A stretch of DNA of 64,000 bases, taken from assembly GCF_964355755.1 (NCBI RefSeq), contig NC_092677.1, positions 14,036,601 to 14,100,600 on the forward strand. Reading direction: 5' to 3'. Numbering within the stretch: the stretch's first letter is position 1; each line of letters opens with the position of its first letter. The notes beneath the pieces are model-generated. The model saw only the letters and a list, made by a program, of their open reading frames with translations. It did not search any database and had not been told where the DNA came from. Of the stretch, positions 1 through 64,000 are shown in pieces. The stretch comes from Antedon mediterranea. Its lineage: Eukaryota; Echinodermata; Crinoidea; Comatulida; Antedonidae. The position numbers and the translations under genes were made by a program.

Positions 1-3
1 TAC

Positions 4-3000
4 CTTCTTGTTCATGATAGAAAGTGAAGCACATATTCATGAGGTGCTTGGCTGGAGAGAAATCATCAGATTCTTTACACCTGAAAAGAATTAGTTCACA
101 AAAAAACAAACTACATAATAAATTATCTCAGCATAAACAATTACTTGCTAAAGTAGTATTTGTTAGTTGTGTATTTATACATACCCTGGTACTTATCATA
201 AAAATGAACAAAAGGTCAATAATATTCTAAACAAATCACATTATGTTTATAGAGGACACACTACTCCTTTTGAAGCATGTAAATACTGAGCTATTTATGG
301 AGTGAATTTAAGATATATTATATGTACGTTTAAGTAACTCATAATCAAGAGTCAGGTGTAGGCCTAGCCGTAAGGTAATCTGAAATATAAATATGCAGTT
401 CAAAGTAGATTTTTTTTTCAAAACAGTTAAAAAATACCACTACTTCCAGCAGACAGGGTTTGCACAAGTTCATGCTGTAATTAGAATTGTTGCCTTACAA
501 TGTTTATACTTCAAACACCATCTACACTTGTTCAATTGTCAGTGGCAGATACATTATTTTGAAATAAGGCACGGTATAAGGTGGAGACTGGTGATAGGGG
601 CTAAAACTGATTAAATAAAGTCCTGAGCTTAATTTGAAGTCTTGTCTTTTGCATTAAAATTTGTTTTGACCAATTGGGGGTGGCACATATATGATTTCAG
701 TTTGATGCTACTGTAATGATGCTAATAGTAATACACATTTTTTCTTTCTTTAGTGGAGACTTGCATTGAATATGCCTGTGGTAATCTGCGCCAGTTTGGC
801 TGTTATGTCACGTACGGCGCTCCATATGAGCCCCCTCGTGTGGTTGTTTTACATACGAATGTTTACTGTTTGCTTTGTTAATAAAGTTACATTATTGTTA
901 TACCTCAAGTATCGGTTATTCAGTTGTATTATCTGTGTGAGTATTGTCTATATTATTACCAAGTTGGCGTGGTGGCAGCGTCGGGAGACGAAAATCCTAC
1001 GCAACACATTTTACTGCCCACAAGAATATCGACTTACCGTCTACACAGGAGGCAGACCTAGGCCTAGCCCTATAACTATAGTACTTATACTGCCGTTATC
1101 GCACATCCACAGGCGAGCAACTGACCGGCGCATACTGCAGTCGCTGTAATTCTCCGTTCGTCAATAGAGGAATAACGTTTCATTCAGTACACTTTGTATA
1201 AACACCACAACAATGGCTGCATCCAATCGTGCCCCAAGCAATGGTGCTTAGGTAAAAACGAAACAATAAACACATTTGAGAATTGGCGTCAAAACCTCAT
1301 GTACACGTTAACATTAGACACTAAATTCGCCAATTTCCTGGTGGAAGGTTTCTCGTGGGGCAAGAAAACCAGAGCTTCCCCACTCCGAGGGTTCACTGAT
1401 GACAATGGTTTTGAAGACAACGTAGCTAATGCTTTATCTGCACAACAGAAAGTAACCATGTTGGAACTAATGTTAGGTCAAATTGCTAACTATTGCCCTG
1501 TAATCTCAAGAAACACTATCGTAAAATCATCCACATCACTACCTTGCATCTGGCAATGCATACGATTACATTACGGGTTCCAATCTAGTGGGGCTCATTT
1601 CTTAGAGTTTGCTAACATTAGTCTGGGCCCAGATGAACGCCCAGAGGATCTATACCAACGTTTGCTAGCTTTCATTGATGACAATCTTCTTCAAGCAGAC
1701 AGTGTTATAACTCACCACAATCAACCTATTACGGAAGACGAAGAACTCACCCCTTCACTTGAAAACCTACTCACACTGACATGGCTACGCTTAGTTCACC
1801 CTTCACTTCCCCAACTCGTCAAACAGAGGTATGGCACAGAGCTTCGCTCACGTACACTGGCGTCCATCAAGCCTGAAATTTCACAAGCTATGACTTCCCT
1901 ATTAGAAGAAATCAAAACTTCCGATGACACAAGAGTCATGCGTTCAGCGATTTTACCGTTTCAAAGACCAGCTTCTCTTCCTTCTCAACCACCGCGTTCC
2001 CGCTACCCACCTAAGACATTCAATACTCAGACATACAATAACAAACCAAATAAATGCTGCCCATTTTGTAAACAAGGTGGACGACCAGACCGCCACTTTC
2101 TCAGTGAGTGCAAGTTCCTTCCGGAACGCGACCGCCGCTACATGGCACGTGCCCGGGCCGCAAACATCTTCGACGATGACGACAGTTACTGCTATGAACA
2201 GGATTCCACCCGTGTCGAGGATCCCAACGACCCACCATCTGGTTCATCCTCAGCTCTTCGAATACAGGTACGTCAGTCGCCATATCTCGAAGCCTTTCAC
2301 GGCTATAATACCGTACATATTACTATAGACAGCGGTGCTACTGGCAACATGATCCGTGAATCAACTGCACGTTTACTTGGCGTTCAGATTAAGCCCAGTA
2401 GTCAATCAGCACACCAAGCCGATGGATCTTCGCAGTTACAGGTTATGGGCGAGACAAACGTCACCTTTACACGTGACAATAAAGACTTGACTTTCAATGG
2501 CCTCGTCGTTAAGGACCTCGACGTTGAGCTACTCGCTGGTACACCGTTTATGGAACAGAATGATATTTCTATCCGCCCCGCTAAGCGTCAAGTAGTTATG
2601 GCCGATGGCACAACATACATCTATGGCTCCTTGCCTACCACTTTGTCCGAATGCCACTCGATCAGACGCGCTCATGTTCTCCGTGCTCCCTCAACACGCA
2701 CTGTGATATGGCCAGGTAGTTACATTGAACTTTCACTCCCAAATGACCTCACCGACATAGACACTGTTGCTATTGAACCTCGCGTTGATGCACCAATCTC
2801 GAAAACATCTTTGCCATCTCATGTTTGGCCTGAACCACGTATCATATCGTGCGTTGCCGGACGAATTCGCATTCCTAACCTGTCAGACGAACCCAAAGTG
2901 CTTTCACGCAATGAACAGTTTTGCCAAGCTAGCCCTGTGTTTACACCTAACCTACCTGACACTTCATCATCCCCGATTAAACCACCAAAGCTTAGCACTA

Positions 3001-6000
3001 CAACAGTTCACACTTGCTTCTCTGATAGCATTAAGCTGGATCCGGATAGCATTCTACCTCGCAACATACTCGAACAATTTACTAGCCTCCACAAGGAGTA
3101 TGATGACATTTTCAACCCTTCCTTTAAAGGTTATAATGGTGCTGTAGGCCCGTTTGTTGCCACCGTAAATATGGGACCAGTCCAACCCCCACAACGCAAA
3201 GGTCGCCTTCCTCAGTATGCAAGAGACAAGCTCCTCGAACTACAACACAAGTTCGACGAACTCGAAACACTTGGAGTTTTTGCCCGTCCAGAAGATGTTG
3301 GAGTTGCTGTAGAATATCTCAATCCGTCATTCCTCGTGAAGAAACCCAACGGCGGTTCCAGATTAGTGACATCCTTTGCCGATGTCGGCAGGTACAGCAA
3401 ACCACAACCGTCACTCATGCCTGACGTCGACTCCACTCTTCTTAAAATCGGACAGTGGAAATACATTATAACAACGGATCTTACCAACGCTTTCTACCAA
3501 ATTCCACTTTCAAAACCGTCTATGAAATATTGCGGAATCGTCACTCCATTTCACGGTGTCAGGGTATATACCCGTTGCGCAATGGGCATGCCGGGGTCAG
3601 AAACCGCATTGGAAGAACTTCTAAGCAGAGTAGTGGGTGATTTTTTAGAAGAAGGTTCAGCTACAAAACTCGCTGATGATCTTTACTGCGGCGGTAATAC
3701 AGTTGAAGAGGTCTTGAACGTATGGAGAAGAATCCTTCATGCACTATCCAACTCAGGACTACATTTATCCGCTACCAAAACCGTTATCTGTCCTAAGACT
3801 ACTAACATTCTTGGGTGGATATGGAGCCAAGGGACACTCCGAGCTAGCTCTCATCGCATCTCAACATTATCTAGCTGCCCGAGACCAGTCACCGTGACCG
3901 GATTACGATCGTTCATTGGCGCATTTAAGATGCTATCTCGCGTTCTCCCGCGATGTGCACCTATTTTGTCACCTCTTGAAGCTGCTGTCGCTGGACGACA
4001 ATCCCAAGAGAAGATAGACTGGTCTGACGAATTGCTCGCTAGTTTCGCAAGTGCGCAATCTATCCTCAACTCACCACACACGATTGCCATCCCACGAGCA
4101 AGTGACCAATTGTGGATTGTAACTGATGGCGCCGTCAAGAAATATGGCATAGCTTCCACCTTGTATGTCTCCCGTGACAGCAAACCATTACTCGCTGGTT
4201 TTTATAGCGCTAAACTACGCGGACGACAAATGACCTGGTTACCATGTGAAGTCGAAGCTCTTTCAATTGCCGCATCCACAAAACACTTTAGTCCATTTAT
4301 CATACAATCCGCACATCAGGCACACATTTTGACAGACAGTAAGCCATGTGTCCAAGCCTACGAAAAGTTGTGCAGAGGTGAATTCTCTGTGAGTCCTCGG
4401 GTTTCAACCTTCTTATCCACTGTTAGCCGCTATCACGCATCTGTTCACCACCTCGCAGGTTCCGCAAATATGCCGTCCGACTTCGGGAGCAGGAACGCAC
4501 AACCTTGTGACGCTCCTTCTTGCCAAATCTGCTCTTTTGTCCAACAAACCGAAGACTCTGTTGTTTTCCAAGTGAACATTAAAGACGTTATATCTGGCTC
4601 CACAAAGCTACCTTTCACTAGTCGTCCTGCCTGGCTGGCCATCCAGTCTGAATGTCCGGTCCTACGACGCACTCACGCTCACCTTTCTCAGGGTACTCGC
4701 CCCCACAAAAAAATCACAAACATTAAAGATGTCAAGCGCCTTCTACGATTTTCTACCATAGCCAAGGATGGTCTTTTGGTCGTTCGTAGGGATGAGCCAC
4801 TCGCACCCGTACGCGAATGTATTGTTGTTCCTCGTGATGTCCTCGGGGGCCTTCTCACAGCACTTCATCTGCGTTTTGACCACCCTTCGTGCCATCAGCT
4901 TAAAACGATCGTTCGTAGATATTTCTTCGCTCTCGACATGGATGCCTCTGTGGAGCGTATCTCAGCAAGATGTCACCACTGCGCTGCCCTTCGCTCTATT
5001 CCACATACCGTTATCCCGCAGTCCACCGGAGACCCACCCGATGCAGTTGGTACCACCTTCGCTGCTGATGTAATTAAGCGTGAACGACAACTTATTCTAG
5101 TGATGCGAGAGTGTGTAACATCATTTACAGTCGCGTGCATTATCGACAGCGAACGTCACGACAGTCTACGAGACGGTTTAATCCGCCTTTGTATTGAGCT
5201 CAGGCCTCTTGACGGCCCACACGCTGTAATTCGCACCGACCCTGCTCCTGGATTTGCTTCGTTGGTCAGCGATAAGTTGTTAGCGCACCACAGAATAATG
5301 ATTGAGCTAGGAAGAACCAAAAACCCAAATAAGAATCCAATCGCCGAAAAGGCCGTACGTGAAGTAGAAGACGAACTTCTTACACAAGAACCCACTGGTG
5401 GATTAGTCACCCCAACTATGCTCAAAATTACTATGGCTTGCTTAAACTCTCGACTACGCTCATGTGGTCTCTCTTCTAGGGAGATGTGGACACAACGCGA
5501 CCAGTTTACTAACGACCAAATTCCTCTGTCTGACAGTCAATTAATTATCTCACAGCACAAACGTCGTTTAGCCAATCATGCACATAGTGAAAGATCAAAG
5601 GCTCCAACGGGCCGTTTTCCAGCAAGCTCCGATATTGATGTTGGTGATCTTGTGTACGTCTTAGCCGATCGCAACAAGTCAAAGGCCCGTCATCGCTATC
5701 TCGTAACGTCGGTTGATAACACTTGGTGCAATATCCGCAAATTTATCGGTTCTCAGTTACGTAGTACGGCGTACAAAGTCAAGCGTACGGAATGCTACAA
5801 GGTTCCCTCGTCACCATCTCCTCGATCGCAACATTATTACCAAGAGGACTCGAACAGCGATGATGATTATCAAATTCCTGAGCCACCGCGTACAGAAATA
5901 CCTATTGAGCTGTCAACCCCAGCCGATCACGCTTACCAGGTTGATCCATTGCCTGCTGGTACCGACTCAGAGTTCTTAACTCCTGCTGCTTCTGATGATG

Positions 6001-9000
6001 TCCGCCCTCTCACCGACCTTCATAAAGTCGTTATTCCACCACCAGTGATAGAACCCAGACGATCTACTCGCAGTCATCGCTTACCCACTCATCTTAACGA
6101 TTTTGTACTTGACAAGTGATTCCTGATAAGTATTGTGGGGCAGAATAATCCCCAAGCTGGAGGGCAGTCTACCCGATGACAGCTCGTTTTTCAATTTTTT
6201 GTATATGATTCACAGTTTGTCCCGATTTGCCGTTTTTGTTGTTGACTTTGTTTTTTTTTGAGAAAAGGAAAAAAAAAAAAAAAGGTAGTCACGCCAGTTT
6301 GGCTGTTATGTCACGTACGGCGCTCCATATGAGCCCCCTCGTGTGGTTGTTTTACATACGAATGTTTACTGTTTGCTTTGTTAATAAAGTTACATTATTG
6401 TTATACCTCAAGTATCGGTTATTCAGTTGTATTATCTGTGTGAGTATTGTCTATATTATTACCAAGTTGGCGCTGGGAAGGTTTATTTGGTGTTTCACAA
6501 ATTAACTTCTAGCAAAACAAGCATCCATACAGAAAATGTTCTGTTCTGCCAGCACACAGCGGAACTGTTTAATTCTTCAATTTCAAATCTACAGTGAACT
6601 TGATAACTACCATATTTGCAATATTATTAACAATTTGACACTCATATTGCACCATATGTTCAATGCCATTATTAGCCACCTGCCATCAACACACCACAAG
6701 CTATAAGCATTTTATCTCCTAATGTTATATCTCAGGTCAATGACCTTGACAATATCTAGCAATATGCAACAGGATCTACAATTTCTACATGTCACTTCTC
6801 ACGTATGTAAATATTGTTTATAGCAGGGAGGTGTTTAGTATAAACAAAATAAATAAAATGATACAATTTTCAATAATTATAATCTATTTTATGCCTAGCT
6901 TTACCTGTATAACCCAACAGTAGCCTTATTCTATGTGAAGCTTACCAAGATGGCATGGTTTGTGTACTGTACCATTTATGTTTAATGGCAATTATCTATA
7001 CTTTGGAGGATATCTTGCTCTTTGAGGAGACTAAGACCCCATTTACACTTACGTTTGGGTCCAGGGCCGGTCCTGGGGCGGTTGCAAATATTTACCTTTT
7101 AGGCCGGCCCCAGAGCGTTTACACTAGCGACGCAGATTACTGGTCGTAAATAATGTTATTGGAAGTACCATTGCATGCTATACGAAGTACAGTTTGTTTA
7201 CATTTTTCTCTCTCAATCGTCAATTCAACTCTCCGCGCAAACCGACCGTTTTATATTTATACTGTATTGTTGTTTTTTTGTCCCATTAAAAACAAAATGA
7301 ACACCACTGTTTTATATATAATATGGCTGTATTTTATATATATGCGAAACAAGCGGAGGAATACTTTATTGAAAGATGATGTCTGAAAATAAATTTAACT
7401 ATATAAATGATGAAGAAAACAAATTGTAGCCCGAAAAGGAGGAAGGTATGTACTGAGAATGTCAGATAGTCATAACAACAACCTCATAAAAAGGTCAAAC
7501 GTTGTTCACGGTTCACTGCGTAAGCCGGCCCAAACGTAAAAGCCGCTCCTGAACCTACCTGGAGAGGTGGCCCAGATCTGCGTCCGGCCCAGGGCCGGCC
7601 TAACTTTTTGGAGTATTTACACTTATCAATTGCCGACCCAGGGCCGACCCAGGGCCGGCCTAAATCGTAAGTGTAAATGGGGTCTAAGGCTATTGTCGGT
7701 TTGTCAAGGTAATCAGAACTCATAGACTACCAACACCATTGCTGGTTTGTATAATTTCAAATTCCATTAAGCATTTTCAAATACAAAACCAAACACAAGC
7801 AATGAAATACAGTAAATAAACATCCAAGCCTGCTATAATATACAGCATGATGTATTATTTTTAATTTGTTTTGAAACTTTAGTTTATAATTTTGTGAAAT
7901 GCTTGGTTATGTGTTGTAACATTTTTATTTCCTTGCCAATTGATCAGTAGAAAACAAAAGTAATTTCTTTCATTCCATGTTTTTGTTTCAAGACTCTACT
8001 ATTTAGTTTCTATGTCTGTGGATGACAGCATTTATGACTCAATATTATTTGTCATGGCAATAAAAGTAATTTCCTTGATAATGTTGTTCATTAATTGTAC
8101 ATAATGAATTGTTAATTTCAAGGATATAAACTAGCTCTTTATTGACATTCAATTTATAATATTTAATTACAACAACCGTCTAACGTCCTGCTATTGGCAG
8201 TTAAGTGTTTGTTCAGAATTGTGGCTTTTTAAGAAAAGTAGCGTTTTTTTCAAATGGAGCTATCACATTTTTCAGTCTGAACAAGGCAACAAATTAGTGC
8301 AAAGATACTACCAGAGGTGGCTTAAGAGAATTGAATATAATGAAGTCTCCTGTGACCATTATTTGTGGTTTTAATTTGGTAAAGACTCATTTTGTAGTTT
8401 TGATGTCTCATGGCCTTATATTACTGTATTATTTAAAATAACAAAGAGTAGTCTAGAATTGGGATACTGGTCCGGATAGATTAATGTAATGGAGTCCTTC
8501 ATGATCATATATCCATCTGCGGTTTAAATTTGGTAAAGGTCTGTCCTTTAGTTTTGACATAGAGCCTTACTGTATATTATTAAAGAATAAAAAGTGGGCC
8601 TGAATTGGGATACTGGTCTGGATTGCTTTCAAAATTTAATGAAGTTTTCTGACAGACAAACAAACAAAAATCGGAGAAAAACATGGCTGATAGAGGTAAT
8701 AGCAGATTGTTTATATTCTAAAATATGATTTTACTAAACTTTAATTTCACATGGTAACATAATACATATTTCTCTTTGATATCTTCACAATTTAATTGTA
8801 CTGTATTAGATTGTATTTCATATGCATGATAGGTGTTATTTAAAAAAGATTGAAATGTATGCATCAGTAACTCAATAGTAGTTGAGATATGTTTTTTTTC
8901 CTAGCAGAAGCACACGCCGTTAGTACACCCTGTGTAGCTACAAGCAGGGAGAAGGTGGTTGCTCAGGTGATTGAACGCAATGAACCCTACAGTATATGCC

Positions 9001-11127
9001 AAGCGTACGTTAATCTGAACACATAAGTTCCTCTATTACTCTTTTGTGTTGATTACACAATCAAGTTCTGCATGAAATTTAAAGTATGTAATCCTTTACA
9101 CACTTGCTGGGATCAATCAGACAATTTTTACACAATACGCCTTTAATCACTGTAAGACTACTTGTTATTACACACACGCACACAAAAGTCTATAAAAGTC
9201 AAAGGGGTGTCATAGTACAGTACTCATATTCAGCATTGACCGTAATACAAATAAACAGGCCATAGAGCTACAGTTTTTCTGTTGAAGCATAGAGTTGTGA
9301 AACAATATTTACATTTTACAGTATAATACAACAGTAAAGGCTTTAAACTTATTTTTAACTGAAAATAACTATACAAGTTGAAATCATTTTAAACATTTCG
9401 CAACCATCAATTTGGGATAGATTGTAGCGCAATTTTTTTAACTGCTTCCTGTAAGAATGTTTGGCAGAATTAAAAGTAAAAATTCAATAATGGAGACAGT
9501 TACAGATATTACATTACATAGGAGATACGAGGGCAGCTAGAGGGTAGGAAGAGAGATCCATACCAGTCAGAAGGAGTATATAAAACATATTATGATAAAG
9601 GGGGAAACAGGAACAACAAGAAAACTCTTTTGAAATGGTATTATGCAATGGCAATTAGAGGTAAAAGGAAGAGAGCAATGCCAGTCATACTGGTGGCACA
9701 CAGGATTGCTGTCAAAAGTAACAAGAACTTTTAAGTCAAGCCAGTGAGTAAATAGTGCACACCCAGAAGTAAAAATAACATCAATACAAATCAAACTGGT
9801 TGGAGCAAATGAAAGTATCCTGATAAGTTATAGAGAGCAAATGACCCATATACAAAAGGAAATCGTCTGCATGAATATCTTCCCCTTCCTCCCACCCCAA
9901 CCAAAAAGGAAGAAAACACAAAAGACTTACTCAAATAAGCAGACAGCAAAGAATTGTACAAGTCTGTAGAACGTCTGCTCTGGTACACATTTGTTGTAGA
10001 TGCGTTTACCATCCACTAATCTTGAAAACCATTTCCTTCCTTCTGCCGTCTGAAAAATAAATTGTAGTGAAGACAGTTTTGAACTGAATAAATTATGTGT
10101 AAATCTGGTACAAATTTAATTATTATAGGATAAAAAACATTTCAAGATTATAAAAGGGTGAGGGTTTGCGGCTGTGCTCTCCATTGGATCCAATGGACAT
10201 GAAGTAATGGGGTAAATATGAGGGAGAGGCAAAGTTTAACATTCAGGATTGAATAAACCCATCACCAATGTTGTTGGAAGAGCAAAAACTGGGAACAAGA
10301 TTTACTCCAAGAAAAAGAAGTGATAACAAAATGTGTCATCAAGCGATATATACTGTATACTGTACACATTTTTCATCAAAAATTGAATTTTATTTTTTTT
10401 TTAAATTTTAATTCTTAATATGATGTAATATTAGAGATATTTTCAATTTTAAATGGATTCAAATTCAATGATACACATAATTTTTTCTTGATTTTTCTGA
10501 ATAATAAAAAAAATCACTTACCCGACAATATAGATCAAACTGTTGATTATCTACCTGTGTTATTGACCCACTGTAAAGATAAAGTTTAACAGGATACAAT
10601 TAGTTTAAGTGGACTCAAACTGTAGGTTGAGTCTGATATTATGATCCTTTCATTGATAAGTGTCTAAATGACCCTGATACCACCTTTTATTTTAAAAAAA
10701 TCTAGAAACATTATTACAACCTAGAATTCTTTGTATTTGTTTCTCTTTTTTTATTGTATGTATGTTTCATTATCAACAGTTTGTCTGAAATAAAGTTTAA
10801 TTGAATTGAATTTCACTAGTTGGTTATGTACAGTAGGCGTGGCGTCCTACATTGTGGCGTCCATTATTTGCAAATGAATGTATTATATTCATGGAATGGA
10901 GATAATTCATTCATTGGAAAATGTACCTTTTTGGTCTATTCAATTCAACTTATGAAAATATTCTCTCCAATAATTCCACTCATAAACATTTATTATTTAT
11001 ATATACTCTAAGGCTCCAAATATATTATCCTTACATTTATAGACATTTTTTTGGAATGTCAAGGCAGTGTGTTCAGAGTATTCCCCGGGAAGGAAGGCCC
11101 CTAGTTCCTTACCAAATTCCGTCTTGT

Positions 11128-11163
<36 letters not shown>

Positions 11164-14100
11164 CAGCTCTAAGCATTACAAGCTATTATTTTTGGTCATT
11201 AAGATCAAACTGATTTGCCGTAAAGTATTTGAAATTTGCATGTGGACATGGATATTTGATTGTATGTATGCAGGATGAATGATTCCGCACAAAAGGTTCG
11301 AAATTTAACAAATATAATTTACATACTGCACTGTATCAAAACAGTTACATACTGTGATAGTATCCTCCGTAAAAATACCTTCCACAAATTCTAATATCAG
11401 TTTTACTGAAAATATTTTAGCTTCATATCAAAATAGTCCATCAATTAGACTACAAAGCAACACAAGTTATAAAGATTGTAACTAAAGATTGTTTGAAATT
11501 TGATGAAAAAAAAAGGCAAAGCAATATGTAGGATGGTATGGTATGGTATGGTATGGTAATGTATTACATGATCTGTTATCAATTTCAGATATCTAGACAC
11601 TTATATTTAATGACAAATTTGTGTTTGTTCAACAATATATATCTATTAACTTGATAGTACACCTACGCAGATATTCAATAAAATGCAAAGACATGTAGTC
11701 TCTTCTTTAATGACATTATCTATCAGGCCTATATTTTAATGAGTGAATATAACTTTATCACCTCCATTTTTACATTTCAGAAAGATTGTATCTGCAGGCC
11801 TACACAGTAAAACTTGCGACAACCCCTATGGGACAAAGTGTCCCTTAATAGGGTTCTAATGCTTGCAGTAAACATCATACAAAATTTAATATTCATATCT
11901 CAAATATTTCTAAAAAGCATTGTCTTTTATTATGCATTTGATATCCCTTGAAAATAATACATTCTGAATTGGTTATCTTTCAAAATTAAAGAGCATTTAC
12001 GGAGCCATTGAAAATACCATGGAAACAAACATGGAGCATTAAACACACATAAATGTCACATGACATGTCTGAGCTATTCTGGTTTGCATCTCATTAACTA
12101 CTACAACCCACAATTATTATATACTGTACTGTAATCACTGATTACTTTCTAGTGAATAATTTATATATAATAAAAAGTGAGTCACCTATGATAGTTGTTT
12201 TAAATTGGTAGGCAAAATGAACTGTCAGACACAGCTTTGACAAATAATATCAGTAACACTCTGATAATGACATCAATAAATCATGCAATTTTATTCAATT
12301 TATTGAAGAAAATGTGAAAACCACTGTTTAATCCAATCAGATCTGATCAGATATTGAATTGTGTATCTCTGTAGTACAGTACATTGGTTCAAAGAACTGA
12401 ATATTATTAGGAAATTGCAATTCTATAGAATATTTGTATTAGCCTTGTGCATGGATGGAGACAATAAAGTAAGATCTTTTGAAAGACAGTGTTAATCTCT
12501 CTAAGGAATTCCACACTTCTATGAGATACACAAGTTTTTAATTATGAATTTTATTAAAAAAAATAGAGGTAGAAAAATTGGAAGCCTCTATGGTATGGTT
12601 TTACTGTGTGTGCTTCACAGTATCCAATCATATACAGGAAACATGTTTTATTGATTGATCAAGACCGTTTGCAATGCTGTACAGTATACTATGTACAAGT
12701 AAGCATTATTAAGTATAGTTTAACCTAGGTACCAACATAAATATTTATTCGAAATACAGTACACAGTATAAACATGTGACATACACGCAATATGCTGGTT
12801 AAACAAGTTGTATTTCATTTAATAGCAGGCATGTGATTATTACAAATTTACTTGTTTGTTTATTTTTTTAATAAACAATAGAAATTCATGATAGAATTTT
12901 AGAAGTTCCATATCTGAAAATATTAAAGTTAAACAGATTGTGTAGAGTGTACTGAGTTATGTTTGTTTTGTTGTTGATTTATCATCTTTTTTTTTTTGGT
13001 TAAAAAAAATTGTGAACACAATATTCTGTTTTTAAAAAAGGTACCAGCCTGTGATGTTTCATGGACCAGGTATGGACTGACTCTCCTTTATATGTAGGCT
13101 GAATTGTTCCAAAATATGTGTTTACTGTCAGTACTTAGTTTTCCATTGTATAGTTGTTAATGTGTATACTAAGAATAGATGTGTTCAGTATTAGGAAAAA
13201 AAATCGTATACCCAGAATAGCAATTTTATAACATCAATTTACAGTAATAATCATTCCAAATACTGTAATACTTGGCAATATTTAATCATATTAAGCACAG
13301 ATTTCATAGATAAAGATGTGTACAAAATCATAAATAAACAATATTTATGTCTCACAGGACAATTTTGTATATACACAAACATGACATTATATACACTATG
13401 ATTAATTAATTTTACAATATTAAATTGAAAAATACAAATACCTATTAATGTGATGTATCTCACAAATTATTTAAATATAAATTGTTGTACAAACCTGTCA
13501 TGAAATATACGTCTCACAAGATCTTTCATAAATACTTTGCATTCTAGGTCGTAATCATCCAATTCGTCGTCACTGCTTGCCTCCGTTGTGTACTCTGTCG
13601 TTTCTCCTCCTGTCGTGTCCTCGCTCATCCGTCCCTGTGTTGCATCATCTGCTATATTTTCCATTGTTTCCGCTGAATTTTCGGTATTCAACTCAATTAT
13701 GCCATTTATTGGTTTGGAGTTCAGTTTTTCTTTTTCTTCAATATGTACTATAATTTTCTCAATCTCATCCGGTTTCATAGTCGTAGATTGTTCGTTAATT
13801 TCGTTGGCATTTGTAGTCTTGCTATCGTTACTTTTCACATTAATTGAATTTGAATTCGCATCACAGATATTATGAAGGTCTTTGCTAGTTTTTCCTTTAG
13901 TGATATTGCTAAGCAATGAAGTAACTGATTCAAAATGACCTCTCAGTGCAGCCACGCTAACACCAGATGTCATATTATCTACGTCCGATGACGGTTCCGA
14001 GTCGGTGTCCTCACACGAGCTTGTCCCATTAGTTGCACTTGATTCCGAAGTACTTGTCAGCTTACGAATAACACCATTGATGTATCCTTCCTTTTGGGTT

Positions 14101-14216
14101 GATTCACCGTGGTCAAGTGAACTTGTTGAAGTACCAGCAGATGTGTATTCATCATTATCAATATGCGAGTTGTCGGAGCCTCTCCTTACTATTGGGTCAT
14201 GCATGGATGACATCAT
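4..14216 (-). CDS. KIAA0513: KIAA0513 orthologue, four 5' coding exons (3' part outside window)
   Basis: Coding exons on the minus strand, in transcript order: 14216-13495, 10570-10522, 10049-9931, 80-4. All joins keep frame (phases 2, 0, 2) with GT-AG sites, and the donor after position 4 shows the gene continues beyond the left edge. The 240-residue N-terminal part is Ser/Thr/Asp/Glu-rich and probably disordered. The conserved core follows: FDLYC, then [43 protein letters not shown]. These align without gaps to what I remember of human KIAA0513 (FGEYC, KCVSEATFYRLVQ, MDDFGPAKNLMTMCF). KIAA0513 is a poorly characterised cytoplasmic protein of the SBF2-like domain family, so I assign no biochemical role. 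The start is the first ATG (14216), followed by a second ATG; a 5' non-coding exon cannot be excluded. Intron 3 (81-9930) contains an LTR retrotransposon and a MITE. Identification is confident; the N-terminal start is less certain. Confidence 0.88.
81..788. other. KIAA0513 intron 3, segment left of the LTR element
   Basis: AT-rich intron sequence. I see no exon, RNA gene or clear repeat. Short open frames here have no recognisable protein motif. Confidence 0.5.
789..969 (+). repeat. 5' LTR (181 bp)
   Basis: Matches 6292-6472 base for base by eye; identity stops abruptly on both sides, which defines the ends. The termini are CGCCAGTTTGG and CCAAGTTGGCG, an imperfect 11-bp inverted repeat, instead of the usual TG...CA. 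An AATAAA poly(A) signal is at 880-885. Confidence 0.92.
970..987 (+). other. Primer binding site, tRNA-Leu type
   Basis: The sequence directly after the 5' LTR starts TGGTGGCAGCG. This is complementary to the CCA end of animal leucine tRNAs as I remember them; the match weakens after about 11 bases. Position and the leading TGG are what a minus-strand primer site needs. Confidence 0.7.
1194..6119 (+). CDS. Retrotransposon gag-pol polyprotein
   Basis: One frame is open from about 1176 to the stop at 6119. Counting codons from 1194: Gag-like region to about 330 with a zinc knuckle near 288-305 (C-x2-C-x8-H-x4-C); aspartic protease DSGATG at 379; reverse transcriptase about 690-900 with LADDLY at 826-831 in place of YxDD; RNase H from VTDG (Asp978) to about 1110; integrase HHCC zinc domain (His1225 to Cys1263) and DDE core Asp1292, Asp1349, Glu1385 (D-x35-E). 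All listed residues are present, so Pol looks intact. The codon at 1194 is TTG; the first in-frame ATG is at 1299. A better placed ATG at 1213 is in the +1 frame and meets a stop at 1249, so the Gag N-terminus probably carries a one-base break. Antisense to the host gene. Confidence 0.9.
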   Translation: MYKHHNNGCIQSCPKQWCLGKNETINTFENWRQNLMYTLTLDTKFANFLVEGFSWGKKTRASPLRGFTDDNGFEDNVANALSAQQKVTMLELMLGQIANYCPVISRNTIVKSSTSLPCIWQCIRLHYGFQSSGAHFLEFANISLGPDERPEDLYQRLLAFIDDNLLQADSVITHHNQPITEDEELTPSLENLLTLTWLRLVHPSLPQLVKQRYGTELRSRTLASIKPEISQAMTSLLEEIKTSDDTRVMRSAILPFQRPASLPSQPPRSRYPPKTFNTQTYNNKPNKCCPFCKQGGRPDRHFLSECKFLPERDRRYMARARAANIFDDDDSYCYEQDSTRVEDPNDPPSGSSSALRIQVRQSPYLEAFHGYNTVHITIDSGATGNMIRESTARLLGVQIKPSSQSAHQADGSSQLQVMGETNVTFTRDNKDLTFNGLVVKDLDVELLAGTPFMEQNDISIRPAKRQVVMADGTTYIYGSLPTTLSECHSIRRAHVLRAPSTRTVIWPGSYIELSLPNDLTDIDTVAIEPRVDAPISKTSLPSHVWPEPRIISCVAGRIRIPNLSDEPKVLSRNEQFCQASPVFTPNLPDTSSSPIKPPKLSTTTVHTCFSDSIKLDPDSILPRNILEQFTSLHKEYDDIFNPSFKGYNGAVGPFVATVNMGPVQPPQRKGRLPQYARDKLLELQHKFDELETLGVFARPEDVGVAVEYLNPSFLVKKPNGGSRLVTSFADVGRYSKPQPSLMPDVDSTLLKIGQWKYIITTDLTNAFYQIPLSKPSMKYCGIVTPFHGVRVYTRCAMGMPGSETALEELLSRVVGDFLEEGSATKLADDLYCGGNTVEEVLNVWRRILHALSNSGLHLSATKTVICPKTTNILGWIWSQGTLRASSHRISTLSSCPRPVTVTGLRSFIGAFKMLSRVLPRCAPILSPLEAAVAGRQSQEKIDWSDELLASFASAQSILNSPHTIAIPRASDQLWIVTDGAVKKYGIASTLYVSRDSKPLLAGFYSAKLRGRQMTWLPCEVEALSIAASTKHFSPFIIQSAHQAHILTDSKPCVQAYEKLCRGEFSVSPRVSTFLSTVSRYHASVHHLAGSANMPSDFGSRNAQPCDAPSCQICSFVQQTEDSVVFQVNIKDVISGSTKLPFTSRPAWLAIQSECPVLRRTHAHLSQGTRPHKKITNIKDVKRLLRFSTIAKDGLLVVRRDEPLAPVRECIVVPRDVLGGLLTALHLRFDHPSCHQLKTIVRRYFFALDMDASVERISARCHHCAALRSIPHTVIPQSTGDPPDAVGTTFAADVIKRERQLILVMRECVTSFTVACIIDSERHDSLRDGLIRLCIELRPLDGPHAVIRTDPAPGFASLVSDKLLAHHRIMIELGRTKNPNKNPIAEKAVREVEDELLTQEPTGGLVTPTMLKITMACLNSRLRSCGLSSREMWTQRDQFTNDQIPLSDSQLIISQHKRRLANHAHSERSKAPTGRFPASSDIDVGDLVYVLADRNKSKARHRYLVTSVDNTWCNIRKFIGSQLRSTAYKVKRTECYKVPSSPSPRSQHYYQEDSNSDDDYQIPEPPRTEIPIELSTPADHAYQVDPLPAGTDSEFLTPAASDDVRPLTDLHKVVIPPPVIEPRRSTRSHRLPTHLNDFVLDK
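6260..6286 (+). other. Polypurine tract of the LTR element
   Basis: A purine-only run (GAGAAAAGG followed by about 15 A and GG) ends a few bases before the 3' LTR, the expected place for plus-strand priming. It is not exactly adjacent to the LTR, so the true primer boundary is uncertain. Confidence 0.55.
6292..6472 (+). repeat. 3' LTR (181 bp)
   Basis: Apparently identical to 789-969. The poly(A) signal AATAAA is at 6383-6388. Confidence 0.92.
6473..7034. other. KIAA0513 intron 3 between LTR element and MITE
   Basis: AT-rich intron sequence; no gene or repeat structure seen. Confidence 0.5.
7035..7684. mobile_element. PIF/Harbinger-like MITE, 650 bp, TAA target duplication
   Basis: The terminal inverted repeats begin GACCCCATTTACACTTACG (left) and end CGTAAGTGTAAATGGGGTC (right), 19 bp perfect. 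Both ends are flanked by TAA (7032-7034, 7685-7687), the 3-bp TWA duplication typical of PIF/Harbinger elements. The interior carries several GGGCCGGCC-type subterminal repeats near both ends, which may be transposase binding sites, and no long open frame. It is therefore non-autonomous. Confidence 0.85.
7685..9930. other. KIAA0513 intron 3, right part
   Basis: AT-rich. It contains the tandem repeat at 8320-8655. An open block at 8910-9020 after a splice-acceptor-like sequence has no recognisable protein match and is not annotated. Confidence 0.45.
8320..8655. repeat. Degenerate tandem repeat, about 148-bp unit, two and a half copies
   Basis: Landmarks recur at about 148 bp: TTTAATTTGGTAAAG-type blocks at about 8371 and 8526, and GAATTGGGATACTGGTC at about 8457 and 8602. 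A third partial unit runs into GACAGACAAACAAACAAA. The run may be the 3' end of a transposable element. Confidence 0.6.
10745..10812 (+). repeat. Possible LINE 3' tail ending in (TTGAA)n
   Basis: The sequence resembles a CR1/L2-type LINE terminus: an AATAAAG signal, then short TTGAA repeats. A mirror-image match (AATTC repeats followed by AAATAAAC) lies at about 48748-48790. No coding part is attached. Confidence 0.35.
11130..11158. repeat. (ATA)n microsatellite
   Basis: About nine perfect trinucleotide repeats. Confidence 0.9.
11533..11557. repeat. (ATGGT)5 microsatellite
   Basis: Five pentanucleotide repeats in an otherwise unremarkable intron. Confidence 0.9.
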
Positions 14217-16512
14217 TACTTATATAGTAGCATCAGGGATTTCCAAAGTCTCTATGGATAAAAATAGGGACATTGTTACTAGGGATCACAAGCTATCAAC
14301 GTTAACAATTCTTTTATCAAGCATGAGTACACTACACTCAATTATATTTAGTAGTTTTCCTTTTTAACTTTGTATTATATAGCTAATCCTATCCAGTTAC
14401 GTCCTGATTTAAAACCCAGTTTCAGCTGGTTTCGGTTTATCATTTAAACAAGAATAGATTTATAAAGTCCTTTCCAGATTTCAGATCTTGGACCTCAAAA
14501 GGAATCTAGTTTTAGGAGAGTTTCCATGAGTCCAGTAGGAGATTACACTGTATAGTACTGATACTAATTATGGGACATACACACTCATTAGATTGTTTAC
14601 ATTTATTATGACTGCCATCTGAATAAAATAAAGTTGATTGTAGTTTACATAATAACTCATTGAAATGCTTGAAGCTAATTTAATAGCTTGATTAAAGGAA
14701 AAGTATTATTGCATTATGTTTTGTCAATCATTATCAAATGAACATCACACTACTGTAGACAAAATCCAGGGATATTTAATAATAAAAGCCTTGATATCAT
14801 ATTGAAAATTCCAATATTTAAAGAAGATCCCTTCTATGGCATGATTCCAAGAAATAATAACCAATACTAATATTACAGTGAGGCACCAGATTCCATATGG
14901 AGGAAAAGTATATAATAATTTTGGCAATCAAAATAATATTATACATTAAAAACCGCATTCTGTACAATATCCAACCTTTAAATTGGACGAATCAAATAAT
15001 TTTTTTATCATATTTAATAAGTAAGTTAATATAATTTTTATCTTGGCAAATAACAAAATAATGATAGGCAATATAATGTATTTAAAATATTTATTATTAA
15101 GTCAGGTCTATTGGTAGCCCTTTCACCAGAACCATCTCATCCAATGGTGTATTGATTTATTTTTTAAAAGTGGGTTGGATGCAAGAAAGCGTGATGTTAT
15201 GAAAAAGATAACACCTTTAGGTGGTTTGCAATTAATTTTTGTTTTTTCTTAAAATTCTTTTATTATTTAAAAAAATAGAGGAAAAAGGAGATAGGAGAGG
15301 GGGTGGGGGGATGAGGGAAAGAGAGAGAAAAAGTTACTACACCCTCAGTTCGTTTCATCCAGCAACAGGCGCGTTAAAATATACTCCCGAATATATTTCT
15401 GGTGATTTATACTCTCATGTAGCAACCGCCAGAGAAGATAGTGAAACAAAATATTTCAAAGAAGCCAGCTTATCATGTTAATTTGCATTTTGATAAAGGA
15501 GATACCAAGAAAAAAATATTATAACCGACTTCCGTAAAATGTATATAACAAATTGACGCAGTTTGTGTGTTTGTAAACAGATTAAAATGACCTGAAATGC
15601 TCTAAAAACTATACTGTAATATAAAGAGGTTTTTTTTATGTTTACTACTGTGGATATTATTTGCCGACGACTTTTGGCTACCTTTTAGGTTTGGTTTTTG
15701 GTCATTTATCCGTGTGTGTTTGATGATCTTGACCGGTTAATTGCTTAGATTTTAATTTCTTAATCTATTCTACTATTATAAAAACAAACAATCCATAGTA
15801 TTTGATGACCTAGACATGGGATTTAGAATTAGGTCCTGGTCTCCAATATTCATTGAACTATAAAACAGTGAATGTAGGCCTACTAAAGTACCAGTTTTCA
15901 ATGTCAAAGAATTATTTTATATGATACAAAAATATAGGTCAATAGAAAACACTGAATCAGTCAAATTTGGATAAATAGATCAAGGTTAATGAGAAACTTA
16001 TAACCATACAGTAGGGATGGGATGTGTTGTCAATCAAAATAACCTTTATTTGCGTTTTCAGCTAAAAAATGAACACCAATAATAAGTTAAATGGCGCTGT
16101 AACATGCTATCCATTGGGTGATTTTAACCATTCTTTCTTCTTTTGACAAGAAATTAGGGTTAATTTAATCACACAGTTATAAATCAGTTACCAATCAATC
16201 TTATCAAATTTAAAGTTACTAATATTTTTTTGGTCCGGTTTTTGAAGTTTTCTTCTCTTGACCTACCAGTTTCTCCACCCTAGATATTTGCTTCACACAG
16301 TGGCAGACGTAGGATTTTAAAATAGGGAGCCTCCTCAATACCTAAAATTATTGAAATGATGTGATGCGTTCAAAGTGGATATTCATCCTGTACTGTACCA
16401 AATCCCATGTTCTTACAGTAAAACTGTATTGTGTATGCGTATAATTATCTGTAAAGTTAAAATCTTATTTCCATTGGCTTGCATGACCAATTTTTTTCTA
16501 TTCATTCATCAC
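14217..16512. other. 5' flank of KIAA0513
   Basis: Presumably holds the promoter and any 5' non-coding exon of the minus-strand KIAA0513 gene; I cannot place a start site. AT-rich, with no convincing coding exon. A purine-rich stretch lies at 15280-15330. Confidence 0.35.
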
Positions 16513-18548
16513 TGATTTTTCAAAATCGGATATTCAGAGTTAGGTTTCATGTTCGAAAACACAAATTGGTGCATAGATTTCCGTTGTTGGTTGCCGATAC
16601 CGGATGAATACCCGCATGCAAAATTCAGGACCCTTGTCATTTATACTTATTATAGAGATATTATGTAAATTTAACACTTGTCACTCTTCCACCATTATAA
16701 CATTCTAATTATTTGATTGTGAATGAAGTAAAACATTATCAGTTTTAGAAAATACTATTAAATTGTGAATGATAACAATTTATAATCATTTGATCTAGTA
16801 GAACAATATCAGTGGATTTGTCAAAATCAGTCAACCGTAACATCACAATCAATAGCCTACAGCAGGGCACATCGATCAAACTACTGATCACATTAAAATA
16901 AGGTTATAGCCTATAGGCCAAATCAGTACAACTTTTAATATTAAATGCTAAATAATGAATTTACAAACCTTTTTGGAATCACCAACTAAATCCACCCTCA
17001 ACCAGTGGTAAAATGGAAAGAAATTACCCGTTATCCTCCCGTGTCGTGCTTAGCAATAACATCGACTCTTAAGTCTCAACTCAACCTCTTGATCACAATT
17101 TGGGAATTTATATAGATGGCGCTCTGTACAATAAATGAAAATTCAAATACTTTATTTTTTTCAATATATCCTTCCAACTTTTCGTACTGTCCCGACATAA
17201 TCAGCATCAAATAATTCAAGATTACAAATTTGCAAGCTTGTAAAATAGCATAATAATTATTAATTTGTGTTATTTTAATTTAAAAAATTATTTATTGTTG
17301 TGTAGAATATCAAGAGGCGCACATGATTACTTTTAATCTCAGTCTACATTAAAGAGTTTTTGTTTGTTTGGCGAATTCAACCAAAATTCCCAAATCAATT
17401 ATGTATTATAAGAAATCTTATTTTTTACTAGTTCAATGTAAAGACCTGTGCAATATTTTTTAGACAAATGCAAACACTTTTGGCTGGCAAATTTGATAGG
17501 CCTACGGTAACTAGTCCTAGGCATACACCATCTATTAGATACACTATCATTATTATCACGCATAACGTAAAAGCAAAAACGACTCGTTTTGTGTTGATTT
17601 CCTTTTATTTCAATAAACAATGGCCTCCGGCCCATTTCACATATATAAATAAAATATATATTATTTTCGGACATACAGGTTCTTCATTTTTCATAAGCTT
17701 CATATAAGTAGGCCTAAGTCGCAACATTTTTTCCTAATGTTTTTATAAAATGGAAAGTAAAAAATAAAAGTGTATTCACCTTCTAAACTTAATTGATCAC
17801 AAAACATACATATTTTAGACTCACCGTTAATTTTTAAATGTCGCCTCTTTTCAATCAACAGATTAAGATAATCTAAAGTATAATAAATGTCCTATACTTA
17901 AATCATAAACATAAGATTCGTAAAAACTGTCAAATTTAATAATTTTGTAAAAATCGAGACCTACATTATTACTATTTTTTTTCATTTGATTTCTGCAATG
18001 CAACATTCCTAATTCTAATGCGAAAATAGTACAGTATTCGTGTTATTAAAGCAATCCTAACAACAGGATTCTGAGCTGCGTTAGATCAAGGTTTTATCTG
18101 TGGTTGCGAAACGATCAGTTGCACGCCCCCTAAGAATAATACGTAGGCCTACTTGATACTGTAACCGCAACTAGTATGAATTTGTAGCAGCCAATCATAA
18201 GATCAAAGCATCATATTGTTAGACTGCCTTAGTTTTATCTCCAAACCTAAGCACAACAAGTAAAAAACAATAAATAGTGTATTCATACTTTAATAACAAC
18301 TGCAACCTGTTAACAAACCATCAAACACCGGCTCTCGGCTTATTCTACGGAAAATGTATTATACATGACGCTCAAAGCGCTTCGATATTATGTATATACT
18401 TTAAATATTTAGAAATCAATCACGCATAACTACTAATTACAACATCTCGTATCTAATATAAATTTTAGAAGAAAGTAATAGCAACTTTATTTCGAAGCGG
18501 ATACAACACAGATTGGTGTTTCTCACAAGGCCAATTTAGCTTACTTGA
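16513..18548. repeat. 3'-flank part of a tandem duplication (copy B), split by extra sequence
   Basis: 16513-16628 matches 25412-25527 almost base for base (landmark TGCATAGATTTCCGTTGTTG). 17985-18548 matches 25527-25998 (landmarks ATTTCTGCAATGCAACAT, GTAGCAGCCAATCATAAG, ACACAACAAGTAAAAAA). The two blocks are contiguous in copy A but 1.36 kb apart here. Together with other matched blocks this outlines a direct duplication of the DED/NACHT locus. Confidence 0.8.
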
Positions 18549-19649
18549 ACTTGTTTACAAATGTTATCATTTACTATGATTCAAAACTATTTACAAAAAA
18601 GGCACATAACTGACACAATTTCAAAATATGAAAAAACAGAAATTCAAAGTATACAGTATCGTATCTCATTTGGTTATATGTACCATGTCCCACATAACTG
18701 GCTTAGCCTATATATTTTGCCAGTTCTGCGGTACATTTCATTTTGAAACCTAAGCTGCAATGACGAGATCTAATAAGATCGAAACAGTACTGTCTGCAGA
18801 TCGGATATTACGCTCCTCCTCTTGTTCATGCATACCTTACATGAGTCCATTGACAATACCCAATAGTTCTTCTAATGATGTGTGTTTCTGCCTTCTTTTT
18901 AAAGTTGTAAGTAATATTGGATCAGTAAACAGTTGTGAAATATCGTAGTTTAAATGTTGTTGCAATGTTGGCGGTCTTTTGTTTGGGTCTCTAAATTAAA
19001 ATTTCTGCTCTGCTATCAGAAAGTTTCTGATAATTTCATCTGAAAATAATTGGCAAACAACCCCACAATTTTGAAAAGTTGCAAAAATACGTTTTATAAT
19101 TTATCATTGATTCTGTTTTGAATTCATAACATCTTGATTGCTGTAGAAGACTGGCCAAATCTTTCAAATAAAACAAATTGAAGAATAAAATTAATTAATA
19201 TATAACTATTTTCCTTTATTAAAAAAAACACCCACAGGATCCTGTAAGTTCTATTGGAAACAGAGTTAGTTAATCCTATAGTATTATTGCTGAGCAGTTC
19301 ATATCTAATTTAATTACTGTACAACCAAAAGAATGTTCGTAAGTATCTTACCCTCTGTAATTAATTCATGGTGTGAAAATTTAATGGCAAACCCGTAGTA
19401 TGTTTCTGAGAGTAAGAAAACAATAACGAAAACAACAACCAGTAGTAAATCTACAAAGAAATAAAAGTAGATTCAAGATTCAAGATTCAAGATTCAAGAA
19501 ATTTTATTTGTCCATAAAAATGGAAATTCACTTTGCTTGGTAGATTAAAACAACAATATTGCAACAATTTAAAAACGTGCAGTATTATAACAGATTAAAA
19601 ATACAAGATAAAAAGTTAAAAATACTGTTAACAAGGCCAACAGCCATTA

Positions 19650-20662
<1,013 letters not shown>

Positions 20663-21445
20663 AAAAATGTGAAACTATTAAAAATTGCATTAACTTCTTA
20701 CATTAGAATTAAAAATATGAATGCTATTTACAACGAAGGATTTTCTAGTTCTACAAAGATTTGCTTTTGGAGGTCGTAGCCTAATGCCTGATCTATTTAA
20801 GTTATAACAGTAATGTAACGGATGAGTGGGGTCTTTCATAATATTGTTTACTTTTTTTTAAATACTCTTTCATAGATAAATGAACAAGGCGTTAGATCAG
20901 CTTTAATAATACGTTGTGCAATTTTACGTGGTCTCTCAATATTTTTCTTATCATTTTCAGTAAAGTTACCATAAAAACATCCAATGCTAAAAGATAAAAT
21001 ACTTTGAATAATACTTTGATAAAATAGAATTAAAATAGTGTTATCAACTCTAATTTGCTTGAGTTTTCTGAGAAAGTAGAGCCTTTGAGATGCCTTCTTG
21101 GAAATCATGAGAGAGTTTGACTCCCATTTTAATTTGTTGTCAATTATAGTACCTAAGTATTTGTATTGGGTTACTCTTTCAACCTCGGTTTCTTTAATAG
21201 TTATTACATTATGTTCAACTGCGGTTTTACGAAACTCAATTATCATCTCTTTGGTTTTAGTAATATTAAGTATTAAGTTCATATCCTCACACCAATTAAC
21301 AAATCTTCCAACTTCATTAGCAAATTCATTTACATTATGCTTACTATCGCAAAGAAAACCACTAATTACAGTATCGTCAGCGTATTTTACAATATTGCAA
21401 TCTTTACTTAAAATATTAAAACTACTAGTAATTATGATGAGCAAG

Positions 21446-22699
21446 TTATATATTAATATTGAGCGATGTTAATACAATGCACTAACCATTCATACTTACT
21501 AGTTAGAATTGCTTTAGGTTTACATATACGATTTCTTCAATTTGAACTGGGGTTTCTAAAAAATAAATAATTTTCAAATACCAGTTGGGCCTCATGACAC
21601 TGCCACGTAATAATCACAATACTTCCATGATTAAAAAATACAGATTTATACCTGTATTTAATTAAGTCAACGATGGTATTTTTGTAAGAGGATCAAATGC
21701 AAAATGTTATTGATAATAAATCATATATTGTATGTGAAAAGAGAAGTATATTATTAGATAGATAAATATTCTACTGGTCTAAAATATTGATTAACCTACT
21801 TGTTGCTATATAATTGTTGTTGTTATTACCAATGGAATCGGACCTTTGTTGTTCCGCTACCTCAACAAAAGGCGTACATTTGTAAATAAACAAATAACAT
21901 ATTTTGTAAATACATTCACATTTCTGTTTTTTATGTATCATATGATGATACTATATTTTGGTTTTAAAAAACAAATATAAACTAATGGATGGAACACGGT
22001 AGTACGTAACTTAGCTTTATATTATCAAACAACTGTTGATGCATACTTTTATTTAGGATCAACTTTAACTTCTGATTGCTAATTAGCGAAAAGCTCGGAC
22101 GAGTTCGAATTTGAGGGGAAAAGGTCATAACTAACAAAAAACTATTTTACTGCCTAGTTTTTATCAGATTCTCACCAAACTTAGCTCATCATATAATTGT
22201 GGTTAAATTTTGAAGGTTAAGGGTCAAAGATCAAGGTCCACCCAAAAAAATAAATAAATAAAAAATAATATAAAAAAAAAACTTTAGCGGGACTTCAACC
22301 AGCGATCTCAACTGTAAGAGGCTGGATACGGTACATAACCATTCACCAAACTCTCATCCACAACTTTGTAGTGTGCAGTTAGCCTTTACACTTAGAACTA
22401 ATAAAAATATATATATATATATATATTTTCCGGGGAAATTTTATGTAGGGTAATTTTAATTTAAAGTAGGCGGAGGTTTGTCCTCTCGGTGTACCATCAA
22501 ATCTTATAATATTATATAAACAAATCTAATACAACTAACTTGGCAATACACTAGATGATTTGACTAGGTGATCAGCTTCTGGATCTGCAAAATAAAAAAC
22601 AAAACCCTTAAATATCGAACGTACAGTAGTATCTGTTTTCGTTCATTCTATGCAACATATGGAAAATGATGCAGTGTTAAATCACACTTCTTGAATGTT
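21446..22699. other. Region between LINE fragment and DED pseudo-exon
   Basis: AT-rich. 22275-22345 read on the minus strand ends in a tRNA-like B-box (GGTTGAAGTCCCGC), so it may be a SINE head. A TA dinucleotide run is at 22408-22428. No gene seen. Confidence 0.35.
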
Positions 22700-23289
22700 A
22701 TTAAATGGAAATATTATTATCATTGGTTTGAACGTACCCATCAATATCCTTTTTGCACTTGCATTCAACTGAATGGCAAATGTTTCCAATTTCATCTGTG
22801 TGTTTAATTTAAGTTCTTTCTCCAGATAAAATACTAAATCCCATTTATTTTTAAATTCATGTGAAACCAATCCATTGAACGCAATCAAGTTGTGCAAGTC
22901 ACCCTTCGTGATTTCAAACATAGCTCATGATAAAGGTTTTTTACGATTTGAATTGAAGACAAGCTTGCCTCCTCACACGGACCGGTGTCGTCATATTGTT
23001 TACATACGGTACGTCTTGATATTTCTTTACACTGGTTATTGCTTTGGCATTTTCTGACACGCCTGCAATTTCTGACATTATTTCGACATCATTGTAAGCG
23101 ATTTTGCCTCGAACTTTAAGTTCATTAAATAAATTCATTCCTGTGTGGCGTTCATTTCACAATACACCAATCGGTAGGTGATCATGTAGAAGAAATCTCC
23201 TGTCGTTTAACCCCCTGGATAAGCGTTGCTGAATTCTTGACAAAAGTCTCTAAGTCTATCATCGGCATCAGCCGTTGTGTTACTGTAAA

Positions 23290-24834
23290 AGAAAATAAAT
23301 AAATACTCTAAAATTGCGTTTTGCATATTAATCTTTCATGTAGGCCTAATAAGCAAGGTACTATATTTTACGATTATTATTTTATTGCAAACATAATGCA
23401 TCTTGTAATGCCGCAGGAATATGCATATTCTCTATTGAGCTGAGGTTATGTTGTCTCCGTAAAATAATAAATAAATAAACCGAGTCCTTAACATCCTTTA
23501 ACCTTTGACTCGAAAAATGAAAGTATTCTTTTTTAATACACAAAAAAAAAGAGAATACCGAAGAGAATGATTATAAAAAAAATGTTAATTTAATCTATAA
23601 AAATAGATGTGTTATAAAACAAAAAGTAAAATGTTTAATCGGAAAGAATAATTCCATTCGCTGCAAGCCTACAACTTGGCTTCTCTAGGTAAATTTTTTA
23701 AATTATAACAATAATCTCCCCCATTATTTATAGTTTTTGCGTGTGCAGTCGTTATCATACCATGAATTGGAGGAACTCCGACCCAGAGCAGAATTCATGG
23801 CAGTTGTAATAGTTAAATTAAATTTAAAAATTAAGTCAATGTAATTCTACAATCCAACCTGTGCTATAACGTTGGAGAAAATTGATACTTTTGGAGGCGC
23901 TCGCCTCGTCTGAAATTGTCAATTTTTACCACACACCCCAATTCCCCAGCACAGATCGTCATAATAATATTATTATTTATATTAATAATTATGCAGTATT
24001 TAAATAAAGCATCTTTGCTTCGGCTGTTTTTAACCTCTCGCTACGGCCTTGGGATATACTGTTCTTAAACAACAAATCATTTGTTGTTTGCATTAATATT
24101 ATGTTATTATTCCTACCTTTTATCTTTCATTTTGTTCTTGCCTCTTTCCGTCGTCCAAAATACTCACTGTTAGAAAAGATCATGTAGGTCTATCAGAGTC
24201 ACAATTCTGTAACAAATCAACTTAACTGCGATTTATAATAATGGAATAATGGGACCCTATAGTTGAAAGTATTTAATGCCTGTAGGCATAATCGTGTGCT
24301 ATAGGAAATCTAATGAAATAATATATTTCATTTGCTATGGTCTAAAAGTAGTTTGAATCCGTTTAAATCATAATCACATCACACTGAGAACCAATCGAGA
24401 TCAAAAGTATTTGTGTTATGCTCGATTTTAGAAGATAAAGTAAAAGATTAACAAATTATTAAAATTGAGCAAAGATTTCCTTGCACAATTTCAAATTACA
24501 CAATGTTGTGCAGATTCGCGCAACGGAAAAATTGTTGCGCTACGGTATTTCAAATCGCGCATAATATTTTACATTCGCTTAAAGATTATACCATACATAA
24601 ACAGCCTAACTTAAACTCAGTAAACAAGTTTAATAGTATCATACCAACTTCAATTAAATTCTTATTCAATTAAAAAATTGACATGTGCCTTGTATAAATT
24701 GGAAAATTTACCTGGTACCGTTTAGCCTAATCAAAATTCAGTTTGTTTCTTTACAGCAACACTCTAAGCAGAAATGTTGGTGTGTCCTACTATTTCTCAC
24801 AGTACACATACTGTAATATTTGTATATCATATCT
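23290..24834. other. 5' flank of the pseudogene
   Basis: No coding exon seen. AT-rich, with one CpG-bearing stretch around 24510-24570. Confidence 0.35.
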
Positions 24835-25060
24835 AACAACGTCCTGATTTCGTATTACATACGTTATGCTCCAATGCAATTTAATAAAAAGATGTTTGGC
24901 AATAGGACCGTCTATTCATAATAGTACAAAGAGACTGTTAAATAACTCAAGTCAGCCATATTATATCCAAACCGTAAAAAGAGACATTGTAAAACCTAAC
25001 TTAGAGGCATGCTAGTGTAGCATTTTAAAAAATGGTGGCTTATAGAGATTCGTTTTTATC
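24835..25060. repeat. 5'-flank block of duplication copy B (match to 34390-34700)
   Basis: Shared landmarks with 34390-34700 in the same order: CAATTTAATAAAAA, ATAATAGTACAA, ATTATATCCAAA, AGACATTGTAAAA, ATTCGTTTTT. Sequence identity is moderate with indels. Confidence 0.7.
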
Positions 25061-25411
25061 CGTTTCTCTGTTGAACACTATGTAGAAATAAATATCTTGG
25101 AAATGTATCCCATTTCTGAGATCACAGAGTTTTCCATATAGATCCATGAACTGTATAATTGAAACGATATGTGTAATAGAAAAAATTCGTATGATTAATG
25201 TGATGGAATACTTGACGGTTGTTAATATTACCTTACCAAATCCTTAGTGAATACAAATAATTACGGTTAGGCCTATGATGTTTTAAACTGGATTGTTGCG
25301 GTAATCCACATATTCAGTTCTCAAAGAGTTTCTCGACGTTTCGATCAATATATACTTTGATGGTCCTGAGGACCAATATGATATAGTGCACATTGTAAGG
25401 CTGTGGTTTAG
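25061..25411. other. Short spacer between duplication copies
   Basis: No gene or repeat recognised. It is the junction zone between copy B (left) and copy A (right). Confidence 0.4.
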
Positions 25412-25998
25412 TGATTTTTCGAAATCGGATATTCAGAGTTAGGTTTCATGTTCGGAAACACAAATTGGTGCATAGATTCCCGTTGTTGGTTGCCGGTACC
25501 GGATGAATACCCGCATGCAAAATTTTTTGATTTCTGCAATGCAACATCCCTATTTTTTGTGAGAAAATATTAAGTATGTTAGATTAAAATATTAATCTAA
25601 CAACAGAATGCTGAGCTCCGTTAGATCAAAGGTTGTATCTGTGGTTGCGACACGATCAGAGAATAATGTGTAACCGCAACTATAGTATGAATTTGTAGCA
25701 GCCAATCATAAGGACTGAGCATAATGTTGTTGGAAAGTCTTAGCTTTATTCCATCTCCTAATTTAAGCACAACAAGTAAAAAATAACGACAACTAGTTAA
25801 ACTTCATTCTTAGGCCTACTTTAATAAACAACAAACACCTGAACATACGCCGATCAGTCGGTCTTTTCTATGAAAATGTGCATAATTACTAACCTCAACA
25901 CGTACCGGTATCTAATATAAATTTTAGATGTGTAACTGTATTTCGAAGTCGATACAACACAAGATTGATGTTTTCACATGGCCGTTTTAGCTGACTTA
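25412..25998. repeat. 3'-flank block of duplication copy A
   Basis: Contiguous counterpart of 16513-16628 plus 17985-18548. Lies downstream of the intact NACHT gene on its strand. Confidence 0.8.
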
Positions 25999-26948
25999 AA
26001 GGTGGGCTCAGGAAATAAATAAATCTCTAATCTTTTACTTGTAATATTGTCTTATGAGATTGTAATTGGCAAAATGAATGTGAATGCCCAATGTAAGAAC
26101 AAGGCTGTCAAACTTTGCCCGGCTAGGTAATTAGTAAAGGATAGGCGATTGTGTGTGTGAACCATCTTCAGATGACTTGTATTAAATAACTATACAATAA
26201 AACATAGAAATGAATGCTATTTGACCAATATTTACATTAGTATAATAGCCTTTTTTCATGAAATTATCTCATTTTACAGGAAAATTGATTGTGGCCCAAT
26301 TTTCAAATAGCTTAAAATACATACACATTATACATTTTTTTACAATATATTTGCTACCCTACAACTTTATTTAAGACATAGTATGATAATGATACTATAT
26401 GTACTTACTGTACGTATTATATTGTTGTGACTAACGTGTACGTACTAGATAATAATTTGTATAGGCCTATTATTTGTATTGTGTTTTCTCTGAGGATTTG
26501 TACTTACTAGTAACAATGCATATTGTTTTTAATTCTAACAAATTTTAAAACTTTTTCTCAATAGATTAAGTTTAATTTATTTTCAGTATAAGTATAGGCC
26601 TATCTTTAATATGAACATACATGTCTAACACTAAGATATTAGATATTATTATAATTAAGCGATTAAGTTGATCTTACTTTTAGTTTATATATCAATTTAT
26701 CCATCCCATTTATCATATTATTTTTGTTATAAATTGCTATTTTAATTTAATATTTTCATTTCATTTCATAGTAACATTTATATACATAGTATTAACCTTA
26801 AATTTGGAAATAATTTATATTATAATAAAAATGTTAGTAGCTAGTAAATTAATTGATAGGTCTACTAAGCCTAGCACTATTCCATCTAGCAAATTTAAAA
26901 AGCTTTGTAGTGTTTGGCTGATATATCTAATCTAAACAAGAACAACAC
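25999..26948. other. 3' flank of the NACHT gene
   Basis: AT-rich. I see no leucine-rich-repeat exon or other coding exon, so the last NACHT exon probably ends the gene. Several TAGGCCTA motifs. Confidence 0.4.
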
Positions 26949-29900
26949 TTACAGGGCGCAGGGTATCAGTTTCCGTAGGCCTACATGTGCATCAATATCT
27001 GAAAGGTTATTTAATTGAATAACAATATATTTGGACTGAAGATAATTTGCATCATATATCTTCAACGTATTTAATAGCGTATCAGAAAATGTGCAATACA
27101 TCAATAAATAAAAACCTTCTAAAGGATAGAAGTTGATAATGTTACCTAATAATTCTCTATTAAAATAGTTTAATTTCAAAAACATTTTACTGTTTTTACA
27201 TTTGGGTGGTTGATCTCTTATTTCGAGAATCTTTTTTTTTGATACAACATAATCGTCTTCCTCTCCCCGGTGAATTTGATCAATACGACATTGACGATAT
27301 TCTTTTTTGTTGAAATAGAAGTTTGTTATGTTTAACCAACCGTACGTAGGTAATTTAGGTAAATGTATTTTTTCCTTTAAATGATACCTCCGCCATTCTT
27401 TTGAGATAATTTTAATAGCTGTATCACCCCATTTTTCAACTAACATAAGCAAATATAAATCGCACATTTTTTCATAACATACCGTGTCTTCTGGCGCGTG
27501 TAGTTGCATTATTATTAAAAGGTGTGCCACGAGCCTGCAAACAGTTTCAGATGATTTCTTAGTTGATTCATTTATTAATACATTTACTTTGCGTGTTACG
27601 TTTTTTGGATATTCTGTAAGTTCCTTATACAGCAATTGCAAAAGCTGTATGCAGTGTGAATTGTTGTGAGTATAAATTATTTTCAAGGAATTTCTAAAAC
27701 GTTCAACTTGTACTTTCATTTCTGCGGACATGTGTTTATCTAGTGATTCCAATAACCTTTCGTTATGATCTTGGTTTACATATTGAAAAAATTTGGAAAA
27801 AGAGTAATAATTTGAAGCATTGTTCACCAACCAGTGTTTCATGATTTTGTCTGCATCCAGACCTAGAAAACTTATTGTAAAAGCTGTTGTCATATGTAAA
27901 TAATTGTTTGTCCTTAATTCTTCACTTTCTTTAAAATCTAAAGTCTCAAATTGATATTTGTGGGACAAGTAAAATCCCGCTAGTGCTTCGGCCAATAACT
28001 TATGTGGATATCGGTAAGTATCCAAAAACCTATCCTGAACAATAGGGTTATCTATGTAAACAAATCCCAATTTAAGTGATAAGTCAACTAATGTTTCATT
28101 TTTTACTAGCTCTCTTAATTTCAATTTAGTAAAATGAAGTACATTTTTCTGTAGAATTGTATAACTAATATTTCCTAATATTAGAATGGAATGTTTAAAT
28201 TCAGGTGGAATGTGGTCAAGTGTTTCTATCGCTTTTGTAGTACCCCTTCTGTTAATGTATTGATTTAAAATGCAACGGAAAATTTCTTTAAAAAGGTCCT
28301 GAAGATTGTTAGGAACTTTTTGTTCGTGTTCCCATATGGTACACATTTTAAGTAAAAAATATGGAAATGGCAAGAGTTCAAATATTGTTTTGTAATCACC
28401 ACCCCAATCTTCTTCAAATTCCGAATTAAGTTTCAACTCTTCAATCAATGATTCACCAAGTGTATGATTTCTAATAAGTTTGAAATATTTGTTAATAAAT
28501 TGTTTTATGTTTTTTTCAGTAAACCCTTGTACTTTTACATATAAATCGCAATGTTTTTTAAGTAATTTTACTGTAAACCCCGGTCGTGATGTAATGATAG
28601 CTATGCTTTCTCTCAGTTCGGTACCTTCTAATAACTTGTCTGGTCCTACGACACCATCTTCTAACTCATCTAATCCATCTAACAGCACAATTAATTCCCT
28701 GTCGTATTTCTCTATAAACATTTTTATAATGGTTTTATTTTCTGGAAAACTAGTATTTTTACTAAAAATATTTAGTGGAACTTCATCAACAATCATATCT
28801 GTAATTGTCTGACCCGCTTTGATGTCTCTGATGTTGATAAGAAATAATATTTTACCAGTAAATGTAGAATGTGAATCAGTTGCCCAGTTGTAAGATATAT
28901 ACTGAAGTAATGTAGTTTTACCAACTCCTCCTTCTCCTGTCATGCATACTTTACATGAGTCCATAGACTTGATAATACCCAATAGTTTCTCAAATGATGT
29001 GTGATTACAGATTTTTAGATGTGGGTATTTATCCTTCTTTAATATCTTTGGAATCAATTTTGGATCAGTAAACATTAATGAAATATTGTATTCATTTTCA
29101 AAGTGAGAGTTCCACGTCGGCGGTTTTATGTTTGGATTATGAAATTTCCTTTTCTGTTCGGCTGTTAGAAAGTTTCGGATAATTTCATCTGAAAAGGTAA
29201 ATAATTGTTATTTATTATTCTCTTCTAGTTATCATTTGGCCTACTATCATTTTACAGCTGAAATACTGTAATTACAACTTCTTATATCAACACTTATAAA
29301 CATGCTTATTTCAAAAATTTAATACAATCTTCATTTTCTTTGATTTGTCCAAGCCAATATCTCACTACTGTATATAAACTATCTATCTAAGAATTTCGTA
29401 ATTATTATGTGATTGGGTGAAGATTGGTTTTGCCACATATACGTAAGTATGTATGTAACCATAACATTGCAATTAAAGTTTATTGTAATGTAAAATCGGC
29501 ATAAATGTTCTGTGGTCAATACGAAACAAAAATGTGATGCAAATTCATTTCCCATTGTTGTGTTCCACAGGATTCCATTCTTGGTCTAATACTTGTTAAT
29601 ATATCTATGAAGAATGATCTCAATCCAAATGCTACAAAATATTCGCATTAGACATTACATTTGTATTTATTATGCAAATTATATGTTTTAAAATAATCTT
29701 TTTAGATTCTTTAAGATTTATTATTAATCAGAAATGTCACATAGGTATTACTGTAGACATATTGAATCTAAAAAATTTGGATTATCCAAAAATGAAAAAT
29801 ATAATATTATACGCTTGTAGAATGTTGTCGAGTACAGAAACTCAAAATTATTCATTTGTTATAAAAGAATGTACACAGTTTGGCCTCTTCTCATATTCTT

Positions 29901-32900
29901 TTATTCTAATCCATCCGTGTTTGCAATCTATATTATAAAATGAATTATTATTGTTTGTTTAATTCAAAAGGAAGTCACTCATATTGTACACGGTGTACTA
30001 ACCTCTTCCAAACCATCCCCTCACCAACCCCAACTATTTTAACAATTTATTTTATCTTTTAAAATAAATCTGAAATCCGTATTGAATTTAAATTAATTAC
30101 TAAACCCTTATAATTGGAAAGAACACAATTCTCTAATTACATTATTATTGTTATTAATTTTCAAATTACAATATGTATTAACATTATTAATACAATATCA
30201 AATTATTGATTATTTATTTGTCATTTTATTTGTTTAGTTATTATATTTGCCTATTATACAATATAAGTATTACATCAAGGGTTATACTGCACAAATAAGT
30301 TATTAAATTTAGTTCTTGATGTGTTTTTTGTTTTTTATTCAATACATTACCAACCCATGTTTTTTAACTCCTCATTTTTCACGATTGCCAATTATGTATC
30401 CTTCATGAAATAACGATAACTGTACTTACCTTCTGTTAGTGTTCTAGCGTCTAATTCTTCACTTTGGTCTCCTAACATATATTTATTCTTGCCAGCCACT
30501 CTGATGTTGTATAGTTTCGCTGATGACAGTTCTTTGATTGTGTACATTTGAAAATCTTTTTCATTTTTATTCTCTGATGAAATAATATTTTTTTTAAAGA
30601 AATAAAGCACACATTCTGTATCAATATCAACCAATAGCTTATTATTTATTTTACTTAATTTATGTAGACTTACTGTAATCAAACATTTCGAAATCACCAA
30701 CATACTGACGCTCACTTTTATATCTAAAGCTGATGTTGTAGGCAACTAGGTCAAGACCACCGGTGTATTCAGGGTCTTCTATTCGTAGTGTGATGGAATT
30801 GAGATTTTGTTCCAACAGTGTGACTGTAGGCGCATTTGGTGGATCTATAATTCAATTAACATTTAAAAGATAAATAAAATAGAAATTAAATTAACTATAC
30901 TTACAGTATGCTGTATAATAGGCAAAACAAAAATTTTGTTTATAAAAAAGACAAAATTAACAATTAAATTTAACCAAAAACCTATTGAATTCCAAACCAA
31001 TAGGCCTAGGTTTGAAATATAAATAAAATTCAAAATAAATAAAATACTTATGCTGTATAATAGGTAAACAAATATATACAAAAATGAGTCTACTTATATA
31101 CAAGACAAAATAAACATTTAAATTTACACTTTTTATTGACTTCCAGACCATATGTTTAGACAATATGTTAAAGATAAATAAAATACAAAATAAATAAAAT
31201 ACTTATGATGTATAATAGCCACAAAAAAAAAAGATTATACTTATAAAAAAGACAAAATAAACATTTTAATTTAATCAAAAACCCATTGACTTCCAGACAA
31301 TAGGTTTCAGTACTTTACAATTTGTATAATTTGTCAATTCTGTCACATGTGATGATAGGCTATGCCATTATATGACTAACCAAAACATGATGCAGAGATT
31401 TCGATCATGGTTGTGCATCTGATTCTTCTTGTATCTAGAATTATGCAGTAGGCCTTCTCATAAGAATTCCGGAATATAGCATCACGTGTTTCGCGTGTAT
31501 CATCTAGTATCATCAACCATAACATAACCTAACCTAACCATAAAAAAGATAAATCATTACCCCCAATAGGCCTGGCAGCAATGAAAGCGATGACAACAGC
31601 GATTAAAGCGATGACAACAGCGATTAAAGCGATGACAATAGCAACATCCAGTGCTACTGTATAAAGAAACAAATGATAATAAATATCATCACAAACCGTG
31701 TACCGTACTGTACCGAATTAATGTATACAGATGTTGTTGATTAAAAATATTAGGAAATGATAATAAAACACAAAAAAGACACACAAATATACATATGAAA
31801 AGAAATACAAAGCCAAAAATATACGTTTCTGATAGTGACACGTCCGTGGATAGGCAATTACTTACCAAGTACTGACTCAAATCATGGCTCTGTCACAGTC
31901 ATGATGGCCAATAATCAATTATACTTTTGGCTTAGAAGGCATTGGTTTGTTTCTCACCTAAAATTGGTGAGGACTGTACTACCAAAGATTGTATAGCGCC
32001 GCTAAGCGGCGCTATACAATCTTTGGTAGTACCATGCGCTTAATTGTAACGAACATAGACACATTTATTTTGTTGTCAGTAGAGAATATCAAATTCAACT
32101 CAAATCGATTTTAAGCAAGAAACTCGAATATTCGATACAGAAAAGAATCGTTTATCTTCGATAAACGAATTAAGAATAATAATAAATGATAATAACAATC
32201 AAATGTAATTACATATTTTAATTATGATGAATAAAACAGAGAAATGTATTTCAATTTTTAGGCATTCGATTAACTATTAGAGCTCCATTCCTCGTGCCTT
32301 TAAAACCACAATGCAATCGATTAATATAAAAAATTGTTTGATTAGGGTTTAAAAAATCAATTAGATTTTTCTAACAAGTTTACATACCTGTTTTTTTTAT
32401 TGCTGTTCTTGATAAGTTTTCAACTATATCAACTTGTTGTCCACCTGTATCTATATAGCAAGTAAAGAAACATTAGGAGGCTTTTGATTCGCGACGACCG
32501 CTTATGACCAAACTACGCTGTACCACTGGGAATGATCTCTTATTTTTTACCATTACCTTTACCATCAATTAAAGACTCTATATAATTATAGACCAAAGAC
32601 CACGGTTTTCCTTCACATTTTCGCTCCAATATTAAAGACCACTTTAAGAATAAACTTAATGCATTTTTAGGGTAGTAACATCCATTGGGAATTGAAAAGA
32701 AATCAGGAAAATACACACATATGGACAGAAGGGCGAACAAACCACTTGATTACATTTACCTTTACCCTTCTTCTGAAAGTAAGAATCCATTCTGACATTT
32801 AATTTCCCCCAGAGACCTGAACGTTAAATGTGCGAATAATGTTGCAATTGTTTGAATACCTACCTAGTAATATCGTTTTTGCACCTTCATTCAACTGATT

Positions 32901-33395
32901 GGCAAATATATCCAACTTCATCTGTGTATCTAATTTGAGTTCTCTCTCCAGATAAAATACTAAATCCCATTTATTTTTAAATCCGTATGAACGCAGTTCG
33001 TAGAACGCAATCAATTTGTCAAAATCACCTCTCTTATTTTCAGTTATACTACACATAGCTTTATAAAGTTGTTTACGCTTTTCCTTCAAATTTGCCCAAT
33101 ACGGACCGAAACCATCATAATATTCATCAACGTCTTGTTTGTATCTCATTACACTGTCTTTTGCAGCAGTATTTTCTGTCAAGTCTGCAATTTCTGACAT
33201 AATGTTAACATCATTGTATGCGATAAGGCCTTTTTGCCGAAGTTCTGTAAATAAATCCATTCCCAAGTAGTGTTTATTAGATAATACACTAATCGATAGG
33301 TTATCATGCAGAAGAAATCTCAATTCCCGTACTTCATCCCCAGGATAGGCATTACTGAATTCTTGAAGAAAATCTCTAAATCTATCATCATCCAT
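26949..33395 (-). CDS. DED-like / transmembrane / fibronectin III / NACHT protein
   Basis: Six coding exons on the minus strand: 33395-32864, 32450-32388, 31656-31561, 30844-30674, 30573-30430, 29188-26949 (stop included). All five introns are GT-AG and phase 1; the product is 1,081 residues. Order: DED-like helical domain (about 1-90, with RELRFLL and GMDLFTEL), a second helical region (about 110-177), a short linker, a hydrophobic segment (199-225, A/V/I/L only after the first residues), an FN3-type domain (231-335: PPNAPTV, GLDLVAYNISF, YNIRVAGKN), then NACHT with Walker A GEGGVGKTT (420-428) and Walker B LIVLLDGLDELE (501-512), and a long helical C-terminus without LRRs. NACHT proteins with death-fold domains are innate immune sensors in animals; that role here is inference. 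A decayed tandem copy lies at 18.8-23.3 kb. The stop overlaps a perfect donor (GTAAGT), so another C-terminus is possible. Confidence 0.82.
29562..29621 (+). pseudogene. Decayed reverse-transcriptase motif (LINE remnant)
   Basis: Twenty codons read VPQDSILGL then ILVN, close to the VPQGSILGPLLF block of non-LTR reverse transcriptases. No intact surrounding frame. Lies in the NACHT gene intron between the last FN3 exon and the NACHT exon. Confidence 0.45.
31587..31642. repeat. 21-bp tandem repeat encoding the hydrophobic segment
   Basis: The 21-bp unit GCGATGACAACAGCGATTAA(A) is present twice in full and once in part. On the minus strand it encodes a seven-residue hydrophobic unit (LIAVVIA). 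It lies wholly inside the transmembrane exon 31561-31656. Confidence 0.9.
31976..32032. repeat. Perfect 57-bp palindrome (28-bp arms, 1-nt centre)
   Basis: Left arm 31976-32003 ends GTATAGCGCCGCT; right arm 32005-32032 starts AGCGGCGCTATAC; all 28 positions pair. It lies in the intron between the linker exon and the transmembrane exon of the NACHT gene. Confidence 0.97.
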
Positions 33396-33410
33396 TATTT
33401 TATTATTACT

Positions 33411-35188
33411 GTCAAAGAAAGTGTAGTGTCGTTATAAATTTTTAATTTCGCTTTATTATCTTTTATACTTCACATGCTATATAGTATACAATAGTAATTA
33501 TTTCGAACATAATGCATCAATTACAATTTTAACATAATGTCTGAGAGTGCCAATGATGATTTTAGCTGCAACATATTATTTAGTACACTCTCAAGTCAAT
33601 TGTGACTCACACGCGCACCTCCCTTTTATGATATGACTTTAAAATGTTATGCGACCAGACCAATACAATGATATTATACTTTATTTTGAAACATTCAAGT
33701 TGTATTGAGGTTGACTTTGTAAGCTATTTTATTTTAATTTTATTTCAACTATCTATAATTTTCTATGGAGTAATTGGTTCATTCCTCTGTGCTTCAACCG
33801 TGCCACACAAAGTTTATATGGTATGATGTATTATGTACAATACATCCTTAATGACTGATTATGTATTTTTTTAAAGGCAAACCATTACCATCGTACCACT
33901 AATGCTTATTTAATGTAGGGGCCTATCACAGGAAATACAAGAGTATAGCCTACTGCAGTTCTTAGATAAAATCAACTGGTACATGTACACAGACCTGCAC
34001 AAATGCCATACACAGTTGGTGGTAATAGATGATTGACTAACTTTTGGATTAACTAACTTCTGTTTAGAATAGAATCATGATTCCGAAGCTGTCCACTGTG
34101 AGCCTCCACCATTCACTAGATTGCCTTGCTTAACCTCAGTTTAATATTTAAAGCAATTACCGTCTCTCATAATTACCATGTATAAACATCTTTTTCAATG
34201 TTTAACTTACCTGTACCTTCTTTTAATGGAAAATTGAAATTATTCATCAGACTCTCTATGCCGTATTTTCACAGCAACCTTGATCTTCGCGTACTTATGG
34301 AACAAGCCTACATTCTAAAACTTCCCTCTAAAACGGTACACTCTAATCCATGGTAGGCCTACGAACAGTACATTAATATTATTATAATATCTAGCAGCTT
34401 CTTTTGTTGTTACCTTACAAACTTACGTTGTGCTTCATTGCAATTTAATAAAAAAGATTGATGACAATAATAATAATAGTTCATTCTTATATAGCCCATA
34501 GGGCTTTCTATTGATAATAGTACAATGAAACTGTCGGTACGAAGTTACGATCTCTATTTGAACTATTAGTATTATATCCAAATTCCAAACCCTAAAGCAG
34601 TAGACATTGTAAAATGGAACTAACTGTATAGTTTACTTTACCCAAATTAAATATTATAGGATTCCAAAATAAAATGTTTCTATAAATTCGTTTTTGACGC
34701 TCTTTTACTGTAATTTTTGCTGAAATAGTCGAAGATTCTCATCATATATTAGTAGCCTACAGACGTATTCTTTTTTTTAATTGCTTAAATATAGGTAATT
34801 TTACTTTCTTTGACCAGAGATTCTGAAATAAAAGATTAATGAACCTGTAGAAACAGATCTTTCAAAAACTGACAGGCACATTTCCTTCTTGAGCTTGACT
34901 GAATAAAAACCGATGTTGATGTTTTTACTTTAGGCCTATTGCGACGTAGAATTTAGGGACTTCCCCTACCCTTCATAATATTATAATCAGAATAATTAAT
35001 TAGTGTATAGAGTGGGCGTGGCAACGTGACATGACACGAGCTGAAAAAACGAAACCCCGATAGAAGACGACGTAAGAGGGCGTAAAGAGAGCGCGGGATT
35101 TTTGGAAAAGGAGGAAAACAAGTTTAATGTCAGATCTTGTTCTAGGCTAGGCCCTAGGCCTAGGCTTAGGCTAAATTGATCAAAAGTG
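33411..35188. other. Divergent intergenic region between NACHT and coiled-coil genes
   Basis: Expected to hold both promoters. 34390-34700 is the copy A counterpart of 24835-25060. A CpG- and GC-richer stretch at about 35010-35110 is a plausible promoter for the plus-strand gene. No other exon seen. Confidence 0.45.
34390..34700. repeat. 5'-flank block of duplication copy A
   Basis: Counterpart of 24835-25060 with the same ordered landmarks. It marks the right limit of the duplication unit that I can see. Confidence 0.7.
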
Positions 35189-38100
35189 ATGGATATTCCA
35201 GAAATCCATAGATGTTTGCATGTGAGTAAAAAGCTCAATAATTAATAAATAATGTGAATTGATTATTATTCTGAAAAAATCATCAAATTAGTTAGGCCTA
35301 GCCTACTAGCTAGGGTAGCTTTATTTAATATCGCTAGAGGGCGCTGTGTATAAGGGAACCAACAATTTAAATACAAAACATGTGTCCCTCCGCGACGGGG
35401 GAATACCTATGTTTTTTTTTGTTTTTCGGCGGACTTATTGTAGTTATGCTGGAACTACTTTCGGATATGACGTCTTGAATATTTGCCAAAAAATATAAAA
35501 TAACCTTTGACCGCGAAATATAATTTTTAGCGTATTTTACGATGGTAACAAGTTTTTGATCGGATTTTACTTACGGAAAACATTAAAGATTAAGTTTTTT
35601 GATCGCATCTCTGTTTTCCTTGGATTTTGAAATATAAAGGTAAGTTTGTTAGATTATTATATTCCTTAGCGCAAAAATATGAGAGAGTGCGAAAAGTGAC
35701 CCTATTTAAAAATTGATTAGGCTAGGCCATTATAGAGGGCGCACTACATTTCGCCTAGGCTGATTGAGAGATTTTCCAAGGCAGGCAAAGTAAACAGATG
35801 GCGTCACCTTGTTGGCCTAGACTATTAAAGATAGTTAACTTGTCTGATTTTACTTTCTTTGTATTAAATTTACCTTTATTTTATGTTATATCCATAAAAA
35901 CAACACCAAAAGTGAAATTTTTATTTTTAGGCCTAGCAAACCATTAAATAATGTTGATTTTTTTCCCTCTTATTCCTAGGCCCTCTAGAACTTTTTTATA
36001 TTATTAATTAGTACTGTAACTAAATAATTTATTTTTATTTTAACTTTATTTAAATGTTTTTATTTATTTTCCTAGGCGTATACAGTATATAATGTGAACT
36101 AGACTTATGCTCAGCAAGACTAATTAATTAATATAGACGTGGTCAACCTTGAATATTGTTTTTATTTGTATTCCTCATTACTCAAGAAAAGTAGTTTTTT
36201 ACTATATTGTTCATTTGAACACTAATATTAACTTGGTTTTCTTTTTTTTCTTTACATTCTAGAATAAATATTTCTGCAGTTTCTGGATGATGTACAGTAA
36301 AGAAGTCCATTGAAACCAATTGACTAAAGAAGAACAACTCTATTCAAATGTTTAATGAACTGTATTTCTTATAGCCTGGAAAAGAAATTAAATCAAATTA
36401 GTTTCATATTAAACTCCACTTTGAGTATTTGATTTCCAAATTAGCACATACAGTACAAATTATCTAAACATTTACTTAAACCATGAAAGGTCTTGCGGCA
36501 TTGAAAAATGTTAATATTTGATTCCATATTCTAAATTTACTGTACTAAGCGTATGAACTTAACTGCTGACCAACATAAAATCTTGGATTTATGTAGATAT
36601 TCAATGATATCTTATGATAATAAACATACAAATATATCATTATTATATCTATTAACCTTTTAAAGTATGTTTTCTTAAAAAAATTTGGGTTTTTAGGATG
36701 GTAAATATATATTTATTAGTGTTTATTACAAATTGACCTTTGACCTCATATGTGATGACCTTTGACCTCTTGAAAAATTTAAGTACTTACTTAATTGTTG
36801 GTGTTGCCGTACTAATGTTTCGTAAGAAGTTTATTAAAAAAATATTCATACAAATGATACTTGAATTTTCTGTTGTGTATTTTTTTACATAGGCTAAATA
36901 CACACTGATTACACACAAGGGAAACAATAATAATGCATTATATAATAGGGATATCGGGTTACAAAAGGTCGACACTTAAATTGCAATATCTTTGGTGATA
37001 ATCGGCCAAATTTCATAATTTTTGTTTTAAAATGATTCTTTCACTTACCTCTATAATGTAATATTGTTTAAAAGACTGTAAATTAAATTTAAAAATTTAG
37101 GAAGTAACCTAGCTAGGGGTAGGCCTAGTAGGCCATCTCTACTAGGCTAGCCTATAGGGCCTAGTTCTACTACTAGGCCTAGCCTATTTATAGGCCTACT
37201 AGAGGTAGGCCTAGGCCTATAGCTAGGTACGTAGGGCCTACTACTAGGCCTAATACTCTCTCTAGTAGACCATATAGGCTAGGCCTAGTAGGTAGGCCTA
37301 CTCTAGGCTAGACCTTTTTTTACAAAAAAAAAAAAAAATCCTATTATTATATAGGCCTAGCCCTAGGCCTATTATTACTGTATTATTATAGTAACATTTT
37401 ATTGCCTTTTATTTCCTAGTTCTCATTTGAAAATGAACAAATGCGAAAAAAGTTAAAAAAACTACGAAAAAACAACAAAAATCTTGAAAGAGAGTTGAAG
37501 GAAATTGAAGAACAAAGCAAAGTTGAGAAGCTCCTTCAAAGTTATATCACCACAAGAGAGTAAGTCTGTGTTTAATAATTATAAATAGATCAAAAATGTC
37601 TGTGTGGCATCTTCATCATTTTGAAGTCTTTGTGTATTTCATTACTTTCATATTTTCATTTGGCTTTATTGATGGGAAACTTTTGTACACAACCAGAAAA
37701 ATTATTGTATTTAGTCTTTATGTGTTACAGTCAACTCTCCCAATACCGGACACCTTTGGGCCGGCCAAATAAGTCTGGTTTTCCGGAAAGTCTGGTATTC
37801 GGAATGTGTTTTTAATGGTAAATATAAATTTGGGACCTTTTGGTCCTCAAAAAAAGTCTGGTATTGGGAGAGTTTCTGGTTTTCAGAGAGTCCGGTATTG
37901 GGAGAGTTGACTGTACTATAGTACTGTATACAAAAACTATACTTATCAATTGAATAATAATAGGTCAGAGGTCACAGTTACACAGACACAATACAGTACA
38001 ACTTTGTCTAAAAGCCAAGAACTTTATTGACATAGAATAAAATCCATACTAAATCTCACTGGGTGTTCCATACCTCTTTCCTGTAAGTAACATAAGTAAT

Positions 38101-41100
38101 TTATTTTCAAATCAGAAAAATAATAGTCAACAGGAAATCCACAATTGAATTCATTGTGGTCAATGCGGTTTTGCTGCTGGGGGAGGGGGAGAGGGGTACT
38201 GCCTAAATAACTATAAAACATTTACTGTTTTACTAAATAAACCAATTCCCAAAACAAACCTAGCATACAGTATAATATTAATAATAGTGTTGAAAATAAA
38301 AGTTCTTTATATTACAAACCATAAATGATTACAATTTTAGATAAAATTAATTCAGTTAAATTGTAATTTTCTTAATAGTAAAATGTCCTAATTCTATCTA
38401 AATAATATTTTTAAATGACCGTCACTTTTGGTTCTTAAAATGAAAAAAAAAATCCATTTCTTTTATGGTTTTAGTTAACGTATCTGTGACGAGTTGTACA
38501 GTTTTAAAGCTCATCTTTACGATTATAATTTTTAATATCTTTATACATTTTCATGACGTTGCTGTATTCAAGAGAGATCGTGTGGTTGATGTCTGTAGCT
38601 ATTAGTATATAACCCTGAAAAATAAAAGACACATTTGTTATTATCACCATTGCAGCTGTCATTGTGTCCATTATCACTGATTACTATCATTACCTCTACC
38701 ATAATTTTGCACGATTTAAAAAAAACATTTTATTCTCACCTTTCCAAAACTGATTTCTGGTTTCACCAGCTCAATTCCTGGAAAAATTGGTATTGGAAGC
38801 CCCTCTGCAGCTTTTTCTAGAAAAAAAACACCCCAAATACTTTCAATGAAAAATACTTAATGCAATCGAATATACAATGTTTCCATCACAAAAAAAGCCG
38901 CTAAATAATTGCATAAACAGGTTAAAGGGTTTAAAAAAATGTAGTTTACTACATGCAGTACTACAGTAGAATCATTTTGACATGGTCGTTTGAGGGCAAA
39001 TAATGTAAAAATTTGTGATTAAATGAAATACTGTAGCAATACTCACCATTTACTTTTGGAATTATCGTGCCAAAAAGCGTATCCATCACTTTGTCTAATT
39101 TCTTAACCTAAATAGGATAGAATAAAATAATATTCAGTTTAGAATATTCACTTTTGATATCCAAACAAATTTGAATTCACAACAATTTTTTTTCAATAAT
39201 CTGACTTACATTTGCACTTATTTCGCCTAATTTTTCGGCAGATTCGGCAAACTTGAAACTAGACCTAATTTACAAAATAAGAAATATAAATATCAGACAC
39301 AAGTTCACATTGTTACAAAAAGTGTAATATTGCAAAGAAGAGAAAACAATTTCTATTATTTGTATGAAACTCTACATAAAGTGAACTTCATAATCTGTTA
39401 TTAGTAATTTATTGATAGTCACATATTCACACACGTTACTTACGAATCAAGAGTAAAGCTTCCAGTTATTGCATTTTTCTTTGTATTCACACTGACAGAA
39501 GCTGATAAACTCATACTCTACAGAAGCAATTTAAAATCATTAGTTTACAAGCTATAGGTCTTGTTCACACTATAGTGATTGTACTTGTATTCACACTGAC
39601 AGAAGCTGATAGACTCATACTCTACAGAAGCAATTTAAAATCATTAGTTTACAAGCTATAGGTCTTGTTCACACTATAGTGATTGTACTTGTATTTACAC
39701 TGACAGGATGATTGATAGACTCGTACTCTATAGGAGCAATTTAAAATGATTCATTTCTAAGCTACAGTATACTGTAGGTCTGGTTCACTAAGTTTGATCT
39801 GAAAGTGGTATTGGATGCTAGATTTTGATTACAATAACTTTACACTATTTTCTCCAGAATAGACCAATTTTATATATATAGAAAATACAGTAATCTACAT
39901 ACCACAGACAGTGAGAAGACGAATGCTGCTTCCTTGTTTTCTTGAGTGACGTAAAAGTTGAGTAGTCCAACCAAGCTACATTTCAGACCTTCGGTGGTCA
40001 TATTGAGGACAGGTGGACTGGTCACTTCAAAATTAGCGACCATATCCAAATTGGGATATTCTTTTTCAATCTGTGAACAAACAATGTACTCTGTGTAAAC
40101 TATTTGATGATACATTTTATTTCTGTATACATTTTATTTCTGTATACAGGTATAACAAACAAAACAAATACTGTACAAAAAACCAAGGTCATAAGCAGTT
40201 TTACAAAGTACCTAGGCAAACACTAACCTGTGGAATTGTCTTGTTGAACGGATACTTTGAAGTATTCAATGAAAATTTACTTGGAACCTGTGTAATACAT
40301 TTGCAAAATAAAAAATTATGTTGTAAGAGCGTGTGGTGTGTTGAACGCTGGATTCCCAATCGTGAGGACGTGGTTCGAATCCAACTCTCGCCGCATTGAT
40401 TGTATCCTTAGGCAAGGCACTTTACTTACCTCTCTCCACATAAAATGGGTATTCAGTTAACTTAAACTTTGCGCTGAAATACTAGCTGCATTATGGGAGT
40501 ATGTTTCCATACGTGTTTGATGACCGGGGTAATAATGCTTTTAAAGCGCCTTTAAAACATGATTACTTTTGAAAAGGGTGCTATATAAATGTGGTATTAT
40601 TATTACCATGTCATTAGTAATGAGATATTCCATAACTCCTGCTTTGAAATAGACATTTGCTGCGGAAGCAACTCTATACTCGGTCAGCCACAGATATATC
40701 ATTCGAGATGTTTCCGTATGAGCTGGAATCTCGGGGTTGGGTACAGAAACATTCTGCTGGTCCTTTCGAGACAGAATTTCTCCCTGAAATAAATTGTTTT
40801 TAATTTAAGATTTTACGGTTTTTCTAGATCGCTGTTTATTTCATTCACAAAATTGTCATGGTTTATCTGTGGTCTGTGAAAGTCTTTCTTCAGAGAAGCA
40901 TCTGTTTAGAAATTGAATTTTGTACCTTGTGTAAACTTTGAAATGCTTGTTCAGAAAACTTGGGAGCTGACACAAGGGATAAGTCCGCATAAGCATATTC
41001 ATCAATATTGAATACCACTGAAAATAAATAGAAAATACTAAATACGACCATTCAGTTTGTGTGTATGTACTGTAGATATACATAGGGTTGACTTCACTGA

Positions 41101-44100
41101 TGCTTATCCCAACTAGAAAAATGTAATCTTTAAAGTATGTAGTGAGCATCACCATATTTTGTAAGTAATGCAAAATGATGCAGTGTAGGACCGACCAAAA
41201 AATTGCATTATGGTTCAAACAATTTGTGGGACAGCCACGTTGTCATTGTAGGGTAATCAAAATGACTACATACTAAAGAAATACAATTTTACTTTACATT
41301 TGGTATCCATTGCACTTTGTAACATTCCATTCACCCCTGTAACAATTTTATGACACATCTTAAACCAATAAATAGAAAATATGTTTCTTTCATTATCTGA
41401 CAAAATCATTATAAATATAATAAGGCTTAATTTTCAGTAACTTTATTTGAGCTATTAATTTAATTAAATTTGATTGAATATACCCAAGTTAAACTATACA
41501 ATGGCTTTTAGAAAAACTTTTGAAAAAACAAAAACTTTTACCTCATTCAACTGTGAACGCATTTTATTTCTAATTTGACTTTTAATATCATCGACATACA
41601 TGCCAACCATCGTACTAAAAATTGAGAAAAAATGAATGTTTTAGCTCCAAATAAAATAGTGAACTGTTTGTGTTTCATTTTAAAAAAACAAACAAATTGA
41701 AAACAAAAGTCCTTCCGATAAATAATTACAAAGTAAAATACATTAAAAAATGATATCTCGCATATGTACATACTATATATACTTACCCAGCACCATAAAT
41801 GCCTACATGTATTGGTCCATAGTTAGACACGCATTGTCTGCTGGAAGTTGATATTACAAATTGACCATTCTTCTCACCTACATAAATAAAAAAGTACTTT
41901 ATTCATGAAATATTTTCACCATTTAACTTATAAACATGCATTATATGTGTATTGTATATAACATTCTTACCAACTCCAATAACAAGAGATAGTTCAATTG
42001 ATGAAACACTGATATCAAGAGACCCGGAATCACTGAAGCCAAATCTGATATATCAACAGAAAAACAGAAATATTACAGTATATGGACATTTGCACATAAA
42101 TAGAATAATTGACATTAAATGTTATTTAGTAGGAATGAATAAATGAAGTTAGTGTTACATTGAAACATGAAGATTGATAAATCAGACTTTTTGTAATTTT
42201 AATAAAGTTAATCACTTCCATCAAATTGTTTCAATTATAAAAAGACTGAATTCAACCTAAAAAACCTATTAGCTGGCAGCCAATTTGACCACTTTTTGCT
42301 TTAAATTACAGTTTTTTCGAGTAAATATTAATAATTTTTGTTTGCAATACAATTTTTTGTCAAAGTGAATACTGTACCTATATTATGGGACATTAATATG
42401 GCATATTCATATTGGAAAATATATCTTTAGTGCTATATCATACTTACAAACCAGACCTATAATAACTCCATGAACCATCAATTTCAAACCTGGCATTAGA
42501 AATCCTAACCTTCATTCCATTATCTGGTACACTAGGACTGATGGTAAAATGTGGTAGAGCCAAACTGCTTACTCTCAAACTATAATAATATGTAATAACA
42601 TATGAAACTTATAGGTTTCCTCCAGGTTTTCCTCCACCCCTAAAGTTGGCCCAATTTTGTGTTCTAGTTGGGTGGGATTATACCAGAGTATATACGGAAT
42701 ATATTTTCAGGGAACAATATGTTCTGAGAACCATGAATTAGTCAAGTCAAGAATAAGTATAAGTAAAGACTTATGGCATTGGCAGTTAATTAACAAATAA
42801 ATAAAGTGAAATTTTACATACTTTTTTACTGTGAATCCAGAACTAGAAGAACTAGGCAGTGTAAAATAATTTAAATTTTTTTTCACCAATTCTACTCCCA
42901 ATTTTGCTAACTGAAAGTATTAAGATGTAAATACAGTAGTTATATTTCATTTCATTCATAAAATACAATAATTTCCTGTTGAAAGGCATTTAGTCTATGG
43001 TTGGGGTTTCTAATTTGGAATAAATACATCACAGCTTACCATATTCAAGTCCCTTTTTAGTTACTTTCATTTGTAAACCTGGATTTGTGCTGTTGACCAT
43101 CACCATGCCACTAAACACCACCACTCCAACCACCCACAGCAACAGGCGATCCATTTCCACCAGTGTTTATTTCTTGAACCAGAGAGGATAATGTTGACTG
43201 GTCTACTACAAAATTGTTCTGTGCTTTTGCGCGGATCAAGTCCGTTTTTATATGGTGCCTGAATAAACAACAATGTTTGATGTGCATACATGAATTAGGA
43301 TAGACAATAATCAATAATTGGAAAATCACACCCTTTTTAGAGTTTGTTTTGATTGCTTTTGAAATTCACAAAACACAGTACAGCACATCAGTATATTGAT
43401 TTTTTAAATCATGCATAAGGTTTTCCAGGAATTGTAGCATTCACACGCTGGATGAAAATGATGTTGTTTTGACTAGTTATTATCACTTGTCACGCAATGT
43501 GAAATTTAACTCCATGAATCCATCTTTGAACAAAAGGCTAGCACCTACAGTTATACACCTTTGTTTTGGCTAACTACACTGTTGTTGAGTGTCAAACCCT
43601 GGTGTCAAACACATCACTTTTTAGGTAACATTTATGTATTAAATAAATAAATATAGTGTTGATTCAATAATGTCATTTGTTTCATTTTATAGTTGTTCAA
43701 CACAAACTGAAAAAACAGGTCGTGTACCTCTGCGATTGACCACAACAAAAAAGATCAAGAAAGAGGAAAAAGAGGATGAAAGTACTAATAGGTAAATAAA
43801 TAAGGACCTTGAAAATAATTTTGATTTTTCTCCAGCAATTCTACTCCAACTCTTCTGGCCATTTGTTAATTTGTAATGTTTTTGTTTCCTTAAATCAGGC
43901 TATTATCTTTACACGATATATTAATGCGACGCTATGAAAAAGAAGTAAGAACAAATACACAGCATATGGAAACAATATCTTCACTTATGGTAATTGTAAA
44001 AGTATTTCTTTAGAAACTTTGTTGTAATTGCTGACTCTTATGGCAGCCCCTGCATCTAGTATCTGCCTTTCCTCTGGTGAAGGTGGGCACTGGACGAGAG

Positions 44101-45264
44101 AATCCCTTGATCAATGTTAGGACCAATCAAGGTGCTTTAAACAGTCCTGGCTTTGTTTGTATAAAAAAAAAAATTATTGCAATTGGTTTCGATTGAATAA
44201 AAAAAAAAATGCCATTTTTTTTTAAATAGTTAAGAAAATTATTAATGGTAGTTTTCTTTTTAGATAAAAATCAATGAACTAGAACAAGAATTGTTGAAGG
44301 CTCAACAACAAAATAGAATTAGAGACAGGAACACACCAACACCGAAAAAAAGACGAAGAAGGAAACTGGATGATTCACTTGGTAACATTCGTTCAAACTA
44401 GTTTGACAAAAAAAGTGCCCAAATATGGTGGTGATATGCCCAAATATGGTAGTGATATGACAACATCATGTCCATATAGGAGCACATCACATTTTTTTGT
44501 CACATAAATTTGATAGTGTAGATGGACTTTATTCTCAACCTTTCTATTTTGCATAGAAGATATATAAATTTAATTTCACCTTATTTTTTAGACCTCAGAA
44601 CTGAGTTACAGAAGATAAAAAAGGATAGAGATCAAATTCTAAAACAGAAAAAGAAGTTGTCATCTGAACTGAAAGGGCTCGATGAGGTGAACATCATTTA
44701 TTTAAGAGTAATGTTTGATAATAAGTAGCAGAACAGAATAGTTCCAATGTTTAGAAAAGCTGTCACTAAAATAAAATATTGATTATCATATTGACCCTGG
44801 GATTAATTTCTGAATATTATCTGTTCTAAACTGCTTTAATATTCAATTGATATCTATATAGTATTGAATTGCATTGATTTTGATAATGAAATATGCTTTA
44901 AAGCTCTGTCTACACATCAAACTTTGTGACAAAAAAATGTGATGTGACATGGTGTTATATCACTACCGTAATTGGGCATATTACTACCATATTTGGGCAC
45001 ATCCAATTTTTTTGTCAAACTAGTTTGATAGTGTAGACAGAGCTTAAGGACTTTAATTTTAACTTGAAGGGTTTCTTCGAAGAAATAGAAGACTTGAAGT
45101 TTGCATTGCAAGAATCTGCCAAACTGAACAAGGAGTATGAAAAGGCTTTAGAGAAAATATGCACGCAATTCGGTGTTCCACTGCCGTTGCACAATAAAAC
45201 GTCTTCCAAATCACCGTACAAGAGAACAAGTACAAGAGCGAGTCATCGACCTGGTTCATGTTGA
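35189..45264 (+). CDS. Coiled-coil protein, C-terminal block resembling CEP290
   Basis: Seven coding exons: 35189-35221, 37420-37559, 43693-43791, 43899-43989, 44264-44381, 44592-44686, 45070-45264. All junctions keep frame; the predicted protein has 256 residues. The short first exon (MDIPEIHRCLH, then GTGAGT) is the least certain; an in-frame ATG at 37441 is an alternative start. The product is Lys/Glu-rich and heptad-like almost throughout (RKKLKKLRKN, INELEQELLK, DLRTELQKIKK), with a basic patch PKKRRRRK that could be a nuclear signal. The last exon begins FFEEIEDLKFAL and continues to CTQFGVPLP, which resembles the end of human CEP290 as I remember it. The rest does not look like CEP290 and the protein is far too short, so I give no symbol; a centrosomal or ciliary role is a guess. 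A whole BPI/LBP gene lies antisense in intron 2. A poly(A) signal is at 45389-45394. Confidence 0.72.
37107..37375. repeat. Dense cluster of TAGGCCTA / CTAG motifs
   Basis: About 270 bp composed largely of overlapping TAGGCCTA, CCTAG and GTAGG words on both strands, interrupted by a poly-A run. The same octamer is scattered through the window (for example 35145-35170 and 51608-51632) but nowhere as dense. Confidence 0.8.
37728..37913. mobile_element. Tigger/pogo-like MITE, copy 1
   Basis: Ends CAGTCAACTCTCCCAATACC and GGTATTGGGAGAGTTGACTG form perfect 20-bp inverted repeats flanked by TA on both sides. Internal TCTGGT-containing subrepeats; no coding capacity. Ends in CAG...CTG plus a TA duplication fit Tc1/mariner-Tigger elements. 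Confidence 0.8.
38504..43154 (-). CDS. LBP/BPI: BPI/LBP-family lipid-binding protein, complete
   Basis: Sixteen minus-strand exons: 43154-43040, 42906-42822, 42579-42448, 42044-41971, 41877-41787, 41614-41542, 41358-41298, 41017-40926, 40783-40607, 40287-40228, 40070-39903, 39517-39444, 39264-39210, 39107-39047, 38816-38740, 38614-38504. All joins keep frame; 501 residues, close to the usual 480-490. An N-terminal hydrophobic signal peptide (about 1-22) is followed by the mature start NPGLQMKVTKKGLEY, matching BPI/LBP (NPGLVVRI, KGLDY). Cys151 and Cys192 fit the conserved disulphide of the N-terminal barrel. RMIYLWLTEY and YFKAGVMEY mark the second barrel. The family binds lipopolysaccharide and other lipids and is secreted; vertebrate members kill or sense Gram-negative bacteria, so a defence role is likely but inferred. 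Nested antisense in an intron of the coiled-coil gene. A SINE abuts exon 9. Confidence 0.93.
39430..39775 (-). repeat. Tandem duplication of the 5' part of BPI/LBP exon 12 with its acceptor
   Basis: A unit of about 105 bp recurs three times. The functional acceptor precedes 39517; copies of the same acceptor and of the first 30-35 coding bases precede 39621 and 39727. The first extra copy is nearly identical, the second more diverged. Each extra copy lacks the rest of the exon and its donor. Confidence 0.88.
40319..40605 (+). mobile_element. tRNA-derived SINE, copy 1
   Basis: The head has an A-box-like region and a B-box GGTTCGAATCC at 40373-40383. The body has CCTTAGGCAAGGCACTTTAC, a block common in marine-animal SINEs, and the tail is GCTATATAAATGTGGTATTA followed by ATT repeats. 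The tail abuts BPI/LBP exon 9 on the opposite strand. Confidence 0.8.
44393..44522. mobile_element. MITE family A, copy 1
   Basis: Internal blocks CCCAAATATGGTAGTGATAT and TTTGATAGTGTAGA shared with three other copies; ends incomplete. Lies in an intron of the coiled-coil gene just downstream of exon 44264-44381. Confidence 0.7.
44901..45045. mobile_element. MITE family A, copy 2
   Basis: Terminal inverted repeats AAGCTCTGTCTACAC and GTGTAGACAGAGCTT enclose ATATGG/TAGTGAT-type blocks that are themselves nearly palindromic, so the whole element could fold back. It ends 24 bp before the acceptor of the last coding exon of the coiled-coil gene. TA/TAA-rich flanks. Confidence 0.85.
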
Positions 45265-45791
45265 AGGTGCGAGATCTAGAGCTAGGCCTTTGTCACCTCA
45301 GTATGTTAACAACTACAGTACCCGATATGATTAAGCGCTATAAAACTGTTAATGACTAGTTTTTGAATGTTGGTTGCAAGGATGACCTAATAAACAATTG
45401 TTATTAATATTTCACTTTCAAAAGCTGTATTCGATTCATAAACATTTTACCAAATACCAATTCTATTACTTTAGCATTAACATAGTTCTTTTATGTTATG
45501 AGAATCCACGTTTGTGGCAGATTTGTAATTTAAGTCAGTATCTCTTTTGTATATTTGGAAGTCTACCAAATGTCTAATTCAATTTTGCAATAAAATGTAA
45601 CCTACTGTACTTTTTTTATTTTATTCACAGTTTGATTAGAAATGATTCAGTACTGTAGAAATTGAAATTTACTCTGAAATTCTATATTTTCACATCTTGA
45701 AAATATTTACTTACTTATTTCAACAACAAGATGTTTATTCCTCTGGAGTCTGATTTTATAAATAGAAAAAAAATGTAGCTAAACATATGAA
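45265..45791. other. Convergent 3' intergenic region
   Basis: Holds the 3' ends of the coiled-coil gene (+, AATAAA at 45389-45394) and EDEM2 (-, an AATAAA on the minus strand near 45616-45625). No other gene. Confidence 0.6.
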
Positions 45792-48700
45792 TCATGGTTG
45801 GGTTACTGTTACTGTCGAATCTTCACAAGTATTTTGAGGTAGTTTAGCTATTTTAATCTTCTCTTCCTCAAACATTTCACCTAAAATAGACAATCTTGAA
45901 TGGAATGGTCTTGCAGAGCAATTATAAACAGTAGATAAACTATCATGTTTATCGCTATTTGCATATTGTTCTAAAAAATGTAATCTTTTTTTATTGTTTT
46001 TAAATACTTTAAATGCAAGTTCTATTTCATCTTGTGCTGGTTGTTTTTTACAGCAATCAAGGGCGCCGATGTCTATGGGATGCGCTTCTGTGTTGAAGAT
46101 GTACCCGCCCGCATTCACTACGCACGTTCCATGGTTAGTTTGTACGACGTCTCCACTCCCGCCCGTTCGATGAATTTTGTTATCTTCGTCAAATAAAAGG
46201 TATAGATATTTTGTTGTTTCCGAGAGGAAGAAGGATTCCATACGATTATCAAGTTTATGAGTTCGGACATCTTTTATCTGCAAAAAAAAAGACATTTTTC
46301 ATGACTTGCTTTGGTTTAAATAAAAAATTAACAAAAGGAACATTTGTAATGGTACTTACTGAAGTATATCCGCAACTAGTTTTAGCTACTTTCTCTATTG
46401 ATTCTAACATATCTCGACCCATTCGCAGCAGAAATGGGTCCTTGGTTGCACGGTATAGGTACATGATGCTCTCTGCAAGTTCTGTGAAATGAATCCAAAC
46501 AGGATAAATCAAAATGTAAAGATGCTTGCATATACAGTTGAACCTCCCGTAGGTGGCTGCTTACAGGAGATGACCTTTCATTTATTATTAGTTTCAAGAA
46601 TAAGAAAAAAACAACACACAAGCTATGCTAAAGTACAATATTAAAAAGATGATATTTGAAACATATTGCTAGCTACTATTGCTACTGCAAAATTGGGGTT
46701 GTAAATATTTTGCTTAATCTCACTTTGTTTTTTTTCTTTTTCTGTCTCAAAATGTCATTTTTTGTTAATGTAATGCGTCCGTTTATGTTTATGCTTAGGA
46801 CTGCAAAGACAAGCCACTTTGGTTTCTGTGTATCTTAACCCATAAACTATGTAAACTGTTGAATATTGAATAAATGTATGTACTATGAGGTAGAGACAGG
46901 ATTCCTAAAAAGTGAAATTAATCACTGTCTAGTCTCCTAATTGCACTAATTTGATAAAAACACATAGAATGTTTTGTAAACATATGTATAAACAAAGATA
47001 ATAAAAGGAGAAGATACAACAGTTCCGTTGGCGGTGTAAACCACATCCGGGTTACTATTTGCCTATGCCTGAAGGTGGCGCACTTCTTTTTCGCTAGAAG
47101 AAGTGCGCCACCTTCAGGCGTGGGTAAGGTAAAACTTTTATTGTAAATATCTATAAAAATGCAAAAACGATGATTATTTATCAAAATGTTTATTTATCAA
47201 AATGATTATCTAAAATATTAATAATTTCAAAATTAGTAAAGCACAGACGCGAGAACATCAGATCATCACGATCCATCCAAACGTAGGATTAGACGGGAAC
47301 CATATCTAGAGCCCGCCGTCGTTCGGCTGCTGGATTCTTACGCGTCCATGAAAGCACGTCCGCGTTTCCTATCCTTCTATATATAACAGCGCGTACTGTT
47401 GATTCTTAACCTATTTATATTCTTTGGTATAAATTGTCAATGCTACATTATTCAACCCCCTCGCAAATTTAAGCGATTGCATATGTAGTAACTTACATCT
47501 TTATAGATCTATATATTCATTTTCATTTATAAAACCTTACCTGGTCTGAGTGGGTATCCATATCGTTTATCCACAACTTTACCGTGAATAATATTGTAAA
47601 ATTCTGGAAGAAAACCCAACTGCTGCCAGACTTGGTAATAATTATGTAATGACTTCATTGCATCATCAATTTTGCCAACCATGCTCTGAAATAAATGAAT
47701 TAAAAATAATATTCAATAATATAATATCTTAGATTTATAAATTGCGTAAAGTTGTGAAATCTCCAAGCACTATATATAATATTATTACCCCGGTCATTTT
47801 TTTAATCAAAATGCATATGGAAACATACTCCCATAATGCAGCTAATAATCAGCACAAAGTTTTGTCTTGACCTTACCAGGTATCCATTTGTTCACATGGG
47901 TGGAGATAGGCAAAAATAAGTGAAGTGTCTTTTTGAAAATTCTTTTTATGTTGTGTTATTATTATGTTCGATATTATTCAATTATTTATTATACAAGCAA
48001 TGTCACGGTCATTATAGCCCTTACGATGATCCATTTATACATACATAAATTTGACCCATACTATATCATGTTAGATCTCAAATCTTCGCCTATCCATCGT
48101 TTCCCTGTTCTTTGGTCTTCTCTTCCTTCCCCTCTCTCTCAAAGACTCGTCTGTCCTTTCTTCTCTTCATGTTTTCCTCAGACAGTTAAAACAACATTTT
48201 ACTGAATCTTAAATCGACTCTGGTGTGCTTTCTTTTTCTTTTTCCTCTTTTTCTTGTTTTTAAATGTATTTTGAACTGTATTGATTTTAAATTTCATATA
48301 GTTAAGTTCTTCTGGTGACTCTGTTGCTTTTGGGGTCCCAGGATAATAATAAATAAATGAGAAACAATCCATATTGAATATTACCCGTTTGGGTGCTAGA
48401 ATCTTTGTTACCACCCTTACCTGTAACCCTGGCCAAAAGGCCTCCAATGACTGGAATACAGGGGCTGTCATTGTTCCTTTGTTCATGTTCACCCACATAT
48501 ACCAATCATCTTTCTTTATAAAAGTTTCAATCACTTTTTCGTATTCTGAAAAATGACAAAAATTACAATAATTTAACATCGGCAAGGGTTCAAGGCTCAC
48601 TCACTCCATGGTTCTGGTGGTAGAACAAGTCTTCTCGGATAAGGACTATAAACTGTAGGTCCAGTGTACACATCTAGCTTATGTGCACTTTAATAAACCT

Positions 48701-50870
48701 AGTAGATTTTTTGAGACAAGTATGGGGTTACCCGGTGTACTAGTACAATTCAATTCAATTCAAATAAACATTTATTTCTTTCATTCATATTTGAGTAAAA
48801 AAAACATTATAATTTCTGATGTTTTATAAATAAATATTTTTTTTTTTTAGAGATATAATACAGTAAATCATAATGTATAAAAAGATGATTCAGTTATATA
48901 CAAAATGAAAGAGGCAAAAAAACCCAAGAAAGTATCGATCAATTGGAAAAAAAAAAATCCAATTGAAACTTGTATGTTGGGAAGCCATGTAAGAACATTA
49001 TATACTTATATATATAAATGTAAACATATAAATACACAAACACATATAGATCAACAGACACACACACAAACACTGATCATAACTGGGCCCTCTGGGAGAC
49101 CAGTCTTTGACTGAGGTTACCCAATATAAATAACAAATTCAAACATAAACAATGTGTTAAATTCATATTATATATTGATGCATACCATGAAACATGTCCA
49201 GTAGTCGACTGTTGCCTAGCAATAAGCCACCTTTGACCAGATATTCAAAGTATGAGTCGATACCAGCACCAATGCCTCCATCGATGGCGGTCCATTTACC
49301 CGATTGAACCGATATATGATTGCCTACCTATTAGATAAATATCGAGACAAATAATTCAACCGAGATAAGACATTTCATAATATTATGATTACCTCATGAA
49401 ATATAATCCTTTAGTTTCATTCTTACCAGACCAATTTCAGATCGCCTATCCCATAATGCTTCTAAGGCCTTTATTGCTGCATTCTCAAATATTGAATTGC
49501 CCGTCAGACGGCTTAGCGTTCCAAATTCTACGATGAACGTACCAACCCCAGCTGTACAAGTGACAGGAGTCTCATCTTTTGGAACTCCATACATCAAGTT
49601 GACAGTTCCATAGGGCATACCTGTCTTTGTATCAAATGCTGGAAGAAATTAATGAAATATTAATATTAAAATGTTATATATAACTCTGTGGTCTAACAGT
49701 ATGGCACCAGTCCAGAAACCATGAGGTTCCAGGTTGGGAAAGAGATTTTTTCTTACACTTGGTATATTTATAAGTAATAATTAATTAGATTAATTGAAAA
49801 AAAACCTGCAAGAATCTTTTTAGCAGCTTGCTCTGCAAGATCAAGAAGTGGTCCTTCGCACGGCCAGTTGTCAGACACTTGAAACCTGGTGTCGCGAGAC
49901 ATTAAATGTGCCGAAATAAGACCACCAACAACTGTGGGGAAAAATAAATTTTTAGTTCCAATCTTAAATTGGCACTGATCTTAAGAAATTACAAATTATC
50001 ATATACATTGCACGTAGTATAGTTACCTCGTATATTGGTCTCAAAGACAGAAACATTGATGTCTTCGTCAAAATCCAATGTGTCCAGTAACAGGCCGGAA
50101 ACACGGTTGAACTCTGTGTAGTTTCCCATCACAGCCAGTGTGTCTAAGGCATCGATAAGCGTTAGAGAATAGCTATAGTCAGACAGAAAGATAATAAGTA
50201 AAAGACAAATTTCATTACATGGTTAAAATTCACCGGGAAAAAGACCTTTGCTTTAACACTACAGAATATTTTCTCAATCATTTTGCTCCTCCTAGCTGGT
50301 GTCAAATACTACACTGCAGTAGGCCTACTACTGACTACGGGTGGTGTTGAAATGAGGACTTCAAGAATGCAATACACTTTATATAAAAAAAATGACAAAC
50401 TACTCTACACACCTGCCCCAAGTGTCTACACCATCACATGTCAAAGGTTGCAATTCATCGTACGGATAGGCGTGATTCAGATATCCTTCATAACTGAACT
50501 GAAACATTTTCCTTACCCTTTCCCTATAAAAAAATAAATAAATATTAAAATAGAAACGTCAGAAATATTTAAGTATTACTTATATGAATGTGTACAACTT
50601 TTCAGATAATATAATACCAGTGAACTACGTTGTTACACTTTATGGTATGAATCGACTTATTTGGCTGACTGTACGTAAATTAAAACCACTTCACTAGGCG
50701 GAGGCCACATAGATAGACAAGCTGGGCCTAGATAGGAAATAATGCATTTATTTACCATGCAACAGAACTCACCGATAGGATATTATCTCATCATTACTAA
50801 ATAATGATTCTGAATACGTTAAAAATATAAAAAGAAAGGAAAATAGCCTTAACCACATCCCTTTTTCCAT
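45792..50870 (-). CDS. EDEM2: EDEM2, ER degradation-enhancing alpha-mannosidase-like protein, complete
   Basis: Ten minus-strand exons: 50870-50773, 50523-50413, 50172-50027, 49931-49806, 49638-49427, 49327-49186, 48545-48421, 47685-47541, 46481-46360, 46277-45792. All joins keep frame; 570 residues against 578 in human EDEM2. A signal peptide (about 1-22) leads into a GH47 fold: PLTCDG with Cys62, [41 protein letters not shown] with Glu369, Cys405, [10 protein letters not shown], and the calcium-site motif FNTEAHP (Thr472). Cys62 and Cys405 correspond to the pair that forms the redox-sensitive disulphide in human EDEM2. EDEM2 starts mannose trimming (Man9 to Man8B) that marks misfolded glycoproteins for ER-associated degradation. 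The C-terminal block [10 protein letters not shown] matches the human EDEM2 tail, which separates it from EDEM1 and EDEM3. Introns contain a SINE fragment, a LINE remnant and a hairpin. Confidence 0.96.
47068..47118. repeat. Hairpin: 21-bp perfect arms, 9-nt loop
   Basis: The left arm starts CCTGAAGGTGGCGCAC and the right arm ends GTGCGCCACCTTCAGG; pairing continues weakly outside. GC-rich in an AT-rich EDEM2 intron. Confidence 0.95.
47785..47912 (-). mobile_element. SINE, copy 2 (partial, reverse orientation)
   Basis: Reverse complement of the middle and 3' part of the SINE at 40319-40605: shared TGCATTATGGGAGTATGTTT and GACCGGGGTAATAAT. The tRNA-like head is missing. Lies in an EDEM2 intron. 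Confidence 0.75.
48100..48360 (+). pseudogene. Possible LINE ORF2 C-terminus and 3' tail
   Basis: Plus-strand codons read [11 protein letters not shown], then, after a frame slip, a stretch ending LKQHF. This resembles the WNSLP...FKSxLKTHLF end of many LINE ORF2 proteins. It is followed by a U-rich 3' region and AATAAATAAA. Short and broken; tentative. Confidence 0.35.
48748..48790 (-). repeat. Possible LINE 3' tail with AATTC repeats
   Basis: CAATTCAATTCAATTC followed by AAATAAACATTTATTTC, the reverse-strand equivalent of the tail at 10745-10812. Confidence 0.35.
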
Positions 50871-52684
50871 GTTCTTTACTTTTCAGTGACGAAAGATCAA
50901 CAGTATGGGCGCAGCCATGTTTGTTTCGATCATTCCATTTCTGAAAAGGGGAACCAAACTAAGTGTGTGCTCTATTATTATTGTCTACATTTTTGATAAT
51001 GAATAATAAATGCTTGTTTCATGATTAGTTATATAAATTTTACATTGCTTTATGCTATTGTTAAAACTAAAACTATTTTATCAATTCAGCGTTTATTTCT
51101 AATATTTGCTTCCCAATATTTAAATTATGAGAGCTAGCTGTTGATAGTGGATTCGTCTCGTGTGCTATTTTTTTATTATTCAGAAGAAAAAAAATTAGTC
51201 GCGAGGTATTTATTCAGTAGAAAAAACATTTTTTCATTGCCAGAGACCTTCGTCAAATCTTAACTGAATATAAACATTGTAAGCACCTTTTTCTTTAATT
51301 GTTTTGATGATGACAGTGATCGTTTTTTAATGAGGGCAACTGCGAGTTTAATGTAGAATAGATAGGCCTGACATTGCTACCCTACCAGTAGGCCTAGTCC
51401 AAGTAAGATGATAACGCCACCTTTTCACCCTCGAGTCGGGGGCGAATGAAGTTATATAGTGGGTAGCTAGGCCTAGCTTAGAAACATTTAAGTAATTTGT
51501 AATTATTATAGGCAAATGACTCATTTAGTACACTACAGTACATATGTTACGCAGAATAAGATATAAATATATAGATTTCAGAAATAAAGTTCTTATTTAA
51601 ACAATACATAGGCCTAGCCTAGTAGTAGGCCTACTACTTACATTACAATTATTACGCCGTGGTTAGGATTCCGGCACCGGAACTCAACTGCCCAGCGTTA
51701 TGGAATCCGACACGCTATTGCGCATGCCCAGAGCGAGGTAATCGGCGCGCGACTCTATACTTATCAACAGCGCGATGGATCATTTCATAGCTGCGCCACA
51801 CGGCGAACTAGCCTAGATGCCTACTAATTATGGTATCCACTAATCTAGGCTAGAGGGCTACCAGTTAGACCATGAAGGTACCTCCATGGTTAGACGTGAC
51901 CAGTGGGCCTATAGTATTTATTTTGTAATTAAAAAGTGGTTGCTTCATTCATATATAAACTTCATATCATTATGAATTATATAATTACATGACTAGTTTT
52001 ATGATATTTCATAACGCATTATACTGTACATAACAACATGCAATCACAAGTTGATTTGTTGACGGCAGCCACCGCGTGCGTGGATGTGAAAAAACTGTTC
52101 GGGAAGTCAGGGTCGCAACGCTAAAAAAACATTACGATTCTTAGATAGATACTGATACTTATTAATATCATTTTAATTATTTTAACGCGTGGCGTAGTCG
52201 TATTTTAATTATTAAGTTTCATCCATCGCTCTCTCGCTCGCGGAACGACTATCTAGGCTACAGTAAATCCCTATAACACTCCGACTCTCCGTGGTGTGCC
52301 ACTATTAGTGCAAGCTATAAATAATTCACTTCCAAGAGCTCTGGGCATGCGCAATAGCGTGTCGGATTCCCTAACGGTGGGCAGTTGAGTTCCGGTGCCG
52401 GAATCCTAACCACGGCGTACAATTAATTAGCCTTAGGCCTAATAATTTACTTACTACTTATTACAGTACTGTCGTATAAATAAACATTTATTTCCATTAA
52501 AGAGTTAATTTAACTTAAGTTAATTTTTGTTAAGTTAATTTTTGTTACGTTACAATTACTACCACCGTTAATAATTAGTAATGTTTAGTTTAAATAATGT
52601 TAATTGTTTTTTGTTGTTGCCATTTTATTGATTCAAACCAGCAGGATCTTAATCCAGTAGCATACCATTACATCTTGTGTCAAT
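50871..52684. other. Divergent intergenic region, EDEM2 / NDRG
   Basis: Should contain both promoters. The EDEM2 start site is probably just upstream of 50870. The inverted-repeat element 51653-52419 occupies much of the space before NDRG. No other exon seen. Confidence 0.5.
51653..52419. mobile_element. Element with 82-bp terminal inverted repeats
   Basis: Arms 51653-51734 and 52338-52419 are reverse complements with only a few mismatches. The ends are TACGCCGTGGTTAGGATTCC and GGAATCCTAACCACGGCGTA. A CAATTAT / CAATTAA pair flanks the element, an imperfect direct repeat of 7-9 bp. Long arms plus a possible 8-9 bp duplication suggest a Mutator-like MITE. The interior is CpG-rich and non-coding. 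The right end is 265 bp upstream of the NDRG start codon. Confidence 0.82.
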
Positions 52685-55600
52685 ATGTCGTATTCTAAAC
52701 TTGGATTTGAGGAGGATGATGATGACTTCTCACTCGAAGCAGTGACGGTGACCGACACAAAACCTCGATCTTTCAGTGGCTTCGATTCTGATTCACCACT
52801 ACTCACAGATACTAATGGAACACAGTATCAGGTAAGAAACACAAATATTAAATGTTTTTGCGATGGGTTGTGAACTTTTTTATTAGCCTACTGTCCTTGA
52901 ATATAAGTTTGGATTGTGAGCTTACTCACTGTGAGGACTAACTTGTGAAAATTTCTCCAAAGTTATAGGGTGGATTTTTTACCCCAATATGGGCTTATTG
53001 TATGGGTACGTTGAAGGCTCTCCTTGGCTTTTATGGTGCATACTCTATGTGTACGCTGCAAGATTTACGGTACCTCCTTATTGAACTTCCGACAAGTTAA
53101 TAATGTGTATTGTTACGTTTAAATGTCGACTCAATATCCTCTAGTTAGTATAAGATTTAATTTGGATGAAAATAGGTTAATTTGTCAATTAAAAACCTGT
53201 GAAGTGTGATATTAATTATTTGTGTTGTTGATAAAATTGTTTCAGAATTCCATAAACCAAGTGTTTAAAATAACTGGTACCTTTAGTACTACTGTACTAC
53301 TACTTGTAGTCATACCAATAATCAAGCAAAGTATAAATAATGCCGATGCTTTCAATTGTACAGGATTTAGTTAAGTGTATAAAGCAGATTTGTATGAGAT
53401 TGCAAGCCAAAAGTAATGTCACTTAGAATGACTTGTTTTAATTGATGGTGTCAAGTTTTGAATCTATGAAATGACAGGATTTAAAGCTATTAACCTTTTT
53501 GTTTAATATAAGGTGTAAATTTCCAGTATTCATCTGTCAAGGATAAATGTTTGGAATTTAAGTTTGAATGTAATTGAAGATATGTACTGTAAAAGGTTTT
53601 AGATAGGGTATCATGACAGATCCTGCAGGGAGAGGAGGGCAAGCAGCTTGTCTGAGACACCTCCATTTTGAAATTTACAAATATAATGAAAAAGTGATTT
53701 TCCCATTTTGCAATACCAATGTTTTCTCACTTTTATGGAGCATTCCTCAATCCTTCATTATTGAACTGTTTGCTATGCTCTGATTAAAGACATTTCTGTA
53801 GATTTAAAACAAATAATTTTCATACCATTACATGATTTTTTCATAATGCAAGTGTATGACCCACTATACAACCCTAGGAGAGGTGAGTCAATTACCCGAC
53901 GTGCGGCATACCTTATGAATACCATGATGGACTTGTGCGTCAAAAATGTGACTTACCTTTAAGTGACCATGACGCACTATAACCATGTTGTTTATGATAT
54001 GGTGGTTGGTAAAGTGATGGACATTGACCCGCCATTGTTCATTGATGTACTGTACCATCTAGGTTTTTTGAAGCAGTAATTTAGTAAATGACACACCTCT
54101 CCCGGGGGTCGGGGGTCGTACATACAGTAGTGGGTCATACAAGTGCATTACCTTCAATTCAAGCTTTATAAAAAAAACACGGTTTATTGGACACTTGTTA
54201 ATTCTGATACATGTTTGATTTGTGCTTGTCGTAAAGTTGGCTATAAGTAACTACAGTATGCTAGAAATTAAAACTGTAATTTGAAAGGACAGTTAATTTT
54301 AAAATGTCTGTCAAAAAATGTATGAAACATAAAAGCAGGAAACTTAATCGTGCTTGTAGGAAAGGTGATCCTTTACATTAAATACCTTTAACATTACATC
54401 TAGGATCAATTTCAAATTGAAAAGAACATCTTGTTTGACAAGTTTAGTACTTTGATGTCTAGAAAATGTTTTAGAGTATATGAACTAGAAATGGGAATTA
54501 TATTGGTCAATAATGTAATATTGGAAATGCACTCAAATATCTTGACAGTCTCACACACACAATCTGTGTTCACACTATATACCAAGGTCCGTGCACAAAT
54601 CTGTGTTAAAACCAAATAACCTGTGTTCACACCTATAATTAATATTTATGCAAAATTAAACTATGATCTGTTTTCACACCAAAGGTACAGTAAATCTCTG
54701 TCTACACTATCAAACTACGGAAGTTTAAAAAAAAAATGTGATGAGCCCATATATGGAAGTGATGTGGTTAAATATGGTAGTGATATGATGACATCATGTC
54801 CATATATGGGCACATCACTTTTTTTTGTCACATAAAGTTTGATTCTGCAGTTTGAAATGGTCTTACATGTACATGTAATGTAAACAATATTACTTTTATT
54901 AAATATTATAAAACATCCTGTTGTGGTTTGATGTATTCCAAGGTTACGATCATTGACTTTGTTTTGATCTACTAGTATTTGAATTGTTTCAACAAAGTCA
55001 TTGTAATTGCTCTATAGATGACAATGCAAATATTAACTCTTCAGTATTCTGTTTTTTGACCTTTATCTCTATTATAAAATTTGATTTTGAAAGGAAAAGG
55101 TCAAAATATAACATTTCCTAATATTGTTCAAATACAGAAAAAAGCCAATATAAAAATCCTATTTATCTTGAATGTAACATGTAAACAAACTGGTATTTTA
55201 AGCATGTACAAGTGTGTACATCAATATTTACACTAGCCTACAGTAGGAATCTGCTACAGTATAACATGTAAACATTAATGTAACTGTATTTGACAGCTGT
55301 CCAATTGTGATTTAAACAATCAATGATGTTAATGTTGTAATGATAATGATCTGCTCTCATGCTGAACATACTCTCTAGGTAATGGGGATAATGAGACTTT
55401 AATAGTAGTAATTACAAATCAGTTATATTAAATTATATTGTTTGTAATGATAAAATGAAAACATAATTCAGTGAAATGAATATTAATCTCTTTCTTTATG
55501 TCTCCCCCACCCACCACATTAAACCGTCCCCTTCTTTATCTAAAACATCTCCCTTTCCCATCTCAAACCTTCCCTCTCATCATTAATCTAAATATCAAGC

Positions 55601-58600
55601 TTTGTTTATGGTAATAAGTTCCAACGAACACATCTTAGAATTTGTGAAAATAAATTAATGAAATTGCTTTTGGTTACAGGAGGAAGACATACACTGTGGG
55701 AATGGTACCATGCACGTTGCCATCCAAGGGAATAGCTCAAAACCAGCATTATTAACATACCATGACATAGGCTTAAATCGTAAGTAAACAATGCAAGGCC
55801 CTTAATCCAACTTAATGCACTACTACTGTATGTAATCTGTTCTGCCTCCATGGTCAAAGAAATACCGTTGGCCTTGGTACCTAATTTGGTGAAAGTTAGA
55901 AAATGACATTATACAGTACTGTACAGTTAGTTGGTTAACAGGCGCCGTTTAGTGGCAGCACTCACACGAAGTGACCCTTAGGGGAGAAGAAAGTTATTGT
56001 ATGCATTGTATTATGTTATTGTTATTCCCCCACAATTTACCAGTGTCTTGTGTCCAAATTTAGTCTAAATTGGGGTGATTATACATGAGCATATATTGTT
56101 TTATTTTTGCATTGCTTGTACTGTAGTTAAAAGGAACAAAGTACTTGTTTTCCGTAAGGAATGCTGTCTCATTCTAACTAAATTTAATCCTGAACTTTAA
56201 TCTATTCCTATCTTCCTCAATTGGTTTCAAATATTTGGAAAATTGCACGGATGTATTTATGTATTTCAATTCTATAGAAAAGTATTGTATATATCATTTT
56301 AATACCTTACTTCCTGCCATATACTTACTTCCTTAGTTTAATTTTGTTATAATTTACTTTCATAGAAAAACAAACAATTTGGTTATGTTTTGCATGGTGA
56401 TTAAAATAACAAGACTACTATTAATATGTTAAATTTCAAATTCTACAAATGATATTGGTATTAACTTTTCTTTCTAAAGCTCTGTCTATAATAAAAAATT
56501 TGATGTGTCCCAATATGGTAGTTGATACACCAAAATATGGTAGTGATGACAGCATCGTGTCCATATGTGGGCACATTACATTTTTTTGTTGCATAAAGTT
56601 TGATAGTGTAGGCAGAGCTTTAAGCAAAAACCTGGCATATTATTGTTATTAAAATCACTGCTTTTTTTTTCTAAATATCCCACCTATAATGTTTAAAATC
56701 ATGTCTTGTTAAATATTTCAGATGTCACCTGCTTCCAGGGATTTTTTAACTTTCCCGACATGCAACCAATTCTAAAGAATTTTTGTGTTTACCACCTGAA
56801 TGCACCTGGGCAACATAGAGACTCCCCAGCACTACCACAAGGGTAAAATATTCTTGCATTTCTAGTATCAGAATTCCATTTTATAAGGTATAAAGCTCTC
56901 GTAGCCGATTTGGCACAACTTGAAAAATCATTTAACACCTAAAATGATGACACTTTAGTATATTATCTAAACTTGTAGTAAATAACACTATTTCTTGGTT
57001 TGTCATACAAACTGTGTAAACATAGATTATGGTGCAACTGAATGAACAATTTTTATTTATTTAAATTCAATAGTTGTTCAGTAGCTTTGAATGAATAGAG
57101 TAGGAAAATTGTTTAAAAATACATATTTGCATTGCATATTATGTGTCAATTATATAGAAAGTTTATTATAAAAAGAAAGAATTCCCTCCTTCCCCTGTCC
57201 CCACCTAAAAAATAAATTAAAAAAATAAAAAATAAGATAAATATAATATTTTAATTACCTTAGTTAATATATTATTTATAAACATTTAATTGTTTTTAAT
57301 TATTTCAGTTATGTGTACCCAGATATGGATGGATTAGCGGAGATGATACTTCCTGTACTGCAGCATTTTGGGTAATTTATTATACTATATATTTTTAATC
57401 TATGACTGCTTCCTGACATTCACAAATAAAAGTGTATTTATTCAATTGGAACTGTTTCACTCATAATAAATTTATTAGTAAATTGTAAAAATATCTAACC
57501 TCGTATATGATCACTATACCCTTGAAATTGTATGTACATAATTCATATAATTTGTATATAAGAATTTGTATTGAATTTTTGACATTTAACAAGTGCTGTT
57601 CAAAACACATTGAAATTTATTATTCACTAATATTCACTGATCGAAGAAATGTATGATTTATATTAAATGTTAGAAAACTAAAAACAGTATTTGAATTCTT
57701 ATTGAAAACATATTATTAAAAAGGTGTATTTGAAAATATTGAAAATTCTATTTCATCAGAAATCACTATTGGTGTTTACAGTGAAAATGCAATATATTTT
57801 AAATATTTGAAGTTAATTGAAATTTCTAGTTATTATTTCAAAATGTTCAATCAATTCTATTTTGTATGATTATTCTATTTTGTATGATTATTCTATTTAA
57901 ATGCTAAACTTGTTTTACAAGATGTGAAAAATAGGTTATTTTTATAATGATCAATTGAAACTTGCATTTATGCAAATATCTTCTCTGATAAGGAGTTCAC
58001 ACTAGGCTAAGAGAAACACCCTTAAAGTTGGGGAAAATCTCCTATTTAACTGAATACAATTTAAGGAAAATACTTTATTTTTTATTGAGTTAAGAGAAAC
58101 GCTTAATATTGAAGGGAAATATTTCACATAAGTGTGATTGGTGAATACGGCCACTGTATCTCCTGTGCACTTAAAAACCCAGCACACCTTTTGGTAGATT
58201 GGTCTGCGCTGCGCTGCGTCTGGTAGGCGCTGCACTGGGTTCATAGAAAGCCTAATCCAAATTTTCCCAATTGAGGACAAATAATGTAAAAACAGATCCT
58301 ATACAGTACATGATCGAACGTTGAAAATCTGTTTGTCTGTCTTTTGACAACAATTTTCATCTCATATGGGATAGTGTAGTATAGAAAGAAACACTTAGAA
58401 GGTTAATTAATATTTAGGAGATAGATGCTATGGTGTGGGCCTGTTGCCATCAGCAGAAACGATTTAAACTGCACGATTTTTATTGCTGCTAGACATGATA
58501 CTGCACAAGAATTTGGCTGCATAGAAGTAACACATATCTTGAAAATCTGAATATTAGATAGTGCTCTCTCTCTCTTCGCATTTCATACATAATTTTGTCA

Positions 58601-61600
58601 ATCTGTGTCTCTTTAATAATGGAATACAATTTAGTTTGAACCAGATCAATTTAGAACTGTTACAGAGTTCAAGAACACCTGATTAGTTTGAGGCGTTTTG
58701 GTGGCAATGCTACGCATCATTTGTAAAAAGCAATTATGGAGAATATGAGATTGAATTGAATCTCCTGTTTTATTGTTGAAATTGCGTAATTAACCAACAT
58801 AGTAACATACTGGAAAGGTTAATGTAAGAATTACCCTCGACCTAATATTATTTATTGAGTTTTAGTTTTATAATCATCACTTCATTTTTTAAATTTTTAC
58901 TAGTATAAACTTTTTTTTTAGAATTAAAGAGTTTGTTGGTTTTGGAGTTGGTGCTGGTGCCAATATTTTAGCTCGATTTGAGGTAAGTTTAAAAAAGTTT
59001 TATATAGGTTAAGGGCACACTTTACTGGATCCAGAATGTGTCCCCTTGATAGAGGTTTATTAACATATTGTTATAATTGCCCTGCTTTAATTTATTTGAA
59101 CTTTGACCTGATATTACAGTACTATTATTTTACTAAAATTAATTGCTTTTGATTTTAGATCTTCAGTTGAACTTTGAATTGTTATGCTTTTTTTAATGAA
59201 TATTACTTGTTTATTATGATTACTTTCTGTATCTAGTTGGAGCATCCTACATACGTACGAGGACTCACACTTATAAATTGTGTCGCGTCAACTGCAACAT
59301 GGTCGGAGTGGGGACATCAAAAGGTAATTTGTGATTAACGATTAGAATCCTTCCTTTGGGACACTCCTATTAAAGGGACACTTTCCTTTGAAAATAACGA
59401 CGGGGAAAATATACTTTCGCCAATTCAGAGAACACCCCCATTAAGAAAACACTTTGTTGCAACACAAAGGAATTGTTTTCTTTTTATCATATTTATTACA
59501 ATCATCATGGCTTAGTATATGCTTTCAGACCATTTCACCCTCTAGCTGATACTGTTTTATGAAAATGATTCTTATATTGTAGATTGGTTGATTGATTGTT
59601 ATATATAATGTACTATTATTTTCTCTTCTTTTCAGTTCTCATCATTTTACCTTAAAGGTAAAGGAATGACGAATTTCACACAAGAGTACCTGCTTTGGCA
59701 CTATTTTGGCAAGGTAATAGTGATAGTTGCACCTTAAATTGCTGGTAAACGGAACGCAGTTATGTGGGTTTTGTTCTGTTTTGGTAGCTTTTAGGTTTCA
59801 TAAATCAGTTTCCTAAATGCTAGAAAAATTCAATTTTATTATTATTGGTCGATTAATGTTTGATCTATTGTTTCAGTTATATGTTAAGTTAATAGCCTAT
59901 AGATAACCATCATACGTTTGTATACTACAAACATGATGAAATAACTATGTATGCAGTAAGAAATTAGTCCAGAGTGGGTATTGAGTTGAATACTGTAAGA
60001 ATATTATTGTAAATAAGGAAAGAATAATTGAAGGAACATTTACACAGGCGAGCGGTAATTAGGGTGGAAAACCAAGTAGCTTCTGTATCTATCCTGAGAA
60101 CTGCCCACCTGTACTTCGTTTTGTGTAAATGGTCATAAGGAATAACAACATCGATTCTAAATTTTTATACTGTTACCGATCGTCTGTGTAAATTGGCCTT
60201 TAGGTGTAAACTTCATTTTTGTCACACCTTGGCGGTATGCCTAAAAAGTGTTTTCTATGTTTTAACAGAAAACCCTTGAATCAAATCATGACTTAGTAGC
60301 TGTGTATAGAGAAAATCTAGCAAAAAGTGTGAATTCTGCAAACTTAGCACAGTTTATCAACACCTATATCAAGTAAGTATTATACTATCAAAAGGAGAAT
60401 TACTTTAAAAAATGACAATTATACTTATATGTATGATATCTTAGAAGAGAATGAGAGACAACATCCCTCCCCATCCTTCTTTCTTATTTTGTTACTTACA
60501 GGAGGACAGATCTTAATATTGTACGAGAGTTAGACAAGGGTAAGAAGAAAAATGCAAGAACGCTCAAGTGCAACACCATGCTTATATGTGGTAAAAACTC
60601 TCCACACATTAACGACACTGTGAGTACTATTCCTTGGACTTGTTATTAATAATAATTCTATGTACTGCGGAAAATCACATACATGTCTCCTGATGAGTTA
60701 AGCACTGCGCTGTTTGTGCACTATTCAAAAAGAGTAGTGGATTATCTTCCGGTATGCTTTACCATGGTCCAGTACTGGAAAACAGACTTGTACAGAAGAA
60801 ATAAATAAATAAACAAATTATTAAAATGTCTTTAGATAATGTAGTGTAGTGGTGGCATTCATCACTCGTATACAATCCAGGAATTATTTTCTATCTTTTT
60901 CTCTCTAGCTCCCTCTTTTAAAATTTCAGGCCATAAAGTTGTTAGTCTCCCTCTAGCTTAAAATGATTGTTAAAAAAAAACCTATTCCATACTGCGGAAG
61001 AAGAGAGAATTGGGATTTCATTGACCTTTTGAAATGACTTTCGAGGTACTGTGAAAGAATTGAATTTGTTTACATAAATGATGTTGAAGCCTTAAAATAA
61101 TTAAACCCTCTAGGCTTGCAAATATTAACTAAATTGCTACAACATTAGTATATCTGCCTTAATATCCCATCTTTTGTTCTACCTCCCCCTGTTCCATGTG
61201 GAATTAACAGGTGGGAATATATTTAGTAACATATGTTACATTTACAACAAAGTATATTGCATAACGCCCTCATTCTGTACGTTGTCATCGACAGAAGATT
61301 GTGCCGAATGTTCTTATCTGTTAATTTGTTGGCCTTCAAATAAATTAAAATAATTACCCAGTTATTAAATTTAATTATATAATGGAATATAAAAATAATC
61401 AATTTAAAATCATATGGTTGTTTTGAGGACCTTGACTACTTTGTAAGATGCTATGTTTCATTCATGTGTCATAATGGTAGAAAACCCGAAATCAAGTGAC
61501 AGAAGAGTTGATTTTTTGTTTTGTATAACATCAGTAGTAATGTTTTTATTATTTATTATGAATAAAATAAAACTACACAAATTGTTCTGCACAGATTTAA

Positions 61601-62256
61601 ATTTACCTTTCATTTCTGCTTCAAGATGATATAAACATTTTACGACAACATTTCTTTTAAGATGTATATCAATAATAGTATTTCTTTTATTCTTATTGTG
61701 AGTAAAATAAACATAGTTGAATTTATGTTTCTACGACATCGTTGGCTAAATCCACTTATTGGATTCAAGTTAAGATGTTTTGCTCATCAACCTAGGTCTC
61801 TTTATGAGAATGTAGGAGTAGAGTGGTTGTTTGAAGCCATAAAATAAAAACATAACTCAATTTTTTGTTTTTGGCATTTGAAATTCGAAGCAATCTTATT
61901 TGATGAAAATAACATTTTGGAAATTATTTAAATATCATAATAATATTTATTTTAATTCCATAAACAAAAATGTAAAGAAACCATTTTCTTTATTTTGATA
62001 TTGAAAATTAATTTTTTATGATATGATTAAATTGTTCAGCCATTTTTCAGGACAAATTGGGTATGTTCTTATTTACAAAAAATATTATAACACCTAAATA
62101 AAGTATAATTTTGTTCAAAGGTTGAGATGAACGGGCGATTAGATCCAGCAAAATCCACATGGGTTAACATCTCAGACTGTGGTGGCATGATCCTTGAGGA
62201 GCAACCCTCCAAGCTTGCCGAGTCTTTCCGTTATTATCTCCAAGGAATAGGTTATG
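52685..62256 (+). CDS. NDRG: NDRG family protein, first ten coding exons (3' end outside window)
   Basis: Exons: 52685-52831, 55680-55779, 56722-56842, 57309-57371, 58922-58982, 59237-59323, 59636-59713, 60269-60372, 60502-60619, 62121-62256. All joins keep frame; 338 residues so far, ending at a GTATGT donor, so at least one more exon lies beyond the window. The acidic N-terminus (GFEEDDDDF) leads to the NDRG alpha/beta-hydrolase fold: LLTYHDIGLN, NAPGQH, then GFGVGAGAN where active hydrolases have GxSxG. There is no nucleophile serine, as in known NDRG proteins, which are therefore thought not to be hydrolases. The late block DCGGMILEEQPSKLAE matches NDRG1-4. NDRG proteins act in stress response, trafficking and differentiation. 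Probably the single invertebrate NDRG, co-orthologous to NDRG1-4. Confidence 0.95.
54694..54850. mobile_element. MITE family A, copy 3
   Basis: Left end CTCTGTCTACACTATCAAAC and inner blocks TATGGTAGTGATATG and TGTCCATATATGGGCACATC shared with the other copies; the right end is diverged. In NDRG intron 1. Confidence 0.8.
56477..56620. mobile_element. MITE family A, copy 4
   Basis: Ends AAGCTCTGTCTA and TGTAGGCAGAGCTT; inner CAAAATATGGTAGTGATGA. TA flanks on both sides (CTA / TAA). In NDRG intron 2, 100 bp before exon 3. Confidence 0.82.
60033..60206. mobile_element. MITE-like inverted-repeat element
   Basis: Left CATTTACACAGGCGAGCGGT and right ACCGATCGTCTGTGTAAATT are near-perfect inverted repeats about 130 bp apart. 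The core is short and non-coding. In NDRG intron 7. Confidence 0.6.
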
Positions 62257-64000
62257 GTATGTATCAACTAAATATTTTTATTACATAAATATTCTAATTT
62301 CTAGAATTCATGGAACACTTGATGGTTTTATTTCTTGACAAGTTTCGATAGCATGTATTCTTTGACAAAATATGTAGTCGGGTTGCTTCCATAAACTGAC
62401 TAGTTGCTATGAAATAGCGCAAATATCAACAAATTGGTTGCCATGGCACATTTAGGTAACAAATTGCTTTATATAGAATGCTCATGACTTTGACAATATA
62501 CTTGTTGCTATGTTACAGCGCTTCTGTCAAAAATTGGTTGAGTACATCTGTCAACTTACTGGTTGCTATGGTCATGTCCACACACGACAAAAGATGTGTA
62601 AAGGCTTCAATTTGATTTCTATATTCTTAAAGATTACAAAAAAAATTAATGTAAATTTTGAATGCTTTCATGCCTATAATTCTCTAAAAAAATTGTTGTG
62701 GCTGTGGCTTCCTCTATGCAAGCAATGATTGAAACCAATGTTCTTCGTTTAAGATTGCTTTTATCTATAATTACAGCAGCAGTATAAACAGCATCATATC
62801 ATTCTCCAATTCCCTATTTGTTTGCTATTTGATATTAAAGATTTGTTCATTCTCACAGATTTCTCATCTTTACCATTAGCCGATCTATTCATTTATTTAT
62901 TTGATCACTAAACGGTTTACAGTTTTTTTCTTTCAATTAAAAATTTGTTTATATATTATTGATCCTTGTTGATTTATACTAAATATGAGGGCGTTGTTTT
63001 CTCGGTCATGTTTTAAGACGTCATACCATCACCATATTTTATAGCATGTTTTTTTCTTTTAGTTAGCCATGAAAGCCTTTGTGATTTTATTTTAGTAGGG
63101 ATGTGATATTTCTAGGTTTGTCTACCCATAGGTACTTAATATATGATAGCTTATGATAGGCTAGTAACCCATGTACAGTCCACTCTCTCAACACCTTTGG
63201 GCTGACCAGAAATGTCTGGTTTTCCGTGGAAGGTCTGGTATTAGGAATGTGTTTTAATGGGTAAATAGAAATTAAGTTTAAGTTTAAAACTTAAGAAACG
63301 TATGGTATTGGGAGAGTTGACTGTAAACTGTTATATTCATTTTGTGAAACTAATAATAATAATTAATGTTACCAGTAATGATCGAAATATGAGTTAATAG
63401 AATATGGTAAGATTTTTATAATATCTGTAATTTATTTTACATAAAAAAAATACATGCAATATAGGAATGGTTTGAAGCATGACACTTTATAACACCTGAT
63501 ATTTCAATTCCATCTCTGACAAATTTTATGTTCAAAAAATTATATTCGTATGAAGTTAAATTATTATTGATTGAAAAAATCAATGAAATATTAGCAGAAA
63601 TACTAAATAAAGTATCCTTTAGCAGCTGTGTGCAACATTTTAATATCATCACCATCGTACCAAATAACAACTGGTTGAAACTAAAAGCTAAGGTTTACAA
63701 TGATACAAAATTATCATAATATTATTGAGCTCGTTTTTTGTTGATGTATTTTATAATGTAATATGCCATTGAGTTTTTATAAGGCAATTGCTTTACCAGA
63801 TGTATTCAATATAACCCGCCTATGAGCATAAGAAATCACTCGAACATGAACACTACATAAATTTAAATTCATTCATTTGTTGAATGTTTCTAACAGTTAT
63901 ACTAAAAAGTTAAATGTATCAATTTCTTTTTTTGTTGTTTCCCAAACTATTAGTTTTAATAAATGAATAAAATTGATATTTATTCACAAAAGACATTCAA
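62257..64000. other. NDRG intron (to right edge)
   Basis: No further NDRG exon recognised. Contains degenerate GTTGCTATG repeats at 62395-62575 and the second Tigger-like MITE. Confidence 0.5.
63176..63323. mobile_element. Tigger/pogo-like MITE, copy 2
   Basis: Ends CAGTCCACTCTCTCAA and GGTATTGGGAGAGTTGACTG with TA on both sides; internal TCTGGTTTTCC as in the copy at 37728-37913. Shorter by internal deletion and more diverged at the left end. Confidence 0.78.

Follow-up and report, generated by a model that had tools for sequence, protein, structure and literature searches.

The DNA analysed here, a 64,000-nt window from the crinoid Antedon mediterranea within which all coordinates are given, supports a gene model in which a predicted DED, a membrane-type segment, an FN3 domain and a NACHT domain follow one another in that order in one echinoderm gene. 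We propose that the product is a membrane-anchored, NLR-like, single-pass signal-anchor receptor that would hold its DED in the cytosol and its FN3-NACHT part outside the cell or in the lumen, working as a death receptor turned round; we put the probability of this reading at roughly 0.45. A wider proposal is offered tentatively: a crinoid receptor family in which an intact NACHT (with an FN3 stalk in some members) would lie outside or in the lumen, connected by one helix to a cytosolic DED, stalk and DED being swapped as phase-1 exon cassettes.

Gene structure and domain assignments

The gene lies on the minus strand, and its six exons splice in frame to give a 1081-residue product. All five introns are GT-AG and in phase 1. 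Exons and nucleotide-binding motifs are listed with the source of each assignment.

Exon 1 (E1), 32864..33395, minus strand: start codon and DED (spliced model, Pfam, PDB profile search)
Exon 2 (E2), 32388..32450, minus strand: linker of 21 residues, basic ones among them, leading into the membrane segment (spliced model, alignment to P0002)
Exon 3 (E3), 31561..31656, minus strand: single strongly hydrophobic segment, about residues 199-226 (hydropathy)
Exon 4 (E4), 30674..30844, minus strand: first part of FN3 (spliced model, Pfam, PDB match)
Exon 5 (E5), 30430..30573, minus strand: second part of FN3 (spliced model; the NCBI protein agrees with 30573)
Exon 6 (E6), 26949..29188, minus strand: NACHT NTPase and C-terminal region; the stop codon occupies 26949-26951 (Pfam, PDB matches)
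Walker A GEGGVGKT, residues 420-427, 28914..28937, minus strand (found by inspecting the sequence and its alignment)
Walker B LIVLLDGLDE, residues 501-510, 28665..28694, minus strand (found by inspecting the sequence and its alignment)

The spliced product is identical (100% identity over 100%) to P0001, an NCBI/UniRef 'uncharacterized protein' of Antedon mediterranea whose cluster holds one sequence only and whose domains run, from N- to C-terminus, DED, a single very hydrophobic segment, FN3 and an intact NACHT. The splice model and the identical NCBI protein bear out the claim of an earlier note on this DNA that six exons join in frame, and the parts that it had named (a death-fold-like N-terminus, a hydrophobic exon, an FN3 split by an intron and an intact NACHT with Walker A and B) are all where it placed them, on the minus strand. 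An alternative in-frame acceptor would start E5 at 30615 and add 14 residues. A further exon past E6 is possible, since the E6 stop overlaps a donor-like GTAAGT. At the gathering threshold, Rfam gave 0 matches in the whole window. Exons E2 to E5 measure 63, 96, 171 and 144 nt, each a multiple of 3; because all four are symmetric 1-1 exons, exon choice in frame, giving alternative forms, is possible.

Like an NLR, the protein begins with a death-fold effector domain, despite a DED score in P0001 itself that stays below the Pfam cut-off of 35.9: residues 6-69 match at E 1.4e-5 and 25.7 bits when exon 1 is searched alone, and at E 1.2e-4 and 22.6 bits in the whole protein. The matching stretch of the paralogue P0003 scores 37.8 bits, above that cut-off, and when a profile was compared with the PDB, 7/7 matches up to E 1 were cFLIP or caspase-8 chains (E 0.008-0.84). 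As a single sequence, the P0003 N-terminus matched no DED chain in the PDB. Residues 106-177 of exon 1 might form a second DED-like unit. The caspase-8 chain 5h31 gives a collinear but weak alignment over profile positions 10-167 (E 0.84); the second half of exon 1 searched alone gave no DED match, and a profile comparison of its first half with its second half gave no match either. The middle stretch of P0003 holds one more weak DED match (E 1.2e-4, below the cut-off).

The FN3 assignment combines a sub-cut-off Pfam score with matches to FN3 chains of known structure. Pfam fn3 scores 22.4 bits (E 1.5e-4) for exons 4-5 alone and 16.9 bits (E 0.0077) in the whole protein, with a cut-off of 25; in the PDB, NCAM FN3 matches residues 1-98 of the 105 encoded by exons 4-5 (E 3.3e-4), and titin FN3 chains match as well. 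The NACHT domain scores 64.2 bits in Pfam (E 1.7e-17), above its cut-off of 26.7, and its nucleotide-binding motifs are intact, as in an NLR. Its best PDB sequence matches are NLRC4 chains (5aj2 and 3jbl, E 1.4e-5 and 7.1e-5); human-type NLRC4 carries CARD and LRR but neither TM nor FN3. The C-terminal LRRs of an NLR were not found: none of the Pfam matches up to E 1 is to an LRR model, and no LRR-type exons were recognised downstream, at 23300-27100. Within that same interval the P0002 tail matches at E 0.002, on the opposite strand and with an internal stop. Pfam also gave no match to the cysteine-rich ectodomain of a TNFR-type death receptor.

Relatives and a broken tandem copy

The paralogue P0002 is 60% identical to P0001 over 94% and keeps the whole domain order, a point against a chance fusion. 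Conservation between the two is highest in FN3 (83.6% and 89.6%), with 65.7% over residues 336-600 and 33.1% over 801-1081. Two further Antedon proteins are simpler: P0003 is DED-TM-NACHT, and P0004, labelled 'isoform X1', is TM-NACHT without DED and FN3. DED and FN3 thus vary among the relatives, while a hydrophobic segment before NACHT is constant, being present at 5/5 of the Antedon loci found (four annotated proteins among the matches listed and, in weaker form, the broken copy described below). Family counts refer to those listed matches, two protein searches having scored the 7999 and 8000 candidates that share most words; relatives escaped individual searches, P0004 being missed in one and P0003 going unlisted in two. 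P0005 (23% identity over 25%) was left out of these counts, and sea cucumber proteins were not among the named matches listed. The outgroup P0006, a partial record from Anneissia japonica that was read by eye only and stood outside the hydropathy script, has on this reading no hydrophobic segment before NACHT, which counts against a membrane receptor.

It is quite unlikely, in our judgement, that exon choice yields soluble and membrane forms with a soluble DED-NACHT or DED-FN3-NACHT protein as the main product. P0001 is the full form, in its cluster of one, and P0002-P0004 also carry a hydrophobic segment ahead of NACHT, P0004 in the absence of both DED and FN3. What speaks for such forms is that E2 to E5 could each be skipped between phase-1 flanks, that E5 has an alternative acceptor and that P0004 bears an isoform label.

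The window also holds a broken tandem copy of the gene.

22726..23263, minus strand: DED exon, in three frame segments with stops (73.6% DNA identity, 560 aligned columns)
19352..19450, minus strand: putative hydrophobic exon, 99 nt, phase 1-1 if an exon (P0004 N-terminus match, E 0.017)
18813..19046, minus strand: remnant of the NACHT exon start (69.6% DNA identity, 270 aligned columns)

The match at the putative hydrophobic exon, at E 0.017, is the best that the P0004 N-terminus gave, and the window's own E3 gave nothing better than E 1.1 against that region. The best 19-mer reaches a hydropathy of 2.22 inside the putative exon, rising to 3.05 only when residues ahead of the acceptor are taken in. 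No FN3 match was found between the DED and NACHT remnants.

That neighbouring genes have been wrongly fused, in the earlier note and the NCBI annotation as well as in our model, seems most improbable. The gene model is a prediction, and the NCBI models may share one pipeline. Against such an artefact, P0002 keeps the order down to the two short exons before FN3 (61.1% identity over the 18/21 positions of E2 and 63% over the 19/32 residues of E3 that align), all five introns share phase 1, and the pieces of the broken copy (DED, hydrophobic, NACHT) follow the order of the intact gene.

Hydrophobic segment and its orientation

Hydropathy and flanking charges were computed by script. The best 19-residue Kyte-Doolittle (KD) mean of exon 3 is 3.62. 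Among the window's 1480 open frames of 25 codons or more, 3 reach 2.9: exon 3, a frame in intron 2 and the one in which the hydrophobic exon of the broken copy lies. Exon 3 contains a 21-bp tandem repeat (31576-31642; 3.2 copies, 93% matches), and the alanines of its helix are spaced 4-4-3-4-3-4-3. All four annotated Antedon proteins (P0001-P0004) have a strongly hydrophobic 19-mer upstream of NACHT, with KD values of 2.90-3.62. The earlier note had offered a reentrant anchor as one option; with a P0002 segment only about 20 residues long, an anchor of this kind or a hairpin looks unlikely.

Counted over 15 residues on either side of the best 19-mer, lysines plus arginines number 3/1, 3/1, 2/2 and 2/1 (before/after) in P0001-P0004, so the flanking charge leans towards N-in in 3/4 proteins, with a small bias and a tie in P0003. 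Sequons in the NACHT and C-terminal part number 13 in P0001 vs 5.0 in shuffles (p 0.001) and 10 in P0002 vs 5.2 (p 0.025), with 10 stretches tested; since these two proteins are close relatives, the excess amounts to about one observation, and no enrichment over shuffles appeared in P0003, P0004 or P0006. Reading the sequence shows no N-terminal signal peptide ahead of the DED. From these features we tentatively infer which side of the membrane each part would occupy: the segment would insert co-translationally as a signal anchor, and this would place the DED on the cytosolic side and FN3-NACHT on the outer or lumenal side. The high FN3 conservation between P0001 and P0002, the sequon excess and the charge lean would all count in favour of this reading.

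The kept Walker motifs count against it, as they would suit an ATP-dependent switch in the cytosol more readily than an ectodomain. They could instead belong to a cytosolic receptor with DED and NACHT on the same side, whose helix is buried at rest and inserts into the membrane once NACHT oligomerisation exposes it, by analogy with membrane-inserting cell-death proteins. The lack of sequon enrichment in P0003 and P0004 would agree with this, and a helix with this alanine pattern could pack into a bundle. We nevertheless regard it as unlikely, given that the secretory machinery would normally take up a segment some 20-28 residues long whose KD reaches 3.62, and that in P0001 and P0002 the FN3 separating helix from NACHT would have no obvious role.

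Discussion

NLRs are taught as cytosolic sensors, and NACHT is normally cytosolic. This usual placement would be kept if the DED were translocated and FN3-NACHT stayed inside, an arrangement that we consider very unlikely: no partner is known for a DED on the outside, reading shows no signal peptide ahead of it, and flanking charges lean the opposite way in three of the four proteins. It does have a precedent in the sea cucumber protein AjNLRC4, described in the available text of its source with Ig domains outside, NACHT inside and two TMs (PMC8699970), and this report counts by analogy against a NACHT on the outside. For the signal-anchor reading that we prefer, the published precedent is AjNLR-new of Apostichopus japonicus, whose NACHT is reported as extracellular in the available text (PMC13133943).

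The earlier note held that no standard NLR model explains a membrane pass that would set the two signalling modules on opposite sides. This was too strong, since membrane-bound NLR-like proteins have been published for sea cucumber (Ig-TM-NACHT; PMC13133943, PMC8699970), anthozoans (PMC5094078) and sponges, and the Antedon gene looks like a variant of the few such receptors known from invertebrates. Its further remark that the combination is unfamiliar among described NLR families agrees with our finding no DED-TM-FN3-NACHT architecture in the literature searched. As far as the available texts go, the nearest likenesses are partial. TM, beta-sandwich domain and NACHT occur in one chain both here and in the sea cucumber proteins, as FN3 here and as Ig there. 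AjNLR-new is likewise an echinoderm protein with membrane segments and a C-terminal NACHT, but it has Ig between two TMs where the Antedon gene has one TM followed by FN3, its description includes no DED, and its reported effectors are fidgetin and actin (PMC13133943). AjNLRC4 likewise is NLR-like, membrane-bound and without LRR, and differs in its outside Ig domains, its two TMs and the lack of a described death fold (PMC8699970). Anthozoan NLRs also place membrane segments N-terminal to NACHT, although 3-5 of them rather than one, and the available text leaves FN3 and fibronectin unmentioned and names DED once, in the methods (PMC5094078). The DED-NACHT proteins of amphioxus, sea urchin and Nematostella couple DED directly to NACHT, as here, but are described as intracellular, with no TM or FN3 mentioned in the text available (PMC2575513).

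If the signal-anchor reading holds, the DEDs would be drawn together when a ligand or nucleotide drives FN3-NACHT to cluster, perhaps with help from the helix's alanine stripe, and would then recruit DED partners such as relatives of FADD or caspase-8. Death receptors cluster outside and recruit through a death fold, the DD, inside, and they have a cysteine-rich ectodomain. The logic proposed here would be the same, with the opposite orientation, a DED in place of the DD and FN3-NACHT in place of the cysteine-rich ectodomain. The topology would be that reported for AjNLR-new.

Since the hydrophobic segment persists at every Antedon locus found while DED and FN3 come and go, the sequences suggest that membrane placement is inherited within the Antedon family rather than being noise. 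Together with the cases reported from sea cucumber, this makes it a testable question whether echinoderms use NACHT as an ectodomain, and a second whether DED signalling is wired straight to it. If so, crinoids would have a death receptor with an NLR switch as its ectodomain.

Results

The earlier note had proposed a single gene joining a death effector domain (DED), a strongly hydrophobic segment, a fibronectin III (FN3) domain and a NACHT domain, an arrangement that is borne out by the gene model and by the paralogue P0002. At this level, the architecture of DED, transmembrane segment (TM), FN3 and NACHT is real.

Exons of the receptor gene, placed by splice sites
32864-33395, minus, E1
32388-32450, minus, E2
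31561-31656, minus, E3
30674-30844, minus, E4
30430-30573, minus, E5
26949-29188, minus, E6

All five introns (413, 731, 716, 100 and 1241 nucleotides) are GT-AG and phase 1, and the predicted product of E1-E6 has 1081 residues. This model agrees with the public annotation, since a protein search returned an NCBI/UniRef entry of the comatulid crinoid Antedon mediterranea (P0001) with 100% identity over 100%, the record being named merely 'uncharacterized protein'. Soluble forms of the receptor are possible through its symmetric exons. The E6 stop codon lies inside a donor-like CCCT/GTAAGT (26940-26960, minus), and a longer, unannotated form is therefore conceivable; no exon of the leucine-rich repeat (LRR) type was recognised downstream of E6 in 23300-27100. 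The tail of P0002 matches 26209-26328 on the opposite (plus) strand with an internal stop (E 0.002), perhaps by chance. Intron 2 carries a perfect 28-bp inverted repeat with arms 1 base apart (31976-32032), perhaps a small palindromic mobile element.

Pfam recognises a NACHT domain in P0001 (E 1.7e-17); the Walker A and B motifs of this domain read as intact, and its best PDB matches are NLRC4 chains (E 1.4e-5). The DED at residues 6-69 (E 1.4e-5 when exon 1 is searched by itself, 1.2e-4 with the full protein) and fn3 (E 1.5e-4 for exons 4-5 by themselves, 0.0077 with the full protein) both fall under their curated cut-offs, and Pfam recognised no LRR. The stretch corresponding to this DED in the Antedon relative P0003 exceeds the Pfam cut-off (37.8 vs 35.9 bits). 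With an exon 1 profile built from three proteins, PDB matches up to E 1 numbered seven (E 0.008 to 0.84), each of them a cFLIP or caspase-8 chain; by contrast, the P0003 N-terminus as a lone query matched no DED chain. A further DED may lie in the second half of exon 1, but tests for it were negative or weak. The FN3 piece matches the FN3 of NCAM over residues 1-98 of 105 (E 3.3e-4), as well as titin FN3 repeats.

E3 has a best 19-residue Kyte-Doolittle mean (KD) of 3.62, and this hydropathy strongly suggests membrane insertion of the predicted TM. The window has 1480 open frames of 25 codons or more, of which three reach a KD of at least 2.9: E3, the frame containing the putative hydrophobic exon of a broken tandem copy, and a frame in intron 2 directly upstream of E3 (31692-31892, minus, KD 3.23). 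E3 contains a 21-bp tandem repeat, seven codons per unit, which spaces its alanines 4-4-3-4-3-4-3 and so places them on a single helix face. Because one repeat process made this pattern, it is no independent evidence for helix packing.

Protein searches found four Antedon proteins including P0001, a partial Anneissia japonica protein (P0006) and a distant protein (P0005). P0001 and P0002 are listed on a contig of 28,587,047 bases, and P0003 and P0004 on one of 26,055,566 bases. P0002 retains the full domain order. In P0003, which lacks FN3, a DED is followed by a middle stretch with a further weak DED match and then by a hydrophobic segment and NACHT. P0004, with neither DED nor FN3, carries a hydrophobic segment and NACHT. 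A strong hydrophobic segment thus precedes NACHT in all four Antedon proteins (KD 2.90-3.62); none was seen in P0006, a partial protein judged by reading alone. Two additional C-terminal hydrophobic stretches in P0004 (residues 990-1038, KD 1.65 and 2.59) raise the possibility of more than one membrane pass.

Identity between P0001 and P0002 is 71.3% in E1, 61.1% in E2 (18 of 21 residues aligned), 63.2% in E3 (19 of 32 aligned), 83.6% in E4, 89.6% in E5, and 65.7%, 72.5% and 33.1% over residues 336-600, 601-800 and 801-1081, so that conservation peaks in FN3 and is lowest in the tail. Such a pattern would be expected of a variable sensing end, but the high identity of the FN3 exons could also stem from gene conversion.

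The broken, truncated tandem copy (about 18813-23263, minus) retains a DED exon split over three frame segments, a putative hydrophobic exon of 99 nt and the beginning of a NACHT exon, with no FN3 match between these pieces. A lenient search using nine query pieces matched its putative hydrophobic exon to P0004 (E 0.017); E3 itself found nothing there (best E 1.1). The best 19-residue mean is 2.22 within the putative exon and reaches 3.05 only when residues before the acceptor are counted, and we regard this exon as weaker evidence than the segments of the Antedon proteins. A reverse transcriptase fragment, presumably LINE-like (20848-21468; RVT_1 E 6.6e-6), and a long GACA repeat (20340-20631) interrupt the copy.

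Other elements in the window
1176-6119, plus, intact retroelement open reading frame of 1647 aa, by domain matches (reverse transcriptase and RNase H above cut-off; aspartyl protease and integrase zinc-binding under cut-off)
45792-46560, minus, glycosyl hydrolase family 47 in two open frames (E 4.8e-15 and 3.2e-11), which we take to be EDEM-like

Discussion

While the sequence anatomy of the receptor is established, its membrane side, ligand and partners are what we infer. No N-terminal signal peptide is visible by reading. In the 15-residue flanks of the best 19-mer, lysines plus arginines (N-terminal/C-terminal flank) number 3/1 in P0001, 3/1 in P0002, 2/2 in P0003 and 2/1 in P0004, weakly favouring an N-terminus on the cytosolic side in three of the four. 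When N-glycosylation sequons were compared with shuffles (ten stretches in all), the NACHT and C-terminal part showed an excess in P0001 (13 vs 5.0, p 0.001) and P0002 (10 vs 5.2, p 0.025), which amount to about one observation because the two are close relatives; there was no excess in P0003 (6 vs 4.7), P0004 (10 vs 8.7), P0006 (9 vs 6.2) or the distant P0005 (7 vs 3.9, p 0.083). That the Walker motifs are retained points to a functional NTPase, and this is easier to explain in the cytosol. Weighing charges, sequons and Walker motifs together, we put the probability of NACHT lying outside the cytosol at about 0.45. Under this tentatively favoured reading, the receptor would be of the signal-anchor type: FN3-NACHT would sense and cluster on the far side of the membrane, the signal would be transmitted through the TM helix, and the DEDs in the cytosol would recruit DED partners.

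The DED-TM-FN3-NACHT combination was not found in the portions consulted of open PMC papers. The excerpts describe sea cucumber membrane NLR-like proteins (AjNLRC4, PMC8699970; AjNLR-new, PMC13133943), actiniarian NLRs carrying 3-5 TMs (PMC5094078), TM-bearing NLRs in sponge (PMC12909245), DED-NACHT in amphioxus (PMC2575513), and a holothuroid Chiridota repertoire of death/DED NLRs and an Ig V-set domain (PMC8913654). Further surveys cover ctenophore (PMC11797021), placozoan (PMC6321704), pearl oyster (PMC9646362) and cnidarian (PMC8260672) repertoires, the last using the word 'fibronectin' at one place outside the portions consulted. The earlier claim that nothing explains the architecture is therefore too strong, as invertebrate membrane NLR-like proteins are already known. 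The Antedon receptor belongs to this known but little studied class, and the interesting question is on which side of the membrane its NACHT domain lies.
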